A stretch of DNA of 27,765 nucleotides, taken from IMG/VR virus record IMGVR_UViG_3300035701_000223, positions 1 through 27,765 of that record; one strand, given 5' to 3'. The notes beneath the pieces are model-generated. The model was not told the origin of the DNA. It did not search any database and saw only the letters and a list, made by a program, of their open reading frames with translations. Both the position numbers and the translations under genes were made by a program. Position 1 is the first letter of the stretch, and every line of letters starts with the position of its first letter. Below, one piece after another: positions 1-27,765 of this stretch. The stretch is from a virus.

Positions 1-2
1 TC

Positions 3-1532
3 GCCGAATTTACTCTTGATAAAGAGACGCCCTTTCTTGAATCCGGCACGACCTATTATTTCGTTCTCGATGCCGATTGCTCCGTGGATGCTGCAAAGCA
101 CCTACATCTCAAACGATATGATGCGGCGGTATGTGGATACGGTGATGGAAGTATATGGACATTCGATTCCGGCGCTAATACTTGGACGGCAGACGCGGCG
201 CATGACCTCCGGTTCTGGGTATGGGGCAGGGAAACCCTCGACGGACCGGAGACGATACAGGTTAATAACTCTAGGCATATTTGGCCCAATGAGACTCAGG
301 AGTTTAAGGATACCGCAGCTACCGCCCAACTCGGGCAATCGTTCAAAACGGGTGGAACTGCCTTCTACTGTACGAGGATACAGGTTTGGTATATTAAGGC
401 TCCGTCGGGCGGTGTCTGGACGGCCGGGTATATCCGCGTCTCTATTGCATCGGATCTCGGACCGCCGTTGGTACAGATCGGCTCTACCTCTCTTGATGCT
501 TCGGCCGAGAACTATGCCGACCCTTTTCTTTTTCCCTTGCGCGGCGATATGTCATCTAACCTCCTTTGCGATATTGAGGGCGCGACAATAACGGGAGCGA
601 CCGCCCATCGAGCCGTATCCGGCAACATAGCCACTATCGGGACCGGCGCCGTTCACGGATTGATCGTCGGCAGTAACGTCGTGATCAGCGGAATGGCCGA
701 TGCGACCTACGATGGGACATTCACGGTGAAGGCTGTCCCGGACATCCTCCATTTCACGTATACTCTTGTCCATGCCGACGAGGGTGAGACGGCCGATACG
801 GGCGGGACCTGGGTTGGGGCGGTTGTCATCGGGGCCGACATGCTCGAAGACCTCGTCGTAAACCGGATCGGCAAATCGCTTTCCATCCTTGATGCGGCGG
901 CCCTGCTCGATTTCAAGACGAACCGAAGGCAGGCAATAGCGACCTATATTGACTATGACATGACATTCGGAGAGATCGTCGGCAAGTTGGAGGCTTCGCT
1001 TCTTTTCAAGCTCGTTCCGCTTCAGGATGGGACATATGCACCGACGATCTATGCGAATAGTGATCCGCTTGGAGTCACGCCGCCCCATTTCTTTGATGAG
1101 CATTTTCTGTCTTTCTCAATGCGGCATGATTTCTCGGCAATCAAAAATATCATCAAGATTAAGTATGACGAGAATCCGGACAATGATGAGTTCAAGGTTA
1201 GCGAAGCCGACTCGGATGTGGCACGATTTGTTTACGGCATAGAGGAAACGCTTGAAGTTGAATCATACTTGAAAGCATCCGCCGGTGCGGCATGGTTGGC
1301 CGCCGCCTATCTCTCAATGTATGAGACGCCGCCGCTTGAGATCACGTTCGAGGTGCGAGGCTATGGGCTTGACCTGAATCCCGGCCGCAACAGGGTGAAG
1401 ATTACGCGCACGCGGGCGGCATACGCAGGTGGGGCGATAAGCGGGGTTCTGTTCAGGATTATCAAGATCACGAAGAAGCCGGCAACGGCATCGACGGAGA
1501 TCGTCGCCGTTCTGGATACGCAAACATATTAA
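3..1532 (+). CDS. Tail-tip / baseplate-hub-like structural protein, 5' end outside window
   Basis: The frame is open from the left edge (first full codon at 3), so this is the C-terminal ~509 aa of a longer virion protein; a GTG at 84 is only an internal valine codon. The N-terminal half has beta-rich segments like carbohydrate-binding or lectin-like decorations. A Gly/Thr-rich segment (roughly 585-830, with HGLIVGSNVVISG and ATYDGTFTV) resembles small Ig-like insert domains of phage tail proteins. The C-terminal half (about 840-1532) ends in a compact beta region (GRNRVKITR...FRIIKITK) of the kind seen in tail-tip or hub proteins, which is why I call it a tail component. It lies directly upstream of the tail fibre. 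The specific role (hub, tip or minor tail protein) is inferred from position and general character, not from a diagnostic motif. Confidence 0.6.
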   Translation, partial: AEFTLDKETPFLESGTTYYFVLDADCSVDAAKHLHLKRYDAAVCGYGDGSIWTFDSGANTWTADAAHDLRFWVWGRETLDGPETIQVNNSRHIWPNETQEFKDTAATAQLGQSFKTGGTAFYCTRIQVWYIKAPSGGVWTAGYIRVSIASDLGPPLVQIGSTSLDASAENYADPFLFPLRGDMSSNLLCDIEGATITGATAHRAVSGNIATIGTGAVHGLIVGSNVVISGMADATYDGTFTVKAVPDILHFTYTLVHADEGETADTGGTWVGAVVIGADMLEDLVVNRIGKSLSILDAAALLDFKTNRRQAIATYIDYDMTFGEIVGKLEASLLFKLVPLQDGTYAPTIYANSDPLGVTPPHFFDEHFLSFSMRHDFSAIKNIIKIKYDENPDNDEFKVSEADSDVARFVYGIEETLEVESYLKASAGAAWLAAAYLSMYETPPLEITFEVRGYGLDLNPGRNRVKITRTRAAYAGGAISGVLFRIIKITKKPATASTEIVAVLDTQTY

Positions 1533-1541
1533 GGATATGGC

Positions 1542-4187
1542 ATGAGCATCGGCGAAAAAGTCGCAACGCGAAATGAGGTGGAGATCCTCCGGCGCAAACT
1601 GGAGCGGGCGCTCTCCGGTGCGGGGATCACCCAGCATATTATCATCCCGCCGGTTACCGAAACTTTCATTGATCTCACCGATACCCCATCGACCTATGCG
1701 GGCGCGACAGGGGAACTCCCGAGCGTGAACGCCGCCGAGACCGGGCTGGAGTTCAATTCGTATATCACGGTATCGCCGACCTTGCCGCTCCTCACAATCC
1801 GCAATCTGACGGATGCCGAGGTCGATACGGTCATTCAGTTCGCGGTTGGGGCGACGCCTGTCGTCAAATATACGATGGGCGTGGACGACAGCGACGCCGA
1901 TTCATTCAAGATAGAATCAGGGACGGCGTTTTCGGGAAATGACTATATCCGATACCTTGATGGAACGCTGACCCTACAAGATTCTACGGCAGGTCCCATA
2001 TTCCGGATTATTAATGCCTCCGATGCCGAGCGTGATCCCCTCATTCAGTTCGTGCTTGGAGCGACGCCTGTCGTCAAATATACGATGGGCGTGGACGACA
2101 GCGACGCCGATGATGCCTTTCGCATCGGCAAGGGCGCGACGCTGGAGACGGAGACCGTCCTATATTCGGGCAATACAAATACCCTGTTCGGGGAGGGCGT
2201 CTGTTCCGGGACGGGCGGCGATCCGGCGGCGATGACCAATAGCGTCATCATCGGAGATGAGGCGGCTCCGCTTGCCGCCGGATACTGGGAAGATAATGTC
2301 ATCATCGGTTCCCAGGCCGGATATAACATAAGGGACTGGTACAATACGAGTACCGAGGACGGTATCTGGGATTCCGTAATCATCGGTCCATACGCCGCCA
2401 GCGGCGTTGCTGCCACTCTTTTGGGAATCAATACCGTTATCGGCCTTGGGTATGATGTTTTGGGGGGGGCCAAGGGATATTTGCAACAAAACATTTTTAT
2501 AGGAGACCTCGCCGGACATAACATTGACACGACGGGCCAGGATGATGGGGCTTGCAATAATATCGTCCTTGGCAGTAGTGCGCTTTATTCATTCACCCCG
2601 ACGAGCGATAATTGGGGCGATATTGTAGCCATCGGATATAATGCACTCTATCATTATATTGATGATCTCGTTGACAATGACAGTCGAATTATATCAATCG
2701 GTTCCTATTCATTCTATGAAATGCTATATGGAACGGCAAACGTCGGAATCGGCGACGAGGTTTTATATGGCGGCGGAACCGTTGATGTTTCCGGTGGAAC
2801 GGCCGGACTGAATTATTGCACTTCGGTCGGCGCTTATTCCGGGGCAAACCAAGACACCCCGGCAGACGGGTTATGCTTTTTGGGGTATTTTGCCGGGAAC
2901 GATACGGGAAGATACGGATATAACCAGGGCGACGTTATCGCCGTGGGACGGAATGCCCTAAAGATAATTGCCGTTTCCGGGACCCCATACTTCACAACCG
3001 AGAAAGGTTCAATCTATATCGGGTCTTATTCAGGTTGGGATGTTGTGAACTTCGTTCCCCCGGCCACGGGACCGACGGGAGCAAAGGCGGCTGGAGCGGG
3101 CCTTGAGATAGGCAATTATCGTTACCGAACTTCCTTTGTTTTGGACGGTAAGGAAACGATGCTCGGGGCGGCGTCGGCCTCTGTCATCACGACCACGGCC
3201 GGGAACCTAATCATAAACGTAGCGTCAATTCCAACCTATACCGGCCCGAGATTATGCACGGCTAGAAAACTCTATCGCTCTAAGGTCGGGGGTTCGCTTT
3301 ACCTGCCATACTATTTTGTTGCCACCATCGGTGACAATTCGACGGTCATCTATGCCGACTCCACGCCGGATGCAAGCCTTACTGCAGTTGGCCCATCGAC
3401 AAGCTATTCCATCGCTCTCGGATACGGGGCGAAGGTCTGGACGGCGCACCAATGCGTTATCGGCGGGGATTCCGGCGGGTACATAGATGACATTTATCTC
3501 GGCAATGGTATTGTCAACGCAACGCCCCTAGACGTTACCATAAATGCATCGGGGGGCGTCGGAACGAATATTGCCGCCGCCGACATCATCCTTGCCGGCG
3601 GAAGGGCCACCGGAGATGCCGCATCAGGCGATATCATATTCAAGACAGGTACGGTTGGGGCTAGCGGAACAGTATTACAGATACTTGCCGAGCGGTTTAA
3701 AATACAGGCAGGGACAGCCGGGACGATTACGAGTTATCCCATTAGATTGCTCAACGTGGCGGTTCCGGGGGTAGTGACGGATAGTTTCGCCGCTTATTCA
3801 GCCGACGCGGGCGGCATCGGCGGTCACGCGGCGCCGCATTGGATAGGCGAGGCCGGGGGGATAGTTTCGCTTGAATGCGGAGGCGGGACGGTCAATGAGT
3901 ATCGCTATTATACGGACCTTGCCGACGATGCCATCCTTACGCTTCCATTCTCCATCACGAGTTCAGCTCGCGGATTCATCGCCGCCGGGAATAATGAAGA
4001 GCGGTCTGATTTCTGGATCGACAATGACGGAGACGTGACGCTCGTGAATAATTCAACGAACGTCGTGGCCAATGCCGATACCGACGATAAACTGGATATC
4101 GGAACGGGGGCTGCCCAGGAACCGTTGCAGATCAAGAATAGACTCAATGCCACGAAGAAAATCTTTCTTGTTATTTGGTACAACTAA
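1542..4187 (+). CDS. Tail fibre with YadA-head-like beta-roll repeats
   Basis: 881-aa protein nine bases after the tail-tip gene. A short charged N-terminal helix (residues 1-30) is followed by FIDLTDTPSTYAGATG, a phrase common near the start of phage tail fibres. Two copies of a beta module share a 12-residue core (GATPVVKYTMGV). Residues ~225-460 hold many units of the form xxVIIGxxA / xxAIGxxAL / xxYIGSYSG, the pattern of left-handed beta-roll heads of trimeric autotransporters. A fibronectin-like insert (~490-620, with TARKLYRS and DNSTVIYAD) splits the roll, which resumes at SIALGYGAK. The C-terminus (FWIDNDGDVTLV, LQIKNRLNATKKIFLVIWYN) is fibre-tip-like. It probably forms a trimer and contacts the host surface. 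A run of eight G at 2462-2469 lies inside the gene. The role as a fibre is well supported; the receptor is unknown. Confidence 0.75.
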   Translation: MSIGEKVATRNEVEILRRKLERALSGAGITQHIIIPPVTETFIDLTDTPSTYAGATGELPSVNAAETGLEFNSYITVSPTLPLLTIRNLTDAEVDTVIQFAVGATPVVKYTMGVDDSDADSFKIESGTAFSGNDYIRYLDGTLTLQDSTAGPIFRIINASDAERDPLIQFVLGATPVVKYTMGVDDSDADDAFRIGKGATLETETVLYSGNTNTLFGEGVCSGTGGDPAAMTNSVIIGDEAAPLAAGYWEDNVIIGSQAGYNIRDWYNTSTEDGIWDSVIIGPYAASGVAATLLGINTVIGLGYDVLGGAKGYLQQNIFIGDLAGHNIDTTGQDDGACNNIVLGSSALYSFTPTSDNWGDIVAIGYNALYHYIDDLVDNDSRIISIGSYSFYEMLYGTANVGIGDEVLYGGGTVDVSGGTAGLNYCTSVGAYSGANQDTPADGLCFLGYFAGNDTGRYGYNQGDVIAVGRNALKIIAVSGTPYFTTEKGSIYIGSYSGWDVVNFVPPATGPTGAKAAGAGLEIGNYRYRTSFVLDGKETMLGAASASVITTTAGNLIINVASIPTYTGPRLCTARKLYRSKVGGSLYLPYYFVATIGDNSTVIYADSTPDASLTAVGPSTSYSIALGYGAKVWTAHQCVIGGDSGGYIDDIYLGNGIVNATPLDVTINASGGVGTNIAAADIILAGGRATGDAASGDIIFKTGTVGASGTVLQILAERFKIQAGTAGTITSYPIRLLNVAVPGVVTDSFAAYSADAGGIGGHAAPHWIGEAGGIVSLECGGGTVNEYRYYTDLADDAILTLPFSITSSARGFIAAGNNEERSDFWIDNDGDVTLVNNSTNVVANADTDDKLDIGTGAAQEPLQIKNRLNATKKIFLVIWYN
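1851..1901 (+). repeat. 51-bp exact direct repeat, copy 1, in tail fibre gene
   Basis: Positions 1851-1901 and 2061-2111 are identical base for base, with starts 210 bp apart and the same reading frame. The surrounding protein modules are similar but diverged, so a 70-residue module seems to have been duplicated, with this stretch kept identical by conversion or selection. Confidence 0.9.
2061..2111 (+). repeat. 51-bp exact direct repeat, copy 2, in tail fibre gene
   Basis: Second copy of the repeat at 1851-1901, in the same frame of the tail fibre gene. It could mediate loss or gain of one 210-bp (70-aa) module by homologous recombination. Confidence 0.9.
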
Positions 4188-4219
4188 ACAAAACGGTAGA
4201 TCTTAAAAAAGGAGAAACG

Positions 4220-4336
4220 ATGTTTAAATTAATTCTCGGGGTTGTGATTGGAACACTTTTTGCCGACAGCATCAAGAAAATTGCCGTTCTGGTTTTCCAA
4301 TGGCTGAAGGAGAAATTGGGGAAATATGATTACTGA
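4220..4336 (+). CDS. 38-aa membrane peptide
   Basis: The ATG at 4220 has a strong ribosome binding site (AAAAAAGGAGAAACG just upstream). The peptide MFKLILGVVIGTLFADSIKK is a single hydrophobic helix followed by an amphipathic basic tail (VFQWLKEKLGKYDY). It sits between the tail fibre and the tailspike. Length and layout would suit a pinholin-like or membrane-anchored accessory peptide, but nothing in the sequence proves a lysis role. I do not recognise a family. The good SD and snug fit between two genes are the main support. Confidence 0.6.
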   Translation: MFKLILGVVIGTLFADSIKKIAVLVFQWLKEKLGKYDY

Positions 4337-4341
4337 TAACA

Positions 4342-5994
4342 ATGGCTGAATTCTATATCGACCCCGCATTCGGCAATGATGCCGATGGCGGGAGCATCGC
4401 GCATCCCTGGAAAACAATCAGCAAGGCCAATGCGACCCTTGTTGCCGGGGATGTCGCCCATCTTATGAACGGGACATATAATGACCGGATTTTTCCATCA
4501 CATTCCGGTTCCGCCGCGAACCCCATTACCTATAAGAATTATCCCGGCCATAATCCCACACTAAAAGGAACGAACCAAGGATATGGAGTATTCCGATTTT
4601 CCGTCGGCAGAAATTATTTTATTATCGATGGAATTGCGGTAGATGGTTCTCCAAGAGACAATTCACTCCCGCAATGGTGGTTTGTTTGGAACGAAGGCGA
4701 CTACAATATTATCCGGAATTGTCCCCTGATTAATGGAACGGCTAATGTTGACGGCGGCGTCCGCATCTTAGGGAACCATAATAAACTTCTAAACTGTATG
4801 GTAGCTCATGCCGGTTGTTATAATCTCGGGGATGTTTGGATCGAGGGAAGTTATAATCTCGTGGAAGGTTGCTCAATAATGGATGTTGGGCATGACTGCA
4901 TTAACAATTTCGGACATCACAACATCATTCGCAATAACGACCTTTACAATCCTATCTATCGGGTTGCGGACGCGGCCCATAGCGGCGGTAGCGACGCAAG
5001 AGCATATCTGGTCTTTGAGGGCAACCGGGTTCACGGCGCTGCCATTCACGGAATGCAGGCAAACTCTCCATATCAGATAATCCGTAAGAACGCCGTATAT
5101 GATAATTCTCAACACGGACTTGGGGTTTATGGTGGACAACCGGGGGTAGGCAGTTCATCCCATTCAAGAATCTATAACAATACGTTTTATAATAATGGCG
5201 GTGTCGCCGTTAAATTAAACAAGAACGGGACCGACAGCATAGATATCGTTCTGAAAAATAACCTATCTTATAAAAACGTAGGTGGGTTTACCTGGTATGA
5301 AAATGTCGATCCCGCGAATCAACATGAAATCAACAACTTCAACGGAGACCCCCGTTTTGTAGATGAAGACAATCGTGATTTTCGCTTGGCCGCCGACAGT
5401 CCATGTCGCAATGCCGGGGCTTTTCTTACCACGACTATCGGGACTGGTTCCGGAGCATCCATCCCGGTTTTGGACGCTTCTTATTTCATCGACGGGTTCG
5501 GCATAGTCTCCGGAGATATTGTTCAACTTCAAAGAAACCCCGCCCTGTTTACCATCGTCGGCATCGACTATGCGGCAAATATAATAACCGTTGACAGACC
5601 GACTTCATGGACGGGCGGACAAGGAATTGCTTTAGGATGCATTGACACGGCACCGAATGTCGGGGCCTACGAATATCAGGAGGAATCCATGGCTATTAAA
5701 ACAGTACCGTTCACCTTGGCGGTGACGGTTGCGCCGGATTTTTTTCCGGCGATTCTGCCGACAAGTCTTTCGGTTGCTAAAGGCGTTGTGGCGGTTTATT
5801 CGGTCTCTTTTACCGCTCAGGGCGGATTCACCGGGCCGGTATCACTTGCCGCACTGAACCTTCCAACCGGAGCTGTGGCAACATTCAGCAAGACATCCAT
5901 CAATATCGCCGAGACTTCGACGCTGAGCATTACGACAGCCGCCGTAGCTCTCGGTACATTCTCACTCACCCTGGAGGGGACTGCTACGATCTAA
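4342..5994 (+). CDS. Tailspike-like right-handed beta-helix protein with C-terminal Ig-like domain
   Basis: 550 aa. Residues 1-70 (FYIDPAFGNDADGG, HPWKTISKANATLVAGD, GTYNDRIFPSHSG) match the DUF1565/pectate-lyase-like opening of right-handed parallel beta-helix proteins. Asn-rich coils follow to ~370 (YNIIRNC, HNKLLNC, HNIIRNNDLY, YQIIRKNAVYDNS, SRIYNNTFYNN), ending at NVGAYEYQ, the usual end of such helices. Residues ~450-550 form an Ig-like domain (PTSLSVAKGVVAVYSVSF, GFTGPVSLAALNLPTGA, TSTLSITTA, GTFSLTLEGT). The likely role is binding or cleaving host surface polysaccharide. There is no clear SD before 4342. Inside the gene an AGGAGG precedes an in-frame ATG at 5689, so the Ig domain may also be made separately. 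Catalytic residues are not identifiable by eye. Confidence 0.75.
   Translation: MAEFYIDPAFGNDADGGSIAHPWKTISKANATLVAGDVAHLMNGTYNDRIFPSHSGSAANPITYKNYPGHNPTLKGTNQGYGVFRFSVGRNYFIIDGIAVDGSPRDNSLPQWWFVWNEGDYNIIRNCPLINGTANVDGGVRILGNHNKLLNCMVAHAGCYNLGDVWIEGSYNLVEGCSIMDVGHDCINNFGHHNIIRNNDLYNPIYRVADAAHSGGSDARAYLVFEGNRVHGAAIHGMQANSPYQIIRKNAVYDNSQHGLGVYGGQPGVGSSSHSRIYNNTFYNNGGVAVKLNKNGTDSIDIVLKNNLSYKNVGGFTWYENVDPANQHEINNFNGDPRFVDEDNRDFRLAADSPCRNAGAFLTTTIGTGSGASIPVLDASYFIDGFGIVSGDIVQLQRNPALFTIVGIDYAANIITVDRPTSWTGGQGIALGCIDTAPNVGAYEYQEESMAIKTVPFTLAVTVAPDFFPAILPTSLSVAKGVVAVYSVSFTAQGGFTGPVSLAALNLPTGAVATFSKTSINIAETSTLSITTAAVALGTFSLTLEGTATI
5689..5994 (+). CDS. Possible internal-start product: free Ig-like domain (101 aa)
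   Basis: An in-frame ATG at 5689 lies inside the tailspike gene, preceded by AGGAGG with an eight-base spacing (CAGGAGGAATCCATG), a far better initiation signal than the one at 4342. Initiation here would give MAIKTVPFTLAVTV..., which is exactly the whole Ig-like domain with no beta-helix. It may be made in excess to join the spike trimer or decorate the virion, or the gene may be a recent fusion of two once-separate genes whose RBS remains. In-frame internal starts that give C-terminal fragments are known for some phage receptor-binding proteins; that it happens here is inference. Confidence 0.45.
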   Translation: MAIKTVPFTLAVTVAPDFFPAILPTSLSVAKGVVAVYSVSFTAQGGFTGPVSLAALNLPTGAVATFSKTSINIAETSTLSITTAAVALGTFSLTLEGTATI

Positions 5995-6006
5995 TAGGCA
6001 GTATCG

Positions 6007-6087
6007 ATGAACGGTATGAAAAAGAAAAGTATCAAGTTTATCCTGAAGGTTATAAGAAAAAGGAAAGGGTCTAAACGGGTTAGATAA
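6007..6087 (+). CDS. Very small basic peptide ORF (26 aa)
   Basis: The ATG at 6007 opens a 26-aa peptide (MNGMKKKSIKFILKVIRKRK then GSKRVR), about half of it Lys or Arg. It fills the gap between the tailspike and the glycoside hydrolase. The upstream sequence (TAGGCAG) is a poor ribosome site. It may be real or a remnant; the only support is its fit to the gap. Confidence 0.25.
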   Translation: MNGMKKKSIKFILKVIRKRKGSKRVR

Positions 6088-6113
6088 TCATAGCAACCGT
6101 CATGAGGCGAAAC

Positions 6114-7373
6114 ATGATAAAAGATGACAAATTCGGAATCGGTTGGGGCCGTTTCGTCCCGATGGACGACGCATTCGGCTCATTCGATGGGACGAGGTTC
6201 ACGTTGGACGAAGTGGGGTTGGATAAGGAAGCCCACGCCGTAGCGAATGCGGGCGCAAATTTCGTCCGTGTCTTTCCGTGGGGCGGTTGGGACCGACATC
6301 CATACGGAAAAAAGTCTCAATTCCAGCCCTATATGCTCGATGCGTCCCGGGACAAGTGGGAGTTGTCGGCTTTCAACGACTACTACTTTCCCATCATGCG
6401 GAAAGTGTTTGAGATATTCAACGGCGTTAATATGAACGTGATGTTCGACCTGTTCGAGGCGTGTCAGTTTCATGGAGCTGTCCTTCAATGGTCTCCATGG
6501 GCCGTCAACGTGCAGGGCGTCCAGAGATTCTGGGAACCCGCCGCCGACAAATACTCGAAGGCGTGGATTCTTCGATGCCTGAAAGAGTTCAAAGGTTATG
6601 ACTGGCTGGTGTCGTGGGGAAACGAAACTATCCATTCCGACGTCCCCGATTTCACGAAACGGGTCATTGTACCCATCATTAAGTCTGAAAAGCTCGACTT
6701 CAAGCGGATGTTCTATGGCCCGAACATGACGGCTTACAGATACGACGGGAACCATGTCTACGCCCGGCAACCGGACAACCGGTCCGTACAGGACTTGGTC
6801 CAGGGGATGTTCGAGGACGAGTTCGGGCTTCAGGCGAAGATGGATGTCATCAGACCCGTCCACGGATGCGGCGGCCCATGCGATCCGAAGGACGGTGAAC
6901 GCCCATACGGACCGTTGCTCGACCAGGCCATTTACGTCAATAAGGCCGCCGTCCGGCTGTTGGTGAGCGACGACGGCGTTTATAACGGCGACAGCAAATG
7001 CGATTTTGATAATCAGAAGCGGTATCGTCCATCCGCCGCGACATGGGGTAAGATGGTGAAGTATATGGTCGGGATGCACCCCAACGTCAGTTTCGAGCAT
7101 ATCCCCCATGGGTCGAATCTCGATTGCCACGTCGAAACCTTCAAGGCAATAAGTGGGGCATATAGATCAGAGTTTGGGGCATGGCCCTCGAACTATGGGA
7201 AGCATCCATACACGCCGCCACCTCCCGGCCCTGGACCGGAACCTGAACCCGGACCAACGCCGGGGCCGGATTGCCGGTGTTCCTATTGGCTGGAAAAGGG
7301 GGGCGACGGGAAGCGAGATTGGAAGCGGTGGTGGGATTGCCTTTTCGGCGATGGACCGAAACGGTGCAAATAG
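6114..7373 (+). CDS. GH5-like glycoside hydrolase (cellulase-type TIM barrel) with Pro-rich linker and Cys/Trp-rich tail
   Basis: 419 aa from the ATG at 6114, which has GAGG at good spacing; an ATG at 6102 adds four residues but lacks an SD. Features of family-5-type (beta/alpha)8 enzymes are visible: GANFVRVFPWGGW near residue 50, the acid/base motif WGNE (Glu ~171), and late motifs LLVSDDG (~285) and RSEFGAW (Glu ~353), one of which should hold the nucleophile. I cannot tell which from sequence alone. After ~370 comes a Pro/Gly linker (PPPPGPGPEPEPGPTPGP) and a 34-residue tail rich in Cys, Trp and Lys, possibly a surface- or wall-binding module. As the last gene before the terminator in the tail operon, it probably trims host surface glycans during adsorption. 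The enzyme class is likely; the substrate is unknown. Confidence 0.65.
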   Translation: MIKDDKFGIGWGRFVPMDDAFGSFDGTRFTLDEVGLDKEAHAVANAGANFVRVFPWGGWDRHPYGKKSQFQPYMLDASRDKWELSAFNDYYFPIMRKVFEIFNGVNMNVMFDLFEACQFHGAVLQWSPWAVNVQGVQRFWEPAADKYSKAWILRCLKEFKGYDWLVSWGNETIHSDVPDFTKRVIVPIIKSEKLDFKRMFYGPNMTAYRYDGNHVYARQPDNRSVQDLVQGMFEDEFGLQAKMDVIRPVHGCGGPCDPKDGERPYGPLLDQAIYVNKAAVRLLVSDDGVYNGDSKCDFDNQKRYRPSAATWGKMVKYMVGMHPNVSFEHIPHGSNLDCHVETFKAISGAYRSEFGAWPSNYGKHPYTPPPPGPGPEPEPGPTPGPDCRCSYWLEKGGDGKRDWKRWWDCLFGDGPKRCK

Positions 7374-7451
7374 ACCCGATTTGGGGCTACGATGCCCCAG
7401 GATCGATTATTTAGATCAAGTCCTTCCCGGACTATATAATTCGACATAATA

Positions 7452-7481
7452 GCCTCTGGCGTCAAGCCAGGGGCTTTTTTT
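7452..7481 (+). terminator. Intrinsic terminator of the late structural operon
   Basis: GCCTCTGGC (7452-7460), a five-base loop GTCAA, and GCCAGGGGC (7466-7474) form a nine-pair stem with one G-U pair, followed by seven T (7475-7481). It lies 78 bp after the hydrolase stop codon and separates the rightward late genes from the leftward HNH gene. Confidence 0.92.
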
Positions 7482-7596
7482 GTCCTCATATTTGCCATCA
7501 TTTTATTGTGGAATATAGGAAACGGTGATAAAAGATGATGCCAAATAAAACGATCCCCCCCTGACATGGAGGGTCCTTTCAGGCAGGACGGGGAAA

Positions 7597-7616
7597 TGCC
7601 GAAGAGGGGACTCGAA
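7597..7616 (-). other. tRNA-3'-end-like 20-mer: candidate attachment-site core or tRNA remnant
   Basis: Read on the minus strand this is TTCGAGTCCCCTCTTCGGCA. It has the layout of a tRNA 3' end: T-loop TTCGAGT, T-stem CCCCT, acceptor CTTCGGC, discriminator A. From memory it resembles the end of bacterial tRNA-Leu genes. The upstream bases (ATAGT) cannot pair with CCCCT, so this is not a working tRNA. Phages that integrate at tRNA 3' ends carry exactly such a piece as attP. It begins two bases after the HNH stop codon. No integrase is in the window, so a tRNA remnant or coincidence is possible. Confidence 0.35.
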
Positions 7617-7617
7617 A

Positions 7618-8319
7618 CTATTGAGGCTTGCTTTGCTTTTTTAGCGCGTTCATCCTTTTGTGGATAAACGTATGATAAGGACGATCTTGGCAAATTACAA
7701 GATTCCTGTTTCTATTATCGTTCCTTATTTCATTGGCATGATGGACCGGTTCGGACGATTTCAAATATCTCCCGATGGCTTTTTCGGCAATAAATCGGTG
7801 TTCCAAAACATATCCGTTTTTATCGGCCAAGGGATGATCTTTTTTCAAAATGCGAACATAACCTTTTCCGTCAATGGTCCGGCCTCCTTTCCAATCTGGA
7901 TTATTTTCCCCCATGCGATTAATGGATAATTTAATTCGCCTTGATAGCGAAAGGGGAACCCCGCATTGTGCCGCATGGAGACTAATCAAGTGCTGTTGCA
8001 TTTTTTCGCTAGCCTTATTTGATGCCGATATTTTCCTTTTGACTTCTTCGGGCATAATCCGACCTTTTTGAACCATCGACATTTTAGCCCGCTCTTCCTT
8101 AGAAAATTTACGATGATAATTATAATTCGCCTTTCCGACGCCCTTCCCTTTTCTATTCAATGATATCTTTATTTTTGATTCTTCGGAATGATGTCGTCCT
8201 TTGAATGGAGAGGATTGGCCCATGAAGGCGCTTGATAATTTTGCCCTTGTTTCCCTAGAAACCGCGTGCCCCATTTTCGACTGAGATATTTTTTGCTTTG
8301 ATTCTTCGGTATGTAGCAT
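7618..8319 (-). CDS. HNH homing endonuclease with NUMOD3 repeats
   Basis: 233 aa on the minus strand. I place the start at the ATG whose complement is 8317-8319, because AAGGAG lies six bases upstream of it; the frame stays open to 8481 but those upstream residues look non-protein-like. The N-terminal part carries three NUMOD3-type DNA-binding motifs (HTEESKQKISQSKMG, HSEESKIKISLNRKGKG, FSKEERAKMSMVQKGR). The C-terminal ~75 residues form an HNH nuclease (VLEHRFIAEKAIGR, EPVHHANEIRNDNRNRNLV). Such enzymes nick or cut a target allele and spread by repair. Its antisense orientation between two rightward operons, and its own RBS, mark it as a free-standing mobile gene. I found no group I intron core around it. 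Confidence 0.9.
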   Translation of the reverse strand: MLHTEESKQKISQSKMGHAVSRETRAKLSSAFMGQSSPFKGRHHSEESKIKISLNRKGKGVGKANYNYHRKFSKEERAKMSMVQKGRIMPEEVKRKISASNKASEKMQQHLISLHAAQCGVPLSLSRRIKLSINRMGENNPDWKGGRTIDGKGYVRILKKDHPLADKNGYVLEHRFIAEKAIGRYLKSSEPVHHANEIRNDNRNRNLVICQDRPYHTFIHKRMNALKKQSKPQ

Positions 8320-8474
8320 CGGTTTGCTCCTTGCTTCCATTAGATACGACATTAGGATACAAGTCAAGGGAAATCTACAATAATGCTGGCTAGCGTTTCC
8401 GACTCGATAGCATAATTCGTGCCAAATTCCAATTTTAGAATGAAATTTATTTTGATATTTCTTTGCCCGGACTA

Positions 8475-8503
8475 TTGACAAAGGTCTTGACTTGATATAT
8501 TTT
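8475..8503 (+). promoter_or_regulatory. Sigma-70-type promoter for the replication/early operon
   Basis: A perfect -35 box TTGACA (8475-8480) is followed after 15-17 bp by TATATT/TATTTT (8496-8503). Transcription would begin near 8510, just before the ATG at 8520, and drive the long rightward run of early genes. It lies in the spacer between the divergent HNH and HTH genes. Confidence 0.7.
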
Positions 8504-8519
8504 GAAAGCGAGAATAACG

Positions 8520-8741
8520 ATGAACCAAGTCGAACAGCTCAGGGAAATAAAGGAAAATCGGGCATTATCCTTTGAGGGAATGTCCCGTGAAATAGGGGTC
8601 TCATATAGAACCCTATTCCGCTGGCTTCACGGCAAGAACGCCCCTTCTTTTTTAGCAACGGAACGATTGAACGAATATCTAAGGAAGCAAAATCCGAAGA
8701 TGGCCGAATTGGAAGCCAGGATCACGGAGGAAAGACGATGA
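8520..8741 (+). CDS. Small HTH DNA-binding protein (Cro/CI-like)
   Basis: 73 aa from the ATG at 8520. A TTG at 8502 would add six residues, but it lies inside the promoter -10 region, so I reject it. Residues ~18-45 (LSFEGMSREIGVSYRTLFRWLHGKNAPS) form a helix-turn-helix with the xRxLFRWLxG recognition helix of Cro/CI/XRE-type regulators. The C-terminus is a charged helix. As the first gene after a strong promoter, it may regulate that promoter or the divergent region. It could also be a MerR/Xis-like small binder. Its next neighbour starts four bases before its stop codon. Confidence 0.7.
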   Translation: MNQVEQLREIKENRALSFEGMSREIGVSYRTLFRWLHGKNAPSFLATERLNEYLRKQNPKMAELEARITEERR

Positions 8742-8875
8742 AGAAAGCACTCGCCCAACTCACGCGCATGATGCTGAACGCGGTGGATAAGCACTTTTCG
8801 GAAATCGAGAGGGCGTTCTGGCAACGGCAGGCTTGGATGATGGCGAAGCGAATCGAGGAAGGCAGAATAGCATGA
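8738..8875 (+). CDS. Hypothetical 45-aa protein
   Basis: ATG at 8738 with an excellent SD (CGGAGGAAAGACG) and a four-base ATGA overlap with the HTH gene. The product (MKKALAQLTRMMLNAVDKHF...) is a single amphipathic helix rich in Arg, Met and Trp. It overlaps the next gene by ATGA as well. No family recognised; translational coupling supports that it is expressed. Confidence 0.6.
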   Translation: MKKALAQLTRMMLNAVDKHFSEIERAFWQRQAWMMAKRIEEGRIA

Positions 8876-9180
8876 GAATCGCACGCACTGCACTTGAACA
8901 GGTCAAGGAATTTGCTGAGGCTAGGGGTTGCACCGAATTCGATAAGGGTCGATGGCTTTTTCTCGCACCCAATAAATTGCGGTCTATCCGCATAAGCGAA
9001 ATCACAACCCATGAAATTTATCTTTGGGACACCGCGGAGGGGCGCATCTCTATGCCGCGTGAAGGGAGGAACGCAAGGATAAGAACACTGAAGGCAAAAC
9101 AAGGAGACGCGCTTGAGGGGAGCCCACGCTCCCCCATAGCGCAGAAGGGAGATGCGCATGAACTTCCCAACACAGATTGA
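8872..9180 (+). CDS. Hypothetical 102-aa protein
   Basis: Start at the ATG at 8872, coupled to the previous stop (ATGA), with GAGGAAGG nine bases upstream. The product begins MRIARTALEQVKEFAEARG and has a basic middle (LAPNKLRSIRISEIT) and a hydrophilic Arg-rich end. No recognisable domain. It overlaps the next gene by 23 bases. Confidence 0.55.
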   Translation: MRIARTALEQVKEFAEARGCTEFDKGRWLFLAPNKLRSIRISEITTHEIYLWDTAEGRISMPREGRNARIRTLKAKQGDALEGSPRSPIAQKGDAHELPNTD

Positions 9181-9526
9181 ACGCGACCTTTTCGAATCCC
9201 TATCGCCCGGAGGAAGGGCGGAGGTCGAGGAACACTTCGCCGCACTCGAAGCCGATCCACCCAACGAGTGCCCCAATTGCGGACGCGCCATCGCCGATGG
9301 AGACAGCTTTTGCGATGACGATTGCAAGGACGCATGGTGGGGCATCGACAAGATGGAAATTGAGCGATCAAAACTCGAAGGCCAACGCGAAGACGCTGGA
9401 GAAGAGAGGCAGGAATTGCTCCGAGACCACGCGGACAAGCTGCGCGACGAGGCCATCGAGTTGATGGTCCGGGAAGAGCCCGTCCTGGACGAGGATCGGC
9501 TAAGGGACCAAGAGCTGGACCGATGA
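9158..9526 (+). CDS. Small zinc-finger, helical protein (122 aa)
   Basis: I choose the ATG at 9158 rather than 9152, since AAGGGAG sits six bases before it. Residues ~32-52 contain CPNCGRAIADGDSFCDDDC, a likely four-Cys zinc site (C-x2-C, C-x3-C). The rest is a long charged helix (KMEIERSKLEGQREDAGEE...) likely to form a coiled coil. It is coupled by ATGA to the nuclease gene downstream, so it could be a partner of it; that link is inference. Confidence 0.65.
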   Translation: MNFPTQIERDLFESLSPGGRAEVEEHFAALEADPPNECPNCGRAIADGDSFCDDDCKDAWWGIDKMEIERSKLEGQREDAGEERQELLRDHADKLRDEAIELMVREEPVLDEDRLRDQELDR

Positions 9527-10707
9527 TTACAAAGCTACCTGAGGACCACTTCCTGATTCACGAGATCGTCGAGTCATTTGTAGAAGATTGGAAGGGAAGG
9601 TCCGGCCAGCGAGACCACCAGAAGCGTGGCTATTTTTATATGTCCGACGTTGCGGCTTGCGACCGCGCGACGTTCTATAACTTCACTTGCCCGGAGAAGA
9701 AGCGGCCCATCACGGCCAAGACCTTGATGATGTTCGCCGCCGGGAACCTACTACACGATGACCTCCAGGCCCGAGCGCGTCGACGCGGCCTGGTGGAATC
9801 AGCCCGTGACCTGGAATTCGGTCTTGAGGATTGGGCGCACAAGGCTACTGGGCGCCTCGATTTCATCTTGCCCGTCTATAGATTCATCGAGACCGAGAAA
9901 GGTGTTGCTGTCGTCGAAATCAAGACCAAGAATTCCTATAACTTCGGTATAGAGGAGCCGACGCCGGAAGAGGTTGACCAGTTGCTTTGGTATATCGACC
10001 GCCTCAAGGCTCACGAGGCCAAGAGCCTAAAGCAGACTCCGGTCCTGGACTATGGATTCATCCTCTACGCAGACCGGTCTATGGTCTCGGATCCCTTGCC
10101 CCTCTGTGGCTGGCGCGTCGATTTCGACCCTGCCCGCGTCGCCGTCATCAAGGCCCGGTTCGATGCGCTCGACAAGGCCGTCATCGCTGGGGAGGTTCCG
10201 CAGCGTCCCTACGAGCGCGAGTCTATCAAGTGTTCCTACTGCCGCTATAAGGACCATTGCTGGGAAGGTATCCCGCTTCCCTCGCCGCCCGTATTCGAGG
10301 CCGACGGGACCGAGGCCCCAGAGATGGAATTGGTTACCAGTATGGCAGACAACTTCATAAGACTACAAGAGGAGGCCAAGCGGATTGAGGGGGAACTCGA
10401 TAAAGCCAAGGATACCTTGATGAAATACTTCAAGGCGACGGGAACGGAGACCCTTCCAGTGAACGGCGGGGAGATCGTCCATTCGTTCTCGAAGTGGACC
10501 GACCTCGACCGGGACTATCTCGCCTCCATGCTCGCCGACAAATGGCAGCTTATCGCGGCTCCTCAGGCCAAGCTAATTCAGCAGGCTATCAAGGAAGGAC
10601 TTGTCGACCCCGAAGTCTATGAGAAGGCCAAGCGGGTACGATACCTTGACCAAATAAAAGTAAAAAAGGCAAAAGGAGGAAACCATGCCGATCAAGAATC
10701 TAAGTGA
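9523..10707 (+). CDS. Cas4/RecB-like PD-(D/E)XK nuclease with Fe-S cysteines
   Basis: 394 aa. The nuclease core is visible: His78 (NLLHDD), Asp113 (GRLDFIL), and Glu132-x-Lys134 (VVEIKTKN), the PD-(D/E)XK signature in the order used by Cas4 and RecB-family exonucleases. Cys46 plus Cys237, Cys240 and Cys246 (C-x2-C-x5-C) match the four ligands of the Cas4/AddB-type iron-sulphur cluster. A further ~130-residue C-terminal helical region (from ~270) is outside the nuclease domain. Likely role: 5'-end resection of phage DNA for recombination, with the neighbouring RDF-like protein as a possible partner. No CRISPR components are nearby, so this is a phage recombination nuclease, not an adaptation gene. 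Confidence 0.85.
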   Translation: MITKLPEDHFLIHEIVESFVEDWKGRSGQRDHQKRGYFYMSDVAACDRATFYNFTCPEKKRPITAKTLMMFAAGNLLHDDLQARARRRGLVESARDLEFGLEDWAHKATGRLDFILPVYRFIETEKGVAVVEIKTKNSYNFGIEEPTPEEVDQLLWYIDRLKAHEAKSLKQTPVLDYGFILYADRSMVSDPLPLCGWRVDFDPARVAVIKARFDALDKAVIAGEVPQRPYERESIKCSYCRYKDHCWEGIPLPSPPVFEADGTEAPEMELVTSMADNFIRLQEEAKRIEGELDKAKDTLMKYFKATGTETLPVNGGEIVHSFSKWTDLDRDYLASMLADKWQLIAAPQAKLIQQAIKEGLVDPEVYEKAKRVRYLDQIKVKKAKGGNHADQESK

Positions 10708-11680
10708 TGCACGCCGGATGCCGCGACTTGGCAAAATCCATCTCGGCGTGAAGAAGGACAAGAAGAAGGACGGGACGCCCTGCGCGCCTTATCCAACGGA
10801 AGTTGATTACTTCGTCTGTCCCCCGGAGGTCCAGGCCGTATTCGGGGAGAAGCCGACGTGGTTAAAGATCATGATCCCCGTCGAAGAGACAGAGCGTTTC
10901 TTTCCCCAATACTACAAGCGTTATACCACCAGCCTTCTCCAGTGCAAGGGAGACGGGGAGAAGGCTTTCTGTTGGGCCGACACGGGCGGTCTCAAGGAAA
11001 TCCCCTGCCCCTGCGATTATCTCAAATCGGGCGAGTGTAAACAGATCGGCATCTTCTGCTTTCTTATGCCGGACGTCCAGGGCTTCGGAATTTATCAAAT
11101 CACGACGAGTTCCAAAAACTCCATCATCGACCTCAATTCCAGCCTCGATATGATACGTGCCATCGCCGGCCGCGTCCGCATGATCCCGCTCATCCTCAAG
11201 AGGGAAAAGATGGAGATGCAGCGGATTGAGGACGGCAAGCCTAAGAAGTCAACGCATTACACCATGAAGATCGACCTTGACGAAAAGATGACACTTCGCC
11301 AACTCCAGCAGGCCGCCCAGGTCAAGCCCGAAGTCGTTCTCCTACCTCCCCCCGACGAAACCAAGGATGATCTACTCTACCCTGCCAACGGATTCAAGCC
11401 GGAAGAGGCCGTGGTCGACGTCGATCCCATCAAGGCGGAACTGGAGGCCGATGGCGCGGTCGTAAACGAAAAGCAGCCACAGAGTCCCGGCAACTTCGCG
11501 CACCTCGCCGCATTTACTCAGGCCAAGAAGAAGCTCGGCAACGAGGCTTATTACGAATGCCTCGGCGAGATGGGATACGAACACGCGAACCAGATCCCCG
11601 TGGAAGTGCGGCCCGATATCCTCGATGAACTGCGGCTAAAATATAAGGATCTGCACGTAACGCAGGGCGCATCTAAATGA
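10685..11680 (+). CDS. Recombination-directionality-factor-like (phiC31 gp3-like) protein
   Basis: 331 aa, ATG with a strong SD (AAAAGGAGGAAACC); it overlaps the nuclease gene by 23 bases. The pattern LGKIHLGVK...YPTEVDYFVCPPEVQAVFGEKP...VEETERFFPQYYKRY...LLQCKGDGEKA...IPCPCDY resembles proteins annotated as RDF-like or 'hydrolase/metal-binding' in many phages. Cysteines at ~95-120 may hold a metal. A second block (YQITTSSKNSIIDLNSS...IRAIAGRVRMIPL) is also typical. The C-terminal 60 residues (FAHLAAFTQAKKKLGNEAYYE...) look like a separate helical module. In phiC31 the homologue switches serine integrase to excision; many relatives occur without an integrase, and none is seen here, so a broader recombination role is equally likely. 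Confidence 0.65.
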   Translation: MPIKNLSDARRMPRLGKIHLGVKKDKKKDGTPCAPYPTEVDYFVCPPEVQAVFGEKPTWLKIMIPVEETERFFPQYYKRYTTSLLQCKGDGEKAFCWADTGGLKEIPCPCDYLKSGECKQIGIFCFLMPDVQGFGIYQITTSSKNSIIDLNSSLDMIRAIAGRVRMIPLILKREKMEMQRIEDGKPKKSTHYTMKIDLDEKMTLRQLQQAAQVKPEVVLLPPPDETKDDLLYPANGFKPEEAVVDVDPIKAELEADGAVVNEKQPQSPGNFAHLAAFTQAKKKLGNEAYYECLGEMGYEHANQIPVEVRPDILDELRLKYKDLHVTQGASK

Positions 11681-11687
11681 ATCAAAC

Positions 11688-11788
11688 AGGCCCGGTTGTC
11701 CATGCGCAAAATTAATATTTGGGTGCGGAGAGCATCGGGTCCATATTATCGGACCAACATTGAAACGATATCTCTCCCGGCCGGGCCT
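11688..11788 (+). promoter_or_regulatory. Candidate structured RNA leader upstream of the replication gene
   Basis: The 129-bp gap holds nested perfect complements: AGGCCCGG (11688-11695) with CCGGGCCT (11781-11788), GGAGAG (11727-11732) with CTCTCC (11772-11777), and GGTCC (11738-11742) with GGACC (11751-11755). A weaker hairpin may form in 11704-11726. Together these give a closed multi-stem fold ending 21 bases before the ATG at 11810. No U-tract follows, so it is not a simple terminator. I do not recognise a known riboswitch class. Confidence 0.5.
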
Positions 11789-11809
11789 TAATCCAATGAA
11801 AGGACGATC

Positions 11810-12517
11810 ATGAATGGCTCACCTGCGTTCCAATTCTATCCCGCCGATTGGTTGTCCGACGAGAAGGTTATATCCATGAGTATGGCGGGGGAGGGCGTTT
11901 ATGTTCATCTTCTTTGCTACTGCTGGCGAGAAGGTTCCATCCCCGCCGATAGGTCTGCAATAGGTGTGCTATGCAAGGGCTACAATGGCCCCGGAATTGA
12001 CGAAGCCCTGACTTGCTTTGTGCCTTCCCGAAAATGCGGAAGGTTGATTAACAAGAGAGTTGAGTCTGAACGGAGGAAGCAGGAGAACTTCCGTAAGTTA
12101 AAGCAAGATGCGGGTTTACGTGGTGCTGAGAGTCGATGGCATCCGCATGGCAACCGCATTCCGTCTGCTATGGCAAACGATGGCTCTTCTTCTTTATCTT
12201 TATCTTTATCTTCATCTTCTAATAAGAATCATAAGAATGATTCTATAAAGGTCGAAAAGTTCGACCTACTCTTTGATGAATTCTGGAAAGGCTATCCGAA
12301 GAAAGTCGGCAAAGAAGTAGCCCGCGAGAAGTTCATGATTCTGGCCCGGAACGGGAAGATCCCGGAACTCATCAAAGCCACGAACGGATATATGGACTTC
12401 TTGAAGCATCAGGAAATACATAAAAACTTCAAACAGGAACCGCTGAACCCGGCGACCTTTTTGATGAAAGAAAGATGGCGGGATTATACGGAGTTCAAGT
12501 ATGAACCGCCGATGTAG
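11810..12517 (+). CDS. Replication protein: DUF1376 domain plus O-like C-terminal region
   Basis: 235 aa, SD AAAGGA before the ATG. Residues 1-110 (PAFQFYPADWLSDEKVISMSMAGEGVYVHLLCYCWREGSIP) are a DUF1376 domain, common in phage replication initiators. A linker of Ser/Leu/Asn follows (residues ~122-145). The C-terminal ~85 residues (FDLLFDEFWKGYPKKVGKEVAREKF...NPATFLMKERWRDY) resemble the C-terminal module of phage replication proteins that contact the helicase or its loader. Neither a helicase nor a polymerase is in the window, so it likely recruits host machinery. The linker DNA has repeats and a dyad that may be the origin. Closest functional parallel: lambda O. Confidence 0.8.
   Translation: MNGSPAFQFYPADWLSDEKVISMSMAGEGVYVHLLCYCWREGSIPADRSAIGVLCKGYNGPGIDEALTCFVPSRKCGRLINKRVESERRKQENFRKLKQDAGLRGAESRWHPHGNRIPSAMANDGSSSLSLSLSSSSNKNHKNDSIKVEKFDLLFDEFWKGYPKKVGKEVAREKFMILARNGKIPELIKATNGYMDFLKHQEIHKNFKQEPLNPATFLMKERWRDYTEFKYEPPM
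12136..12244 (+). other. Candidate replication origin inside the replication gene
   Basis: Within the linker-coding part of the O-like gene lie four ATGGC motifs starting at 12136, 12147, 12170 and 12180 (spacings 11, 23 and 10, near helical multiples). Then comes a pyrimidine/AT tract with three CTTTAT units (12189-12220) and a perfect eight-pair dyad AGAATCAT-AAGA-ATGATTCT (12225-12244). Iterons, an easily melted tract and a dyad in a linker are the arrangement known from lambda ori in gene O. Function here is inferred. Confidence 0.35.
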
Positions 12518-12526
12518 GAGGAAAAC

Positions 12527-12745
12527 ATAAAAACTACAATCTTGATAAAAGACGACAGAATCCAACTAATTCTGCAACCGGAAACAGATCACGATAAAGA
12601 AGTATGCAAAATACTAGAGAAAGTTCCCGGTAGTTTTAGAACCCAGTTTTATGATTGTCGGGGTGGTTATTCAAGAATGACGGAAGGAGAACAAGATCTA
12701 GTTATTGTCTTTAATATCAAGCCGGGGAAAGGAGACATAGCATGA
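12527..12745 (+). CDS. Hypothetical 72-aa protein with probable ATA start codon
   Basis: The frame holds a natural-looking small protein (xKTTILIKDDRIQLILQPE...). The first standard start in frame, TTG at 12542, has no ribosome site near it. An AGGAGG (12516-12521) sits five bases before an in-frame ATA at 12527, exactly where an ATG would be expected, giving MKTTILIKDD. I therefore propose ATA as the start, or an ATG lost by a single G-to-A change. The protein has alternating beta-like and charged segments, with no known domain. It is coupled by ATGA to the next gene. Confidence 0.55.
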   Translation: MKTTILIKDDRIQLILQPETDHDKEVCKILEKVPGSFRTQFYDCRGGYSRMTEGEQDLVIVFNIKPGKGDIA

Positions 12746-13008
12746 AAGATCATTCCTGTTCGTGGGTGATCTGGGGCATCGTCGTAATTATTACCTTGGG
12801 GCTCGGCATATATGCCGGCCATTCCGTCACCGCGGCTTACAAGGATGTCGAGCTGATGGACGTCCGGGCGGCCCTCGAGGCGGCTAATGCGAGTCTGGCC
12901 GAGGCGAACGTTGAGCTGGCGTTCTGGAAAATGACCCTGCGGGGACTCGCAGAAGGCAAACAACTTGAGCGGATCAATCTTGGGGCACGGCCATCGAAAG
13001 GAGAATAA
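12742..13008 (+). CDS. Single-TM protein with coiled coil (88 aa)
   Basis: ATG with SD AAAGGAGACATAGC, overlapping the preceding stop. Residues 8-26 (WVIWGIVVIITLGLGIYAG) form a transmembrane helix. Residues 35-75 are an Ala/Glu/Leu-rich helix likely to form a coiled coil (DVRAALEAANASLAEANVELAFWKM). The shape is that of a short Rz- or holin-accessory-like membrane protein, but it lies in the early accessory zone, so a lysis role is uncertain. Confidence 0.6.
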   Translation: MKDHSCSWVIWGIVVIITLGLGIYAGHSVTAAYKDVELMDVRAALEAANASLAEANVELAFWKMTLRGLAEGKQLERINLGARPSKGE

Positions 13009-13009
13009 A

Positions 13010-13114
13010 ATGCGAATGATTATTCTAAACATCTGTCTCATTTTCTACGGACTTATTATCGGTGCATTATTCGGTTGGATAGCGAAAAGTGAAAGTGAAA
13101 AAGGGCCAAGATGA
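13010..13114 (+). CDS. 34-aa membrane peptide
   Basis: ATG with a good SD (AAAGGAGAATAAA). MRMIILNICLIFYGLIIGAL is one hydrophobic helix, followed by FGWIAKSESEKGPR. It overlaps the next small gene by ATGA. No family recognised. Confidence 0.55.
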   Translation: MRMIILNICLIFYGLIIGALFGWIAKSESEKGPR

Positions 13115-13182
13115 GCGAACCTAAGCTGAAGCCATGTCCGTTCTGCGGAGAGCAACGGCGATACGGACAAATAGGAGATTAG
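13111..13182 (+). CDS. 23-aa zinc-ribbon fragment (Lar-like start)
   Basis: ATGA-coupled ORF MSEPKLKPCPFCGEQRRYGQ then IGD and a TAG stop. The opening LKPCPFCG is the first half of the zinc ribbon found in Lar/restriction-alleviation-type and many other phage proteins, but the second Cys pair is missing. It looks like a truncated gene. The start MSEPK recurs at 13619, which suggests shuffled gene starts in this zone. Confidence 0.4.
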   Translation: MSEPKLKPCPFCGEQRRYGQIGD

Positions 13183-13183
13183 G

Positions 13184-13411
13184 ATGTTATTTTATCTTGG
13201 CAAGTGTGCTGGTTTTGATGTGGTTTGCGACAAGTGCGATTTTTCTGAACATCTTGATGATGATGACATTATTTATGCTCGGCGTACCGCACGAGTTAAG
13301 GGATGGCGGATTCGAATAGAGTCAAATATCCCCAGGATGGAAGGCGGATATGTTTATTTATGCCCGACCTGTAGGGAGAGCGAAGAATCGCGTCCGGGGA
13401 AGGAGGATTGA
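13184..13411 (+). CDS. Zinc-ribbon protein (75 aa)
   Basis: ATG with AGGAG nearby (ATAGGAGATTAGG). Two Cys pairs are visible: CDKC (residues 15-18) and CPTC (~61-64), flanking a basic stretch (ARRTARVKGWRIRIES). A small zinc ribbon of this kind may bind nucleic acid or protein. The C-terminal RPGKED is encoded by GGGGAAGGAGG, which also serves as the ribosome site of the next gene. Confidence 0.6.
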   Translation: MLFYLGKCAGFDVVCDKCDFSEHLDDDDIIYARRTARVKGWRIRIESNIPRMEGGYVYLCPTCRESEESRPGKED

Positions 13412-13412
13412 T

Positions 13413-13622
13413 ATGAGATTTATTATTGGCCTGATTGTCGGATGCATCGTCGGGTTCTTTGGATGCGCTGTTTTTGCGGCGAATAAAATAACAAGGGCGG
13501 ACAAGCTGTTGGAGGCGGCTCAATATATCAAAAAACAATGGCTAAATTTTAATGGGAATCCATATGATGTTTTACCATTGATTCGGGCCATCGATGATTG
13601 CGAGGGAAAGGAAGAGAAATGA
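13413..13622 (+). CDS. Small membrane-anchored protein (69 aa)
   Basis: Start at the ATG at 13413, preceded by GGAAGGAGGATTGAT; an upstream in-frame ATG at 13350 lies inside the previous gene with no SD. Residues 1-24 (MRFIIGLIVGCIVGFFGCAVF) are a membrane segment or signal anchor; GFFGC might serve as a lipobox. The rest is soluble and ends LIRAIDDCEGKEEK, a version of the C-terminal AIxDYEGKEEx motif shared by several genes downstream. Function unknown. Confidence 0.6.
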   Translation: MRFIIGLIVGCIVGFFGCAVFAANKITRADKLLEAAQYIKKQWLNFNGNPYDVLPLIRAIDDCEGKEEK

Positions 13623-14065
13623 GCGAACCTAAAGGGCCATTCGACCGGGCGATCATCAGTCTAAAAAACTCTAAGTCTGAAGCACGAGACAACGGAGATC
13701 ACGTTGAGGAAATATCCTATCGGAGAGCCATCCGCGTCCTTGAAGATTGGCCTAAGTGGAAGCCCCTAATCGAGGCGGCGGGAAAGGTTGATAAAAAAGA
13801 ATGCCTAGCTTGCCTTGATTGTGCATGGTGCGTGATGTTCATAGATTTAAAGAATAAGAATCGTGTGAGCGAGGGACTTAAACCAATCCGCGCCCTCCTC
13901 GAATCCCTGCCGGGGAAGGAGGTTGAAGAAGAACCTAAGCATTATCGTTGTGAGTCATGCGGAAAAGACTTTGATAAAAAACTCTTTTCACACAGCAGAA
14001 CAGAGGAAAACATGCGGGGAGAACCGGTTGAGGTTGAGTGTGGCCCCATAACGGAGATTACATGA
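13619..14065 (+). CDS. Hypothetical protein with Cys-rich zinc-binding parts (148 aa)
   Basis: ATGA-coupled start at 13619 with SD GGAAAGGAAGAG. The first ~65 residues are helical and charged (AIISLKNSKSEARDNG). A Cys cluster (ECLACLDCAWC, ~60-71) and a C-terminal zinc finger (YRCESCGKDF ... VECG) follow. The phrase LESLPGKEVEEE contains the GGGGAAGGAGG segment used elsewhere as a gene junction, so this gene may be a fusion of two cassettes. No function can be assigned. Confidence 0.6.
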   Translation: MSEPKGPFDRAIISLKNSKSEARDNGDHVEEISYRRAIRVLEDWPKWKPLIEAAGKVDKKECLACLDCAWCVMFIDLKNKNRVSEGLKPIRALLESLPGKEVEEEPKHYRCESCGKDFDKKLFSHSRTEENMRGEPVEVECGPITEIT

Positions 14066-14280
14066 TCAAATACAGCACGGATGAACTGGTTGAGGAAATA
14101 AAAAAACCAACGTGGGATTATGTGAGTGGAGAACTAGACGACATCATCATCGCCCAGCTCCGGGCGGCGGACAGTCTGTGCGAGGCGGCGAAGGAAGCAA
14201 TGCCATATCTTATACGCAATGCCCATCACGCTAAATTGAGCAAGGCCATCGCCGAGTACGAGGGGAAGGAGAAGCCATGA
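14062..14280 (+). CDS. Hypothetical 72-aa protein, cassette family with shared C-terminus
   Basis: Start ATG 14062 overlaps the preceding stop; SD ACGGAGATTAC. The sequence has LRAADSLCEAAKEAM (~35-50) and ends KAIAEYEGKEKP. Both features recur in the next gene (GADALCEAAKDVM, KAIADYEGKEEA), so the two are paralogous modules. Probably a small helical protein. The C-terminal codons include the next gene's ribosome site (GGGGAAGGAG). Confidence 0.6.
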   Translation: MIKYSTDELVEEIKKPTWDYVSGELDDIIIAQLRAADSLCEAAKEAMPYLIRNAHHAKLSKAIAEYEGKEKP

Positions 14281-14516
14281 GTGAGAAGAGCCTGATGAAA
14301 CTAGCATCGGACCTAGGGGTATCATTTAGCGCGGCCAAGATTATCAGCGACCACGTAAGGGCAGAATACAACGGTCGGCTTCAAGGGGCAGATGCGTTGT
14401 GCGAAGCGGCAAAGGATGTAATGGTGATAATCGATGAAGATGAGGCAATAACCACGGATGAAGCAAAGCCACTCCGCAAGGCCATCGCCGACTATGAGGG
14501 GAAGGAGGAAGCATGA
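14277..14516 (+). CDS. Hypothetical 79-aa helical protein, paralogue of upstream gene
   Basis: ATGA overlap with the preceding gene. Residues ~5-28 (SLMKLASDLGVSFSAAKIISDHV) could be a helix-turn-helix, which I state with low confidence. The second half shares LCEAAK and the C-terminal AIADYEGKEEA with neighbours. From 14478 on, its 3' end is part of the 29-bp segment that borders the tandem duplication. Confidence 0.6.
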   Translation: MSEKSLMKLASDLGVSFSAAKIISDHVRAEYNGRLQGADALCEAAKDVMVIIDEDEAITTDEAKPLRKAIADYEGKEEA

Positions 14517-15103
14517 AAACAACAAAAGCCATCCTGACTGAGTTAGATGCGTGCTCGGAGGCCGTGAAGTGGGCCGGTCGAAAGACGCATAAGCAAGCGT
14601 GGGAGACGTGCAAGCGCGGAGACTGGCTATTATGGATTGCGGACAGGTTCGACGTTGACAGGAAACTACTTGTCTTGGCCGCGTGCGGTTGTGCGAGAAC
14701 GGTCCTCAAGTATGTTCCAGTAGGCGAAGATCGACCGAGGATTGCCATTGAAACGGCTGAGGCGTGGACAAGAGGTGAGGCGATGATTGACCAGGTGCGA
14801 TCCGCCGCCTATGCCGCCGCCTATGCCGCCTATGCCGCCGCCGATGCCGCCTCTGCCGCCCATGCCCTCTATGCCGCCGAGGCCGCCGCCTATGCCGCCG
14901 ATGCCGTCTATGCCGCCTATGCCGTCGATGCCGTCTATACTGCCGCCCATGCCGCCGTCTATGCCGCCCATGCCGCCGATGACGTCTATACTGCCGCCCA
15001 TGCCGCCGCCCATAAGAACATGGCTGGTGTCGTGCGGAAGATCATCCCGTTCAGCGTTATCAAAAAGGCCATCGCCGACTATGAGGGGAAGGAGGAAGCA
15101 TGA
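14513..15103 (+). CDS. Imm5-like Ala/Tyr-rich repeat protein, tandem copy 1 (196 aa)
   Basis: ATG with a perfect SD (AAGGAGGAAGC) and ATGA coupling. Residues 1-95 (AWETCKRGDWLLWIADRFD, LLVLAACGCARTVLKYVP, DRPRIAIETAEAWTRGEA) resemble the Imm5-type putative immunity domain, whose members also carry Ala-rich helices. Residues ~97-163 are almost entirely Ala with Tyr, Asp, His and Val (AAYAAAYAAYAAADAA...), predicted as long amphipathic helix or solenoid. The end (GVVRKIIPFSVIKKAIADYE then GKEEA) carries the shared cassette tail. 'Immunity' is only the family label; partner and role in this phage are unknown. The next gene is a duplicate with one residue changed. Confidence 0.7.
   Translation: MKTTKAILTELDACSEAVKWAGRKTHKQAWETCKRGDWLLWIADRFDVDRKLLVLAACGCARTVLKYVPVGEDRPRIAIETAEAWTRGEAMIDQVRSAAYAAAYAAYAAADAASAAHALYAAEAAAYAADAVYAAYAVDAVYTAAHAAVYAAHAADDVYTAAHAAAHKNMAGVVRKIIPFSVIKKAIADYEGKEEA
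14801..15010 (+). repeat. GCC-rich low-complexity tract, copy 1
   Basis: 210 bp built almost entirely from GCC, TAT, GAT, CAT and GTC codons, coding the Ala/Tyr helix. GCC is used for nearly every alanine, so the DNA itself is a triplet-phased repeat. It leaves long open frames on both strands, which are shadows. Confidence 0.85.
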
Positions 15104-15684
15104 AAACAACAAAAGCCATCCTGACTGAGTTAGGTGCGTGCTCGGAGGCCGTGAAGTGGGCCGGTCGAAAGACGCATAAGCAAGCGTGGGAGACGTGCAA
15201 GCGCGGAGACTGGCTATTATGGATTGCGGACAGGTTCGACGTTGACAGGAAACTACTTGTCTTGGCCGCGTGCGGTTGTGCGAGAACGGTCCTCAAGTAT
15301 GTTCCAGTAGGCGAAGATCGACCGAGGATTGCCATTGAAACGGCTGAGGCGTGGACAAGAGGTGAGGCGATGATTGACCAGGTGCGATCCGCCGCCTATG
15401 CCGCCGCCTATGCCGCCTATGCCGCCGCCGATGCCGCCTCTGCCGCCCATGCCCTCTATGCCGCCGAGGCCGCCGCCTATGCCGCCGATGCCGTCTATGC
15501 CGCCTATGCCGTCGATGCCGTCTATACTGCCGCCCATGCCGCCGTCTATGCCGCCCATGCCGCCGATGACGTCTATACTGCCGCCCATGCCGCCGCCCAT
15601 AAGAACATGGCTGGTGTCGTGCGGAAGATCATCCCGTTCAGCGTTATCAAAAAGGCCATCGCCGACTATGAGGGGAAGGAATGA
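15100..15684 (+). CDS. Imm5-like Ala/Tyr-rich repeat protein, tandem copy 2 (194 aa)
   Basis: Differs from copy 1 by Asp12 to Gly and by loss of the last two residues: the shared tail is cut after GKE, where the DNA runs directly into the RusA-like gene (GGAATGATTG). Otherwise identical, including every synonymous position I compared. Near-perfect identity means either a very recent duplication, active conversion, or an assembly error. It overlaps the resolvase gene start by ATGA. Function as for copy 1. Confidence 0.7.
   Translation: MKTTKAILTELGACSEAVKWAGRKTHKQAWETCKRGDWLLWIADRFDVDRKLLVLAACGCARTVLKYVPVGEDRPRIAIETAEAWTRGEAMIDQVRSAAYAAAYAAYAAADAASAAHALYAAEAAAYAADAVYAAYAVDAVYTAAHAAVYAAHAADDVYTAAHAAAHKNMAGVVRKIIPFSVIKKAIADYEGKE
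15388..15597 (+). repeat. GCC-rich low-complexity tract, copy 2
   Basis: Copy of 14801-15010 within the second unit of the tandem duplication. The same triplet-phased GCC-rich composition codes the Ala/Tyr helix. Confidence 0.85.
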
Positions 15685-16037
15685 TTGCCTTGACGATACC
15701 CGGCCAGTTGCCGTCCCTAAACAAAATGCTTCGGACGCACTGGGCCAAGCGTGCGAAACTCAAGAAAGACATGAGATGGATACTGATGTGCGCCTATGGC
15801 ACGCCGCCTCCCGACGGCAACCGCAAACGGCTTTGCCATCTCGTTATTACCGTCTATCAGAAGACCCGACGATTTGATGAGGACAACCTGCACGGGGCAT
15901 GTAAACCCGTGATTGATTGCCTGAAGGAAATGGGATTCATTTATCGGGACTCGCCGAAGTGGCTTGACCTGGATATACGGCAGGCGCTGGATCACAAGAA
16001 GCCTCGGATTGAGATCGAGATTGAAGAGTTGCCGTGA
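15681..16037 (+). CDS. rusA: RusA-like Holliday junction resolvase
   Basis: 118 aa, the usual size for RusA. The fold signature is present: IPGQLPSLNKMLRTHWAK at the N-terminus, then RRFDEDNLHGACKPVIDCLKEMGFIYRDSPKWLDL. Asp66, Asp68 and Asn69 form the D-x-DN catalytic motif; Asp90 in YRDSP occupies the place of the third acidic residue, where many family members have DDP. The enzyme resolves Holliday junctions as a dimer during phage recombination or before packaging. It is coupled to the duplicated gene upstream by ATGA and fits the recombination module further left. Confidence 0.88.
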   Translation: MIALTIPGQLPSLNKMLRTHWAKRAKLKKDMRWILMCAYGTPPPDGNRKRLCHLVITVYQKTRRFDEDNLHGACKPVIDCLKEMGFIYRDSPKWLDLDIRQALDHKKPRIEIEIEELP

Positions 16038-16120
16038 TGTTTTATATCGCCCTGGTCTACCTTGCGGCCTTCACGGGCGGGATCGTATATGCACTTTTCG
16101 AGGATAGGAGGAGGGCATGA
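16037..16120 (+). CDS. 27-aa membrane peptide
   Basis: TGATG overlap with the resolvase stop. MFYIALVYLAAFTGGIVYAL is a single membrane helix with a basic tail (FEDRRRA). The tail codons AGGAGGAGG supply the SD of the next gene, so the two are translationally linked. Confidence 0.5.
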   Translation: MFYIALVYLAAFTGGIVYALFEDRRRA

Positions 16121-16284
16121 TTTCTTTATTATTTCTATTGAGTGCCGATATTTTGGGCGCAATATTTATTATCGAACTCGGGAATATTAGCAGGGCTCCG
16201 AAAAGGATAACATTTTTGGCATGTCTCATCTGGGGAATCCTTGTTGCCATGATTGTTCATATTATCGAACATCATGGTTTTTGA
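16117..16284 (+). CDS. 55-aa protein with two membrane segments
   Basis: ATGA-coupled, SD GGAGGAGGGC. Two hydrophobic helices (LLFLLSADILGAIFIIE and FLACLIWGILVAMIVHII) flank a basic loop (SRAPKR). The topology resembles small class II holin-like proteins, but so do many phage membrane peptides. It is ~2.4 kb from the endolysin. No family recognised. Confidence 0.55.
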   Translation: MISLLFLLSADILGAIFIIELGNISRAPKRITFLACLIWGILVAMIVHIIEHHGF

Positions 16285-16306
16285 GAACATTGAAAAGGAG
16301 GGAGGC

Positions 16307-16477
16307 ATGAATCCCCCTGAAAAGCCCAAGCCGAAATGGACTGCACCCTGTTGCTTCGATGTATTCGCACAATCTACGGAGACCGATATCGCCTGCGCTG
16401 CGTACCTGAAAATGGTTCCGGTGGAAACGTGCGGAAGGGACTGTCAGGCATATAAGCCGTGGAAAGGGAACGCATAA
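16307..16477 (+). CDS. Cys-rich 56-aa protein
   Basis: Start ATG 16307 with a strong SD (AAAAGGAGGGAGGC). Contains CC, C and C-x3-C groups (APCCFDVF, DIACAAY, ETCGRDCQAY) that could bind a metal. Begins MNPPEKPKPKW. No known function. Confidence 0.55.
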   Translation: MNPPEKPKPKWTAPCCFDVFAQSTETDIACAAYLKMVPVETCGRDCQAYKPWKGNA

Positions 16478-16486
16478 GGAGGAACA

Positions 16487-17284
16487 ATGAATAAAAAAAG
16501 AATGGTAGTTGTCTCAGACTTTCATAGCGGCCATGAATACGGATTGACGCCGCCGGATTGGTGGTTCAGGGAAGATGCTGAGGCAGAGCGAATCTCTAAG
16601 CCTGCCAAGTTTCAGAGGAGACTATGGGAGTTCTATACGAAGACTATAGACTCGCTGAAGCCCATCGATATTCTGGTTGTCAACGGGGATGCAATCGAGG
16701 GTAAGGGTGAACGATCCGGAGGTGTCGAATTGATAACGCCGGACAGACATGAACAGGTAAGGATGGCCAGAGAGATCATTGACTATACTCATGCTCCCCT
16801 TGTCCGGATCCTCTATGGAACGAGATATCATGTCGGCAAGGAAGAGGACTTTGAATCCACCCTGAAGGATTCGCTACATTGTGAAGACGTGCAGATTCAA
16901 GGACACGCGTTTCTTGAGATCAACGGGAACGGCGTGGATATAAAGCATAAGGTTTCCAGCAGTACGGTCCCTCATGGCCGGATGACGGCAATTGCTAGGG
17001 CGCATCTCTGGAATGTTGTTTGGAACGCCGAGCATGAACGGCAACCGAAAGCCGATATCATCATTCGGAGTCACGTGCATTATCACCAATATTGCGGCGG
17101 ATCATCATGGTTGGCGATGACCACTCCGGCTCTTTGTTATAACTCATCCTATGGGATTCGGGAATGCGAAGGTCTGGTGGATATTGGGATGATATGCTTC
17201 GATTTCGATGACGAAGGAGGATATATATGGCATCCAGAGATTGCAAATTTCGCGGATTTAAAAGTGCTGTCCGAAGAGATATAG
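16487..17284 (+). CDS. Calcineurin-like metallophosphoesterase
   Basis: 265 aa, SD AAGGAGGAAC. Motifs of the two-metal phosphoesterase fold occur in order: Asp11-x-His13 (SDFHSGH), Asn66-Gly-Asp68 (VVNGDAIEG), GTRYH (111-115, in place of the usual GNH), His173 (ARAHLW), and His196-x-His198 (RSHVHYH). Phage members of this family are usually predicted DNA or nucleotide phosphoesterases; the substrate here cannot be told. The GN-to-GT change at the third motif is notable but His115 is kept. It sits between small accessory genes and the conserved unknown at 17351. Confidence 0.82.
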   Translation: MNKKRMVVVSDFHSGHEYGLTPPDWWFREDAEAERISKPAKFQRRLWEFYTKTIDSLKPIDILVVNGDAIEGKGERSGGVELITPDRHEQVRMAREIIDYTHAPLVRILYGTRYHVGKEEDFESTLKDSLHCEDVQIQGHAFLEINGNGVDIKHKVSSSTVPHGRMTAIARAHLWNVVWNAEHERQPKADIIIRSHVHYHQYCGGSSWLAMTTPALCYNSSYGIRECEGLVDIGMICFDFDDEGGYIWHPEIANFADLKVLSEEI

Positions 17285-17568
17285 GGGTTTCATGGAGAGA
17301 GATCGAGGAGGCGAGAGCCAAAACGGGAAATCTGAACGAGGAGGAAGAGAATGAAGAATTCGAAGGAATTGAATCGGAAGGTTATTCTGAGTGGCATTTC
17401 CGACATCATGTTCGACCGGTATCCGGGGGACAACAATACGACCTTGACGCCGGAGAAGAAGATGTATTTTGCGATGGACGAGAAGACATTGATTCTACCG
17501 GCGGCGAATTTAATGTCTTTTCTGAGCGCACAAAATACAGACTCTGCACCCAAAAGGTTTCTCGCTAA
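17227..17568 (+). CDS. Overlapping ORF with strong SD (113 aa), uncertain
   Basis: The ATG at 17227, inside the end of the phosphoesterase gene, follows GAAGGAGGATATAT, a strong ribosome site. The first 40 residues (MASRDCKFRGFKSAVRRDIG VSWREIEEAR) look protein-like and fill the 66-bp gap to the next gene, but the frame then runs 218 bases through the 185-aa gene, where it reads like a shadow. A short real gene that lost its stop codon by a frameshift is plausible. Confidence 0.4.
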   Translation: MASRDCKFRGFKSAVRRDIGVSWREIEEARAKTGNLNEEEENEEFEGIESEGYSEWHFRHHVRPVSGGQQYDLDAGEEDVFCDGREDIDSTGGEFNVFSERTKYRLCTQKVSR

Positions 17569-17908
17569 GCAATATAAGAAAATTGCTTCGGCCATGCTGA
17601 GTTATGTATCTATCACGCCATTTGAAATCCCATTTACGGCAGACGGGAAGCCGGTTGTTTTCGGGGGATTCGGGAAGCAATTTTACATTCATAATTCCGT
17701 GGCAAGATTGAATAAAGGCGTTCCGAATCCGAAGACTCGTCCGGCACTGAGGTTGCCGTGGGAACTGTCGTTCAATGTGTCGATCTATCCGAATAACGAA
17801 TTCAGTGAAGACATGTTGAATGATCTTTTCGTTCGGGGCGGCGTGGCAATCGGGCTGGGGACGTTTAGGGGGGTTTTCGGGAAGTTCCGTGTATCGACAT
17901 GGGAATAA
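17351..17908 (+). CDS. Conserved phage protein of unknown function (185 aa)
   Basis: ATG with GAGGAGGAAGAGA upstream. The sequence (VILSGISDIMFDRYPGDNNT, KKMYFAMDEKTLILPAANLM SFLSAQN, IPFTADGKPVVFGGFG, GGVAIGLGTFRGVFGKFRVSTWE) is well-formed and alternates beta strands and helices. The ending 'GLGTFRGVFGKF' recalls the glycine-rich loop of RAMP/Cas7-like folds, and I have a vague memory of similar phage proteins, but this is inference. It could bind single-stranded nucleic acid. Its stop codon lies two bases before the first NNGGC array. Confidence 0.7.
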   Translation: MKNSKELNRKVILSGISDIMFDRYPGDNNTTLTPEKKMYFAMDEKTLILPAANLMSFLSAQNTDSAPKRFLAKQYKKIASAMLSYVSITPFEIPFTADGKPVVFGGFGKQFYIHNSVARLNKGVPNPKTRPALRLPWELSFNVSIYPNNEFSEDMLNDLFVRGGVAIGLGTFRGVFGKFRVSTWE

Positions 17909-18001
17909 TCGCGGCGCGGCTGGGCTAGGCAGGGCAAGGCTTGGCTTGGCTGGGCAGGGCATGGCGCGGCAAGGCCGGGCAAGGCAAGGTGGATTATTAC
18001 C
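17901..18001. repeat. 10-bp inverted repeat enclosing the first NNGGC array
   Basis: GGGAATAATC (17901-17910) and GATTATTACC (17992-18001) are inverted complements at 9 of 10 positions, bracketing the first pentanucleotide array. A further GATTAT (18106-18111) ends the second array. They could be element ends or a stem that presents the array as a loop. Confidence 0.55.
17911..17990 (+). repeat. Phased pentanucleotide array 1 (NNGGC)15
   Basis: Fifteen consecutive 5-bp units with fixed GGC and varying first two bases (dinucleotides in order GC GC TG TA AG AA TT TT TG AG AT GC AA CG AA), then AAGGT. The array has no point interruptions. It starts two bases after a stop codon and ends in AGGTGGATTAT. 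Confidence 0.93.
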
Positions 18002-18010
18002 GCACATATC

Positions 18011-18105
18011 GTGGCAAGGCGTGGCGCGGCAAGGCGTGGCAAGGCTTGGCGCGGCAAGGCCGGGCAAGGCAAGGCAAGGCGTGGCAAGGCGAGGCAAGGC
18101 TAGGT
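18011..18105 (+). repeat. Phased pentanucleotide array 2 (NNGGC)18
   Basis: Eighteen consecutive NNGGC units (AA nine times, GT four, GC two, TT, CG and GA once), then TAGGT. It is separated from array 1 by 20 bp, exactly four units, so the 5-bp phase is unbroken across both. A 24-bp stretch (17966-17989 and 18051-18074) is shared by both arrays. The array end provides the GTG start of the next gene. Confidence 0.93.
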
Positions 18106-18463
18106 GATTATAAAAAATGCTCTCTCTAAAAACAAAATAGACAAAGATTGTCGAGGTTATGAAAAACTACTCGTCGCCATCGCGCTCCAAGCCGTTCAAG
18201 ATTATCTCAACGGCCCGTCCAAAGACAATAGGCGAAATTATACAAAAATCAAACAGTATCAACGTGATAAAATTAACAGTCAAAACAAAATCTACGCAAG
18301 CGCTAAACGCTATATTTTCGACGGAATATCGGATAACTCTATTTTCGGATTTAGTTCCATCATGAATTATTTCCAGATCGACATACCCCATGCCAGGAAA
18401 AAGATACGGTTATCTAATAGTAAACAAACGGCCTTACGTTCTTTGCCCCTTGACAGGAAGTAA
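18104..18463 (+). CDS. Conserved phage protein, possible DNA-binding (119 aa), GTG start formed by array end
   Basis: An in-frame TAG lies at 18101-18103, and no other Met, Val or Leu start suits, so the GTG at 18104 is the start; GAGG and AAGG of the last array units act as its ribosome site. The sequence (LLVAIALQAVQDYLNGPSKD, YASAKRYIFDGISDNSIFGF SSIMNYFQIDIPHARKKI) resembles a widespread small phage protein with an N-terminal helix, an 'A..wIF' segment and a C-terminal FSF..i...L.idp.y.R..i block. Function unknown. Confidence 0.65.
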   Translation: MIIKNALSKNKIDKDCRGYEKLLVAIALQAVQDYLNGPSKDNRRNYTKIKQYQRDKINSQNKIYASAKRYIFDGISDNSIFGFSSIMNYFQIDIPHARKKIRLSNSKQTALRSLPLDRK

Positions 18464-18484
18464 GTCAATGCACATAATCAATAT

Positions 18485-18691
18485 ATGCAGGGAAAAGATC
18501 AAAATCCGGAATCCATCAAAACCTGCGTGCATTGTGGGGGGGAATTCCAACTTAAAAATGGCATCAAGATGAGACGTTCCTATTATTGCGGATATTGCCA
18601 AACCATTATGTTCGGCAATCCCGATCTTGCCTGGATACCGAAACTTCGGAGAGCCGAAACAATCCCCCCTGGATTTCACAAGATAGAATGA
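18485..18691 (+). CDS. Zinc-ribbon protein (68 aa)
   Basis: Two Cys pairs, CVHC (~14-17) and CGYC (~35-38), define a zinc ribbon (TCVHCGGEFQLKNG, RSYYCGYCQTIMFG). The ATG at 18485 lacks a clear SD; an out-of-frame ATG at 18468 has a better one (AGGAAG) but opens only a 34-codon frame. Seven G at 18535-18541 fall within the first knuckle. It is coupled to the endolysin by ATGA. Confidence 0.55.
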   Translation: MQGKDQNPESIKTCVHCGGEFQLKNGIKMRRSYYCGYCQTIMFGNPDLAWIPKLRRAETIPPGFHKIE

Positions 18692-19035
18692 CTAACACAC
18701 TCCTCCGCGCAGAATTCAATCGCCTATTCGGGCTTCTTTCCGTTTACGCCGACATCAATGATATTAAATTCATTCATGGAAACGAGGGATATTACCGAAC
18801 TGCCGAACAGCAAAAGGCGTTATTCGATGCCGGTAAATCTAAGTGTGATGGCGTGAAGATTATCAGTCGCCATCAATCCCACCTTGCCCGAGATCTCTAT
18901 GTCATTAACGGCAAGGCTCAGATTGTTTGGGACGATTCGCCTTATATAATTCTCGGGGCATATTGGAAAAAGCTGGGCGGAACGTGGGGGGGTTATTTCG
19001 AGGGATTTAGGGACATTTTTCACTTCGAAATCTAG
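18688..19035 (+). CDS. Endolysin-type M15 peptidase (D-Ala-D-Ala carboxypeptidase / L-Ala-D-Glu peptidase-like)
   Basis: 115 aa from the ATG at 18688. Zinc-binding motifs of the VanY/M15 family are visible: Ser60-x-His62...Ala67-x-Asp69 (SRHQSHLARD; the usual Gly is His65) and Asp109-x-x-His112 in the terminal DIFHFE. YRTAEQQKALFDAGKSK is the typical upstream segment. His62, Asp69 and His112 should hold the zinc. It cleaves peptide stems of peptidoglycan for host lysis. There is no signal peptide, so a holin should release it; the small membrane proteins nearby are candidates. Confidence 0.85.
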   Translation: MTNTLLRAEFNRLFGLLSVYADINDIKFIHGNEGYYRTAEQQKALFDAGKSKCDGVKIISRHQSHLARDLYVINGKAQIVWDDSPYIILGAYWKKLGGTWGGYFEGFRDIFHFEI

Positions 19036-19041
19036 CAAGAC

Positions 19042-19128
19042 ATGGATAAAATCCATATATACGGGTGGGAAACGGCTCTCAAGAACAGGCGATGGGTGGG
19101 CCGCCGAGAGCACGGGGGAAGTGCATAA
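19042..19128 (+). CDS. Possible 28-aa peptide
   Basis: ATG at 19042, product MDKIHIYGWETALKNRRWVG RREHGGSA, ending in TAATG shared with the next gene. No clear SD. Its codons include the next gene's ribosome site (GGGGGAAG). Weak support beyond coupling. Confidence 0.35.
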   Translation: MDKIHIYGWETALKNRRWVGRREHGGSA

Positions 19129-19409
19129 TGCCCTATATCGTCTCCGCGCGCAGAGAGAGTTTTCAGGACTTCCTTGAGAAAGTCAAGAACCTGCGCATCG
19201 ACAGCGCCGGGGAGTTGAACTATCTTGTCACGATGCTCGGTCAAGTCTATCTGACACAGCATGGGATATCGTATCGGGTGTTCAATGAGATCGTCGGTGC
19301 TTTTGAATGCGCTAAAATCGAGACATACCGCCGGCAGATAGCCAACATGGAAGATATAAAAAAGCAAGAGAATGGGGATGTTTTTATCCCTGTTCCGGGG
19401 GTTGAATGA
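19128..19409 (+). CDS. DUF6899-like conserved phage protein (93 aa)
   Basis: TAATG-coupled ATG at 19128. The sequence has the characteristic blocks of a small phage family: GELNYLVTMLGQVYLTQHG, SYRVFNEIVGAFECAKIETY RRQIANMED, KKQENGDVF. Mostly helical. The family's biochemical role is unknown. Its stop overlaps the next gene by ATGA. Confidence 0.7.
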   Translation: MPYIVSARRESFQDFLEKVKNLRIDSAGELNYLVTMLGQVYLTQHGISYRVFNEIVGAFECAKIETYRRQIANMEDIKKQENGDVFIPVPGVE

Positions 19410-19750
19410 AAGCCGAAGAAGCGGAAAAAACGCTCGGTCTCGGCCTCTGCTTTAGATGCGAACACCGCGCCGAATTCCTGGAGAATGGGCTCAAGCCGCG
19501 TTTCGAGTGCGGCATGGAGAAAACGGCTACCTCGTGTTGTTATTGTTTTATACCGTGCAAGCCCGTTGCCGTTGCGCCCAGCGACGGGGAGAAGCGTCCC
19601 ATCTTCGGCCCATGGATGATTGCCGGACGGGTGAGGGCGCAAGGACTTGTTGACCATGAACGATTGCGGCTGAAGCTGGTCGATGTCGGCGACGGGGCCG
19701 TTACCGCAGTCTGGACAATCAAGCCGAAAGGGAAGAAAAAAGCCAAGTGA
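19406..19750 (+). CDS. Cys-rich zinc-binding phage protein (114 aa)
   Basis: Coupled by ATGA. Residues 13-40 (GLCFRCEHRAEFLENGLKPR FECG) match a common phage motif C-x2-CEHR...PR-x-ECG, followed by CCYCF...C, giving enough Cys for one or two zinc sites. The C-terminal half (GRVRAQGLVDHERLRLKLV) is beta-rich with a basic tail (KPKGKKKAK). Function unknown. Confidence 0.6.
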   Translation: MKAEEAEKTLGLGLCFRCEHRAEFLENGLKPRFECGMEKTATSCCYCFIPCKPVAVAPSDGEKRPIFGPWMIAGRVRAQGLVDHERLRLKLVDVGDGAVTAVWTIKPKGKKKAK

Positions 19751-20121
19751 AAATAGCTTATATTGCGGGGCCGATGACGCCCCATGGAAATAGACTCGAT
19801 ACGGAGAACGCGGCTATCGAATATCTCCTGAATATTAGGGACATGGTTCAAGTCGCCGTCGGTCTAATCGCCAAGGGTTATGCGCCATATTGTCCCGCCC
19901 TAGATTATCAGTATTTCTTATCGCTGACTTATGGCGGCGACACCATAACCGAGGGTGCCATCAAATCTATCAGCATGGCATTCCTTGAGGTTTCCGACAT
20001 CATCGTCTTGTTGCCCGGATGGGAGGTATCGGAAGGATGCCAAGCCGAATATTCGCGGGCCGTGGAATTAAAAATGCCGTCATTCTATGGGGTCAGGAGC
20101 GTACCTGATGCCCACGTTTAA
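19747..20121 (+). CDS. Nucleoside 2-deoxyribosyltransferase-like protein (DUF4406)
   Basis: GTG start in GTGA overlap. The sequence opens MKIAYIAGPMT and has SDIIVLLPGWEVSEGCQAEY SRA, the nucleoside deoxyribosyltransferase-like/DUF4406 signature (G-P-M near the start; a late Asp, W-x-x-S-x-G-x-x-E). Length (124 aa) fits. True enzymes exchange bases between deoxynucleosides; many phage members are uncharacterised. A link to nucleotide salvage or modified bases fits the two methyltransferases downstream but is inference. Confidence 0.75.
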   Translation: MKIAYIAGPMTPHGNRLDTENAAIEYLLNIRDMVQVAVGLIAKGYAPYCPALDYQYFLSLTYGGDTITEGAIKSISMAFLEVSDIIVLLPGWEVSEGCQAEYSRAVELKMPSFYGVRSVPDAHV

Positions 20122-20356
20122 GCCGCCTGTATCCCATTATGATCGCTCCGTAATCGAGCCGATTGATTTCATCGAATCGAGCTTCACGCCCGAGGAATAC
20201 CGGGGCCATCTCAAGGCTTGCATTATTAAATATATCTCTCGATATCGCTACAAGGGGAAGCCGATTGAGGACTTAACCAAAGCGCAGACCTATTTGCTCT
20301 GGCTAATCGAGTTTGAAGGGAATCGACCCGTATCCCAAACAGGGGAGGATAAATGA
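20108..20356 (+). CDS. DUF3310 family protein (82 aa)
   Basis: ATG at 20108 with AGGAGC upstream, overlapping the previous gene by 14 bases. The pattern HYDRSVIEPIDFI...GHLKACIIKYISRYRYKGKPIED LTKAQTYLLWLI is the DUF3310 consensus (often mislabelled nucleotide kinase in phages). Function unproven. Coupled to the next gene by ATGA. Confidence 0.85.
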   Translation: MPTFKPPVSHYDRSVIEPIDFIESSFTPEEYRGHLKACIIKYISRYRYKGKPIEDLTKAQTYLLWLIEFEGNRPVSQTGEDK

Positions 20357-20658
20357 AGATTGATTTCTCGGTTCCATTGAAGGCACTTAGCGGGGAGGAC
20401 ATCAAGGACGGCAAGGGCGACGCGTTTACGCTCAGGGACGCAGCCGTTGTCGCACTCGATGCCTTATCTGACGATGACCGAAAACTCGATGGTAAAGAGA
20501 AATACCGACGGGGAGCGCTGGCATCTCGCATCTACGGCTGCAAGGAACCCGTCATGTTGGACGTGGATGACGCGAAGCTCGTGAAGGACTTGATCGGCAA
20601 GATATACGGGCCACGCATTGTCAAGGAAGCCTGGGACCTGCTGGAAGGCAAAGAATAA
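20353..20658 (+). CDS. Conserved small phage protein (101 aa)
   Basis: ATGA start. Structure: N-terminal PLKALSGEDIKDG, a helical middle (TLRDAAVVALDALSD), then KEKYRRGALASRIYG and a C-terminal DDAKLVKDLIGKIYGPRIVKEAWDLLEGKE. This layout is seen in small phage proteins of unknown function near replication or lysis genes. It ends in GKE, like the cassette tails at 13.6-15.7 kb. TAATG couples it to the next gene. Confidence 0.6.
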   Translation: MKIDFSVPLKALSGEDIKDGKGDAFTLRDAAVVALDALSDDDRKLDGKEKYRRGALASRIYGCKEPVMLDVDDAKLVKDLIGKIYGPRIVKEAWDLLEGKE

Positions 20659-20963
20659 TGGCAATCAGGACTCGAGAGGCTTTTGTCATCACCTTATCGG
20701 TCCTGACGGCCGGATTCATATATTCATCCTACCGTCCGGCTCCCTATGCCGAATTTGCCGCCGCCGTCGTCGCCGTCTTCGGTGGATATGGTTACAAACG
20801 CCTGATGCAACGCAGGGGCGAATACCAACCAAACGGCAACGGTAATGGTCACGGCAAGGAGATTCCGTCGGATCGGCCAAGCGTCACGATGGTAATGGAT
20901 AAGCCAATAATTGACGATAGTTATACACGCATAGATAAACCGAGCGGGATAACTGCAGAATGA
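20658..20963 (+). CDS. Membrane protein with two hydrophobic segments (101 aa), possible holin
   Basis: Residues 9-25 (FVITLSVLTAGFIYSSY) and 31-45 (EFAAAVVAVFGGYGYKRL) are hydrophobic, with short basic ends, followed by a hydrophilic Asn/Gly-rich tail (NGNGNGHGKE). This two-helix topology and its place between the endolysin and a coiled-coil membrane protein make it the best holin candidate in the window. Not diagnostic. Ends with ATGA overlap. Confidence 0.5.
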   Translation: MAIRTREAFVITLSVLTAGFIYSSYRPAPYAEFAAAVVAVFGGYGYKRLMQRRGEYQPNGNGNGHGKEIPSDRPSVTMVMDKPIIDDSYTRIDKPSGITAE

Positions 20964-21571
20964 AAAAAATCCATTGGATTGCCCTTGCGTTGGCAATCGC
21001 ATTCGGCATCGCAGTCTGTGACGGCTTGCGGATCCGCGATAAGGCGTCCGTAGTCGTCGGGCGTTACCAAGAGGCGGCGGCTATTGCCGAAGCCGATGCC
21101 AAAATCAAAGATGCACTAATTGCCAAACAGAACACAATCATTGGGCAAAAGGATAAGGAGATTGCCGAGAAGATCAAGATCATTGGTCAAAAAACCAACG
21201 CCATTGGTCAGAAAGATAAGGAGCTGGACAAAATAAGGGGCACATGGCCCAAATTAAGCGCCGATTGCCGGGCCAAGCTTCTTGAACTGGACAATACGTG
21301 GGCTCAGAAGTTCAGTCTTTCAGAAGCCATTATTGCGGAGAAAGATAAGGTTATCTCCGCATGGGCCGTAAAGTTCAACGCGCAGGTCGTCATCTCTGAG
21401 TCCTGGAAAGCGAAATACGACGCAGAGTGTCGCCTTTTGCAATTGGCAACTCAGGGCTGGAAGGTTGCCGAGCGAAAACTCCGATGGACGCGGGTCATGT
21501 CAACCGTTAAGTCCGGCTTAATAGTTGGTACGCTCGGCTATATCGGATATTCAGCCATCAAGGGAAAATGA
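20960..21571 (+). CDS. Coiled-coil protein with N- and C-terminal membrane segments, spanin-like
   Basis: 203 aa. Residues 5-21 (HWIALALAIAFGIAVCDG) are a signal anchor; IAVC is a poor lipobox. Residues ~40-95 repeat I-x-GQKDKEI three times (IIGQKDKEIAEK, IIGQKTNAIGQK, DKELDK), a periodic coiled coil. Residues ~183-200 (SGLIVGTLGYIGYSAIKG) are a C-terminal membrane helix. A protein joining two membranes by a coiled coil is the design of a unimolecular spanin; an Rz-like or tail-chaperone role is also possible. If a spanin, the host is Gram-negative. Confidence 0.5.
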   Translation: MKKIHWIALALAIAFGIAVCDGLRIRDKASVVVGRYQEAAAIAEADAKIKDALIAKQNTIIGQKDKEIAEKIKIIGQKTNAIGQKDKELDKIRGTWPKLSADCRAKLLELDNTWAQKFSLSEAIIAEKDKVISAWAVKFNAQVVISESWKAKYDAECRLLQLATQGWKVAERKLRWTRVMSTVKSGLIVGTLGYIGYSAIKGK

Positions 21572-21572
21572 G

Positions 21573-21917
21573 ATGTCACTATCAGTAGGCGAAGTTACGG
21601 CAATCGGGGTCGGTCTCGGCAATATAGCGGCCTGGACAAAGCTCATTTATGACGCCCGGAAGAACGGCAAGAACGGGAACGGCAAGATCTGTCCTCTTCA
21701 TTCCGGGATTGTTACAGGAATAGAGACGGGAGAAAAACAAAAGGCGGAACTGGCAGAGGAAATTAAAAACCTTCATGCCGAGAACCGCCAGGATCACCAG
21801 CAAATCTTTACCGATATTAAGGCACTCTCTGTATCCGTTGCTAGTGCCGCCGCCGCTGCCGCTACCGCCGCCACTGCCGCTATCGAATTTACGAAGAAAA
21901 GAAGAGGCAAGGCATGA
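21573..21917 (+). CDS. Ala-rich coiled-coil / membrane-associated protein (114 aa)
   Basis: ATG at 21573, five bases after the previous stop with AAGGGA upstream. N-terminus (SVGEVTAIGVGLGNIAAWTKLI) is weakly hydrophobic; CPLHSGI may bind metal; the middle is charged helix; a 15-residue Ala/Thr run (ASAAAAAATAATAA) precedes a basic tail. A 36-bp GCC/GCT-rich stretch encodes the Ala run. No family recognised. Confidence 0.5.
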   Translation: MSLSVGEVTAIGVGLGNIAAWTKLIYDARKNGKNGNGKICPLHSGIVTGIETGEKQKAELAEEIKNLHAENRQDHQQIFTDIKALSVSVASAAAAAATAATAAIEFTKKRRGKA

Positions 21918-22057
21918 ACATCATCCCCGAGTATTTGAATATAGCTTTTGCCTTTCAGCTCAAGCTCCAGCTCTCGCCGTTGAATATCGGCGCACTGATC
22001 GCGCTCGGGTTCTGTCTGGTCGTGGTGTGGCGGTGGGCGAAAGGAAAAACAAGATGA
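21914..22057 (+). CDS. 47-aa membrane peptide
   Basis: ATGA overlap. One hydrophobic helix, IGALIALGFCLVVVWRW, then KGKTR. The DNA coding it is repeated in a second small gene at 22434 (44 bp, one mismatch). Function unknown; possible holin or membrane partner. Confidence 0.5.
   Translation: MNIIPEYLNIAFAFQLKLQLSPLNIGALIALGFCLVVVWRWAKGKTR
21993..22036 (+). repeat. 44-bp direct repeat coding a membrane helix, copy 1
   Basis: 21993-22036 and 22453-22496 match at 43 of 44 positions (T versus C near the end). Both are translated in the same frame as ALIALGFCLVVxWRW. Confidence 0.9.
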
Positions 22058-22155
22058 AGGAATCCTTGGATGATAAAATTGGTGAAATCCGATTTTTATT
22101 ATATGTAATCATGGGGGAATTAGCCATTGTTGCAATGTGCCTTATTGTTAAGTAG
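22054..22155 (+). CDS. 33-aa membrane peptide
   Basis: ATGA overlap with SD AAAGGAAAAACAAG. Acidic start (MKESLDDKIGEIR) and one membrane helix (FLLYVIMGELAIVAMCLIVK). Common phage-type mini-protein, function unknown. Confidence 0.5.
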   Translation: MKESLDDKIGEIRFLLYVIMGELAIVAMCLIVK

Positions 22156-22160
22156 GTAAA

Positions 22161-22418
22161 ATGAAAACCGCCTTTGATTCGATAACGCAATTATATCAAT
22201 TTAAGTCCGGCGAGATGATCTATGTAATTGTTCATTATGAGAAGGGTATGCCTAGAAAGGCCGCCCTTCAAAGTTTGGAATATTCGGCTCGGTCAAGCGC
22301 AGAGGAAATATGGACTCAACGATACCCAAATAAACCCTGTCCCCCTGGGCATCTTGAAGGCAGGATCATAAATGGATGTCCGCCATGTCGCCTATTTCCT
22401 AAAGGATACATTGCATGA
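22161..22418 (+). CDS. Hypothetical protein with C-terminal Cys pairs (85 aa)
   Basis: ATG with AAGTAGGTAAA upstream. Beta-alpha N-terminal half (YVIVHYEKGMPRKAAL). The C-terminus has CPPGH and CPPC (~59-76), a likely zinc site. No known family. Confidence 0.55.
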   Translation: MKTAFDSITQLYQFKSGEMIYVIVHYEKGMPRKAALQSLEYSARSSAEEIWTQRYPNKPCPPGHLEGRIINGCPPCRLFPKGYIA

Positions 22419-22433
22419 CCACCAGGAGGGCCG

Positions 22434-22514
22434 ATGACCCGCCACTTACTGACACTGATCGCGCTCGGGTTCTGTCTGGTCGTGGCGTGGCGGTGGTATA
22501 AGAGGCGGAGTTAA
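22434..22514 (+). CDS. 26-aa membrane peptide, repeat-related
   Basis: ATG with strong SD CACCAGGAGGGCCG. MTRHLLTLIALGFCLVVAWR then WYKRRS. Its helix is the second copy of the 44-bp repeat, and its start context (ACCAGGA..CCGATGAxCCGCC) recurs at the membrane gene starting at 22943. TAATG couples it to the methyltransferase. Confidence 0.55.
   Translation: MTRHLLTLIALGFCLVVAWRWYKRRS
22453..22496 (+). repeat. 44-bp direct repeat coding a membrane helix, copy 2
   Basis: Partner of 21993-22036, 43 of 44 bases identical. It could drive deletion or gene conversion across the 460-bp interval. Confidence 0.9.
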
Positions 22515-22930
22515 TGACCTATGATGGGGCTAAGGACGGGAAGCATTATTGGCTAACACCGCTTGATTTGATGGATCAATTAAATCGTGAGTTTCAATTC
22601 GATTTTGATCCATGTCCCTATCCGATTCCAGAAGGGTTTGATGGCCTTGCTGTTGAATGGGGAAAATCAAATTATGTAAATCCGCCTTTTAATGGTCCAA
22701 CTAAATGGGTTCGGAAGGCTCTTGAAGAATACAAAAAGGGCAAAAAGATAGTCTTTGTTTTTCCTATTGACAAATGGATTCATTGGTTCATTGAGGCTGG
22801 GGCCGAGATCCGCAATTTGAAAGACGTGAAATGGTGTGCCATTGAGGATGGCCAACCGGGAAAAGGAACCGGACGTCATATTGCCTGCTTTGTCTTGGAT
22901 CCCAAAAGGCCAAATAGGGAAAAGACATGA
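22514..22930 (+). CDS. Phage N6-adenine DNA methyltransferase (Dam-type)
   Basis: 138 aa. The blocks HYWLTPLDLMDQL, FDFDPCPYP, GLAVEWGKSNYVNPPFNGPT KWVRKALEE are the signature of the phage DNA N-6-adenine methyltransferase family; NPPF is the catalytic (D/N)PP(Y/F) motif. It lacks a clear FxGxG motif, which this compact family handles differently. Probable role: methylating phage DNA to escape restriction. The length is near the short end for the family. It lies between two membrane mini-genes with matching start regions. Confidence 0.85.
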   Translation: MTYDGAKDGKHYWLTPLDLMDQLNREFQFDFDPCPYPIPEGFDGLAVEWGKSNYVNPPFNGPTKWVRKALEEYKKGKKIVFVFPIDKWIHWFIEAGAEIRNLKDVKWCAIEDGQPGKGTGRHIACFVLDPKRPNREKT

Positions 22931-22942
22931 CCAGGAATTCCG

Positions 22943-23206
22943 ATGAGCCGCCACTTGAAACGACGGTTAAGAAGCCTTGGCGGTTTCTTCGCGCTAGGCA
23001 TGGGTACGGATGTACTCGTCGTCCTCTGGTATCGCTCGGTCTCAAGCGGCATAGTATTTATGGCGATGTGTGTATCGTTCTTGGTTACACTTGTACCATT
23101 TCTGGTAACAGAACGTGGCATCACGGCGGGCAGGCGTGAACTTTTCGTGGCGTATGCGTTCGGGGCATCGGCGGGCACGCTTGTGGGGATGATGGTACGC
23201 ATTTGA
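22943..23206 (+). CDS. Membrane protein with two or three TM helices (87 aa)
   Basis: ATG at 22943, AGGA seven bases upstream. Segments GGFFALGMGTDVLVVLWY, GIVFMAMCVSFLVTLVPFL and FVAYAFGASAGTLVGMMV are membrane-spanning. The start MSRHL and its leader resemble the gene at 22434, a sign of shared ancestry by cassette copying. It overlaps the methyltransferase start by TTGA. Confidence 0.6.
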   Translation: MSRHLKRRLRSLGGFFALGMGTDVLVVLWYRSVSSGIVFMAMCVSFLVTLVPFLVTERGITAGRRELFVAYAFGASAGTLVGMMVRI

Positions 23207-23976
23207 TCTATCATGGCGACTGCCTTGACGTGATGCGCGGCATGGAACCGGATAGCGTGGATGCTATCGTTACCGACCCGCCATATGGCCTTGAATTCAT
23301 GGGGAAGGAATTTGATACGTTCCATGACTTCGATATTCCAGCCGATTTTGGGATGTGGCTTGCCGGGTTCATAGACGGAGAGGGTAATTTTGACATTCAT
23401 CGCCAGCATAGGCCGAGCGGGGACTATTACTACTGCCGATTTGAGATTAGTCTTCGCGCCGACGACGGCGGTATATTATCCATGCTCAAAGAGCGACTTG
23501 GGGGGAAGGTTTATTCTGGAAGTTCAATCCTAAACGGGAAGACGCACCAGAAGCAACGATGGGAGCTTGTCGCCCGCGCTGAATGTGCTCGGTTAGTAGG
23601 AGTATTGGACCGTTATCCACTACAAAGCAAAAAGAAAAGGGACTTCATTATTTGGCGCGAGGCATTGGCGGAGTCAATGAAAAACCCTGGGGTCAATCGC
23701 CCAGAATTGATGGCTGGGTTTTGGGAGAGATTAAGGGGTCTCCGGGAATATTGCGGGCCAATTACCGAATCGTCGGTTTTCATAAACGCGGCAAACCCAC
23801 GCGGGTTCGACCACTTCTTTTATCAATGGGCCGTTGAAGCCCTGCGTGTCGCCAAGCCCGGATGCCACCTACTCGCGTTTGGAGGAACGCGGACGAGCCA
23901 TAGACTCACGTGTGCAATTGAAGATGCGGGTTGGGAAATCCGCGATTGCCTCATGTGGGTTTACGGCTCGGGCTAA
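23203..23976 (+). CDS. Beta-class DNA methyltransferase, N-terminal part, with in-frame LAGLIDADG domain; ends at UAA
   Basis: TTG start (MIYHGDCLDVMRGMEPDSVD, typical of these enzymes). DPPY (residues 25-28) is catalytic motif IV. At about residues 50-190 an unrelated domain begins WLAGFIDGEGNF, an exact LAGLIDADG motif, and continues as a single-motif homing endonuclease (RFEISLRADDGGILSMLKER LGGKVYSG...). The methyltransferase resumes at NPRGFDHFFYQWAVEALRVA KPGCHLLAFGG...MWVYGSG, where the frame stops at UAA (23974-23976). The rest of the enzyme continues in another frame from 23982. Intein splice blocks are not visible. Either an 8-nt insertion broke the gene or the ribosome skips it. 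Confidence 0.85.
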   Translation: MIYHGDCLDVMRGMEPDSVDAIVTDPPYGLEFMGKEFDTFHDFDIPADFGMWLAGFIDGEGNFDIHRQHRPSGDYYYCRFEISLRADDGGILSMLKERLGGKVYSGSSILNGKTHQKQRWELVARAECARLVGVLDRYPLQSKKKRDFIIWREALAESMKNPGVNRPELMAGFWERLRGLREYCGPITESSVFINAANPRGFDHFFYQWAVEALRVAKPGCHLLAFGGTRTSHRLTCAIEDAGWEIRDCLMWVYGSG

Positions 23977-23981
23977 CTGGC

Positions 23982-24953
23982 TTCCCTAAAAGTTTAGATG
24001 TGAGCAAGGCGATAGACAAGGCGGCGGGGGCGAAACGGGAAGTTGTAGGGACTTATAGGATTACTGGATTGACGCCAAATCGTAAAAACTTTGGAGCGGA
24101 TAATAGAAGTGGTGGTCAAGGTATGGGATTTCGACCGGGAGATATCCCCATTGTCGCCCCTGCAACCGACGCCGCCCGCAAATGGGCGGGATTTGGGACT
24201 TCTCTCAAGCCCGCCTATGAACCCATCATCATGGCCCGCAAGCCGCTGGATGGCACGGTAGCCGCGAACGTCCAGAAGTGGGGGTGCGGAGCTATCAATA
24301 TCGACGGGTGCAGGGTTCCAGCTAATGGGGATATGGTCAATGCCCGGAAAGACAAGGGCAACATTCAAGATAAAGGGCGAACTTCCCAAGTATTATCCAC
24401 TCCGCAAGGGACACCTTGGGATGGGACGCAGGGTCGCTGGCCCGCGAACCTGATCCACGACGGGAGCGACGAGGTGCTGGAACTGTTCCCGAGTCCACAT
24501 GGGGCAGGTTCAAAATATGATGGTGGAAAATGGGGGAACAAAAGCAATGCTATGTTCCCGCTTCAAAGTGGGGCTAGGTTTGGCGACTCCGGTTCCGCCG
24601 CCCGCTTCTTCTACTGCGCTAAGGCAAGCCGGGCCGAGCGCGAGATCGGGTGCGAGGGGATGGAGGAAACTCTTAGGAAAACGATGAGCGGCGGGGATTG
24701 CCGGAGTGAAGGGAGAACGGCAAAGCACGGCCATTCGACAATGAGCAACGTCCATCCTTGTGTCAAGCCCCTCGCCCTCATGCGCTACCTCTGCCGACTC
24801 GTCACCCCGCCCAACGGCATCATCCTAGACCCGTTCATGGGAAGCGGCACGACCGGCATGGCGGCCAAGATTGAGGGATTCCGATTCATCGGGATTGAGA
24901 AAGAGCAAGAATACGTCGATATAGCAGAACGGAGAATCGAGGCGACGGCATGA
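23982..24953 (+). CDS. Beta-class DNA methyltransferase, C-terminal part (other frame)
   Basis: 323 aa continuing exactly where the upstream part stops: FPKSLDVSKAIDKAAGAKRE follows GSG in relatives. A target-recognition region lies in ~60-220. DPFMGSGTTG (~283-292) is the AdoMet-binding motif I, after HPCVKPLALMRYLCRLV. With motif IV first and motif I last, the enzyme is beta class, N4-cytosine or N6-adenine. There is no good start codon or SD at its beginning; a TTG at 23931 is out of place. On its own it would lack the catalytic motif, so it needs the upstream part. Confidence 0.85.
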   Translation, partial: FPKSLDVSKAIDKAAGAKREVVGTYRITGLTPNRKNFGADNRSGGQGMGFRPGDIPIVAPATDAARKWAGFGTSLKPAYEPIIMARKPLDGTVAANVQKWGCGAINIDGCRVPANGDMVNARKDKGNIQDKGRTSQVLSTPQGTPWDGTQGRWPANLIHDGSDEVLELFPSPHGAGSKYDGGKWGNKSNAMFPLQSGARFGDSGSAARFFYCAKASRAEREIGCEGMEETLRKTMSGGDCRSEGRTAKHGHSTMSNVHPCVKPLALMRYLCRLVTPPNGIILDPFMGSGTTGMAAKIEGFRFIGIEKEQEYVDIAERRIEATA

Positions 24954-25216
24954 AAGGCAAAACCTATTTCCTCAGCTTTGTGGAAGAGTGCGTAATGGAT
25001 CCTGCCTATTTCGAGTACGTAGGCGGGCGCATCGAGGTCTACGAGATAGGCCTCGACGCAGATCAATACGCCATCGAAGAGATCCGGTTCTTTACGAAAA
25101 ACCTGAGCGCCTATCACAAGTTGCGGGGCCGGTGGGATTTTGAGGACGCGACGGCGAAAGAATTGGAACGGCTGAGAAAGAAGATCACCGCCCTTAACGA
25201 TAAGGAGAAGGAATGA
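24950..25216 (+). CDS. Hypothetical 88-aa protein
   Basis: ATGA-coupled to the methyltransferase. MKGKTYFLSFVEECVMDPAY, GLDADQYAIEEIRFFTKNL, then a charged C-terminal helix (LERLRKKITALNDKEKE). No family recognised. Its terminal codons carry the next gene's SD (AAGGAGAAGG). Confidence 0.55.
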   Translation: MKGKTYFLSFVEECVMDPAYFEYVGGRIEVYEIGLDADQYAIEEIRFFTKNLSAYHKLRGRWDFEDATAKELERLRKKITALNDKEKE

Positions 25217-25383
25217 AGCGCATCGGTCAAATCATCGGGGTTGCCATCGTCGGCATCGGGTGCGTCTGCCTGCTTCCCCTGATCATCTTTATCGTTTTTA
25301 TCTATACGATTTTTGCCGTCACTAAAGCCATTTTTGTTGCAATTATGGCGGCAACGGCCAATAAACCGGAGATAACCCATTAA
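25213..25383 (+). CDS. Membrane protein with two TM segments (56 aa)
   Basis: ATGA-coupled, SD AAGGAGAAGGA. Two helices (IIGVAIVGIGCVCLLPLIIFIVFIYTIF and AVTKAIFVAIMAAT) and a short polar end. Last gene of the operon before the repeat-rich spacer. Small holin-like proteins have this shape; no proof. Confidence 0.55.
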   Translation: MKRIGQIIGVAIVGIGCVCLLPLIIFIVFIYTIFAVTKAIFVAIMAATANKPEITH

Positions 25384-25607
25384 CAATGACCGTACTTATT
25401 AAAGCAAGTGGTCGAATCCTTTAACAGCGAAAGCGCTTATTAAAGAAATCTTATTTACCTACCGGGTCGGGCATTACACCATTAATGGCTCATTAACGGC
25501 TCATAATATGGTGTATAAAGGTTGACACTTATTACTAACTGTAGCAGTTTTTGTCCACCCCGCGACAATCTGTCGCGAGAAATGTCGCGGCTCACATAAC
25601 CTAAACC
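25384..25607. promoter_or_regulatory. Repeat-rich non-coding region before the packaging genes
   Basis: 224 bp without a gene. It contains two CTTATTAAAG copies (25393, 25436 region), near-direct GGCTCATTAA/GGCTCATAAT copies, an inverted pair ACACCAT...ATGGTGT (about 25475-25515), TTGACA at 25522-25527 with no good -10, and the TGTCGCG sites described separately. Position just before the small terminase makes it a candidate promoter/operator or packaging (pac/cos) region. Confidence 0.45.
25561..25589. promoter_or_regulatory. Palindrome CGCGACA-ATC-TGTCGCG plus third half-site: candidate operator
   Basis: A perfect seven-base inverted repeat (25561-25567 and 25571-25577, spacer ATC), with another TGTCGCG at 25583-25589, 12 bp after the second arm. 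Downstream of a TTGACA and just before the ATG at 25608, it looks like a repressor operator or a terminase recognition site. No U-run follows, so it is not a terminator. Confidence 0.55.
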
Positions 25608-25793
25608 ATGAAAACCACCTTCCCCGCATTAATTAAAAGCATCAGCGTTAAATCGCTCTTGTCCGGCGATAAGGAAGGGGAGATACGGCTGCGCTTCCGA
25701 CCAAACGACATATTGCTTGACGGATTAAATAGATTACACCGGGCCGACGATGAGGTTTTTATAGTAATTATGGAACACGCGGAGGGAAAATGA
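25608..25793 (+). CDS. Small conserved phage protein (61 aa)
   Basis: ATG at 25608, no clear SD. The sequence ALIKSISVKSLLSGDKEGEI RLRFRPNDILLDGLNRLHRA resembles small phage proteins with the core KxLxSGDKxxRLxL...LNxLxxxDxxV. Beta-rich, unknown role. ATGA couples it to the next gene. Confidence 0.55.
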   Translation: MKTTFPALIKSISVKSLLSGDKEGEIRLRFRPNDILLDGLNRLHRADDEVFIVIMEHAEGK

Positions 25794-25960
25794 ATGGCCT
25801 ATGCGATATGTGTAAAGGACAAGCAACATTTCAGGATTCTCGAGGCGAATTTTGTGATGAGCATTATCGGATCAAGATTGTCCTTTCTGATGCATTTATG
25901 ACTGCATGGTTAATAAAAAACAGCGAAAAACAGCAGCATGTCCAAAGGAAAACCGTTTAA
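25790..25960 (+). CDS. Zinc-knuckle protein (56 aa)
   Basis: ATGA overlap with SD GGAGGG. CDMC (residues 5-8) and a later CDEH (~22-25) form a Cys/His zinc site (MNGLCDMCKGQATFQDSRGE FCDEH), followed by a short helix. It overlaps the small terminase gene by 23 bases. Confidence 0.55.
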   Translation: MNGLCDMCKGQATFQDSRGEFCDEHYRIKIVLSDAFMTAWLIKNSEKQQHVQRKTV

Positions 25961-26261
25961 ACCCAATCAATGCCCGAATCCCAGTGGGCGTCCGAAGGGG
26001 TCTGTCAATAAGTTCACGACCCTGAAGGCTGCGTTCCTCAATGTCTTTGAGCGCATGGGCGGAGAAGATGCCCTTCTCGCATGGGCCAAAGCATCAAATC
26101 ACAACACGGCGGCCTTTTATCAATGGATCACGAAGATCCTGCCTGCCGACATCAATCTTGGCAATACCCCCGATGCCGACGGCAAGGCTCAGGCGCTTCT
26201 CATCCGCGTCATTCACACGAAGGACGGCGATGGCGGCGGGAACGGCGACGGCGCTAAATGA
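25938..26261 (+). CDS. terS: Small terminase subunit-like protein (DUF5681-like start)
   Basis: 107 aa. The start FKPNQCPNPSGRPKGSVNKF is the DNA-associated N-terminus seen in many proteins next to terminases (DUF5681-type). A helical middle (AFLNVFERMGGEDALLAWAK) and ILPADINLG follow; the C-terminus is a Gly/Asp-rich tail (KDGDGGGNGDGAK). Adjacent to the large terminase with an ATGA overlap. It probably recognises packaging DNA and recruits the motor. Identification rests on position and the N-terminal motif. Confidence 0.65.
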   Translation: MSKGKPFKPNQCPNPSGRPKGSVNKFTTLKAAFLNVFERMGGEDALLAWAKASNHNTAAFYQWITKILPADINLGNTPDADGKAQALLIRVIHTKDGDGGGNGDGAK

Positions 26262-27469
26262 ACGAGATCGTCTTCGATCTGTCCATCTCAGATAGTTTTT
26301 TTCCACTCCTCGAAGAGAAGGCCCGTTATCTCGTCCTGTGCGGCGGGGCAGGATCGGGCAAGTCTGAATTTGCCGCACGGAAACTCTATTACCGCTCCAA
26401 AAAAGAGGGCGGGCATCGCTTCCTAATTCTGCGCAAGGTCCGTTCCCGAGTCCGTGAGTCGGTTCTCGAAGTCAGCAAGAATCTGCTCGATACTATAGGC
26501 GAGACTTATGACTTCAACAAGACCGAGCGCACGATTTCTTTTCTGGCTCCGAACGGCAGGCGAAACGAATGGCTGTTCGATGGGCTGGACGACCCTGACA
26601 AGATTAAGTCCATCAAGGGCGTCACCGGCATTTGGATGGAAGAGACGACCGAGTTCACGAAGGACGACTTCACGCAGATCGATCTTCGGCTCCGTGAGAC
26701 ATGCCCATCCTACCACCAGATTATACTCTCATTCAATCCCGACGAGGCGGCGGCCCCCTGGCTCAAGGAACGATTTTTCGATCACAAGGATCCCGATGCC
26801 TTTGTCCATGAGTCAACGGTCGATGATAACCCGATAGCCGAAATCCGTGAGGCATACCGCATTCGCCTCGATATGCTGGACGATCCGACCTATTCGGCTA
26901 TCTACCGATTCGGCCAATGGGCGCTGGCAAAGGGTGTCATCTTCAACTGGGATGTTGTAGATCGGCCGGAAGGAACGTTCTATGACGAGACCTTCTATGG
27001 CTTGGATTTCGGCTTCTCTGTCGATCCCGCAGCGCTTGTCTGCGCCTATCGAAAGGCCGACGAATTCTGGCTTGAGGAACTTCTTTATGCTCGGAACCTC
27101 ACGAACCAAGAACTCGCCTCGGTCATGAAAGGCAAGGGCATCAATCGGACAGATGAAGTTTATGCCGACTCCGCCGAGCCCAAGTCGATTGAAGAGTTGT
27201 GCCGGGCCGGGCTAAACGTCAAACCCTGTGCCAAGGGTCCGGATAGCGTGAGGGCCGGGATTGATTACTTGAAGAACCTCAAAATCCATATTATTGGCGA
27301 TTCACCTAATCTTGTAGATGAACGACGGCGATATAAATATAAAACCGACAAGGCGGGAAACTCACTGGCCGTACCTGCCGAAATCATGGACCACCTCATG
27401 AGCGCCGTCCGCTATGCGATCCACACGCATTGTGCGGGTCGGATCGAGCGCCACTTTCATTTCATCTGA
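26258..27469 (+). CDS. terL: Terminase large subunit (PBSX/Terminase_3 family)
   Basis: 403 aa, full-length. ATPase: Walker A GGAGSGKS (29-36), Walker B with catalytic Glu IWMEETTE (125-132), and the ILSFNP coupling motif (~156-161). Nuclease: GLDFG with Asp250, YADSAEP with Asp304, and DHLMSAVRYA with Asp378, the three acidic sites of the RNase H-like fold. It cuts the concatemer and pumps DNA through the portal into the procapsid. Coupled to the small subunit upstream and 13 bp before the portal gene. Confidence 0.96.
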   Translation: MNEIVFDLSISDSFFPLLEEKARYLVLCGGAGSGKSEFAARKLYYRSKKEGGHRFLILRKVRSRVRESVLEVSKNLLDTIGETYDFNKTERTISFLAPNGRRNEWLFDGLDDPDKIKSIKGVTGIWMEETTEFTKDDFTQIDLRLRETCPSYHQIILSFNPDEAAAPWLKERFFDHKDPDAFVHESTVDDNPIAEIREAYRIRLDMLDDPTYSAIYRFGQWALAKGVIFNWDVVDRPEGTFYDETFYGLDFGFSVDPAALVCAYRKADEFWLEELLYARNLTNQELASVMKGKGINRTDEVYADSAEPKSIEELCRAGLNVKPCAKGPDSVRAGIDYLKNLKIHIIGDSPNLVDERRRYKYKTDKAGNSLAVPAEIMDHLMSAVRYAIHTHCAGRIERHFHFI

Positions 27470-27482
27470 GGACTATAAACCG

Positions 27483-27765
27483 ATGGATAAAATAGAACGC
27501 TTTGCCTTGAAGGTCGGGCGGCTCCGGCGAATGCTGAAAGGCGGGAACGCGCCCGTCGGCGATCCGTCCGCATGGATGGACTCTCGGTACTGGGGCGAGG
27601 GCGTTATGCGTGGCAAGAAGCCTACCAGCAAGATGGATGCCATTGATAACTTTACGTCCTGGGTCTATATCTGCACGTCGCTTAACGCTCAGTCCTGCGC
27701 CGCCGTGCCGCTTGAACTCTATGCCCGCGTGCCCGAGGGCGGGAAATCCTGGCGGTCGATCAAGA
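27483..27765 (+). CDS. Portal protein, N-terminal part (3' end outside window)
   Basis: ATG with TGAGGACTATAAACCG upstream; the open frame of 94 codons runs off the right edge. The segment AIDNFTSWVYICTSLNAQSC AAVPLELYARVPEG matches the HK97-type portal opening (xWVYxCxxxxAxxxAxxPLxLY). The portal is the dodecameric ring through which DNA enters and leaves the capsid. Position right after the large terminase fits. Confidence 0.88.
   Translation, partial: MDKIERFALKVGRLRRMLKGGNAPVGDPSAWMDSRYWGEGVMRGKKPTSKMDAIDNFTSWVYICTSLNAQSCAAVPLELYARVPEGGKSWRSIK

Follow-up and report, generated by a model that had tools for sequence, protein, structure and literature searches.

A probable recent tandem duplication of an Imm5-like gene between shared gene ends in a phage contig

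The window (the entire 27,765-base IMG/VR virus record, a virus contig from a metagenome) carries two nearly identical Imm5-like genes in tandem. We think it probable (roughly 0.75) that one accessory gene, part of an array in the early region of a phage, was recently duplicated in tandem by way of gene ends that adjacent genes share. An exact comparison at an offset of 587 bases identified a repeat of 616 bases (a 587-bp unit plus a 29-bp seam). The first copy is at 14478..15093 and the second copy is at 15065..15680; all of the features that we describe are on the + strand. The only mismatch is at 14547/15134 (A in the first copy and G in the second), in agreement with a preliminary description, which had reported a near-perfect 587-bp tandem duplication with a single differing base at these positions. 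The mismatch is nonsynonymous (GAT, Asp, in copy 1 and GGT, Gly, in copy 2), so within the repeat the two copies differ by one residue. Gly is also found at this codon in L108, a relative that is discussed below.

Both copies are intact open reading frames. Copy 1 (14513..15103, with Asp at the variable codon) encodes 196 amino acids, copy 2 (15100..15684, with Gly) encodes 194 amino acids, and they overlap by four bases (ATGA). Each includes a 216-base tract of tandem codon repeats for Ala and Tyr, at 14798..15013 in copy 1 and at 15385..15600 in copy 2, and there is no difference between the two tracts. On the right-hand side, the identity stops after GGA, before the start of the downstream gene, where the context of that gene begins. 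The downstream gene (15681..16037) encodes a RusA-like Holliday junction resolvase (PHROG 1682, E = 3.5e-10).

The boundaries of the duplication are the same 29-bp seam at all three sites: this direct repeat marks the left edge, the right edge, and the point where the two units meet. As the preliminary description had reported for the junctions, this segment is present three times: the 29-mer AAGGCCATCGCCGACTATGAGGGGAAGGA matches exactly at 14478..14506, 15065..15093, and 15652..15680, and nowhere else in the window. The probability that a 29-base repeat would originate by chance in 27.8 kb is negligible. The first match is the 3' end of the upstream gene (14277..14516), the second is the 3' end of Imm5-like copy 1 as well as the tandem junction, and the third is the 3' end of copy 2. 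The preliminary description was right about the role of the segment at the junctions but missed that it is a gene end shared by several genes, which supplies a mechanism. The seam encodes KAIADYEGKE along with the Shine-Dalgarno sequence of the next gene, and is followed by an overlapping ATGA stop/start. The upstream gene overlaps copy 1 in this ATGA manner, just as copy 1 overlaps copy 2.

More generally, (K/R)AI(A/D)xxEGKE is the ending of both Imm5-like copies and of the genes at 13350..13622, 14038..14280, and 14277..14516. The first of these has a related seam (RAIDDCEGKEEK). The second is a small gene of a KYSTEEL...RAADxLCEAAK...KAIAxYEGKE array, and its seam has two differences. The third is another small gene of this array (LCEAAK...KAIADYEGKEEA), and the duplication has its left seam at the 3' end of this gene. 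Most of these gene ends include GGGAAGGAG, which is the Shine-Dalgarno sequence for the next gene, and most of them have the overlapping ATGA. With a degenerate search, we recovered this ending from four viral records (L108, L109, L110, and L113) besides G001, which is a record of the same virus as the window. In those four records, the proteins with the seam are small and of the KYSTEEL...RAADxLCEAAK...KAIADYEGKE type, and some are in tandem. In L109, the equivalents of the genes at 14038 and 14277 are joined in one open reading frame, as deletion between such repeats would give. L108 (also G003) has two array genes with an identical 3' part, one of which has an internal tandem duplication. 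Given these duplications and the joined reading frame in L109, the array is prone to duplication, deletion, and fusion.

So, we propose the following mechanism. Several adjacent genes, which are probably translationally coupled, end in one seam (codons for KAIAxYEGKE plus a Shine-Dalgarno sequence, and ATGA). Because the upstream gene and the Imm5-like gene share the seam, a single ancestral gene would have been flanked by direct repeats of 29 bp or more. If these seams recombined unequally, or if replication slipped from one to the other, one seam and the gene (587 bp) would have been duplicated exactly. The product would be seam-gene-seam-gene-seam, with two intact and coupled reading frames and with the RusA gene undisturbed. 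Both the recombination step and its direction, from one copy to two, are suggested by the arrangement of the sequence. If both copies are expressed, as seems plausible, then any benefit might come from more product or from room for the tracts to diverge.

Tandem duplication between short direct repeats is a familiar part of bacterial and phage genetics. The stability of tandem duplications has also been studied (PMC12607827). As in short-direct-repeat duplications, the unit in the window is bounded by repeats, there are n+1 repeats for n units, and the copies are nearly identical. Unlike in ordinary cases, the repeats in the window are functional gene ends that carry the Shine-Dalgarno sequence of the next gene; because of this, duplication or deletion between them would keep both the frames and the coupling. 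The kind of event is already known; what sets the window apart is how cleanly it illustrates this ordinary process.

Records of the same virus bear on the age of the duplication. G001 (3300035179_000096) matches the window from 15298 to its end, so that the contig begins inside the Imm5-like gene. It differs from the window in the Ala/Tyr tract by 8 substitutions and a 27-base insertion (or by 5 substitutions in another alignment), and these tract differences between records may be partly assembly error. Outside of the tract, G001 differs only at a patch of a methylase gene (23999-24206) and at one base at 24994, and there is no difference from 15601 to 23998. Because the two tracts in the window are identical and the tract of G001 differs from them, the duplication, or a conversion between the copies, postdates the separation of this locus from that of G001. 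The suggestion that the copies are very recent thus holds up: the fastest-changing part of the gene is identical between the copies and differs in a nearly clonal record. In other near-identical pairs of records, the length of the tract changes by 9, 42, or 48 bases, all of which are whole codons, and those pairs differ elsewhere too. Nowhere do near-clonal records differ more than in the tract at 15385-15600. We also considered that the end of the G001 contig (the equivalent of 15298) might mark a second two-copy strain; it is compatible with this, but mixed strains could produce such an end equally well, so we put no weight on it.

Another record of the same virus, G002 (47.7 kb), covers only 1-5198 and 18083-27765 of the window and does not include the locus. 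As G001 starts inside the locus, the whole locus is present in one record only, the window itself, and none of the records of this virus showed the gene in a single copy. G002 (L129 and L130) joins 18083-27765 of the window to 1-5198 via about 33 kb, implying that the genome is circularly permuted or circular, with a probable size of about 60.6 kb.

Among phage GenBank records, nothing matched the locus at the DNA level, and the protein had one weak match (BK063670 vir526). An exact search for the start of the gene in viral contigs found nothing, and searches with the RusA gene and the gene at 13598 found G001 only, or nothing. L108/G003 is a syntenic relative, with 72% identity for RusA and 47-74% for many other genes. 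It has one Imm5-like gene, which adjoins seam-bearing small genes and has a tail, CKAIAQYEGRDK, of the seam kind. Since this single gene carries the same kind of tail, the seam-type tail is older than the duplication. (The tract of L108, at 633-1160, uses Trp and Gly, as in AWAAGDAA, where the window uses Tyr, Asp, and His.) The preliminary description had looked to copy number in related phages for a check: tandem paralogues recur, and the only syntenic relative that we found with the gene is single-copy. The tandem paralogues are mostly diverged, with about 72-89% DNA identity (L017, L023, L045, L054, L056, and L058), and they are also found in bacterial contigs (L068, L081, and L097). L056 has three tandem Imm5-like genes (5659-7296), and in the first and third of these the Ala tract is replaced by hydrophobic sequence rich in Ile, Val, Met, and Thr.

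We also found an independent perfect duplication of an Imm5-like gene in L028 (2199-3503), with 646 identical bases at an offset of 651. The homology at its junction is short, so long seams are not required for such duplications. Across 1.06 Mb of fetched loci, the window and L028 had the only gene-sized tandem repeats with at least 90% identity. These data suggest that the Imm5-like family tolerates or favors duplication. We considered but do not claim a family-specific rate of duplication, as the window was chosen for its duplication, which leaves one independent case only.

We weighed two other explanations for the near-identity of the copies. The first is mis-assembly: there might be one real copy, with the assembler having gone twice around a loop closed by the 29-bp seam. 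The seam would be present even in a one-copy genome and would form such a loop at small k, and the record is a metagenomic contig. Also, contigs of the Imm5-like family often end inside the gene, including G001 (whose end is ambiguous), and as assemblies often break there, the handling of repeats at these genes seems to be error-prone. Nevertheless, mis-assembly seems unlikely. The copies differ at 14547/15134, which implies that the assembler met two versions, each in its own context, and there is an explicit tandem junction from the 3' end of copy 1 into the start of copy 2. Usual short reads are much longer than 29 bp. The perfect duplication in the unrelated L028 indicates that such a structure also exists outside of this contig, although L028 could share the artifact. 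Overall, from the sequence, the duplication looks real. It is still less likely, to the point of being improbable, that the duplication is older and has been held identical by gene conversion, perhaps for dosage. Conversion would account for identity that extends to the fast-changing tract, and the phage encodes a Cas4/exonuclease-like protein as well as the RusA-like resolvase. But the divergence of the paralogues elsewhere implies that conversion does not, as a rule, keep pairs of this kind alike, and two copies are not seen in any sister record (G001 starts inside the gene and G002 lacks the locus).

A different kind of alternative concerns the benefit of the duplication and is compatible with our explanation for its origin. 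The copies might be a selected arms-race expansion, with copies that neutralize varied toxins or host factors and a tract that diversifies. The recurrence of tandem paralogues across the family fits with this, as do the whole-codon changes in the tract between near-identical strains and the description of Imm5 as a family of immunity proteins against deaminase and CdiA-type toxins (PMC3482391). In particular, the window resembles homogeneous polyimmunity loci (Zhang et al. 2012, PMC3482391), which likewise have tandem paralogues of a putative immunity family on the same strand that overlap or lie close together, with no toxin gene between them. In contrast to the diverged paralogues of those loci, which are in bacterial chromosomes, the window has just two copies, which are identical except for one base, and they are in a phage. 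As the copies are identical, there has been no diversification yet, and no toxin was recognized beside the gene in the viral and bacterial loci that we scanned or in the phage itself. (The MuF protein of the phage ends with its MuF domain and has no C-terminal extension for a toxin.) We therefore view an arms-race expansion, which the preliminary description had raised along with a gene dosage effect, as doubtful. In a related and similarly speculative scenario, the seam would be a joint for gene shuffling: as it unites a C-terminal tail, a Shine-Dalgarno sequence, and the overlapping stop/start, recombination between seams would duplicate, delete, or fuse whole genes while keeping their translational coupling. 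In the Imm5-like genes, such switching of copy number along with the hypervariable in-frame Ala/Tyr tract would make up a system for diversification against hosts.

The Imm5-like protein begins with a helical domain of some 97 residues, continues with the Ala/Tyr tract, and closes with a helical C-terminal end. The N-terminal domain has the motif AC..A..W...AW..C.RGDW(L/M)LW. The predicted model is all-alpha, with a mean pLDDT of 82 that is low in the tract. The name "Imm5-like," from the preliminary description, is a weak fit. The full protein is a weak match to Imm5_like (Pfam PF21805), at 16.5 bits as compared to a cut-off of 25, while the N-terminal 97 residues alone score 25.8 bits, with only residues 49-96 aligning. 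At E = 0.01, 17 of 30 N-terminal domains of the family match PF21805, as do 19 of the 46 family members; 4 of the 46 match Imm5 (PF14423). The window protein was not matched by the PF14423 profile or by anything in NCBIfam.

A fold search of the PDB with Foldseek gave no hit with E < 3. The best VIA-align 2 rows were vinculin tail domains, but their Z of 7.4 is within the noise for helical bundles. In a library of viral folds, the credible hits were uncharacterized or "Imm-5-like" phage proteins only, and we found no work on the latter among the papers searched. The model also has a weak fold alignment to 7jtu_B, which we take to be SsdAI, over 139 residues (Z = 5.5, rmsd 4.4, and Foldseek E = 4.2), and this Z is also within the noise for helical bundles. 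SsdAI (PDB 7JTU), which is all-helical like the window model, is the immunity protein of a DYW-like deaminase toxin (PMC7901873). A sequence search of the PDB found no match of the window protein to SsdAI. Imm5 has been described as mostly alpha and as found with DYW deaminases (PMC3482391). Like the predicted immunity proteins of PF21805 and PF14423, the window protein is mostly alpha in its model, but it differs from the Imm5 families in its long Ala/Tyr tract, its setting in a phage early region, and the absence of a recognized toxin.

The Imm5-like family is common in uncultivated phages, and relatives are encoded in 58 viral loci and in 41 loci of bacterial or archaeal assemblies. In the bacterial loci that we checked, the neighbors include phage genes (integrase, YqaJ recombinase, terminase, and primase). 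Among the families listed for the viral neighbors, HNH endonucleases, exonucleases, annealing proteins, and replication genes predominate. No toxin family was listed among the Pfam or PHROG matches of the bacterial neighbors, the viral neighbors, or the phage's own proteins, with the pooled lists giving the first 25 families. Orphan immunity genes do exist. Because no toxin was recognized among the neighbors scanned, we regard "immunity protein" as the name of a family rather than as a demonstrated function. The protein is all-helical in its model and probably acts as an inhibitor or a binding protein, with a tract that changes length in whole codons.

Thus, the window seems to have caught a phage accessory gene just after its duplication, with the probable causal repeat still visible and with a reason for that repeat to exist, namely shared gene ends that bear the ribosome-binding site of the next gene. 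It also points to a widespread and uncharacterized phage family in which a helical repeat tract changes fast and tandem copies recur. If duplication and loss driven by seams are general, this would help to account for the reshuffling of small-gene arrays in the early regions of phages.

Elsewhere in the window, the DNA methylase (23203-24953) has a LAGLIDADG endonuclease domain within its first half (Pfam LAGLIDADG_1, E = 2.4e-13). Its reading frame changes near 23976, and G001 has no difference around this position. At the patch at 23999-24206, G001 and apparently G002 have another allele in genomes that are otherwise nearly identical, which looks like local recombination. Finally, short GGC-rich repeats of about 10 bp are arrayed at 17913-18100, and the G002 contig starts inside this array.

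What the first reader, a model, noticed from the sequence alone, without database searches (positions are those of the whole stretch)
17901..18111. Two phase-locked arrays of a degenerate 5-bp repeat (NNGGC) with shared borders
Seen directly: 33 units of NNGGC in two arrays (15 and 18), each unit keeping GGC while the two other bases vary widely, with no single-base slip. The 20-bp spacer equals four units, so the phase carries through. Array 1 is enclosed by a 9/10-matching inverted repeat (GGGAATAATC and GATTATTACC), and both arrays end in (A)AGGTG(G)ATTAT-like sequence. Both share a 24-bp stretch. Simple slippage should give near-identical units, not constant GGC with free dinucleotides. 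Ideas (inference): a binding platform with GGC facing the same side every two units (10 bp, one helical turn), a two-tier G-quadruplex former in RNA, an iteron-like element, or a mobile repeat with ATAATC/GATTAT ends. I recall translated versions of similar repeats (ARQGK-like) in phage databases but no known function.
Basis: partly seen in the sequence, partly recalled or inferred. Interest (0 to 1): 0.88.

Follow-up and report, generated by a model that had tools for sequence, protein, structure and literature searches.

The report
Two phage guide-RNA repeat arrays (VIPR)
The odd five-letter repeats are most likely two guide RNAs, sitting next to the gene for a small CRISPR-like protein, in a recently reported phage system (VIPR) that is used to silence rival viruses; this is a new environmental example of it, not a new kind of thing.

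Summary
The arrays are real: 16 and 19 NNGG(C/T) units at 17911-17990 and 18011-18105, GG constant in 35 of 35, identical in another contig about 99.6% identical to the window. They start 2 nt after the stop of an unnoticed 185-aa gene (17351-17908). A profile grown from the protein hits one ORF in each of 85 of the 120, all 85 within 1.5 kb of an array and on its strand. It also hits phage SUSP1 Vipr (E 1.8e-30); the family alignment hits PDB 36pp, 'SUSP1 Vipr protein' (E 6.8e-25); the model (pLDDT 96) matches type III CRISPR RAMP chains (Z 13.1). So this is a VIPR system (preprint PMC13142463): GGY binds Vipr, the variable NNs read DNA with a 1-nt skip. Two related phages carry different NNs and arrays 40 and 20 nt different in length, arguing against coding. 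No target was found. The window lies in a distinct, well-supported clade; a metallophosphoesterase gene adjoins vipr in three of its phages and is a candidate accessory.

The parts
17351..17908 (+). vipr gene: 185-aa RAMP (Cas7/Csm3-like) protein; Gly-rich loop GLGTFRGVFGKF near the C-terminus
   Evidence: Profile grown from it hits SUSP1 Vipr E 1.8e-30; 48-sequence family alignment hits PDB 36pp_D 'SUSP1 Vipr protein' E 6.8e-25; AF2 pLDDT 96; best PDB folds are type III CRISPR chains; phrog_4652 matched by 46 of 48 family members at E 0.001, by the window protein itself at E 0.0012
17338..17347 (+). ribosome-binding site GAGGAGGAAG of vipr
   Evidence: read from the sequence
17911..17990 (+). 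array 1, vrRNA-like: 16 NNGG(C/T) units; NN = GC GC TG TA AG AA TT TT TG AG AT GC AA CG AA AA
17991..18003 (+). short 3' tail candidate of array 1 (GGATTATTACCGC)
   Evidence: resembles the sequence after array 2; sequences after arrays tend to be alike within a phage and unlike between phages (read by eye)
18011..18105 (+). array 2, vrRNA-like: 19 NNGG(C/T) units; NN = GT AA GT GC AA GT AA TT GC AA CG AA AA AA GT AA GA AA TA
18106..18118 (+). short 3' tail candidate of array 2 (GATTATAAAAAAT)
16487..17284 (+). metallophosphoesterase-like gene, candidate accessory (vap) gene
   Evidence: Adjacent to vipr in window, L057 and L095; with the 34-kb record of L095 the window shares only it, vipr, an array-overlapping frame and one other ORF; the L095 homologue hits PF00149 E 1.1e-5, the window and L057 proteins do not
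18104..18463 (+). 119-aa ORF with a GTG start overlapping the last unit of array 2; function unknown, weak phrog_7024 match (E 0.00034)
   Evidence: only the near-identical L072 and two weak matches (L057, 3.7 kb away, E 0.004; L095, E 0.006)

Best explanation
The locus is a VIPR system. Shown: a gene for a Vipr-family RAMP protein lies directly upstream of two GGY/NN arrays on the same strand, and this association recurs widely. Inferred from the VIPR preprint: the arrays are transcribed (probably with vipr, as no + strand promoter-like site was listed between 16300 and the arrays) and give two guide RNAs. Vipr subunits coat the RNA, holding each GGY, and the exposed NN pairs jointly recognise double-stranded DNA in which the NNs are separated by one unread base. 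The predicted target of array 1 is GCxGCxTGxTAxAGxAAxTTxTTxTGxAGxATxGCxAAxCGxAAxAA and of array 2 GTxAAxGTxGCxAAxGTxAAxTTxGCxAAxCGxAAxAAxAAxGTxAAxGAxAAxTA, on either strand. Binding would repress transcription of a competing phage, satellite or prophage. The last one or two units, often AA in relatives, may be a fixed handle rather than guide.
For: Repeat-only scan, then protein profile: 85 of 120 loci, one ORF each among 6275 ORFs examined, 85 of 85 within 1.5 kb and on the same strand (the 85 include L072, the window's near-copy, and near-duplicates such as L035 and L044). Family includes SUSP1 Vipr by HMM and by PDB sequence match to 36pp_D, profile positions 7-183. Model pLDDT 96. Of the 50 Foldseek PDB rows shown, 48 are type III (Csm/Cmr) chains and 2 type IV. 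VIA: Z 13.1, 161 residues, 3.5 A to chain 9g9b_D of a Csm complex; Z 12.6 to 6nbt_B, named Csm3. Arrays adjoin vipr in the 13 close relatives, after it, before it or both. L080 and L110 (Vipr 89% identical): flanks of the upstream array 89% and 93% identical over 120 nt, 19 versus 11 units, NNs differ apart from the border units; the array after vipr differs by 20 nt. In 301 arrays TA is rarer within units (o/e 0.74) than across unit joints (1.00), and re-pairing bases within guides never reaches the observed codon-doublet score in 200 trials. Mechanism from PMC13142463, whole main text read in four parts.
Against: No target was found for either array: exact 8-9-unit scans of viral contigs and of genome contigs for array 1 gave only matches that I judge to be chance (best array 1 25 of 32 bases, array 2 28 of 38). 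A test of 310 arrays against 2.15 Mb of fetched DNA showed no clear excess for the 1-nt skip (mean matched fraction 0.757 against 0.751, 0.752 and 0.753 for skips 0, 2, 3). Array 2 has 19 units, above the 9-16 of the preprint. The window protein alone does not hit 36pp by phmmer; the family profile is needed. 34 of 120 repeat loci had no Vipr hit, 18 of them with neither a simple repeat nor a nearby end of the held DNA. The codon-doublet score is negative overall, and GC is enriched both within (1.24) and across units (1.31), so it shows non-random pairing, not codon phase. Transcription is untested.
Confidence: 0.93

Rival explanations
1. The repeat codes for a low-complexity protein (ARQGK-like), and the pattern is a by-product of codon use.
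For: The array is open in several frames and ORFs of 62-195 aa cross it.
Against: In L080 and L110 the stretches between matching flanks differ by 40 nt at the upstream array and 20 nt at the one after vipr, neither a multiple of three; arrays in relatives are broken by odd units; a separate conserved gene, vipr, lies beside the array.
Confidence: 0.02
2. The array works as DNA or RNA structure: a DNA protein-binding platform with a 10-bp repeat, an iteron, or a two-tier G-quadruplex.
For: GG every 5 nt could in principle form two-tier quadruplexes (not tested); the region folds somewhat better than shuffles (z -2.57, 2 of 200 shuffles as low).
Against: None of these needs two free bases and a pyrimidine after GG, variable NNs between near relatives, a fixed strand relative to vipr (85 of 85), or linkage to a RAMP.
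Confidence: 0.03
3. It is a decayed or inactive VIPR locus: the parts are present but no longer used.
For: No target found; array 2 is longer than the reported 9-16 units and rich in AA units (9 of 19).
Against: vipr is intact with a ribosome-binding site, the Gly-rich loop and family-invariant residues are kept, and no unit within the two arrays has lost its GG.
Confidence: 0.07

Closest known systems
VIPR of Escherichia phage SUSP1 (type II in PMC13142463)
   Same: Vipr-family RAMP gene flanked by GGY/NN arrays on the same strand; window-rooted profiles match its protein over nearly full length
   Different: Window protein is 19% identical to it and lies in another part of the tree; window units are GGC in 33 of 35, SUSP1 units GGT in 15 of the 17 found; no structured tail was established here; neighbour is a metallophosphoesterase
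Class 1 CRISPR-Cas RAMP subunits (such as Csm3)
   Same: Same fold, Z up to 13.1; Gly-rich loop (the motif as a RAMP hallmark is recalled and from the preprint)
   Different: No CRISPR repeat-spacer array in the window; guide made of pentanucleotide units
Vipr-like gene of Phage DSL-LC04 (annotated as helix-turn-helix regulator)
   Same: Family member, E 1.4e-38, near GGY/NN arrays
   Different: Different clade; tblastn from the window protein covers only 30% of it

Membership tests
VIPR | Vipr, a minimal RAMP homologue of about 20 kD | tested here: met
   185 aa; profiles hit SUSP1 Vipr and PDB 36pp_D; type III CRISPR RAMP fold
VIPR | Gly-rich (G) loop | tested here: met
   GLGTFRGVFGKF; W137, G168 and R173 invariant in 48 of 48 and G164, G170, G177 in at least 90%; that this is the G-loop is my reading of the sequence
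VIPR | Thumb domain that interrupts pairing | not tested
   not examined in the model
VIPR | Arrays of alternating GGY/NN with hypervariable NN, near vipr | tested here: met
   35 of 35 units GGY; NN differ between relatives L080 and L110; array 1 starts 2 nt after the vipr stop (same in L072)
VIPR | 9-16 units per vrRNA | tested here: inconclusive
   16 in array 1, 19 in array 2; processed ends unknown
VIPR | Invariable, structured 3' tail | tested here: inconclusive
   Both arrays end GGT(G)GATTAT, but no structure was established; no Rfam match in the window or 13 clade loci
VIPR | vap accessory gene | tested here: inconclusive
   Metallophosphoesterase adjacent in 3 phages (window, L057, L095); the preprint's vap list (supplement) could not be read
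VIPR | Target sites under the 1-nt skip rule | tested here: inconclusive
   No target found; no clear skip-1 excess locally
VIPR | vrRNA transcribed and bound by Vipr | not testable with these tools
   needs RNA sequencing and pull-down
VIPR | Carried by phage or provirus | tested here: met
   window is a virus record with terminase and endolysin matches
Class 1 CRISPR-Cas | CRISPR array of identical repeats with unique spacers | tested here: not met
   direct repeats of 20 nt or more within 150 bp form only two families in the window, the Ala-rich gene pair and these arrays
tandem-repeat protein gene | reading frame kept between relatives | tested here: not met
   array lengths differ by 40 and 20 nt between L080 and L110; one pair examined

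The most novel reading that the evidence does not exclude
The window's clade (14 Viprs on a long, fully supported stem) is a VIPR type or subtype not characterised in the preprint, with mostly GGC units, short tails, arrays that often abut the vipr stop codon, and in part of the clade a metallophosphoesterase accessory that could degrade or nick the bound target.
Probability: 0.3. Interest if true: 0.66.

Novelty: new member of a known kind. Interest (0 to 1): 0.55.

Why it matters
It turns an unexplained repeat into a readable guide: each array spells out a predicted gapped DNA target. It also shows that a search for the repeat alone recovers Vipr genes, and gives an environmental phage clade, distant from the laboratory example, in which to test how far the 1-nt skip code, array length and accessory genes vary. 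The pair L080 and L110 makes the open question of how NNs are rewritten directly approachable.

Tried and rejected
Targets of array 1: viral contigs units 3-10 (stopped at 120 rows), 5-13 (5 stretches), 9-16; genome contigs units 5-13. Extending the fetched loci gave at best 25 of 32 and 28 of 38 bases, which I take as chance because 16-18 bases were fixed by each search; no formal test was made. Patterns of 11 and 12 units with up to 3 mismatches in 23 virus records behind my loci: 0 of 23 for each array. Arrays against 2.15 Mb of fetched DNA (arrays masked), skips 0-3: no clear excess for skip 1. One guide each from two bacterial Vipr loci against their genera, up to 2 mismatches: 0 of 11 and 0 of 7 genomes.

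A first family profile included translated array sequence and gave 87 of 120 loci; I rebuilt it on the 185 window columns only (85 of 120). With ORFs down to 50 aa the same profile gives 86 (L047 added), leaving the 34: 12 with the array within 800 bp of an end of the held DNA, 4 simple repeats, 18 others. L039 and L082, hits, are among the 34.

Dropped before counting: loci L141, L072, L035 and L114 as (near-)copies, arrays under 8 units, the first and last two units of each array, and cores under 6 units for the codon score. Only 48 sequences (the window and 47 of the 72 family rows with over 75% coverage) went into the alignment used for folding.

The metallophosphoesterase model was poor (pLDDT 49), so it was not searched. 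Its homologue in methanogen virus vir555 has no array or Vipr in the 10.8 kb read, so the gene is not exclusive to VIPR. BLAST of 17200-19100 against phages: no match. Vipr against plasmids: no match. Vipr in 5 genomes and in 7 genomes of another phylum: none. PADLOC: none for five proteins. Pfam: none for 48 family members.

Full report
What is there. The window holds two head-to-tail arrays of NNGG(C/T): 16 units at 17911-17990 and 19 at 18011-18105. GG is constant in 35 of 35 units, position 5 is C in 33 and T in 2, and positions 1 and 2 vary. The longest run in 200 first-order Markov simulations of the window was 4 units. L141, part of IMG/VR contig L072, which aligns to the window at about 99.6% with scattered differences, carries the same two arrays, so an assembly artefact is unlikely.

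The gene beside it. ORF 17351-17908 (185 aa) has a clear ribosome-binding site and ends 2 nt before array 1. No Pfam, NCBIfam or PADLOC family matches it. PHROGs gives a weak match to phrog_4652 (E 0.0012), a family of unknown function that 46 of 48 members of the protein family match at E 0.001 or better.

Blind association. Iterating a profile from the window protein, restricted to its 185 columns, against 6275 ORFs (those of the loci and of L141 and L142) gave a hit in 85 of 120 loci, one each, all within 1.5 kb of an array and all on its strand. The 85 are not all independent: L072 is the window's near-copy, and L035 and L044 have identical Viprs. Of the 34 loci without a hit, 4 are simple repeats, 12 have the array near an end of the held DNA and 18 are unexplained.

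Identity. A literature search brought up PMC13142463, a 2026 preprint on VIPR systems (whole main text read in four parts; the supplement was not available). Three further searches with VIPR- or RAMP-related terms listed no other paper on the system, and a fourth, on gapped RNA guidance, listed by title and abstract nothing that I recognised as such. The preprint describes a small ancestral RAMP, Vipr, with guide RNAs of 9-16 YNNGG repeats that read DNA with a one-base skip and act on competing phages. The window-derived profile hits the Vipr gene of phage SUSP1 (E 1.8e-30), and a 48-sequence family alignment led by the window protein, without SUSP1, hits PDB chain 36pp_D, 'SUSP1 Vipr protein', over profile positions 7-183 (E 6.8e-25). 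The window sequence alone does not reach it. The AlphaFold model has pLDDT 96. Of the 50 PDB rows shown by Foldseek, 48 are type III (Csm or Cmr) chains and 2 are type IV; VIA gives Z 13.1 to chain 9g9b_D of a Csm complex (161 residues, 3.5 A) and Z 12.6 to 6nbt_B, named Csm3. The Gly-rich stretch is kept across the family, with G168 and R173 invariant in 48 of 48.

Hypervariability, and why it is probably not coding. In L080 and L110 (Vipr 89% identical) the 120 nt on either side of the upstream array are 89% and 93% identical, yet the array has 19 units in one and 11 in the other, and the NNs differ apart from the border units. For the array after vipr an ungapped flank comparison failed (23% and 57%) because L080 has two more units before a GGA break; measured between matching flank words it is 20 nt longer. 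Differences of 40 and 20 nt would break a reading frame. Sequences after arrays tend to be alike within a phage and unlike between phages (by eye), as expected of a tail; in the window both arrays end GGT(G)GATTAT.

A hint about the code. In 301 unique arrays from Vipr loci and the window, TA is depleted within units (o/e 0.74) but not across unit joints (1.00), and AA and TT are enriched within (1.23, 1.25) but hardly across (1.03, 1.09); GC, however, is enriched in both (1.24, 1.31). Re-pairing bases within guides never reached the observed codon-doublet score in 200 trials (-71.9 against mean -147.7, sd 13.3). This fits NNs that match adjacent bases elsewhere with a gap between units, but the score is negative overall and biased mutation in the array itself could contribute, so it is only suggestive.

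Targets. None was found. A local test of 310 arrays against 2.15 Mb showed no clear excess for the 1-nt skip. The targets may simply be unsampled, but the function in this phage remains inferred.

Clade and accessory. A maximum-likelihood tree of 74 Viprs puts the window with 13 others on a long stem with support 100/100, apart from SUSP1. Whether this is one of the preprint's seven types could not be tested. A metallophosphoesterase-like gene (16487-17284) lies next to vipr in the window, L057 and L095, before vipr in two and after it in the third. With the 34-kb record of L095 the window shares at E 1e-5 only this gene (57%), vipr (41%), an array-overlapping frame and one other ORF, so the pair seems to travel together. 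With the record of L057 it shares more, terminase among them. A homologue in a methanogen virus stands without Vipr or array in the 10.8 kb read.

Distribution. Among 299 Pseudomonadota genomes 13 have a match to the family's C-terminal part (the phylum is that of the named beta-proteobacterial record whose handle was the centre); of ten such loci read, seven hold a run of at least 7 units, one of them nearly a simple repeat (L364).

Verdict. A sound observation with a now known explanation: two VIPR guide arrays beside their Vipr gene. Novelty lies in the clade and the possible accessory.

Noticed in passing
window 14513-15684: Tandem near-duplicate genes (196 and 194 aa) with Ala/Tyr/Asp-rich internal repeats; the near-identical contig L072 ends inside this stretch, so copy number there is unclear.
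   Followed up: no
window 23203-24953: N6/N4 DNA methylase with a LAGLIDADG endonuclease domain inserted (E 2.4e-13), the methylase match continuing in another, overlapping frame.
   Followed up: partly
window 7621-8481 (-): ORF with NUMOD3 (E 7.7e-18) and a weak HNH_3 match, a likely homing endonuclease, on the minus strand.
   Followed up: no
Vipr loci: Consecutive arrays start 4 mod 5 apart in 109 of 218 cases, which may be the 'staggered arrays' mentioned in the preprint.
   Followed up: partly
L268 2569-3186 (Phage DSL-LC04 OR003939): Gene annotated as helix-turn-helix regulator is a Vipr-family member near GGY/NN arrays.
   Followed up: yes
L043, L069, L108, L024: Close Viprs (82-96% identical) with very long array fields, up to 42 continuous units; the NN strings look different between phages by eye, not tested.
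   Followed up: no
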